From Candidatus Methanophagales archaeon (GTDB lineage Archaea > Halobacteriota > Syntropharchaeia > Alkanophagales > Methanospirareceae), in contig QENH01000176.1 of NCBI GenBank assembly GCA_003336485.1, forward strand, positions 1-32,093: a stretch of 32,093 nt of DNA, given 5' to 3'. Made by a program: the position numbers and the translations under genes. This document shows positions 1 through 32,093 of this stretch, in pieces. The first letter of the stretch is position 1. Each line of letters starts with the position of its first letter. The notes under the pieces are model-generated. The model worked only from the letters and a program-made list of their open reading frames with translations, was not told the origin of the DNA and searched no databases.

Positions 1-1049
1 TTATCCACGTATTCCTGAAGCATTACTTCCGGATTCAAATCCTTAAAATCATCGGGATAGAACCACTTTGCCACCTTTGTGAGACCACATGGATATGCAG
101 GCGAGTATGCTACGGTACCATCTATTATAAAAACGCATTTGTCTTCTACTGCTTTTAGTTTATCAAAACCGGGTAGTTCTAATATGTCTTCGTATTCCTT
201 CTTAATCTGTGTATTGTCATCTCTCTCAAAACCGCCACGGTATGAAAGTCCCAGTACAACATCCGGATCCTCCTCGTAAATATACTCCATACTTACTATC
301 GGATATGCACCCCTAGAATCTGCTGCTATGTTTATCCCGCCTGCCTCTTCACAGAGTATGCTTATTCCTCCTGATTTTCTTGCATATGTCTTCCGTTCCG
401 TCTTTGAATCATCAAAATCGTTGTTCACGAATACTATTTGTCGCTCAGCAGCAGGTATAGCCGCTATTCCCGCGTTTATTTCGTCAATGTACATATCATA
501 CCACTCCATATATTCTGACGTATTCTCTTCTGCATCAAGTATATATCCCAGCTTCAGCATCTCCCCCCTTAGCGTTTCCGGCTTGAAAAAATCAGATCGA
601 ATGACTTTTATGGTTGGCGGGAGTTTGTCCTCTAAATATTCGGGACTCGGATCTGATGTGTATGCAAATACACAATCGGCATCTAATTGCATCACTAACT
701 CCGGGTCAACCGCACTCCACTTGCCGACCACCGGTAACTTACTCATTTCAGGGAAAAAAGTAGGATACCATTTTAACGAATCCGTAGCACCAACAACTCT
801 GCCCTTGGCACCAACAACACGAATCGCTTCTGCAGCATCGGAATTTGTTACGATTATCCGTTCTAAGGGCTTATATATCGTGATGTTCTTCCCTGCTGAA
901 TCCACAATACTCCTTGGGTACCCGGGATATGTATCGGCATCCGCACCTGACACAGCCAGGCCCAAATGCCTGCCCACACCACAAAAATGACCCACGATTA
1001 AAATTGCTATCAGGATAATAATCACTGCAGGTATCACTGTTGCTTTCAT
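1..1049 (-). CDS. Periplasmic-binding protein of FecCD/BtuCD-type metal-chelate/corrinoid ABC importer (partial, runs off window start)
   Basis: Reverse complement from ATG at 1049 is open to the window edge: MKATVIPAVIIILIAILIV...DTYPGYPRSIVDSAGKNITIYKPLERIIVTNSDAAEAIRVVGAKGRVVGATDSLKW...; typical PF01497-like SBP motif; directly follows the FecCD gene. Missing from the ORF track because it is truncated. Confidence 0.88.
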   Translation of the reverse strand, partial: MKATVIPAVIIILIAILIVGHFCGVGRHLGLAVSGADADTYPGYPRSIVDSAGKNITIYKPLERIIVTNSDAAEAIRVVGAKGRVVGATDSLKWYPTFFPEMSKLPVVGKWSAVDPELVMQLDADCVFAYTSDPSPEYLEDKLPPTIKVIRSDFFKPETLRGEMLKLGYILDAEENTSEYMEWYDMYIDEINAGIAAIPAAERQIVFVNNDFDDSKTERKTYARKSGGISILCEEAGGINIAADSRGAYPIVSMEYIYEEDPDVVLGLSYRGGFERDDNTQIKKEYEDILELPGFDKLKAVEDKCVFIIDGTVAYSPAYPCGLTKVAKWFYPDDFKDLNPEVMLQEYVD

Positions 1050-1050
1050 T

Positions 1051-2154
1051 TTACCAGTACTCCCCCTTCTTTTTCAATATCAAGTAAAGGAACAAAGGAG
1101 TGCCCATTATTGCAGTCACAATCCCTATCGGGATGACTAAAGGAGCTGCGACTGTTCTTGCAATGGTATCTGCAAGAAGCAAAAGGACGGCACCGAAGAT
1201 AGCAGAAGCAGGCAGCAAAAACCTGTTATCTGCGCCAATGGCCATTCTGCATATATGCGGTGATACCAACCCTACAAATGAAATAGCCCCGACGAAGCAT
1301 ACGACCCCGGCAGTTAGAACTGCAGAAACCATCATTACAAATATCCTTGTTCGCTTGACGTTTATGCCGATGCTTTCTGCGATCTCATCTCCCGCGTTCA
1401 GTATATTGATGTCCCAAGTTTTCCACATAAGCAGGGGAAGACAGCACGCAAGCACGATAGAAATCGGGAATATATCCTGCCATGAAGCCCGTTCAAGAGA
1501 GCCAACTGCCCAGAACTGCGCTACTTTTACCGCATCCGGGTTTGCCGGGACTTGTATCAGCATCGTCAACGCACTAAAGATATAAAGCATTGAGATGCCG
1601 GCGAGAACCAATGTCCCGGGTGTGGGTTTTCGGTAGAGTACCATTGCAAGAACAACACATGCAGGAACTAAGGCGAAGATGAATGAACTCGCTATGAGTG
1701 CATATCTACTGTAACCACCGATAACATCAGTACCAATACCTAAAATAATCACGAGAGCAGCGCCAAAGCCCGCACCTGACGCGATGCCCATGGTATAAGG
1801 CTCGGCCAGCGGATTCCTTAAAATGCCCTGCATCATCGTACCCGCAACGCCAAGCCCCATTCCTGCGAGGATAGCCAACAAAATTCGTGGCAGTCTCAGC
1901 TCCCAGACGGCATACTCCTCGTACGTTTCTACACTATGGAATAGACAGTGAAAAAGTATAGAATATACCTCTGTGAATGAGATTTGATAAGAGCCAAGCG
2001 TTGCCGCTACGCCGGCAAAAATAAACATTAAAATAACGAGAAAGAGGATAAAATAAATCTTCCGTTTATTAGACTTAGTATAGTGCGCACTTATTTGCGC
2101 TCTTTCTGTTTTTGCTATTTCCGGTTTGGATATTGTTTCACTACTTGCAGTCAT
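1051..2154 (-). CDS. FecCD/BtuC-family ABC permease
   Basis: 367 aa; RLPRILLAILAGMGLGVAGTMMQGILRNPLAEPYTMGIASGAGFGA and GAISFVGLVSPHICRMAIGADNRFLLP are FecCD hallmarks; 1-nt stop/start overlap (TAATG) with the upstream ATPase gene. Confidence 0.96.
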   Translation of the reverse strand: MTASSETISKPEIAKTERAQISAHYTKSNKRKIYFILFLVILMFIFAGVAATLGSYQISFTEVYSILFHCLFHSVETYEEYAVWELRLPRILLAILAGMGLGVAGTMMQGILRNPLAEPYTMGIASGAGFGAALVIILGIGTDVIGGYSRYALIASSFIFALVPACVVLAMVLYRKPTPGTLVLAGISMLYIFSALTMLIQVPANPDAVKVAQFWAVGSLERASWQDIFPISIVLACCLPLLMWKTWDINILNAGDEIAESIGINVKRTRIFVMMVSAVLTAGVVCFVGAISFVGLVSPHICRMAIGADNRFLLPASAIFGAVLLLLADTIARTVAAPLVIPIGIVTAIMGTPLFLYLILKKKGEYW

Positions 2155-2927
2155 TATTCTTCCACTGGTTTATCAGGTGCGATATAATTCCTTCCACCAT
2201 GCCTACTCACGTTCGCTTCCACGCCATAGACCTGCTTTATATTTTCAGGTGTGAAGACAGAAGAGGATGAACCGGTGGCAAAAATCGTACCGTTGTGCAT
2301 CATTAATAGCCGGTCTGAGAATCGTGAAGCAAGATTGAGGTCGTGGATAGAGATCATTACCGAGATCCCCCTTTCTTTCACGACCTTTCTTACTACATTC
2401 AGCACTTCAAGTTGGTGTCTTATGTCAAGAGCAGAAACAGGTTCATCAAGTAAGAGTATATCCGCTTCTTGCGTGAGTGCCCGCGCTATAAATACTTTCT
2501 GCTGCTGACCACCGCTGAGCTCGTTAATGCCTCGCATGGCGAACTGTTCGAGATGTAGCAGTTCCAGCATATCTAATACCTTCTCATTATCCTCTTTACG
2601 ACTCCACCAGCCAAAATGCGGGCGTCTGCCCATGAGGACCGTGTCAAAGACCGTGGTAGGGAAGACTTGTGCTACGCCTTGTGGCACATAGCCTATCTTT
2701 TTCGCACGATCCGTACTGCTCATCTTTTTTATCTCTCCCCCATCTACCAGTATGCTACCCTTTTGTGGCGATATAATCCTATCTATGCACCGTATCAACG
2801 TAGATTTTCCCGCGCCATTTGGACCCACCACGCCTAACACTTCCGATTCTGCAAGCTCCATTGATACGTCCTTGAGTATGGTCACGCTGCCATAGCCAAA
2901 CTCCATAGCCTTTATTTTCAGTCTCAT
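2154..2927 (-). CDS. FecE/BtuD-family ABC transporter ATP-binding protein
   Basis: 257 aa; Walker A GPNGAGKST, signature LSGGQQQKV, Walker B ADILLLDEP. Confidence 0.97.
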   Translation of the reverse strand: MRLKIKAMEFGYGSVTILKDVSMELAESEVLGVVGPNGAGKSTLIRCIDRIISPQKGSILVDGGEIKKMSSTDRAKKIGYVPQGVAQVFPTTVFDTVLMGRRPHFGWWSRKEDNEKVLDMLELLHLEQFAMRGINELSGGQQQKVFIARALTQEADILLLDEPVSALDIRHQLEVLNVVRKVVKERGISVMISIHDLNLASRFSDRLLMMHNGTIFATGSSSSVFTPENIKQVYGVEANVSRHGGRNYIAPDKPVEE

Positions 2928-2932
2928 CTTAC

Positions 2933-4009
2933 TTACAAATATCCCTCCTTTTTTCTTAATAGCATGATCAGAAACATTGGTCCTGCTATCAAATTCACTA
3001 AAATTCCTACCGGAAGACTCTCGGGTGCAATGACCATTCTTCCCACGGTATCTGCTGAGAGCAAAAGAGCAGCACCGAAGAAGCCGGCAACAAGAATTAA
3101 AAACCTGTTATCTCCTCCCATAAACATTCTGCATATATGTGGCGTGATCAATCCTATGAATCCTATGGTTCCTGTAAAGCAAACGAGCCCGGCAGTTAGT
3201 AATGTAGTAATCACCATTACAATAACTCTCGTACGCGCGGCATTTACACCCATGCTTTCGGCAGCCTCGTCTCCTGCATCCAGTATATTAACATCCCATG
3301 CTTTCCACATAAGCAGGGGAATAAAGCATATAAGCACGATTGCTGCTACTGATACATGCGACCAGGACGCTCTTGCAAGAGTGCCAACACCCCATATCAC
3401 TGCCGCTTGTACTGTTGTGGGCGAAGAAAAGAATTGTACCAATCCCTGGAACGCACCAAACAGATATAACATTGCAATACCGGCGAGAACCATCGTCTCC
3501 GGGGTAGCACGCCGGAAACTTGTCAATAACATAATAATAAGTGTAGGAACTAACGCGAAGAGGAATGCAAATCCGACTAAGAGATACTGACCGTAAACCT
3601 CCCCTTCAGCCAAATATAACGCTAAAGAAGCGCCGAATGACGCGCCTGCTGCGATACCCAATGTAAAAGGGCTAGCAAGCGGATTCTTTAACGTACCTTG
3701 CATCATTGTGCCGGCAGCAGCAAGTCCAAACCCGACAAGGATGGCTAAAAGTATACGTGGCAGCCTTAGGAGCCAAACACTCTCTTCCCCTAACGTTTCG
3801 GTTGATGGACCCTGGAAAATAATTGAATAGACTTCTGAGACGCTGAGTGGGAAGCAGCCAAGCGCAACCGCTATGCCTGCGATAAATAAAACTATGACGA
3901 AAAAGAGAATGATATAATATATCTTCTTTCTGATATACTTGTTATAACTTTGTTCTACCTTCTTTCTTTCTAATCTTACTTTTGTCCCCGTCTCGCTACT
4001 CGTGCTCAT
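2933..4009 (-). CDS. FecCD/BtuC-family ABC permease (second, divergent paralogue)
   Basis: 358 aa; RLPRILLAILVGFGLAAAGTMMQGTLKNPLASPFTLGIAAGA; GTIGFIGLITPHICRMFMGGDNRFL. Confidence 0.96.
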   Translation of the reverse strand: MSTSSETGTKVRLERKKVEQSYNKYIRKKIYYIILFFVIVLFIAGIAVALGCFPLSVSEVYSIIFQGPSTETLGEESVWLLRLPRILLAILVGFGLAAAGTMMQGTLKNPLASPFTLGIAAGASFGASLALYLAEGEVYGQYLLVGFAFLFALVPTLIIMLLTSFRRATPETMVLAGIAMLYLFGAFQGLVQFFSSPTTVQAAVIWGVGTLARASWSHVSVAAIVLICFIPLLMWKAWDVNILDAGDEAAESMGVNAARTRVIVMVITTLLTAGLVCFTGTIGFIGLITPHICRMFMGGDNRFLILVAGFFGAALLLSADTVGRMVIAPESLPVGILVNLIAGPMFLIMLLRKKEGYL

Positions 4010-4100
4010 TTTGGTTTTGGTTCATTGCGCTCCTCCGTTTGCGCTGCGGTGTCTGGATACAGCCTTTATCCCTTTTACCTTTCACCTTTTTTCGCTCCAT
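3996..4100 (-). CDS. Possible 34-aa upstream ORF overlapping the start of the FecCD operon
   Basis: ATG-initiated frame MERKKVKGKRDKGCIQTPQRKRRSAMNQNQNEHE-stop, stop overlapping the FecCD start codon region; position only, no homology. Confidence 0.2.
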   Translation of the reverse strand: MERKKVKGKRDKGCIQTPQRKRRSAMNQNQNEHE

Positions 4101-4359
4101 CGATCTTTTCTCTATAGGCACCATTTTGTGTTACGGTATTTAAAGCTTTCGCTTTTTTTATATGTATACGTTGCTTTTTATGTTACAAATATCATCTTCA
4201 TGGTAAAAAGCGGCATGTTCTGTAATTCTAAAAACGTGAACTAGGCTCGCCTTTCTTTGCTTATTTGATTTTGCCGTTTTGTTCACTACGCACCGAAGCA
4301 TGCAAGTAGGCTCAATGCTGCGGAAATCGAAATCACTGTGATGGACATTGAACGTTCCC

Positions 4360-4554
4360 TTATAATATATCTTTTCTTAAACAACATTTCTTATATTTCT
4401 TCCCAGATCCGCAGGGGCATGGATCATTTCGACCTATCTTTTTCTTCTTTTTACTGAAATTTTCAATTGCGAGACCGCCTATTCCATATCTAACATTTAT
4501 TTCTAGTCGGATTAAAAGTTTTTCTCTGCCTGTTCGTAAACATATCAGGTTCAT
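4360..4554 (-). CDS. Small SEC-C motif zinc-binding protein
   Basis: 64 aa ending [27 protein letters not shown], canonical SEC-C motif ([13 protein letters not shown]). Confidence 0.7.
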
Positions 4555-4894
4555 GATGGTGGATAGATACTATAGTTATTCTGTAACGGCCCCTTATTGT
4601 CTCTTTCCGACGACCGTCATCTAAATAACACTCTCCTCTGTACCATCGACATCCAATAAAGCGTTTACCGCGTCATCGTAGAACGCACCAACCTGGCAAC
4701 TGTCGAGATTCAGTTCAACCTTTTTGATACTTCGTCTCTTGCTGGAATCTGTCTCCAATTCCTTCTTTAATATCTCATCTACCCTTCTTTTTATACATCA
4801 TTTCTAATTTTAGCCATAAATGTTATAATCTTTTTGGATGTTCTTGTGTCAATCTGTAAAATCTCGTGGTTTATTGTATTCTATCCGATTTAAT

Positions 4895-5752
4895 TCAAAT
4901 CCACGGCGACTTCTTCAAACTCGGATTCACTATCTCTTCCAGCGCATATCCGATGAACGTAAATGCGAGTATCGTTAGCACAATACATAAACCGGCTGGC
5001 AGCATCCACCACATCCACAGATCCGATATAAATATCGTAGGATATGCAAAAGCATCATGCAGCATCATGCCCCAGCTCTTTGCTGTTGGGTCTCCAAGCC
5101 CAATGAAGCTCAATCCCGATTCTGCAAGTATTATGTATCTTGAGACCAGGACCAACTGTACAAACACCAGTGGGACCACGTAAGGAAAGATGTGCCAGGC
5201 CAGGATATGCGAATCTTTAGCACCGAACAGCCTTGTAGCCTCCACATAATTCCGGTGCCTTAACGTTAATACCTCCGCTCGTATGATGCGGGCGGTTATG
5301 GCCCACTCAAATATAGCGAATACAAATACGAGATTCCAGACGCTAGGGAGCATGAATGCTGCGATTATTATTATTACTGGCAGTTTTGGAATTGTGAGGA
5401 ACAAGTCCGTAAGCCGCATAAGGTAAAAGTCGAATCGCTTGAAATAACCTACAACAAGCCCGATAAAGATCCCGATACCCACGGCTGCTATAGAAGCAAA
5501 CAGCGTGATGAACAGAGAAACCCTTGTGCCATAGATCAACTCACTTAATATATCTTGTCCCACGTGGTTTGTTCCGAGCAGATGCTCCGAATTGGGATGT
5601 TCTGTGCTATCAAACCTTTGATGCGGATCATAAGGTGCGATATAAGGTGCAAAAACCGCTATTAGCAGAAAGAAAATCAGTAGTCCTAATCCCACCAATC
5701 CGAGCTTGTTATTCTTATACTGCTTCATGAAACTGATTGTAGCTTCTATCAA
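4895..5752 (-). CDS. DppC/OppC/NikC-type ABC permease
   Basis: 285 aa; LLGTNHVGQDILSELIYGTRVSLFI and WAITARIIRAEVLTLRHRNYVEATRLFGA...LAESGLSFIGLGDPTAKSWG are diagnostic of DppC; 4-nt overlap with the upstream DppB-type gene. Confidence 0.95.
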   Translation of the reverse strand: MIEATISFMKQYKNNKLGLVGLGLLIFFLLIAVFAPYIAPYDPHQRFDSTEHPNSEHLLGTNHVGQDILSELIYGTRVSLFITLFASIAAVGIGIFIGLVVGYFKRFDFYLMRLTDLFLTIPKLPVIIIIAAFMLPSVWNLVFVFAIFEWAITARIIRAEVLTLRHRNYVEATRLFGAKDSHILAWHIFPYVVPLVFVQLVLVSRYIILAESGLSFIGLGDPTAKSWGMMLHDAFAYPTIFISDLWMWWMLPAGLCIVLTILAFTFIGYALEEIVNPSLKKSPWI

Positions 5753-6666
5753 TCTTCTTTCACCCTTGGATCCAAAAGCTCGTATACCCTATCGGCAGTG
5801 AAGTTTACCGCGAGGATTGCAAACGCGAAAAACAAAAAAGCTCCCTGCAATAGCGGATAATCATGTGCTGCAATCGCATCTGAGACCAGCAAACCAACGC
5901 CCGGATATGCAAATACCGTCTCTACGAAGATCGTGCCGGTGATTGCGAGTCCTGCTATCAGCGCTACCAGTGTGATTATCGGTAGCATTGCGTTCTTCAA
6001 TGCGTGTCTGCGTATAATATACCACTCGCCCAGGCCCTTTGCCCTCGCTGTCTGTATATACTCCTGGTCCAATACGCTAAGCATCGAATTCCTTGTTAAT
6101 AGATATATTACGCCGATACTGGTGAGCGTAAGCGTTAAAGCCGGTAGAAATAGGTGATGCAATATGTCCAATATTGTACCAAATGCGGTTGAATAATCGA
6201 TATACAGAGTTTGTGCGCCGAATCGGGGGAATAGGTCCAGCCGCCACCCGAAATAGATGATGAAAAGCATGCCAAGGAAGAACGGCGGGAACGCAGCCAG
6301 AACGATAAACAAAACGAGCAGCCCCACATCCGTCTTTTTGCCCTTCTTCCATGCCGATACAGCACCTAATAATATCCCTAATGATATGTATATCGCAGTT
6401 GAAGAGCCGACAAGAAGGAGCGTCCATTTCATGCTGCGTATCAATACGTCCCATACAGGTGCGTTTTTGGAACTCGACCAACCAAGATCGCCGTGCATAA
6501 GATCTACCATATACGTGATGTATTGCTCCAAAACGGGCGGGGTACTGCTCGTTAAGCCTGATAAGGGGCCCGCAGGCATCATTCGTGGCAAAAAGAAGTT
6601 GAGCGAGATAATTATGAAGATTATAATAATATAGCCAACTATTTTTGTTATTACGTTCGTCTGCAT
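5749..6666 (-). CDS. DppB/OppB/NikB-type ABC permease
   Basis: 305 aa; GDLGWSSSKNAPVWDVLIRSMKWTLLL, TRNSMLSVLDQEYIQTARAKGLGEWYIIRRHALKNAMLPIITL, TVFAYPGVGLLVSDAI. Confidence 0.95.
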   Translation of the reverse strand: MQTNVITKIVGYIIIIFIIISLNFFLPRMMPAGPLSGLTSSTPPVLEQYITYMVDLMHGDLGWSSSKNAPVWDVLIRSMKWTLLLVGSSTAIYISLGILLGAVSAWKKGKKTDVGLLVLFIVLAAFPPFFLGMLFIIYFGWRLDLFPRFGAQTLYIDYSTAFGTILDILHHLFLPALTLTLTSIGVIYLLTRNSMLSVLDQEYIQTARAKGLGEWYIIRRHALKNAMLPIITLVALIAGLAITGTIFVETVFAYPGVGLLVSDAIAAHDYPLLQGAFLFFAFAILAVNFTADRVYELLDPRVKED

Positions 6667-6768
6667 TTCATCCTTATAAATATTTGTTTAGCTCTGATGG
6701 AGTTATGAGTTTGTGAGTTTGTGAGTATCTCTTAAGCAAGACACCTAAAACCTAAAACCTATGCACAC

Positions 6769-8064
6769 TCATCTTTCTTCATCTCCTTTCTTTCTGAACA
6801 ACCGTAGGTATGCTACGGCAAAGATGGTAGCAAGAGCGAATACTGGCTCGAATCCCGGCACGGCTGGTTTGGCTGACTTCGCGGGCGTAGATGTGGCGCT
6901 AGACGTAGGGCGTGGAGATTGTTTAGATTTAGGTGTTGGTGTTAGTAAAGGTGTTGGAGCTACGGCAGATGTGGGAGTTGGCGCGGATGTCACATTCACA
7001 GCAGGTGTGGAAGTTACGTGCCAGATCCAGGTGTGGATATCCGATAAACCAGTTGTTGTGTCCGTTGCGATTGCAGATACGTTCCAGGTTCCAATGACGG
7101 CACTTGTGTTCATATAGGTAGCATCCGTCACGCTTTCATTTGTTTGCACTTCTGTACCATTTATTTGCCAGCTAATGTCGGCTGGTTGGTTTATGGAGAT
7201 GTTGAAAGTTCGTAATTCTCCTACTGCACTGTTCACAACAGCATCTATGGGTTTCCTGGTTGTTATGTTCACAGATCGTGTAACTTTGCCAGCTTCTTCT
7301 CCTACTACTATTTCGGTATCTCCACTAATCTCATATTCGTCCTTCGCCTCATCTATGAGTATGCCCTCGAATGTGTAACTGCCATCTTCGTCCGGTGCGG
7401 TCACTGTGTAAGTGAAAGAAGGTTCTCCCCACAACTCGAACTCGGCCGTGTCACCATCTACATCTACGAGTCCGGAATAATCCTCAAACTCAAACCCATC
7501 AGGAAGTGTTTCAACTACGTAACCATAAATACCGTAATGCGATGCTTCTATTTCTATGTTGAAACTTTCACCTGCCGCTACCGGTTCTTCAGGTAGTGTC
7601 CTCGTTGCTGTTGGCTCTGCGTCATCATCTCCTTCCGGTTCTCCCAGCACTATCTCTGTATCCCCACTGATCTCATATTCTTCTTCATTTCTGTCCCTTA
7701 GTACCCCGTTGAAAGTGTAAGTACCCTCTTTGAGGTCATAATATCGCAGTCCCACGGTATAAGTGAAATATTTATCTTTTGTTAGTTTGAACTCAATTGT
7801 GTTTGTTAGTCCATAAACCCTTACTGCATCTGGTATGGTATCTAGTGGGGACTGCAAATAAGTAAACCCCTCAGGAAGAGTTTCAACTACAGTACCGTAA
7901 TCAGATACTTCTATTTCAACTTGGAATTTTCCATCAGCAGGTACTTCCGCAGGTAGCGTCCTCGTCGCAGTGGGCGTTGCATTTGCCATTCCTGACGTCA
8001 TTATCACTACTGCAGTAACTAATAGCAGCAGTCCTATCGCCAATACGATTTTTCTCTTTCTCAT
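6769..8064 (-). CDS. Surface protein with two 'TATRTLP' beta-rich repeats and PGF-CTERM (archaeosortase) C-terminus
   Basis: 431 aa; N-terminal signal/TM segment; two ~100-aa repeats beginning PTATRTLP; Pro/Thr/Ser-rich linker then VPGFEPVFALATIFAVAYLRLFRKK, a PGF-CTERM-like sorting signal. Confidence 0.85.
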   Translation of the reverse strand: MRKRKIVLAIGLLLLVTAVVIMTSGMANATPTATRTLPAEVPADGKFQVEIEVSDYGTVVETLPEGFTYLQSPLDTIPDAVRVYGLTNTIEFKLTKDKYFTYTVGLRYYDLKEGTYTFNGVLRDRNEEEYEISGDTEIVLGEPEGDDDAEPTATRTLPEEPVAAGESFNIEIEASHYGIYGYVVETLPDGFEFEDYSGLVDVDGDTAEFELWGEPSFTYTVTAPDEDGSYTFEGILIDEAKDEYEISGDTEIVVGEEAGKVTRSVNITTRKPIDAVVNSAVGELRTFNISINQPADISWQINGTEVQTNESVTDATYMNTSAVIGTWNVSAIATDTTTGLSDIHTWIWHVTSTPAVNVTSAPTPTSAVAPTPLLTPTPKSKQSPRPTSSATSTPAKSAKPAVPGFEPVFALATIFAVAYLRLFRKKGDEER

Positions 8065-8129
8065 AGTACCTCTATTTCCTTGATAATGCTTCCTTTTTTA
8101 AAAAAAAGAAAAAAGAAAGAAAGATTTTT

Positions 8130-9833
8130 TTATGGGTAATATAGATTAGACACCATATCTAGTTGCTCCGAAGTTATCTTACCGTCATCATAGTCTTGCG
8201 TTGCGTCATCTACTTCGCTTTCGTCTATTATGCCATCTTCGTTAGCGTCATATCGCCATGGGTCGAATAGGAATATAAGTTTGTTCTGCGCGATTGGTAT
8301 GCCCACAGCTATGCCGTCTTTTGTATAGAACCACGTATCAAGCTTGTCCGGATTGTAGACCTCCCACATCAGTGGATGATAGAGCGCATACACAGGAAGG
8401 TCATCTGCAATAATCGTTTGCATATCTCCAACACATTCCTTTCGCACATCCTCTTTCGTTGTCTTTAATTGTTTCTCGTATAGCTCGTTATACTCGTCAT
8501 TTTTGTACGAATAAAAAGTATATAATTTCCTTGGCTGTACTATAGCCCCATGACCGCTTATTGCGATATTGAATTCACCCGTATTTAAGATGGGGTCTAT
8601 CTCTTTACTGCTCATCATTCTTACTTCTGTCTTTATTCCGATTTTCTCTAAGTTCTCGTGTATGTACTCCGCTTCGTCTTTAGCGTTCATAATCGTGTTC
8701 GCAAACAGCACGAATTCTATATCTTCGCCGCCCGGATAATTCCTTACTCCATTGCCGTCGGTGTCCGTGAAGTTCAACTCGTCGAGCATTTTATTAGCTG
8801 TTACATTATTGTACTCATAACCTGGCAGATCATCCTTATACCATTTTGAATCAGGGTGGATTATACCCGTATTTGCGACTATTGCACCATCGTGCATGAC
8901 GTTTTTAACGAATCCTTCTCTGTCTATGCCATAAGCAAGTGCGTGTCTGAACTCCTTAATATTCGTCGGATACTTCTCACAATTGAAGTATAGCTTGCGT
9001 ACCCACCAGCTCGGACCGGTGATTATCTCAAAATCAGGATCGTTCTCGAATTCTTCCTTCGCCACTATCTCTTTACCCCAGAAGGATGCGACATCTATAT
9101 CACCTGCCTTCAATGCGATAGCATCATTACTGACCTCCCTCGAGATGAACAGGTCAATGATGGGATGCCCTTTGAAGCACTCCGTGTTCGCTTCATACTC
9201 GTAATATCCCTGCTCCGGAACGTATTCCACAAGTTTCAACGGTCCCGTGCCTATAACAGCATCATCGTCTCTGTATTTACCCGGCTCGTCAACGTCCTTC
9301 CATATATGCTCTGGTATTATCGGTATGCTTCCTGTGACATCTTCTATAAATGCAGGTCGCGACTCTTTCAGGTGTATACTAACCGTATAAGGATCCATGA
9401 TCTCAACATGGTCAACGTTCTGCTCATCGTAATTCAACTGTTGCGGATGCTCCTTCACGTAATCGAAAGTGAACTTAACGTCATCAGCCGTAAAAGGCTC
9501 TCCATCGCTCCATTTCACGCCCCTGTGCAGGTAAAAAGTCCATATCTTGGCATCATAGGATGCACTCCAACTGTCTGCAAGCCAGGGTATCACTCTGTCT
9601 TCGTCCTTCCAGGTCAAGGTATCGAACATAAAGCTCATTCGGATATAACCCGGTCCTCGAGGATAATGTGCAAAAGGCGTTGGATAGCCCCAGTCATCCC
9701 CTGAGATTTTGACCACTTTTTCTCCCTCTTCCGCCACCGCTACCATTTCACCTTCCTCATTTGCAACTACCATACCGCTAAAAGCGCAGCACAAAAGTAG
9801 CGCCATCATCAGCAAGGCCATAATTTTCTTCAT
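8130..9833 (-). CDS. ABC substrate-binding protein, family 5 (DppA/OppA/NikA-like), with C-terminal EF-hand/dockerin-like tail
   Basis: 567 aa; signal peptide; WTFYLHRGVKWSDGEPFTADDVKFTFDYV, ALAYGIDREGFVKNV; C-terminus DANEDGIIDESEVDDATQDYDDGKITSEQLDMVSNLYYP. Confidence 0.93.
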   Translation of the reverse strand: MKKIMALLMMALLLCCAFSGMVVANEEGEMVAVAEEGEKVVKISGDDWGYPTPFAHYPRGPGYIRMSFMFDTLTWKDEDRVIPWLADSWSASYDAKIWTFYLHRGVKWSDGEPFTADDVKFTFDYVKEHPQQLNYDEQNVDHVEIMDPYTVSIHLKESRPAFIEDVTGSIPIIPEHIWKDVDEPGKYRDDDAVIGTGPLKLVEYVPEQGYYEYEANTECFKGHPIIDLFISREVSNDAIALKAGDIDVASFWGKEIVAKEEFENDPDFEIITGPSWWVRKLYFNCEKYPTNIKEFRHALAYGIDREGFVKNVMHDGAIVANTGIIHPDSKWYKDDLPGYEYNNVTANKMLDELNFTDTDGNGVRNYPGGEDIEFVLFANTIMNAKDEAEYIHENLEKIGIKTEVRMMSSKEIDPILNTGEFNIAISGHGAIVQPRKLYTFYSYKNDEYNELYEKQLKTTKEDVRKECVGDMQTIIADDLPVYALYHPLMWEVYNPDKLDTWFYTKDGIAVGIPIAQNKLIFLFDPWRYDANEDGIIDESEVDDATQDYDDGKITSEQLDMVSNLYYP

Positions 9834-9940
9834 TTTCTCTTTTCATACCCCCATTCTCTTTTTTCTTATCATACCTTCTTCTTTTATTTCACAATATGTA
9901 AGACAAATATCTTTTTAGTATATATCTTCTTTGGTTATCC

Positions 9941-9968
9941 TACATTAAGTTAAGACTTTCGGTTTTTA
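9941..9968 (-). promoter_or_regulatory. Putative archaeal BRE/TATA promoter of SBP paralogue 1
   Basis: Reverse complement AATAAAAACCGAAAGTCTTAACTTAATGTA; near-identical box upstream of the other two SBP genes. Confidence 0.55.
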
Positions 9969-10161
9969 TTTGTATAATAATTGTTGTTTTATTTCATAAA
10001 ATAAGCGCATTTGTTCAGTTTATATAAAGTATAACGTTTACCTATTTAATTTATGCCGCAGATTTACACGGATTGATTTATACGGATTTGATTTCTTCTG
10101 CGTTAATCTGTGTCAATAATTTATTTTCTTGAAAAAAAAAAGAAAAAGAAAGAAAGATTTT

Positions 10162-11865
10162 TTATGGGTAATATAAATTAGACACCATATCCAGTTGCTC
10201 CGAAGTTATCTTACCGTCCTCATAGTCTTGCGTTGCGTCATCTACTTCGCTTTCGTCTATTATGCCATCTTCGTTAGCGTCATATCGCCATGAATCGAAG
10301 AGGAATATGAGCTTGTTTTCTGCGATTGGTATGCCAATAGCTACGCCGTTTTGCGTATAGAACCAGGTATCAAGTGTGTCCGGATTATAAACCTGCCACA
10401 TCTTTGGATGATAGAGCGTATACACAGGCAGGTCCTCCGCAATAATCGTTTGCAGGTCGCCAACATATTCCATTCGCGCATCTTCATCCATTGTCTTTAA
10501 TTGTTTTTGGTATAACTCGTCATACTCGTCATTTTGGTATGTGCCATAACTAAAAAATGGACCTTTAAATGTTGTTGGCTTTACTATTCCGCCATGACCG
10601 CTTATTGCAATATGGAAGTCACCGCTCTTTAAAATAGGGTCCAGTTCTTTACTGCTCATCGCTTTTACTTCTGTCTTTATACCAATATCTTCCAAATTAT
10701 CTTGTATGTAGTCTGCTACCTCTTTGGCGTTAGTAAGCAGCACGAATTCTATATCTTCGCCTCCCGGATAATTCCTTACTCCATTGCCGTCAGTGTCCGT
10801 GAAGTTCAACTCGTCGAGCATTTCATTTGCTGTTACATTATTGTACTCATAACCCGGCAGACCATGCTTATACCATTTTGAATCAGGATGAATTATGCCC
10901 GTATTTGCAACGATCGCACCATCATGCATGACATTTTTTACGAGCCCTTCCCGATCTATGCCATAAGCAAGTGCCTGTCTGAACTCATTTATATTTGTCG
11001 GGTACTCGTCACAGTGGAAGTAAAACTTACGCACCCACCAGCTCGGACCTGTTATTATCTCAAATTTCGGATCGTTCTCGAATTCATCCTTCGCAACTAT
11101 CTCTTCACCCCAGAAAGACGCAGCATCTATATCGCCTGCTTTCAACGCAAGTGTATCGTCATTGACTTCCATCGAGATGAGCTTGTCAATGAGTGGCTCC
11201 CCCTTGAAACACTCGGGATTCGCTTCATACTCGTAATATCCCTGTTCCGGAACGTATTTCAGAAGCTTTAGTGGACCTGTTCCTGTAAGTGCTTCATCAC
11301 CTCTAAATTCCTTTGGATCCGTAACATCATTCCAGACATGCTCCGGAATTATCATTACGCTTCCTGCAACGTCCTCTATAAATGCCGGTCTTGGCTCTTT
11401 TAGGTGTATACTAACCGTATAGGGATCAAGTACTTCCACATGATCCACTTCCTCTGCATCGTACCACGGTGTCGGATGCTCCTTTACATAGTCAAATGTG
11501 AACTTAACATCATCGGCCGTAAAGGGCTCTCCATCACTCCATTTCACACCTCTATGCAGATAAAAAGTCCATATCTTGGCATCGTAAGACTTACTCCAAC
11601 TGTCTGCAAGCCAGGGTATCACTCCGTCTTCATCCTTCCAGGTCAAGGTATCGAAGATAAAGCTCGTTCTGATATAACCCGGTCCTCGTGCATAGCGTGC
11701 AAAAGGTGTAGGATATAGCCAGTCATCCCCTGAGATTTTGACTACTTTTTCTTCTTCTTCCGCCGCCGCAGCTACCATTCTACTATCCTCAGTTGCAACT
11801 ACCATACCGCTGAAAGCGCAGCACAAAAGTAGCGCCATAATCAGCAATGCCATATTTTTATTCAT
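10162..11865 (-). CDS. ABC substrate-binding protein, family 5, paralogue 2, with C-terminal EF-hand/dockerin-like tail
   Basis: 567 aa; highly similar along its length to 8130..9833; same C-terminal DANEDGIIDESEVDDATQDYEDGKITSEQLDMVSNLYYP. Confidence 0.93.
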   Translation of the reverse strand: MNKNMALLIMALLLCCAFSGMVVATEDSRMVAAAAEEEEKVVKISGDDWLYPTPFARYARGPGYIRTSFIFDTLTWKDEDGVIPWLADSWSKSYDAKIWTFYLHRGVKWSDGEPFTADDVKFTFDYVKEHPTPWYDAEEVDHVEVLDPYTVSIHLKEPRPAFIEDVAGSVMIIPEHVWNDVTDPKEFRGDEALTGTGPLKLLKYVPEQGYYEYEANPECFKGEPLIDKLISMEVNDDTLALKAGDIDAASFWGEEIVAKDEFENDPKFEIITGPSWWVRKFYFHCDEYPTNINEFRQALAYGIDREGLVKNVMHDGAIVANTGIIHPDSKWYKHGLPGYEYNNVTANEMLDELNFTDTDGNGVRNYPGGEDIEFVLLTNAKEVADYIQDNLEDIGIKTEVKAMSSKELDPILKSGDFHIAISGHGGIVKPTTFKGPFFSYGTYQNDEYDELYQKQLKTMDEDARMEYVGDLQTIIAEDLPVYTLYHPKMWQVYNPDTLDTWFYTQNGVAIGIPIAENKLIFLFDSWRYDANEDGIIDESEVDDATQDYEDGKITSEQLDMVSNLYYP

Positions 11866-11975
11866 TTTCTCTTTTCACTCCCTCCTTCTCTTTTTTCCTT
11901 TCTCATACCTTCTTCCTTTATTTCACAATACGTAAGACAAATATCTTCTTACTATCTATCTTCTTTTGTTTATTT

Positions 11976-12003
11976 TACATTATGTTATGACTTTCGGTTT
12001 TCA
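11976..12003 (-). promoter_or_regulatory. Putative archaeal BRE/TATA promoter of SBP paralogue 2
   Basis: Reverse complement GAAAACCGAAAGTCATAACATAATGTAAA. Confidence 0.5.
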
Positions 12004-12054
12004 TTTATGTAATATTTGTTGTTTTATTTCATAAAATAATCGTATTTGTTCATT

Positions 12055-13269
12055 TTACTCAAATCTTATTGCGGGAATCCAACCCATAAAATAGCTTTCC
12101 CCATTTGCATCTGTGAAATCAGTGCAGGTTATTGTTCCTCCTGTTGCATTGAATGATCTTTTATGGATGATACCCGGATAAGAGCCGGTACGTATAGTGT
12201 AGCTGTAAACATGGTCTTTCAATAGTGTGATGTAAGGAGTACCAGCCACACTATTCAGCCATATTTTATGCCAGTCACCTTTGTAGCCATTCCAAGTGCC
12301 ATTTGCAATCAAAGTGCCGTTTTCATATAACTCGATAGATTCACTGTGGCCGCCGGTTCCGGGGCAGGGATATGTATAAAGCTTTTGCACGGTGATTGTC
12401 TGTGAAGGAGTGACTGTCCCAGTATGCGTGCCGAAGATGCTAGGATATGGATTTAGTGGCGAACCCGTGTCAAATTGTCCTGCTGCCGGTTTTACCACTA
12501 TTTTCGCATCTCCACTAATCACATATTCATTCTTGTCCTCATCTATGAGTCTTCCACTGAACGTGTAAGTCCCTTCGGTATCAGGTGCGGTCACCGTGTA
12601 AGTGAAAGAAGGTTCGCCCCACAATGAGTACATAACCGTGTTATCTTCGACTTCTACTGATTTGGGATTGAACGTGGAATCTTCGTACACAAACCCCTCT
12701 GGAAGTGATTCCATTATGTTGCCAAAGTAACCGTAATGCGATGCTTTAATTCTTACGGTGAAAATTTCACCAGCCAATACTAGTTCTTCAGGTAGTGTTC
12801 TTGTTGCTGTGGGCTCCACTTCTTCGTCTGCCTCTACTATCACTATTTCAGCATCACCACTCACCTCATATTCGTTCTTGCTTACGTCTACAAGTATTCC
12901 GTTGAATGTGTAAGTACCTTCGGTGTCTGGTGTCCTCACAGTATAACTAAAAGAAGTTTCGCTAATCAAAGTGAACGTAACTGTGTTTGTTGCTCCATAA
13001 ATCCTTACTGCACGTGGATCGAGTGTGGATGTCATATAAGTAAAACCTTCAGGAAGCGTTTCGATTACTTTACCAAAAGTACCATAACCTTGTGCTTCAA
13101 TTCTTACGGTGAAAAAATCACCTGCGGATACAGGTTCCGCAGGCAGCGTCCTTGTTGCTGTTGCAGATTCCGCAGTTGCAATCTCTGTCACCACTGTTGA
13201 TACCGATACAGCTACAAATAACAGCAGTAATATTCCAGCTATTGTTAATAGCGGTTTTCTCTCTTTCAT
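12055..13269 (-). CDS. Secreted protein with two 'TATRTLP' repeats and a C-terminal GTHTGTVTP...YTYPCPGTGGHSES...WIPAIRFE domain
   Basis: 404 aa; N-terminal signal; two TATRTLP repeats similar to 6769..8064; distinct C-terminal domain and no PGF-CTERM. Confidence 0.85.
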   Translation of the reverse strand: MKERKPLLTIAGILLLLFVAVSVSTVVTEIATAESATATRTLPAEPVSAGDFFTVRIEAQGYGTFGKVIETLPEGFTYMTSTLDPRAVRIYGATNTVTFTLISETSFSYTVRTPDTEGTYTFNGILVDVSKNEYEVSGDAEIVIVEADEEVEPTATRTLPEELVLAGEIFTVRIKASHYGYFGNIMESLPEGFVYEDSTFNPKSVEVEDNTVMYSLWGEPSFTYTVTAPDTEGTYTFSGRLIDEDKNEYVISGDAKIVVKPAAGQFDTGSPLNPYPSIFGTHTGTVTPSQTITVQKLYTYPCPGTGGHSESIELYENGTLIANGTWNGYKGDWHKIWLNSVAGTPYITLLKDHVYSYTIRTGSYPGIIHKRSFNATGGTITCTDFTDANGESYFMGWIPAIRFE

Positions 13270-13302
13270 AGTACAAATTTTTCTTTGGTAACGCTTTCTT
13301 TT

Positions 13303-15012
13303 TTAGGGGTAATATAAATTTGACACCATATCCAGTTGCTCCTGAGTTATCTTACCGTCATCATAGTCTTGCGTTGCGTCATTTACTTCGCTTTCGTCTA
13401 TTATGCCATCTTCGTTAGCGTCATATCGCCATGAATCGAAGAGGAATATGAGTTTGTTCAGTGCGAGAGGGATGCTTCCTGCGATAGCATCTTCTGTATA
13501 GAACCATGTATCAAGCTTATCAGGATTGTAAACACGCCACATCTTTGGATGATATAGCGGATATAGCGGAAGCTCATCCGCTATTATCGTTTGCAGATCG
13601 CCCACAAATTCCTTTCGGTCTTCTTCGTCCATTGTCCTCAATTGTTTCTTGTATATCTCATAATACTCTTCACTACGGCTTGTTCCCATAGCTGTCGTTC
13701 TCAATACACGTGGATTTACTATTCCTCCATGACCACTTATTGCGAACTCAAATGCACCACAACATATCCCCGAGCCCAGTTCCCTCTTACCTACGGATTT
13801 TACTCCTATCTCAATTCCTAGATCCTTTAAATCCTCCTTGATGAATTCCGCTTCATCTGTATATGCCTCACTTGTAATCAGCGTGAATTTGAGTGCTGTT
13901 GTGTTGCTGTCTTCATATTTATAGTCTCTTATCTCGTCACCGTCTGTGTCCGTAAAGTTCAAATCATCGAGTATTTCGTTAGCCTTTGCTATATTATATT
14001 CATAACCCGGAAGATCAGGCTCATACCATTTCGAATCCGGGTGAATTATGCCGGTATTCGCAAGGATAGAACCGTCATGCGTTACTGTCTGTACTATATC
14101 TGCCCTGTCTATACCATAAGCAATTGCACGTCTGAAATCAGAGTTATTCATTGGATACTTACCTACATTGTAGTAGAAATTCAGCACCCACCAGCTTGAG
14201 CCTTCATCTATCTCGAAATCAGGATCATCTTCAAATTCTTCAACCGCAACTATCTCTTTCCCCATGAAGGACGCAGCATCTATATCTCCTGCCATCAACG
14301 CAAGTGCAGGGTCACCTACATCCAGCATGATAAGTCTGTCAATGATAGGTTCTCCTTTGAAACACCCTGTATTCGCTCCATATTCGTAATAGCCCTGTGT
14401 ACCGTCGTATTCTACAAGCTTCAAAGGTCCTGTTCCTATAACGGCATCATCTCCTTGGAATGTATAAGGATCGTCGACATCCTTCCATATATGCTCTGGA
14501 ATCATTGGGACACATCCTGCAACATCATCGATAAATGTGGGTCTCGATTCCGTAAGGTGTATTCTAACGGTATACGGATCAAGTACCTCTATATGGTCTA
14601 TCTCTTTCGCGTTATATGCGTACCACAACTGCGGATGATCTTTCGTGTAATCGAATGTGAACTTCACGTCATCTGCCGTAAATGGCTCACCATCGCTCCA
14701 TTTCACGCCTCTGTGCAGGTAAAAGGTCCATATCTTGGCATCATATGACCTGCTCCAACTGTCTGCAAGCCAGGGTATCACGCCATGTTTGTCTTTCCAG
14801 GTAAGCGTATCGAAGATGAAGCTCATTCTGATATAACCGGGTCCTTTTGGAAAGAGTGCAAACGGAGTAGGATACCCGTAATCACCACCTTCGATCTTAA
14901 TAGTCTTTTCAGCCGTTGCGGCTGCTGTCGCCCCACCTGCTGCAGATGATGTACCACAGAGCGCACAGCATAATAGCATTGCCAAACACAATATAGCAAT
15001 AATTCGCTTCAT
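13303..15012 (-). CDS. ABC substrate-binding protein, family 5, paralogue 3, with C-terminal EF-hand/dockerin-like tail
   Basis: 569 aa; same fold motifs; more divergent in the middle, but C-terminus DANEDGIIDESEVNDATQDYDDGKITQEQLDMVSNLYYP is nearly identical to its paralogues. Confidence 0.93.
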   Translation of the reverse strand: MKRIIAILCLAMLLCCALCGTSSAAGGATAAATAEKTIKIEGGDYGYPTPFALFPKGPGYIRMSFIFDTLTWKDKHGVIPWLADSWSRSYDAKIWTFYLHRGVKWSDGEPFTADDVKFTFDYTKDHPQLWYAYNAKEIDHIEVLDPYTVRIHLTESRPTFIDDVAGCVPMIPEHIWKDVDDPYTFQGDDAVIGTGPLKLVEYDGTQGYYEYGANTGCFKGEPIIDRLIMLDVGDPALALMAGDIDAASFMGKEIVAVEEFEDDPDFEIDEGSSWWVLNFYYNVGKYPMNNSDFRRAIAYGIDRADIVQTVTHDGSILANTGIIHPDSKWYEPDLPGYEYNIAKANEILDDLNFTDTDGDEIRDYKYEDSNTTALKFTLITSEAYTDEAEFIKEDLKDLGIEIGVKSVGKRELGSGICCGAFEFAISGHGGIVNPRVLRTTAMGTSRSEEYYEIYKKQLRTMDEEDRKEFVGDLQTIIADELPLYPLYHPKMWRVYNPDKLDTWFYTEDAIAGSIPLALNKLIFLFDSWRYDANEDGIIDESEVNDATQDYDDGKITQEQLDMVSNLYYP

Positions 15013-15124
15013 TTTCTCTTTCTCTCGCCCCCAAAAATTTTTCTTTTTGTTACAGACTTTTTGTTTTTTTATTTGGCCTTACGTAATATAAATACACTTT
15101 TTTTACTCTACTTTTTTGTTTATC

Positions 15125-15154
15125 TTATATTAAGTTACGACTTTCGGTTTTTTA
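15125..15154 (-). promoter_or_regulatory. Putative archaeal BRE/TATA promoter of SBP paralogue 3
   Basis: Reverse complement AAAAACCGAAAGTCGTAACTTAATATAAGATA. Confidence 0.55.
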
Positions 15155-15302
15155 AATTGTATATTAAGTATAATTTCTACCTATTTAAGAAGCAAAGTTA
15201 CACGAATTTGATTCCTCTTACGTTAATTTGTGTTAATCTGTGTCAACAAATAATTAATTTTAGTTGGATATTATGGTTTCGTGAAAAATTAACATGTTAT
15301 AC

Positions 15303-16142
15303 TCAAATCGGTGTCGCATTTTTCCCCCACCATATCATAGCGCTGTTCAGTTCATGCTTTGACCAGAGTGCCCCGGCTTCCACAACCAGTTTTTCTGCTA
15401 AATATAATCTAATCACTTCTTCTGCTTTTGGCGCTGATACCTCGAGATCATCCATCCATCGCTCTACTGCTTCGTCCAAATCCGAGAACTGCTGGTTATG
15501 TTCTGATTTAATAATCTCAACATTTGCGTGTATACCCATTTCGTACAGAACATTGTAGAGGTAGATGTAATCGGGTCCGGGCTGGAATTGTTCACCGAAT
15601 AATTTGAGCCAGAGTTCGTCATAATTCCAGAATCGCCACCCGGCGAAGGTGAAAATGTAAACATATCGCGTTGCAACATCGTTCATCTTCGAGACAGCAT
15701 CCTGTATATCAAGAATCGCGAGCGAGTGCGATGCGATTACGATGTCGTGTTCGCCCATATCGCGCCCTATCGCCACATCCTCCCATTTCTTGTTTATGCA
15801 AGTTATATTTTTCAATCCTTCAGTTACTGCATTTTCCTTTAGATATGCGAGCATCCCTTTAGAAGGGTCTATTGCAGTAACGTGCTTCACCATTTTTGCA
15901 AGTGGTATTGCAAGCGTTCCGGGTCCTGCACCGATGTCCAGCACGGTATCGTCGGGCTCTATGTCAAGCTTTGCTATTATCCGTTCTGCACGATCATTGC
16001 GTTTTATTGATTCATTGAACCCTTTTGCCCTTTTATCCCAAAATTCAGTCGTATCTCGCTGGCGCCGTTTTCTAAATGATGAGTTCTGCATTGCTTTCTT
16101 CCACATTTCGTTCCAGTCAAGTTCTTCTATCGATTCAACCAT
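15303..16142 (-). CDS. Class I SAM-dependent methyltransferase
   Basis: 279 aa; motif I DTVLDIGAGPGTLAIPLA, VTAIDPSKGMLAYL. Confidence 0.9.
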   Translation of the reverse strand: MVESIEELDWNEMWKKAMQNSSFRKRRQRDTTEFWDKRAKGFNESIKRNDRAERIIAKLDIEPDDTVLDIGAGPGTLAIPLAKMVKHVTAIDPSKGMLAYLKENAVTEGLKNITCINKKWEDVAIGRDMGEHDIVIASHSLAILDIQDAVSKMNDVATRYVYIFTFAGWRFWNYDELWLKLFGEQFQPGPDYIYLYNVLYEMGIHANVEIIKSEHNQQFSDLDEAVERWMDDLEVSAPKAEEVIRLYLAEKLVVEAGALWSKHELNSAMIWWGKNATPI

Positions 16143-16176
16143 ATTTATTCTTCTGTTTTACCCTCTTTTTTATCAA

Positions 16177-16728
16177 TCACAAAAATGCCTTTGAAACCCA
16201 ATATGCGATCAACGCGCCGATAAAGCCGGAGATAAAAGCGGCAAGGCCAAGAATAGGTGCGAATTCGGGCGAGGGCCACACTCCGATATGAACACCAATA
16301 GCAATCCATGTAATCCCCAAACACGCTAAATTCCCCAGACCACCACCAAGTCCTACCCTAAATTTAGAGTCCGACCATGTTAGATCTACAAAGAAGCCCA
16401 TTAAAAGCAGAGCGATAATACCGTAAACGCCGAACCAAATGGGTGACACAATTCCGTACCACGGCGCTATAAGCATGCAAAAAGAAGCTATTAAAAGCGA
16501 TGTAACAATTGCCACATACTTCTTCTTTATTATCGCCCGTGCCAAAGCCGCCCATAACACAAATATGAAACCGCCCAGTAACGCCATGCCAGCCGCAGGT
16601 CCGGGTATGCTGAAATATTCGGTAAAATATTTTATTGGCAGATATGTATTTAGTAGGGCACTGGCAAAGGCAAACAGGACCATCATTGTGAGATCATACG
16701 CATCAAAATATAAGTTCCGGTCGGTCAT
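16177..16728 (-). CDS. Integral membrane protein, possible ECF-transporter S-component-like
   Basis: 183 aa, about 5-6 hydrophobic segments; small ECF-S-like architecture (FAFASALLNTYLPIKYF...GPAAGMALLGGFIFVLWAALARAII...GGGLGNLACLGITWIAIG). Family assignment tentative. Confidence 0.6.
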   Translation of the reverse strand: MTDRNLYFDAYDLTMMVLFAFASALLNTYLPIKYFTEYFSIPGPAAGMALLGGFIFVLWAALARAIIKKKYVAIVTSLLIASFCMLIAPWYGIVSPIWFGVYGIIALLLMGFFVDLTWSDSKFRVGLGGGLGNLACLGITWIAIGVHIGVWPSPEFAPILGLAAFISGFIGALIAYWVSKAFL

Positions 16729-16729
16729 C

Positions 16730-16767
16730 TTTATTATTATTATTGTTATTATTATTATTATTATTGT
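16730..16767. repeat. (TTA)n/(TTATTG) trinucleotide microsatellite
   Basis: tttattattattattgttattattattattattattg located in the gap between the MCAP small ORF and the ECF-S-like gene. Confidence 0.85.
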
Positions 16768-16814
16768 ATGGGAAAAAATAAAAAGTGAGAATGCGGAAGT
16801 CTATTTTGTTCCGC

Positions 16815-16973
16815 TTATTCACTCACTTTTTTTAGGCTTAACCTTTTTAGCGGGCGGAAGTAATTCAAGACGAAGATACTGCCGAGAATGGCAACACCTA
16901 AGACTTTTGTCGCTAATATCGCCTGAATCCCGACAACTCCACCTGCTACCGCTATCCCTAATGGCGCGCACAT
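16815..16973 (-). CDS. Small single-TM protein, MCAP family copy A (52 aa)
   Basis: Reading the minus strand gives MCAPLGIAVAGGVVGIQAILATKVLGVAILGSIFVLNYFRPLKRLSLKKVSE-stop; AGGTGAT Shine-Dalgarno-like sequence upstream; N-terminal motif shared with two other ORFs in the window. Below the ORF-track size cutoff. Confidence 0.75.
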   Translation of the reverse strand: MCAPLGIAVAGGVVGIQAILATKVLGVAILGSIFVLNYFRPLKRLSLKKVSE

Positions 16974-17008
16974 TTTTTTATATCACCTACTTAATATCTA
17001 TATCTTAG

Positions 17009-17034
17009 GTATATTTATTACTTTCGGTTTTTAT
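17009..17034 (-). promoter_or_regulatory. Putative promoter of MCAP copy A / ECF-S-like / methyltransferase operon
   Basis: Reverse complement AAAAACCGAAAGTAATAAATATACC. Confidence 0.5.
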
Positions 17035-17263
17035 CGATGCCTCAAATTTGAGATTGTGTTACTTTATTTTATTTGTTATCTATGCAAGGCACCCTATACG
17101 GCTGCGATTACGCCAATTGCTGGCATAACTGGTGCTTATTGAATGAGACATTATATCCTCGTTTTTCGTTTAACTGCTAATCCGAAGTGGTAGCGAGAAG
17201 ATAAATTGATAGAACGGTTTTTTGTAACACAATATTGCACAAATAATAATCTTTATACCAACA

Positions 17264-17280
17264 ATCAAAAGTTTTATAAC
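17264..17280 (+). promoter_or_regulatory. Promoter box of decayed FmdE-like gene
   Basis: ATCAAAAGTTTTATAAC, matching the box ahead of the intact FmdE-like genes. Confidence 0.5.
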
Positions 17281-17318
17281 ATACATTCTGAACTTTATAG
17301 CAGGTGGTATAAAAAAAG

Positions 17319-17789
17319 ATGAATAAAAGAAGTATAAAGAAGAAGCAAGTGGCACTACTACTTTCGATCTTCGCTATGGCTATTCGGCGGTGGATCGGGA
17401 CCATTTACGAACGAGTTCACATTTATTACGATTCCGAACGTCTGGGCAAAGGGTAATGGCACACCACGTGAATTACTTGCTGCATCGCAGTTCCACAATC
17501 ATATCTGCCCAGGGCTAACCGCAGGATATTTCATACTTGAATATCTTGATGAATATCTGCCTTTTGAGACACCAAGCCAGCAATACCAGGTAATTGCAAT
17601 TCCGCCGTTCTGTAAAGACGATGTCCTTCAATGGAATCTGGAATCTACAGTAGGGAACAAGAATTATGTAGTAAAGGATCTTACTCTGGAACAGAAAGCG
17701 AATTTGAGGTCAACAGTCCAAGCGAGCTTTTAAATCTCAAATCCGCCGGTGTGAACCCCATGGTCGTGCTAGGACTCATAGAGGAATAG
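17319..17789 (+). pseudogene. Decayed secreted FmdE-like gene (signal peptide fused out of frame to remnant of last FmdE domain)
   Basis: MNKRSIKKKQVALLLSIFAMA leader, then out of frame GGGSGPFTNEFTFITIPNVWAKGNGTPRELLAASQFHNHICPGLTAGYFILEYLDEYLPFETPSQQYQVIAIPPFCKDD..., then out of frame again EVNSPSELLNLKSAGVNPMVVLGLIEE; matches 27418..29667 protein ends. Confidence 0.88.
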
Positions 17790-17825
17790 GAAAAGGTAGC
17801 CTTTTCCTACTTTTTTATTTTTTTT
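17789..17825 (+). terminator. Hairpin + T-tract terminator
   Basis: GGAAAAGG-TAG-CCTTTTCC followed by TACTTTTTTATTTTTTTT. Confidence 0.65.
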
Positions 17826-17909
17826 GCATCATTGCAATGATTCGATGCGGCGGTGAGCAGACAGAATTGATAGGTGGTTTCTTTGTAACATCTATAGTAT
17901 ATAATCTCT

Positions 17910-19930
17910 CCCACATTCCGCACATTCTGATATAAACAATCTACAAATTTAAATTTACGGGAAATAGCGAGGTGGTGAATGATAACTTTAAATAGGTGCC
18001 TTTTCTTATCGAAGCATGTGAGTATTAATGTATCCAAATACGCAAGCACACGCAGGAGAGACGGCAAGTTTAGCCGAATATAGCAGTAAAAACATAGATC
18101 ACCTTGGCATAGTAGCCATGATCTGCAGAGAGATAGATTTAGCAGGCGAGATCGACCGAATCGTGGGCGTAGATCCACGCCAAAAAGTGACTTGTGGAGA
18201 AGCAGTTGTCGCCATGGTCTTGAATGCTCTGGGGTTTGTAGATCGACCACTCTACTTATTTCCAGAGTTCATGGCAACAAAGCCCGTAGAGTTACTAATA
18301 GGCGAAGGGCTAAAAGTAGAGTGGTTCAATGACGATGTCCTGGGGCGGACTTTAGATAAACTATACCGGGCAGGCCCTGAGGCGATATTCATGCAGATTA
18401 CTTCCAAAGCGTACGGCGAGTATTCTGGACGCTTCTTTCACAATGATACCACCTCAATAAACCTTCAAGGCGAGTATAAGCAGAAGGAAGGCGATCTGGA
18501 TGCTGTACCAATAGAGATAATGCATGGCTTCTCAAAGGACGGTAGGCCGGATTTGAAGCAGTTCGTCATCTCGCTGGTCATGTCTGATAGCCTACCTGTC
18601 TTTATAAAGGCTTTAAGCGGAAATACTTCCGACAAAAACCATTTCAGAGAGATAGTTAAGGACTATGGGAAGTCATTGCAGGAGATGTGGGGCAAAGACA
18701 AAATCTGGGTATGGGACAGCGCGGGATACACAGAGCAGACAATAAAAGATATTTCTGGGAGCTACAAATGGATATCACGAGTACCGGAAACGATAACAGA
18801 AGCAAAAGAAGTGCTGGAAAGCATGGACACGGAAAAGATGCTCAGTACCACTCTCAACGGTTACCACATCTTCAGCACCGCAGCGGAATATGGAGGTGTA
18901 AAACAGCGATGGGTTGTGGTATTCTCAGAGAAAGCGTTTGCGAAAGAGACGAAAACGCAGAAAAAGAAGATAGAAAAAGAGAAAAAGCAGGTAGAGAAGG
19001 TGGTATGGCATTTCTCCAATCAAAAATTCCACAGCAAGGAAGACGCACTGAATGCGGCACAGGAGATGGAAAAAGCATGGAAGTATCACAAAATACGCGC
19101 AACGGAGGTCAAGACGAGGCGGAAGAAAAAAGGCGGTGGACGGGGGAAACCGCGAAAAGACGAGCCAACTCAGACGTTATACAGTATAAAAGTAGCGTTT
19201 GAGGCGGATAAAACCGCAATAGAGAAGGAAACGCTGAAGAAGGGGAAGTTTATCGTAGCTACAAACATACTGGATAGAAAGAAGCTGAGTGACGAAGAAG
19301 CGCTTAAAGCATACAAGGACCAGCAGCATGCTGAGAGAGGGTTCAGATTCCTCAAAGACCCTTTATTCTTCGCCCATAGCCTGTTCCTGAAAAATGAAAG
19401 CAGGATAGTTGCGATGGTGATGATAATGGGGCTTGCACTTATGATCTATGGTATAGCGGAGAGGAAGTTGCGAGAAGCGCTGGAGAAGGGGAGTGAATCG
19501 ATTCCTGATCAAAAGAACAAACCAACGAAGAAACCGACGATGAGGCGAGTATTCCAAGTTTTCGAGGGTATTACCGTCCTCTACAGAGGTTCGGAGACTG
19601 TGAAGGTCATGAACCTGAGACCAATTCATCTAAAAGTCCTTTCATTGCTCGGTCGTGAGTATGAGAGGATGTATTGTACCTGTTATGGATAGAAGTTGCG
19701 CGCTACTGAGGATCGTGGCAATGCAAAGTGGAAGAAGAAAGATGTGGTTAGCCTACCGCATCTACTTTTTCATACGAAATCGAGAGAGAATGACGGAAAA
19801 AATGTATAGAGTCCGAAGTGCCATCAGCTATACGAATGTAAATTCGTATAACATACATTATTTGGCAGGTTCATAACTGTCGGGAATTCATGAAATAGTA
19901 TCTTTATAAATATAAAGTGCGGAATGTGGG
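17910..19930 (+). mobile_element. IS1634-like (IS4 superfamily, DUF4277-type) insertion sequence, complete
   Basis: Terminal inverted repeats CCCACATTCCGCAC (17910-17923) / GTGCGGAATGTGGG (19917-19930), flanked by perfect 6-bp direct repeat ATCTCT (17904-17909 and 19931-19936); contains a full transposase ORF. Confidence 0.93.
18028..19692 (+). CDS. IS1634-family transposase
   Basis: 554 aa; N-terminal DUF4277-like LGIVAMICREIDLAGEIDRIVG...; FFHNDTTSINLQGEY; KIWVWDSAGYT; QQHAERGFRFLKDPLF C-terminal catalytic region typical of IS1634. Confidence 0.93.
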   Translation: MYPNTQAHAGETASLAEYSSKNIDHLGIVAMICREIDLAGEIDRIVGVDPRQKVTCGEAVVAMVLNALGFVDRPLYLFPEFMATKPVELLIGEGLKVEWFNDDVLGRTLDKLYRAGPEAIFMQITSKAYGEYSGRFFHNDTTSINLQGEYKQKEGDLDAVPIEIMHGFSKDGRPDLKQFVISLVMSDSLPVFIKALSGNTSDKNHFREIVKDYGKSLQEMWGKDKIWVWDSAGYTEQTIKDISGSYKWISRVPETITEAKEVLESMDTEKMLSTTLNGYHIFSTAAEYGGVKQRWVVVFSEKAFAKETKTQKKKIEKEKKQVEKVVWHFSNQKFHSKEDALNAAQEMEKAWKYHKIRATEVKTRRKKKGGGRGKPRKDEPTQTLYSIKVAFEADKTAIEKETLKKGKFIVATNILDRKKLSDEEALKAYKDQQHAERGFRFLKDPLFFAHSLFLKNESRIVAMVMIMGLALMIYGIAERKLREALEKGSESIPDQKNKPTKKPTMRRVFQVFEGITVLYRGSETVKVMNLRPIHLKVLSLLGREYERMYCTCYG

Positions 19931-20006
19931 ATCTCTATAAACTTAACAAAAATTGAAAGGTTTATATGCTCGGAGTATAAATGTTATGGTGGGAGGTGAT
20001 AAAAAC

Positions 20007-20837
20007 ATGAAAACGAGAAACATAGGCAAGAAGCAAACAGCGATCGTACTTTCGATCTTTGCATTCGCTGTTCTGGTCTCTTCACTTATGGTAGGAACTG
20101 CCAGCGCACATATGCTCTACATCGACGCAAACGACAAGCCTGATGCGCCATCGGTTCAAGCAGCCAAGATAATCTTTGGGCATCCGAACAATCCGGCAGG
20201 GCACATCGTACCGCAGTTAAAAGAAGTAAAGCAGTATAGACCTGATGGCACGGTTGTAGACTTGAGGGCAATAGAAAAAGACAACCATTCGGTAGCATAC
20301 TTCTTGTATCCGGGAGGAGTCAATATCATCGTTGCATCAAGAGAACCATCAGTCTATGCTGGGAAACTGAGCAAGGGCGACTTTGGGGAAATTCTATGCT
20401 GCGGTGGAGACGCAGGGAACGCTGTGGATCCAGCAACAGGGATGATCCCTTGGGCTAAGGTCACGGGGCAAGAATTAGAAATAGTTCCTTTGGTTAATCC
20501 CTTCAACTTACACGTAGGAGACACTTTCAAAGCCGCAATTCTATCCAATGGCTCATCAATAAATGGGTCATACGCTGGTGCACACGGGACTAAAAGCATT
20601 CATAACGCAACACAGGCTCAGATCGGTGAAACCGCGGAAAATGGCATTTTCTCAATAGACATCACAGAACCAGGGATGTGGCAAGTGAAGGCAGAATATA
20701 TCATTGAGAAACCAGGTACCTGGATCGCCACTAGTGACAATATCAGAGGTAACGAAACGAAATGGCTTACCGGTGATGCGGTCGAATATGAACGGGAAAG
20801 GTACAGAGCTACGCTGACATTCTTTGCTTTACCGTGA
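20007..20837 (+). CDS. Secreted DUF4198-like (NikK-like) protein, copy 1
   Basis: Start moved from 19953 to ATG at 20007, preceded by GGAGGTGAT; MKTRNIGKKQTAIVLSIFAFAVLVSSLMVGTASAHMLYIDANDKPD...; ...MIPWAKVTGQELEIVPLVNPFNLHVGDTFKAAIL... resembles DUF4198. Confidence 0.8.
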   Translation: MKTRNIGKKQTAIVLSIFAFAVLVSSLMVGTASAHMLYIDANDKPDAPSVQAAKIIFGHPNNPAGHIVPQLKEVKQYRPDGTVVDLRAIEKDNHSVAYFLYPGGVNIIVASREPSVYAGKLSKGDFGEILCCGGDAGNAVDPATGMIPWAKVTGQELEIVPLVNPFNLHVGDTFKAAILSNGSSINGSYAGAHGTKSIHNATQAQIGETAENGIFSIDITEPGMWQVKAEYIIEKPGTWIATSDNIRGNETKWLTGDAVEYERERYRATLTFFALP

Positions 20838-20956
20838 AAAAAATAAAATCGGATAGCAGGTAAGATCGGCGATAAAAAAATCAAAAACTTTATTTTTTTA
20901 TAAAAATCTAAAGTTTTATAACACAAACTCTGAATTTTATAGCAGCGGTGAGAAAC

Positions 20957-21811
20957 ATGAAAATAAAAAATAGGGGAAAGAAGCAAACAGCGATCGTACT
21001 TTCGATCTTTGCCCTAGCAGTTCTAGCCTCTTCACTTGTGGTAGGGTTAGCCAGCGCGCATATGCTTTATATCGAAGCGAACGACAAGCCAGATATACCC
21101 TCTGTTCAAGCAGCCAGGATAAATCTTGGACATCCTAATATACCTGTAGAACTTAAAGCACCGAGGATAGAAGAAGCAAAGCTTTATGGGCCGGGTGATA
21201 CCGTTAAAGACTTGAAACTGCTAGAAAAGGCTAACTATTCTGTAGTATACTTCCTATTGAACCAAAACGGGGATCACATCATAGGTGCAAAAAGAGTGGG
21301 TATCTACGATCCGGCATGGCATAATCTTACGGGTATTATTCCGTTACAGTTGATCATAGATAGCGCCAAAATTGTAATTCGTGCAGGAGGGGAGAGTAAT
21401 ACAGAAAAATCAGGCATGATTCCCTGGGCTAAAGTCATTGGGCAAGAGTGGGAAATAGTTCCTTTAGTGGATCCGTTATCTCTACACGTAGGGGATACAT
21501 TCAAAGCCGCTCTTCTCTATAAGGGCTCACCAACCGAAGGTGTATACGCAACAGCTCACGCGACTCAAGATATTCACAGCCCCGCAAAAGCTCAGATGGG
21601 CACAACAGCAGAAGATGGCACCTTCTCAATAGAGGTCAACAAACCCGGGATGTGGCAGGTGGTAGCTGAATATACCGTTGAAGAATCCGGCACCTGGAAC
21701 GCCACTTACGATATTGTCCGACAGGATAAAATGAATTACCTTAAAGGCGATGAAATCGTATATGAACAAGTGCGATGTAGAAGCACGTTGACATTCTATG
21801 CTTCGCCCTGA
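20957..21811 (+). CDS. Secreted DUF4198-like (NikK-like) protein, copy 2
   Basis: Start preferred at ATG 20957; MKIKNRGKKQTAIVLSIFALAVLASSLVVGLASAHMLYIEANDKPD...; clear paralogue of copy 1. Confidence 0.8.
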   Translation: MKIKNRGKKQTAIVLSIFALAVLASSLVVGLASAHMLYIEANDKPDIPSVQAARINLGHPNIPVELKAPRIEEAKLYGPGDTVKDLKLLEKANYSVVYFLLNQNGDHIIGAKRVGIYDPAWHNLTGIIPLQLIIDSAKIVIRAGGESNTEKSGMIPWAKVIGQEWEIVPLVDPLSLHVGDTFKAALLYKGSPTEGVYATAHATQDIHSPAKAQMGTTAEDGTFSIEVNKPGMWQVVAEYTVEESGTWNATYDIVRQDKMNYLKGDEIVYEQVRCRSTLTFYASP

Positions 21812-21890
21812 TAAATCCGGTAATCCGATGCGGTGGTGGGAAGTAGAATTAATATAGTAACATCATACTATAAATTACACCGTTTATGAC

Positions 21891-21911
21891 AAAAACCGAA
21901 AGTTTTATAAC
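21891..21911 (+). promoter_or_regulatory. BRE/TATA box of secreted FmdE-like gene
   Basis: AAAAACCGAAAGTTTTATAAC, repeated at 24871 and 27353. Confidence 0.65.
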
Positions 21912-21949
21912 ATCAACTATGAACTTTATAGCAAGAGGTATAAAAAAAG

Positions 21950-23500
21950 ATGAACAAAAAAAGTAGTGGGAAGAAGCAAGTGGCACTAGTGCTTTCGATA
22001 GTCGCTATGGCTATACTGATATCCGCTGCGGGGCTCGCAGTAGCGGAAAACGATTCTGTATGTGACTGCTTAGGTCAACGTGCAGCCGAAGTGGCAAAAG
22101 AGGAACTGCCTTTCGTCATGGATGATCCAAATATCCTCGCGATGACCGATTCCGGATATGCAATAGTAGGCGGGAAAGTAGGTGGAACGACAACAGAAGA
22201 GTGCATTGACAGTGTAATCGCATCATCAGGCTGCACCCTAGGCAACGGCAATCTTTTGCTTGTCCACAGAAGCAAAGAAAAACCGCTCTGGTTCGCTTTC
22301 TTCAATAAGAGCTCAGGAGAGTGTGTCTATCTCGAAGTGGACAGTTCTGTCTTCGACATGACTGCCGCAGATGTAACGGAGCTTCTAGACGATGAAGTCT
22401 TTACAAAGATAGCGAAGGTGAACATCGGTGCAGATGAGCTCTTCGCCAACCCCGAATCATGGCCAAAGGTATTCGGTGGGAACGAATTTACTATAGTAAC
22501 CTTCGCCAATGTTTGGGCTGATGACGCACCCTACGAGTTTATGAAGGCGGCGGAGTTCCACAACCATATCTGTCCCGGACTAACCAGCGGTTACATGATC
22601 ATCGAGTATCTGGACGAGAATTTACCACTCCAAGGCAACCAGAACTACGAGATAATCGCGTGTCCACCATGGTGCAAAGACGATGCTTTTCAGGTTATCT
22701 TCGATAAAACAGTCGGTAAGAGGTTTGTGGCAATGCATCTAACAGAGGAAGACGAAGAACAACTACCAGACAATGTTGCTGGTATATACATTAGATGGGA
22801 TGGAGCAACTAACACGGGAGACGGATTAGTTCTGGCTTTTAACTGGACTAAAGCAAGCGAAGCAAGCGATATTCCTGATAGTTTTAAAGACTATAGGTCG
22901 ATCCGGAAATTGAAAATGGATTTGGAGATGATGAATTATCTCGGCCAACCAGAGACGTTTGTCACCGTAGTAAAAGAATTCGACATCAACAGCGAAGCGG
23001 AACTAATGGAACTCAAGTATGCAGGCAACAATCCGTACGAAGTGCTAGGTCTTATGGAACCTTATCCACTCCAGGAAGAGGCTCAACGGCTTATAGATTT
23101 CACCTGGGGCATACACGACAATACGGAGGAAATCGCAGATAATGAGACATTGAGCAAAGGTGTAAAAACAACCGCCGAGAAAATTCATGTGATTTCTCAT
23201 ACTCTGCTCCATACGGCACAGTATATCAACGATTATAATTTGGAGGCTCTTAAAGACCTTACTAAGGACCCCGAGTCAAACGCGGCAGAAATTAACGACA
23301 CTATCTTTACAATCAGAGAGTATCTGGGAGAATACAAAAATGCCCTGGATGATGCACACGAACTGACCGACGTCCTTGAAGGTATCGTGCCAGACTCGCA
23401 TAGAGCCTACGCAGGTGCTACACACGATGCCATTCACAACGCAGAAGGGAGTGTATTTGCCATTCTCCAGCTTATAGAGCAGCTCGAAGAGGGACTCTAA
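21950..23500 (+). CDS. Secreted FmdE-like protein (one A+B unit) with C-terminal helical extension
   Basis: 516 aa; signal peptide; first domain ...TTEECIDSVIASSGCTLGNGNLL...; second domain AAEFHNHICPGLTSGYMIIEYLDE...CPPWCKDDAFQVIFDKTVGKRFV; C-terminal His/Glu-rich helical region (EKIHVISHTLLHTAQYIND...). Confidence 0.85.
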   Translation: MNKKSSGKKQVALVLSIVAMAILISAAGLAVAENDSVCDCLGQRAAEVAKEELPFVMDDPNILAMTDSGYAIVGGKVGGTTTEECIDSVIASSGCTLGNGNLLLVHRSKEKPLWFAFFNKSSGECVYLEVDSSVFDMTAADVTELLDDEVFTKIAKVNIGADELFANPESWPKVFGGNEFTIVTFANVWADDAPYEFMKAAEFHNHICPGLTSGYMIIEYLDENLPLQGNQNYEIIACPPWCKDDAFQVIFDKTVGKRFVAMHLTEEDEEQLPDNVAGIYIRWDGATNTGDGLVLAFNWTKASEASDIPDSFKDYRSIRKLKMDLEMMNYLGQPETFVTVVKEFDINSEAELMELKYAGNNPYEVLGLMEPYPLQEEAQRLIDFTWGIHDNTEEIADNETLSKGVKTTAEKIHVISHTLLHTAQYINDYNLEALKDLTKDPESNAAEINDTIFTIREYLGEYKNALDDAHELTDVLEGIVPDSHRAYAGATHDAIHNAEGSVFAILQLIEQLEEGL

Positions 23501-23570
23501 GAAACAAACTCCTAAGCACAATGAAAGAAGACAAAAAGCTGGCGATCTCCATAATATATAAGAGAAGAAA

Positions 23571-23601
23571 GGAAAAAGGTAGCATTTTTCCTATTTTTTT
23601 T
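23571..23601 (+). terminator. Hairpin + T-tract terminator
   Basis: GGAAAAA-GGTAGCA-TTTTTCC then TATTTTTTTT. Confidence 0.6.
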
Positions 23602-23607
23602 ATTCAT

Positions 23608-24054
23608 TTAGTGCTTGTTTTTCGCTTCTAACGATTCAAAATATGACCTTATCACCATAGTCCCCTGCTTGGCAATTTCTATCGGCGGCGATTCCAGAGG
23701 ATTTCCGGATAGGTCAAGCGTGGTAAGGTTCTTTAGCTTTACTATCTCAGCCGGCAATGTCTTCAGTTGATTTTTGGATAGGTAAAGTCCTGTAAGATTC
23801 GTTAGCTCCCCTATCTCAGCCGGTAATGACTCCAGTTGATTTTTGGACAGGTAAAGCCCGGTAAGATTCTTTAGCTTTCCTATCTCGGCAGGCAATGACG
23901 TCAGTTGATTTCCGGATAGCCCAAGCTCGGAAAGAGAGGTAAGCGCACTTATCTCAGCAGGCAATGACGTCAGTTGATTGTCGGGTAGGTAAAGCACAAC
24001 CGGCTTATTTCTTGCCGCTTCTTCGATAACACGCAGAACCTCGTCCTTTTTCAT
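23608..24054 (-). CDS. Leucine-rich repeat protein
   Basis: 148 aa with about five LRRs of the LPAEIGKLKNLTGLYLSKNQLESL type. Confidence 0.88.
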   Translation of the reverse strand: MKKDEVLRVIEEAARNKPVVLYLPDNQLTSLPAEISALTSLSELGLSGNQLTSLPAEIGKLKNLTGLYLSKNQLESLPAEIGELTNLTGLYLSKNQLKTLPAEIVKLKNLTTLDLSGNPLESPPIEIAKQGTMVIRSYFESLEAKNKH

Positions 24055-24199
24055 GCTTTTTACTCCCTCATAATATTATACCTTCCTAGCTATTGAACCC
24101 ATAGCCATCAAAAGGTTGAGTTTAATGCAATTCTTGAGTTAACATGCTCTGATGAGTGTATAAACGATAGAAAGTTGATATTGTGTATATGTTATATCT

Positions 24200-24274
24200 G
24201 AGCTAATTTGGGCGAGATTTGGGTGAGATTTGGGCGAAATTTGGGTGAGATTTGGTAAGGATATGGGTGAAACG
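24200..24274 (+). repeat. 11-bp direct tandem repeat upstream of small secreted protein gene
   Basis: gggcgagattt gggtgagattt gggcgaaattt gggtgagattt, flanked by more degenerate units. Confidence 0.85.
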
Positions 24275-24346
24275 AAAAGCTTAAGGCAGGTTATTTCAAT
24301 ATATAACTGTGGAAACACGCTAAAAAATAGGGGGTGAGACGATAAG

Positions 24347-24637
24347 ATGATAAGAAAATTAATCGCTGGTATAATGGTCATGGCACTGGTGGCAACTTCC
24401 ATCTGTGTGGTGAGTGCACGACCGAATTTTGTCGATGCAGATGGCGATGGTATCTGCGATAATATCGGCATAAACGGCCGAGACGATGATGGCGATGGCA
24501 TACCGAACGGGCAAGATGACGATTATGTGCAGCCTCTGGACGGTAGCGGCATGCACCGCGGTAAGGGACAAAACGGCGATTGTGCGCAGCCTCGAGACGG
24601 TAGTGGCAAGCACCGCGGTAATAGACCAGGGAAATAG
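24347..24637 (+). CDS. Small secreted Asp/Gly-rich (thrombospondin type 3-like, Ca-binding) protein
   Basis: 96 aa; signal peptide; DADGDGICDNIGINGRDDDGDGIPNGQDDDYV then Gly/His/Arg-rich imperfect repeats QPLDGSGMHRGK / QPRDGSGKHRGN. Confidence 0.75.
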   Translation: MIRKLIAGIMVMALVATSICVVSARPNFVDADGDGICDNIGINGRDDDGDGIPNGQDDDYVQPLDGSGMHRGKGQNGDCAQPRDGSGKHRGNRPGK

Positions 24638-24677
24638 ACGAGGTAGCAATCATTGAGCTTTGTTAAAACAGAATACG

Positions 24678-24710
24678 TGCGTGGTGAAGTGACCACGCAT
24701 CTTTTTTTCC
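24678..24710 (+). terminator. Hairpin + T-tract terminator
   Basis: GCGTGGT-gaagtg-ACCACGC then ATCTTTTTTTCC. Confidence 0.7.
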
Positions 24711-24870
24711 CATGATTAATTTCATCCGCTGCAGGATGGCGATTGAAACGCGCTAAAATTGATTTTTGTTATTGTTAACATCTTCACCAATCCGGCACAA
24801 TAATATGAAGAAAATAGATTGAGGACTTCACTTATAATATTATACTATACAAATAACGCAACTTATGATA

Positions 24871-24890
24871 AAAATCGAAAGTTTTATAAC
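24871..24890 (+). promoter_or_regulatory. BRE/TATA box of double FmdE-like gene 1
   Basis: AAAATCGAAAGTTTTATAAC. Confidence 0.65.
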
Positions 24891-24932
24891 AGGAACTATT
24901 GACTTTGTAGTTGGAGGTATAAAAAAACAAAA

Positions 24933-27137
24933 ATGAATAAAAAAAATATAGGTAAGAAGCAAGTGGCACTAGTGCTTTCGATAGTCGCTATGGCCATACT
25001 GATATCTGCTGCGGGGCTCGCAGTAGCGGAAAGCGATTCCGTATTTGACCTTTTAGGTCAACGTGCAGCCGATGTAGCAAAAGAAAAACTGCCGTTTGTC
25101 TATGGCAACCCTAATATCCTCGCGATGTCCGATGCCGGGCATGTGATAGTAGGCGGGAAAGTAGGTGGAAAGACAACGGAAGAGTGCATTGATGGCGTAA
25201 TTGCACCTTCTGGGTGCACAATAGGTAAGGGTAATCTCCTGCTCATCCACAGAAGCAAAGAGAAACCGCTTTGGTTCGCTTTCTTCAATAAGAGCTCGGG
25301 AGAGTGTGTCTATCTAGAAGTGGACAGTTCTGTCTTCGACATGACTGCCACAGAGGTGAAGGCGCTTTCAGACGATGAAGTCTTTACAAAGATAGCGAAA
25401 GCGAATGTCGATGCAGATGAGCTATTCGCCAACCCCGAATCATGGCCAAAAGTATTTGGTGGGAACGAGTTCAGCATAATAACTATCGCCAACGTATGGG
25501 CTAAAGGCGCACCCTACGAGTTCTTGAAGGCGGCTGAGTTCCACAACCATATCTGCCCCGGACTAACCAGTGGTTACTTAATAATCGAATATCTAGACGA
25601 GAATTTACCACTCCAAAGCAACCAGAACTACGAGATAATCGGGTGCCCGCCATGGTGCAAAGACGATGCTTTTCAGGTTATCTTCGATAAAACAGTCGGC
25701 AAGAGGTTTGTAGCTATGCATCTGACTCCGGAAGATAGTGCGCAACTTCCAGAATATTATGCCGGCCCAGGGAAAGGCGGTGTCGCCGGCATATTCATTC
25801 GTTGGGATAAAACTACTGATACCGGGCATGGTTTGGTTTTGGCATATAACCGGACTAAAGCGACAGAAGTGAGCGATATAGATCCCAGTTTAGCACCCCA
25901 TAAGTCGGTCCGGAAATTAAAAACGCTCTTGGCGCTGATGGATTACTTCGACCAACCGGAACTGTTTGTCACAACAGTGCAAGAATTCGACCTCAACAGC
26001 ACAGCGGAACTAATGGAACTCAAGTATGCAGGCAACAATCCGTATGTCGTGCTTGGTCTATTACCTGATCCTGCACTGGCAAACCTCGTAGGTCCTGACA
26101 ATATTGCTGTGGATAATCTACTGGGCTGGCGCGCCGCGGAGATAGCGAAGGAAAAAATATCTTTCGATAAGTATGATCTCGAGGTCCTTGCGATGACCGA
26201 TTCCGGCTATGCAATAGTAGGCGGCGAAGCAGGTGGAAAGACAACAGAGAAGTGCGTTGACGGCGTAATCGCTTCCACTGGCTGCACAATTGGTAACGGT
26301 AATCTGCTCCTCCTACACAGAAGCAAAGAACAACCGCTATGGTTCGCTTTCTTCAACAATGCTACGGGCGAATTCCTGTATCTTGAAGTGGATAATTCGG
26401 TCTTCGAGCTTAGCACCGGTGAATTCAATGCGCTATCTGACGAAGAGGTCTTCACAACGATAGTGAAGGAGAAGATCAGTGCAGAGGAGATATTCAACCA
26501 CCAAGAGGAATGGAATGCGAAGAAGAATGCGAAGGTATTTAACGGGAACGAGTTCAGCCTGATAACCATCGCTAACGTTTGGGCTGCTGGCGCACCCTAC
26601 GAGTTCTTGAAGGCAGTGGAGTTCCACAATCATGTCTGTCCAGGGCTTAGCAGTGGTTACGTCATCGTCAGATACCTGGACGAAAACTTACCGCTACAGA
26701 GCTCCAGTGATAAATATGAAATAATAGGGTGTCCTATATGGTGCAAAGACGATGCTATTCAGGTCATTTTCGATAAGACTGTAGGTAAGCGGTATGTAGC
26801 AACGCTTCTAACAGATGAAGATAAGGCGCAACTACCACGAGTGGCCGGCATTTACATCAGATGGAATGGCACAACTAATACGGGGGACGGGTTAGTCCTG
26901 AAATCGGACAGCACACCGGCAAAGGCAAAGTATGGGTATAACTTCACGTCGGACTTTAGCTGGATCGGAAAGTTGAGCAGAGCTTTATTCTATGGGGCAC
27001 ATTTCGACGAGCCTGAGCTGTTTGTTTCTACGATGCACGAATTCACCGTCAACAGCACAGAGGAGATTCAAAAGCTCAAATATGCCGGTGTGAATCCGTA
27101 TGTCGAGCTTGGCCTATTGAATCAATCAACACCTTGA
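24933..27137 (+). CDS. Secreted tandem FmdE-like protein (A-B-A-B), copy 1
   Basis: 734 aa; signal peptide; two repeats each with ...SGCTIGKGNLL / STGCTIGNGNLL and EFHNHICPGLTSGY / EFHNHVCPGLSSGY. Confidence 0.88.
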   Translation: MNKKNIGKKQVALVLSIVAMAILISAAGLAVAESDSVFDLLGQRAADVAKEKLPFVYGNPNILAMSDAGHVIVGGKVGGKTTEECIDGVIAPSGCTIGKGNLLLIHRSKEKPLWFAFFNKSSGECVYLEVDSSVFDMTATEVKALSDDEVFTKIAKANVDADELFANPESWPKVFGGNEFSIITIANVWAKGAPYEFLKAAEFHNHICPGLTSGYLIIEYLDENLPLQSNQNYEIIGCPPWCKDDAFQVIFDKTVGKRFVAMHLTPEDSAQLPEYYAGPGKGGVAGIFIRWDKTTDTGHGLVLAYNRTKATEVSDIDPSLAPHKSVRKLKTLLALMDYFDQPELFVTTVQEFDLNSTAELMELKYAGNNPYVVLGLLPDPALANLVGPDNIAVDNLLGWRAAEIAKEKISFDKYDLEVLAMTDSGYAIVGGEAGGKTTEKCVDGVIASTGCTIGNGNLLLLHRSKEQPLWFAFFNNATGEFLYLEVDNSVFELSTGEFNALSDEEVFTTIVKEKISAEEIFNHQEEWNAKKNAKVFNGNEFSLITIANVWAAGAPYEFLKAVEFHNHVCPGLSSGYVIVRYLDENLPLQSSSDKYEIIGCPIWCKDDAIQVIFDKTVGKRYVATLLTDEDKAQLPRVAGIYIRWNGTTNTGDGLVLKSDSTPAKAKYGYNFTSDFSWIGKLSRALFYGAHFDEPELFVSTMHEFTVNSTEEIQKLKYAGVNPYVELGLLNQSTP

Positions 27138-27190
27138 CTTCGCCTAAGTAAGCCAGAAAAGCCATATAAGATATAAGATTAAGGGGAATA

Positions 27191-27218
27191 GGAAACGGTA
27201 GCCTTTTCCTACTTTTTT
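27191..27218 (+). terminator. Hairpin + T-tract terminator
   Basis: GGAAACGGTAGCCTTTTCC then TACTTTTTTTA. Confidence 0.5.
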
Positions 27219-27352
27219 TACTTTACTATAAAAAACTAAGGATTTAATCCAGAATCTGATGAGTATCCGATATTTATGATGTAGAGTAAAGAAGAAACTA
27301 GATTGTGTACTTCGTCCATAACATCACACTATATGAATAATACCGCTTGTGA

Positions 27353-27374
27353 CAAAAATCGAAAGTTTTATAAC
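27353..27374 (+). promoter_or_regulatory. BRE/TATA box of double FmdE-like gene 2
   Basis: CAAAAATCGAAAGTTTTATAAC. Confidence 0.65.
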
Positions 27375-27417
27375 ATGAACTATTAACTTTATAGTTGGAG
27401 GTATAAAAAAAACAAAA

Positions 27418-29667
27418 ATGAATAAAAAAATTATGGGAAAGAAGCAAGTGGCACTAGTGCTTTCGATAGTCGCTATGGCCATATTGATATCTGCTGCGGG
27501 GCTCGCAGTAGCGGAAAATAATTCCGTATTTGACCTTTTAGGTCAACGTGCAGCCGATGTAGCAAAAGAAAAACTGCCGTTTGTCTATGGCAACCCTAAT
27601 ATCCTCGCGATGACCGATGCGGGTTATGCGATAGTAGGCGGAGAAGTAGGTGGAAAGACAACGGAAGAGTGCATTGATGGCGTAATTGCATCTTCTGGGT
27701 GCACAATAGGCAAAGCTAACCTTCTGCTCATCCACAGAAGCAAAGAGCAGCCGCTTTGGTTCGCTTTCTTCAATAAGAGCTCGGGAGAGTGTGTCTATCT
27801 AGAAGTGGACAGTTCTGTCTTCGACATGACAGCCACAGATCTGAAGGCGCTTTCGGACGATAAGGTCTTTACAAAGATAGCGAAAGCGAATATCGATGCA
27901 GACAAACTACTCAACGAGCCAGAGGCATGGCAACCGCAGATGGATGCGAAAATATTCGGTGGAAATGAGTTCAGTATAATAACCATCCCCAACGTATGGG
28001 CTAAAGGCGCACCCTACGAGCTTTTGAAGACTGTTGAGTTCCACAACCATATCTGCCCCGGGATAACAAGTGGTTACAACATCATCGAATATCTGGACGA
28101 GAATTTACCACTCCAAGGCAACCAGAACTACGAGATAATCGGGTGCCCGCCATGGTGCAAAGACGATGCTTTTCAGGTTATATACGATAAGACAGTAGGT
28201 AAGAGGTTTGTGGCAATGCATCTAACGGACGAAGAAAAGAAGCAACTTCCAGGTGCCGCTGGCATATATATCCGCTGGGATAAAGCAACAGATACCGGGC
28301 ATGGATTGGTTCTGGCTTTTAACTGGACAAAAGCAAGAGAATTGTGCGACATTGACGAGACGAATAAGGATAAACCCTGGTATTGGTGGTGGATGAGGTT
28401 GAAGATGGACGTGGAGATGATGGACCTCGATGATCCGAAACTGCTTGTCTCGACAATGAAGGAATTCGACCTCAACAGCACAGCGGAACTAATGGAACTC
28501 AAGTATGCAGGCAACAATCCGTATGTCGTGCTTGGACTATTGCCCGATCCTGCACTGGCAAACCTCGTAGGTCCTGAGAACATCGCTGTTGATAATCTAC
28601 TGGGCTGGCGCGCATCCGAATTCGCAATGGAAAACATGTCTTCCGAGAAGTATAATCCGAACATCCTCGCGATGACCGATTCCGGATATGCAGTGATCAA
28701 CGGAGAGAGAACAGAGGACTGCATTGATGGCATACAGGCAAAGACGGGGTGCACGGTTGGTAAAGGTAATCTCCTTGTCATCCGTCGAAGCAGAGATAGA
28801 CCTCTTTGGTTCGCATTCTTTGACAAGAAAACGGAAAACTGTCTGTATCTCGAAGTGGATAATTCCGTCTTCGATAAAAGCGTTGAGGAGTTCATGGCTC
28901 TGCCTGACGAAGAGATCTACACAAAGATTGTGAAGGAGAATGTCAGCCCAGACAGACTTCTCAACGAGTCGTATGCACCAGTATGGGACGCGAAGGTGAA
29001 AGCAAAGGTATTTGGCGGTGGCTCAGGACCGTTTACTAACGAGTTCACTTTCATAACGATCCCGAACGTTTGGGCGAAGGGTAACGGCACACCACGTGAA
29101 TTACTTGCTGCAGCGCAGTTCCACAATCATATCTGCCCCGGACAAACATCCGGATTTTTCATACTCGAATACCTGGATGAATATCTGCCATTGGAAACAC
29201 CAAGCCAACGATACCAGATAATTGCAATTCCGCCCTGGTGCAAGGATGATACCCTGCAATGGAACCTGGAGGCTAGCATTGGAAACAAGAATTACGTAGC
29301 AAAGGACCTTACTACGGAACAGAAGGACAAATTACCAGAAAATGCAAAGAATGTCGCAGGCATATTCATCAGGTGGGACTCCGCTACTGGGACAGGAGAT
29401 GGACTTGTGCTGGCATTTAACTGGACTAAAGCGTATCAGATATCCGGGATGTCTAGTAGCGATCTCTTTGGCCCAGAAGCTTTCGGAACATACAAGTGGT
29501 GGTGGGGAAGACTAAAGATGGACCTGGACATGATGGATTACATAGACGAGCCAGAAACACTAGTCGAAACGATAAAGGAATTTGATGTCAACAGTCCAAG
29601 CGAGCTTTCAAATCTCAAATCCGCTGGAGTGAACCCATTGGTCGTGCTTGGTGTCATGCCAGAGTAA
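27418..29667 (+). CDS. Secreted tandem FmdE-like protein (A-B-A-B), copy 2
   Basis: 749 aa; signal peptide; EFHNHICPGITSGY and QFHNHICPGQTSGF; SGCTIGKANLL and TGCTVGKGNLL. Confidence 0.88.
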   Translation: MNKKIMGKKQVALVLSIVAMAILISAAGLAVAENNSVFDLLGQRAADVAKEKLPFVYGNPNILAMTDAGYAIVGGEVGGKTTEECIDGVIASSGCTIGKANLLLIHRSKEQPLWFAFFNKSSGECVYLEVDSSVFDMTATDLKALSDDKVFTKIAKANIDADKLLNEPEAWQPQMDAKIFGGNEFSIITIPNVWAKGAPYELLKTVEFHNHICPGITSGYNIIEYLDENLPLQGNQNYEIIGCPPWCKDDAFQVIYDKTVGKRFVAMHLTDEEKKQLPGAAGIYIRWDKATDTGHGLVLAFNWTKARELCDIDETNKDKPWYWWWMRLKMDVEMMDLDDPKLLVSTMKEFDLNSTAELMELKYAGNNPYVVLGLLPDPALANLVGPENIAVDNLLGWRASEFAMENMSSEKYNPNILAMTDSGYAVINGERTEDCIDGIQAKTGCTVGKGNLLVIRRSRDRPLWFAFFDKKTENCLYLEVDNSVFDKSVEEFMALPDEEIYTKIVKENVSPDRLLNESYAPVWDAKVKAKVFGGGSGPFTNEFTFITIPNVWAKGNGTPRELLAAAQFHNHICPGQTSGFFILEYLDEYLPLETPSQRYQIIAIPPWCKDDTLQWNLEASIGNKNYVAKDLTTEQKDKLPENAKNVAGIFIRWDSATGTGDGLVLAFNWTKAYQISGMSSSDLFGPEAFGTYKWWWGRLKMDLDMMDYIDEPETLVETIKEFDVNSPSELSNLKSAGVNPLVVLGVMPE

Positions 29668-29716
29668 AGTAAGACCGGAAAAGATACAAATACACCATAA
29701 AAAGGAGAGAGAAATA

Positions 29717-29750
29717 GGAAAAGGTAGCCTTTTCCTCTTTATATTTTTTT
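29717..29750 (+). terminator. Hairpin + T-tract terminator
   Basis: GGAAAAGG-TAG-CCTTTTCC, identical stem to 17789, then TCTTTATATTTTTTT. Confidence 0.65.
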
Positions 29751-29796
29751 AAATGTGTTACACCGCAAAAAAATTTAGGAGGTGAAAACGGAAAAA

Positions 29797-30714
29797 ATGA
29801 AAAAAGATTTTGCAATCGCATGGATGATAGTAATGGCTATTGCAGTGATATTCTCTATTTTGACGCTGCCGCCAGTTATGGCTGCGGATGAGAATGTAAC
29901 TGGTAGGATCGCCTTCTCCTCTACTAGGGATGGCAACAATGAGATATATGTGATGGATGCCGATGGAACAAATGTTACACGGCTCACAAACAATATTGCA
30001 AATGATATAAATCCCGAATGGCATCCCAAAGGCAACAAGATAGCCTTTTGTTCAGATCGCGATGGCGACTTTGAGATATATGTGATGGATGCAGATGGCA
30101 CAAACGTTGCGCAGCTTACACACAATACGGTCGCAGATGGGTGTCAATGTTGGTCGCCGAATGGTAGCCGGATAGCCTTTTGTTCAGATCGAGATGGCAA
30201 CCCCGAGATATATGTGATGGATGTAGAAGGCACAAACGTTATGCTGCTAACAGAGGATACAGGTATGGATATGAATCCTCACTGGTCGCCAGATAGCAGC
30301 AAAATAGCCTTTAGCTCTGGTCGTGTTGGCGATGCGGATATTTATGTGATGGCTGAGAATGGCACAAATAAAGAACAGTTGACATCTAACAACAAGTGGG
30401 ATACGCCATGCGAATGGGCTCCTGACGGAAGCAAGCTACTCTTTTGCTCAGATCGTGATGGCGACTTTGAAGTATATCTGATGGATGCAGATGGAACAAA
30501 CGTTACGCAGCTCACAAACAATACAGAATATCATGATCTCTCACCCGCGTGGGCATTAGGCGACGAGAAGATAGTTTTTGTTTCTGGTAGATATAAGGGT
30601 GATTACGAGATTTACATGATGGATTCTGATGGTACAAACATTACGCAGATGACATCCAATTTCGCAGATGAGTCTGATCCTGTTTGGGCGCTGCCAGTCG
30701 GTGAACAGCCATAA
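29797..30714 (+). CDS. Secreted TolB-like/PD40 beta-propeller protein
   Basis: Start preferred at ATG 29797 (GGAGGTG at 29778-29784); signal peptide; repeated IAFCSDRDGDFEIYVMDADGTNVAQLTHNT units. Confidence 0.88.
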   Translation: MKKDFAIAWMIVMAIAVIFSILTLPPVMAADENVTGRIAFSSTRDGNNEIYVMDADGTNVTRLTNNIANDINPEWHPKGNKIAFCSDRDGDFEIYVMDADGTNVAQLTHNTVADGCQCWSPNGSRIAFCSDRDGNPEIYVMDVEGTNVMLLTEDTGMDMNPHWSPDSSKIAFSSGRVGDADIYVMAENGTNKEQLTSNNKWDTPCEWAPDGSKLLFCSDRDGDFEVYLMDADGTNVTQLTNNTEYHDLSPAWALGDEKIVFVSGRYKGDYEIYMMDSDGTNITQMTSNFADESDPVWALPVGEQP

Positions 30715-30773
30715 CGAAAAACGTTCAAAACAAAGAGAGCTGAAATGAAACAAAACAAAACAAAATAAAAGTA

Positions 30774-30830
30774 GAAAGGGCTGTAATTGCCCTATCTCTT
30801 TTCTATTCTTTTATTTTTTTAAATATTTTT
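30774..30830. terminator. Bidirectional hairpin terminator between convergent genes
   Basis: AAAGGGCtgtaattGCCCT with T-rich on the plus side and T-rich on the reverse side. Confidence 0.5.
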
Positions 30831-30973
30831 AGCGGGTTTTTTAAGAATCCCCAGGTAAGGGTGGCGCCAAAGAAGAACACCCACCCGTCCATGAGAAATC
30901 TGGCTATCTCCGCTGACGCTGGGGCAAGAGCTTCACCCATCCCACCAACTGCTACGCTTATCGGTGCACACAT
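30803..30973 (-). CDS. Small single-TM protein, MCAP family copy B (56 aa)
   Basis: MCAPISVAVGGMGEALAPASAEIARFLMDGWVFFFGATLTWGFLKNPLKIFKKIKE-stop; purine-rich GAGGAAT upstream; same N-terminal motif as copies A and C. Confidence 0.72.
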   Translation of the reverse strand: MCAPISVAVGGMGEALAPASAEIARFLMDGWVFFFGATLTWGFLKNPLKIFKKIKE

Positions 30974-31373
30974 TTTTTATTCCTCTTATTTCTTTAGTTG
31001 TTTTTATGTATATATATTACTTTCTATTTTTTCTGGTGTGAATTGGATGTGTTACTATTTTATTGTTGACTAATTATAAAATCATACCTATTTTTATCTT
31101 ACTTCTGGCTGTGATAATTCCTAAAAGTGGCATATGGTGCTAATATATGCGAGGGGCATGTGCCGGGCATACACTGAGGATTTCTACGTTTTTCATTTAA
31201 TATCTGCTTTTTTAGTTCCTGTTATGAGAACGAGAAAATAATATCAACTACATGTGCTCATAAATTGATTTAAACGACATAAACAAATAAAATGAAAGCG
31301 AGAAGGTGACTGAGGCCACCCCCTCATTTTCTAATGTCTAAATAGTTCTCTTACTGCCGCTAGCAACCGCAGG

Positions 31374-31523
31374 CTACGCCTTTGAGATCAGTTTCTTTAA
31401 ACTACTCCGGTAGTTTACCACTAATAGGCCCACTATTGCCGCGGTGGTTACTACATAGCTTAGTAGCATTGGAGCCCAAGTAGTAAGTGCTCCGCCTGCA
31501 GCTACGGATACTGGTGCGCACAT
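31374..31523 (-). CDS. Small single-TM protein, MCAP family copy C (49 aa)
   Basis: MCAPVSVAAGGALTTWAPMLLSYVVTTAAIVGLLVVNYRSSLKKLISKA-stop; strong Shine-Dalgarno AGGAGGTGA upstream; same N-terminal motif. Confidence 0.75.
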   Translation of the reverse strand: MCAPVSVAAGGALTTWAPMLLSYVVTTAAIVGLLVVNYRSSLKKLISKA

Positions 31524-31579
31524 TTTTTTTCTTTTCACCTCCTATTTTTATACTATCACCTATGGTGTATCACCTATCG

Positions 31580-32093
31580 CTATAAGCACTGGTATTCACT
31601 ACACACATCCACAGGAGCTATGGTGCAGGCCATAATATGCTTTTGTATCGATTCAGCGCTCATAAGCCCTAATAGTTCCTTTACCTGCTCTGCTACATAT
31701 GAGTTTCCCTGTTCCTCAAATAAACGTATTGCTGTTTCGAATGCATCGTTTGCCTTTGCCTTGTCTCCAATTCCCAAGTATGCTTTACCTAAATCTCTAT
31801 ATGCTTCTGCATAATCGGATTTTGATTCTATGGCTTTGTCGAAGTCCGAAATTGCTTTATCGTAGTCCTGCATTGCATAATAGGTTAGCCCTCGACTATA
31901 GTATTTACTGTGCATACCCCAGGAGTAATTGCCCCCTTCAATTATGCTTGTGTCCATATCAAGCGCATTTTCAAATGCATCCGTTGCATTTTCACTCGCT
32001 CCAATTTCCGAGTATACAATACCCAAGCCTCTATATGCTCCTACGGTCGGTTTTAATTCTATCACTCGGTTATAATTGGTAATTGCCTCGTCG
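31580..32093 (-). CDS. TPR-repeat protein (partial, runs off window end)
   Basis: TPR units (YDKAISDFDKAIESKSDYAEAYRDLGKAYLGIGDKAKANDAFETAI); frame stays open upstream of the called start (DEAITNYNRVIELKP...) to the window edge. Confidence 0.88.
   Translation of the reverse strand, partial: DEAITNYNRVIELKPTVGAYRGLGIVYSEIGASENATDAFENALDMDTSIIEGGNYSWGMHSKYYSRGLTYYAMQDYDKAISDFDKAIESKSDYAEAYRDLGKAYLGIGDKAKANDAFETAIRLFEEQGNSYVAEQVKELLGLMSAESIQKHIMACTIAPVDVCSEYQCL

Follow-up and report, generated by a model that had tools for sequence, protein, structure and literature searches.

Predicted exported FmdE pairs encoded beside NikA-like genes in a Candidatus Methanophagales archaeon: a probable role in metal acquisition

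Organization of the locus

We analyzed a 32,093-nucleotide stretch of contig QENH01000176.1 from a Candidatus Methanophagales archaeon (henceforth the window), in which three forward-strand genes code for proteins built of FmdE domains (PF02663) arranged as units of two unlike halves, A and B. An earlier note had read one, two and two units at these positions from the sequence, and both the ORFs and the Pfam matches agree: two matches in 21950-23500 and four each in 24933-27137 and 27418-29667, scoring 70.9-137.5 bits against a curated cut-off of 22.9. The features of the locus are as follows:

4895-5752, reverse: NikC-like permease
5749-6666, reverse: NikB-like permease
8130-9833, 10162-11865 and 13303-15012, reverse: three NikA/OppA-like substrate-binding proteins (SBP_bac_5)
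15303-16142, reverse: class I SAM methyltransferase (Pfam Methyltransf_25), a conserved neighbor in the genus
16177-16728, reverse: 183-aa membrane protein with an ECF S-component-like fold (AF2 pLDDT 89.7)
17293-17795 (approximate), forward: broken fourth FmdE copy, with unit remnants in shifted frames and stops
20007-20837, forward: DUF4198 protein 1 (Pfam PF10670, E 4.4e-21), leader ending ...GTASA|HMLY
20957-21811, forward: DUF4198 protein 2 (Pfam PF10670, E 6e-21), leader ending ...GLASA|HMLY
21891-21909, forward: promoter-like motif AAAAAYCGAAAGTTTTATA
24870, 27354, 20902, 19948 and 17260, forward, and 17014, 9949 and 4139, reverse: further copies of the motif
21950-23500, forward: FmdE protein 1 (516 aa), one A+B unit (Pfam, HMM-HMM)
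21950-22045, forward: signal peptide of protein 1 in the translation, MNKKSSGKKQVALVLSIVAMAILISAAGLAVA
~22040-22534 and ~22535-23065, forward: halves A and B of protein 1
~23066-23497, forward: C-terminal His-containing extra region of protein 1
24933-27137, forward: FmdE protein 2 (734 aa), two A+B units, with A1 ~25023-25517, B1 25518-26072, A2 26073-26600 and B2 26601-27134
27418-29667, forward: FmdE protein 3 (749 aa), two A+B units, with A1 ~27508-28017, B1 28018-28557, A2 28558-29097 and B2 29098-29664

The translations of all three FmdE proteins start with a signal-peptide-like N terminus, and a C-terminal hydrophobic segment with a basic tail, i.e., a membrane anchor, is visible in relatives, among which PGF-CTERM gave no Pfam match. 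As the earlier note had held, the window proteins are predicted to be exported, which sets them apart from the cytoplasmic FwdE/FmdE. With the latter, a part of formylmethanofuran dehydrogenase, they have the core domain in common; in contrast to the zinc-finger FmdE/FwdE, however, neither half is followed by a zinc finger (the cysteines of a treble-clef Cys4 finger are absent after B in the three window translations), and the genes lie outside a fwd/fmd operon, with no fwd/fmd gene recognized among the window ORFs. The broken fourth copy retains a leader, MNKRSIKKKQVALLLSIFAMAI, that resembles those of the FmdE proteins, and a transposase-like gene lies 0.2 kb away. The earlier note had passed over this copy, the two DUF4198 genes and the additional C-terminal region of protein 1.

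Several neighbors are of types associated with transport or metal binding. Both DUF4198 genes lie upstream of and adjoin the FmdE genes, and both products combine a PF10670 match with an N-terminal histidine after the signal peptide; for protein 1, the leader ends such that the predicted mature protein begins with His. SBP_bac_5 is above cut-off in 3/3 of the NikA-like proteins (E 1.1e-72 for 8130-9833), which make up 3/8 of the NikA/OppA-like genes of this type in the genome, and a secreted protein is encoded between them (8130-15012, reverse strand). For the two NikA-like proteins tested, the top NCBIfam model is NikA, at 142.1 and 136 bits and thus below the equivalog cut-off of 393. No ATPase genes adjoin the window NikBC. 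The 183-aa membrane protein resembles 5edl in Foldseek (prob 1.00, TM 0.67, E 2e-3), with a Pfam ABC_cobalt (PF09819) score of 17.8 bits that falls under the cut-off of 25.2; CbiQ was not recognized in the window and occurs near the relatives at loci L047, L092 and L096.

Halves A and B

In HMM-HMM alignments to a set of 33 canonical FmdE sequences, half A (E 2.3e-14, 98.3%) and half B (E 1.9e-15, 98.5%) both match, so that each unit contains two FmdE domains, as the earlier note had proposed. Direct comparison of the A and B profiles detected no homology (hhalign 1.5%); the split between the halves is therefore ancient and visible only via canonical FmdE.

The halves were also said to be complementarily degenerate, and this holds for A only. 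Half A retains, as claimed, the GCTxGKGNL-type loop; it begins just past the position of HxHxCPG. Half B keeps HNHICPG, and its CKDDAFQ....TVGK aligns with CALDAIQ....TIGR of 2GLZ, the fourth ligand Cys55 together with Asp58, Gln61 and Thr67 included; since the second motif is thus kept in its 2GLZ form, nothing is missing from B, and the loss of ligands is confined to A. In 2GLZ, the metal is held by His15/His17/Cys19/Cys55 in a mixed Zn/Ni site (PMC2954224). All four ligands map to half B and none is conserved in half A: each B half in the window has the HxHxC and Cys ligands, and the A halves lack them. Among 98 units, 97/98/98/98 have the B equivalents of the four (HxHxC and WC, 97-98 of 98), although the HxHxCPG and WCKDD motifs had themselves served for the first retrieval, so that the apparent conservation of both is inflated; in a set found by homology, with no motif in the retrieval, the ligands are kept in all complete units but one, a copy reading FPNHIC (its L002 and L135 entries are one gene). 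The best-conserved cysteines of half A are found in only 48/98 and 52/98 units. On this alignment, half B is predicted to be an intact metal site and half A its ligand-less pseudo-dimer partner. In 2GLZ, the ligand His17 has Arg70 of the other subunit stacked on it; half A has Lys, Asn or Asp at this position and could give second-shell contacts at most.

The model of the A+B unit of protein 1 (the A1 model) is confident (pLDDT 88.7, pTM 0.87) and matches 2glz in Foldseek (E 3.2e-5, prob 1.00), i.e., it shows the permuted thioredoxin-like alpha+beta fold of the FmdE family, whose core is a circularly permuted thioredoxin-like fold and whose canonical members are dimers (PMC2954224). No viral structural relatives were found. 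The model makes a pseudo-dimer plausible, as had been suggested, with one site per pair. 2GLZ itself is Dhaf_2992 of Desulfitobacterium hafniense, a single-domain PF02663 protein that has the fold, the HxHxC...C ligands, Asp58/Gln61/Thr67 and C-x-x-D-A in common with half B. It is, however, a homodimer with two sites and no reported signal peptide, whereas the window units appear to be exported fusions of two dissimilar halves, with a site in only one of them and no ligands in the other.

Shared promoter-like motif

The promoter-like motif has 10 matches in the window versus 0.03 in shuffles. Its core 13-mer, AAAAAYCGAAAGT, occurs 13 times in the genome, 6 of them in the window (binomial 1.7e-9), where the copies precede all three FmdE genes, two NikA-like genes and the gene for the S-like membrane protein. 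Elsewhere it precedes a second NikA-like operon (on C137) and an operon for the tungstate importer WtpBC (on C150). The patterns tried for NikR-type inverted repeats gave none.

Phyletic distribution and gene neighborhoods

We found the A+B family in ANME-1, ANME-2c, methanogens, Archaeoglobi and several bacterial phyla, and tandem arrays of units arose at least twice. Its frequent neighbors are a radical SAM/SPASM protein, the ECF-S-like membrane protein and NikABC-type importers. Within 3 kb, a transport-type gene is present in 44/78 loci, a radical SAM gene in 31/78 and the S-like protein in 26/78, with a flavin reductase in 9/78. The radical SAM and S-like proteins are the constant partners over a large part of the family, and every genome with the latter also has A+B FmdE. 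Nik-type genes are concentrated near the FmdE gene, making up 33/445 ORFs up to 3 kb away against 3/210 ORFs at a distance of 6-10 kb (p 8e-4). Axelrod et al. had earlier observed metal transporters next to most FmdE genes.

Two loci illustrate this linkage. First, in ANME-2c (L069), a three-unit FmdE gene is collinear with genes for an SBP, NikB, NikC and two ATPases. Second, in a single MAG locus from another subclade of the family (L096), the order is CfbB, CfbC-like, CfbA, FmdE, radical SAM, S-like protein, DUF4198, CbiM, NikL-like, CbiQ, CbiO-type ATPase and CfbE, with F430-synthesis genes on one side of FmdE and a CbiM/NikL/CbiQ/CbiO importer on the other. A CooC-like nickel-insertion ATPase considered beside the S-like protein at L022/L135 was rejected, as NCBIfam gave only weak MinD/ParA matches.

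Proposed role and alternatives

Anaerobic methane oxidation and methanogenesis need very large amounts of nickel, for F430, CODH and hydrogenases, and nickel is scarce in sulfidic sediment. How ANME archaea obtain it is a question on which exported FmdE pairs bear. We think it probable that these proteins are surface or extracellular metal-binding pseudo-dimers that deliver their metal, most likely nickel, to importers. Each A+B unit would carry one complete His-His-Cys-Cys site in half B, with half A, all its ligands lost, permanently taking the place of the second subunit and giving the cleft its shape; a polypeptide with an array of 1-3 units would then offer 1-3 metal sites. A scarce divalent metal, free or chelated, would be bound at or outside the cell surface and handed to NikA-like binding proteins and NikBC-type or ECF importers, eventually supplying F430 and CODH synthesis. 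The site could instead serve Zn, Co or Fe, and NikA-like proteins carry peptides and metallophores as well. A bolder proposal, which we advance tentatively, is that A+B FmdE, the radical SAM/SPASM protein and the S-like protein together constitute an undescribed extracellular system acquiring nickel, or a nickel chelate, for F430/CODH synthesis in methane-oxidizing archaea and other anaerobes.

Alternatively, the true substrate might be a metal complex—a metallophore, a corrinoid or an F430-like tetrapyrrole—with the chelate in the cleft, the metal site anchoring it or stripping its metal, and the radical SAM protein, methyltransferase and flavin reductase making or processing the ligand. The recurrence of radical SAM and flavin reductase genes would fit, as would the TonB-dependent receptors that adjoin the FmdE gene in Sporomusa and Desulfobacteraceae-type loci and suit large complexes, and the Thermoplasma acidophilum FmdE structure, in which there is a large cleft and an unknown ligand sits close to the site (PMC2954224). 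Nevertheless, no metallophore synthase is recognizable in the window and the DUF4198 and ECF partners would be expected to deal with free Ni, and we regard this reading as unlikely. More doubtful still is a surface enzyme or thiol/redox chaperone in which the metal is structural or catalytic rather than cargo: the permuted thioredoxin-like fold and the strong conservation of residues outside the ligands, e.g., PLWFAFF and NEF, speak for it, and the recurrent importer linkage and the promoter motif common to importers speak against it.

The composite site of the earlier note, with ligands split between A and B, has very little left to recommend it and was rejected: half A does keep the GCTxGKGN loop, a segment located on the two-fold of canonical dimers, close to the metal of the other subunit (PMC2954224), but all four ligands are placed in B and the A cysteines are unconserved. 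Equally hard to credit is a system for tungstate or molybdate, to which the 13-mer before WtpBC and the top NCBIfam model of the radical SAM protein (a tungsten-cofactor maturase, at 112 bits vs a cut-off of 380) might point, given that a His2Cys2 site suits cations rather than oxyanions and that the context is one of DUF4198, CbiM and Cfb proteins.

Relation to known nickel systems

The role proposed here for the FmdE units would be analogous to that of IsDUF4198, a secreted DUF4198 member that binds Ni with a Kd of 18 nM (PMC12537917). The window DUF4198 genes adjoin the FmdE genes and share similar leaders and the promoter motif with them, although the two families are unrelated in fold and metal ligands. 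Likewise, NikABC/CntABC-type ABC and NikMLQO ECF importers are recurrent neighbors of FmdE, which is not a known component of either. We found no paper on a secreted FmdE in the literature. To our knowledge, FmdE has had no firm function since its structures were solved; an exported pair of one live and one dead half, fused and tied to nickel importers, would give it a specific, assignable role, and suggests that the name "formylmethanofuran dehydrogenase subunit E" is misleading for the A+B branch.

FmdE proteins with paired domains

The window, contig C27 of a draft genome of 3.18 Mb, belongs to an ANME-1 (Methanophagales) archaeon: over the compared stretches, two genomes of the same genus are identical, base for base, to records named ANME-1 cluster archaeon AG-394-G06 and Methanophagales CSMAG_2415. 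Three genes in the window code for FmdE proteins whose translations each start with a basic-hydrophobic leader ending in AVA before (E/N).

FmdE genes of the window
21950-23500, + strand, FmdE protein 1, 516 aa (ORF; Pfam PF02663 x2)
24933-27137, + strand, FmdE protein 2, 734 aa (ORF; Pfam PF02663 x4)
27418-29667, + strand, FmdE protein 3, 749 aa (ORF; Pfam PF02663 x4)

These Pfam matches agree with the earlier reading of one unit in the first protein and two in each of the others. That each unit holds two FmdE domains, a first (A) and a second (B) half, was borne out by HMM-HMM comparison, for which a profile alignment of 98 A+B units was split and each half run through hhalign against 33 canonical FmdE sequences. 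The match was 98.3% for half A (E 2.3e-14; its 81 columns start directly past the HxHxCPG position) and 98.5% for half B (E 1.9e-15, 94 columns). Direct recognition between the halves of the 98 units is lost (hhalign, 1.5%), so A and B parted long ago. A single unit is modelled confidently by AlphaFold2 (pLDDT 88.7, pTM 0.87), and the best solved-structure match of the model is 2GLZ, the FmdE-like Dhaf_2992 of Desulfitobacterium hafniense (prob 1.00, E 3.2e-5).

FmdE protein 1 also carries a His-containing C-terminal region (23066-23497), for which Pfam gave no family over cut-off; it resembles a region in G000:C6 and two regions of a 396-aa protein belonging to another family (genome G053). 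A broken fourth FmdE copy (17293-17795) lies beside a 554-aa transposase-like gene (18028-19692); at the corresponding place, the sister genome AG-394-G06 has an intact tandem FmdE gene adjoining the S-like gene.

The metal site

In 2GLZ a Zn/Ni mixture is bound by His15, His17, Cys19 and Cys55, the dimer axis features Asp58, Gln61 and Thr67, and His17 is stacked upon by Arg70 of the partner subunit (PMC2954224). Sequence alignment places three ligands in FHNHIC of half B and the fourth at the Cys of its PPWCKDDAFQ, with the Asp, Gln and Thr equivalents also in half B. The B ligands are conserved in 97/98, 98/98, 98/98 and 98/98 units, the half A cysteines in only 48/98 and 52/98. Part of this set was retrieved by the motifs themselves, and conservation was re-counted on the units that whole-protein homology retrieved: the B ligands are retained in every complete one except one copy, FPNHIC, a single gene present in two overlapping loci. 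Given this ligand placement and conservation, half B is predicted to be a complete metal site and half A its dead partner, and the proposed composite ligand set from A and B finds no support. By analogy with the homodimer, a loop of A would touch the metal shell of B.

Distribution and gene neighborhoods

Archaea with the unit include Methanophagales, ANME-2c, Methanothrix, Methanomicrobiales, Archaeoglobi, Bathyarchaeota/Hecatellales and Altiarchaeota; bacteria include Dehalococcoidia, desulfo-type Deltaproteobacteria, Desulfotruncus and Sporomusa. ANME-1, ANME-2c and Methanomicrobiales have proteins that carry two or three HxHxC units; these proteins are spread over separate tree clades, so tandem arrays originated at least twice.

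Within 3 kb of 78 A+B FmdE loci, we counted radical SAM/SPASM genes at at least 31, the S-like membrane protein at 26, SBP_bac_5 at 14, NikB-type at 11, flavin reductase at 9, TonB receptors at 4, and any transport-type gene at 44; each count is a minimum, as many of the contigs are short. The S-like protein (16177..16728, − strand), whose model matches the ECF S-component 5EDL (prob 1.00, TM 0.67), occurs in 19/51 ANME-1 family genomes and the A+B protein in 28/51, including 19/19 of those with the S-like protein (Fisher 1.6e-7).

A radical SAM/SPASM family of short proteins (~280 aa; L033:1807-2655 and 29 similar ORFs) is linked with A+B FmdE in archaea and bacteria; its closest NCBIfam models are metalloenzyme maturases, all well under cut-off.

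A shared promoter-like motif

The motif AAAAAYCGAAAGTTTTATA (≤3 mismatches) has 10 copies in the window, where 0.03 would be expected. The genome contains the exact 13-base core of the motif 13 times, and six of these copies fall in the window (p 1.7e-9), preceding the three FmdE genes, the S-like gene and two NikA-like genes; other copies precede a NikA-like operon (contig C137) and WtpBC (C150). Duplication could have supplied the copies before the FmdE genes, but could not have done so before unrelated genes. The motif resembles an archaeal BRE-TATA promoter, but its low copy number speaks against a general promoter role.

Nickel-related context and functional reading

One stretch of locus L096 codes for CfbB, CfbC-like, CfbA, FmdE, radical SAM, S-like, DUF4198, CbiM, NikL-like, CbiQ, CbiO-type ATPase and CfbE proteins, with CfbA, CfbB and CfbE over NCBIfam cut-offs and CfbC and NikL under theirs. 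DUF4198, a secreted nickel-binding family (IsDUF4198 Kd 18 nM) whose metal site employs the N-terminal His (PMC12537917), is encoded twice upstream of the window's FmdE genes, both copies reading ASA, then HMLY, at the leader end, and also close to FmdE in loci L038, L047 and L096. On contig C60 of the window's own genome, a gene for a canonical FmdE immediately precedes an SBP-NikB-NikC operon.

The observed architecture, ligand residues, fold, linkage and shared motif are most simply explained by an A+B protein with a putative pseudo-dimer geometry that would bind metal outside the cell and hand it over to importers; our best guess for the metal is nickel. We infer the affinity and regulation of the protein likewise. 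As adjacency of FmdE genes to metal transporters is already known, the A+B system is a variant, not a new kind.

The window's genome has a separate nickel/cobalt ECF operon, DUF4198-CbiM-NikL-CbiQ-CbiO-like (G000:C19; L134:6987-10831). Between the FmdE genes lie a small Asp-rich secreted protein in which DGDGI(C/P)N stretches recur (24347-24637) and a 148-aa leucine-rich-repeat protein (23608-24054, − strand), and the same cluster includes an ABC importer of the FecBCD/BtuCD type (corrinoid/siderophore class; 3-4009).
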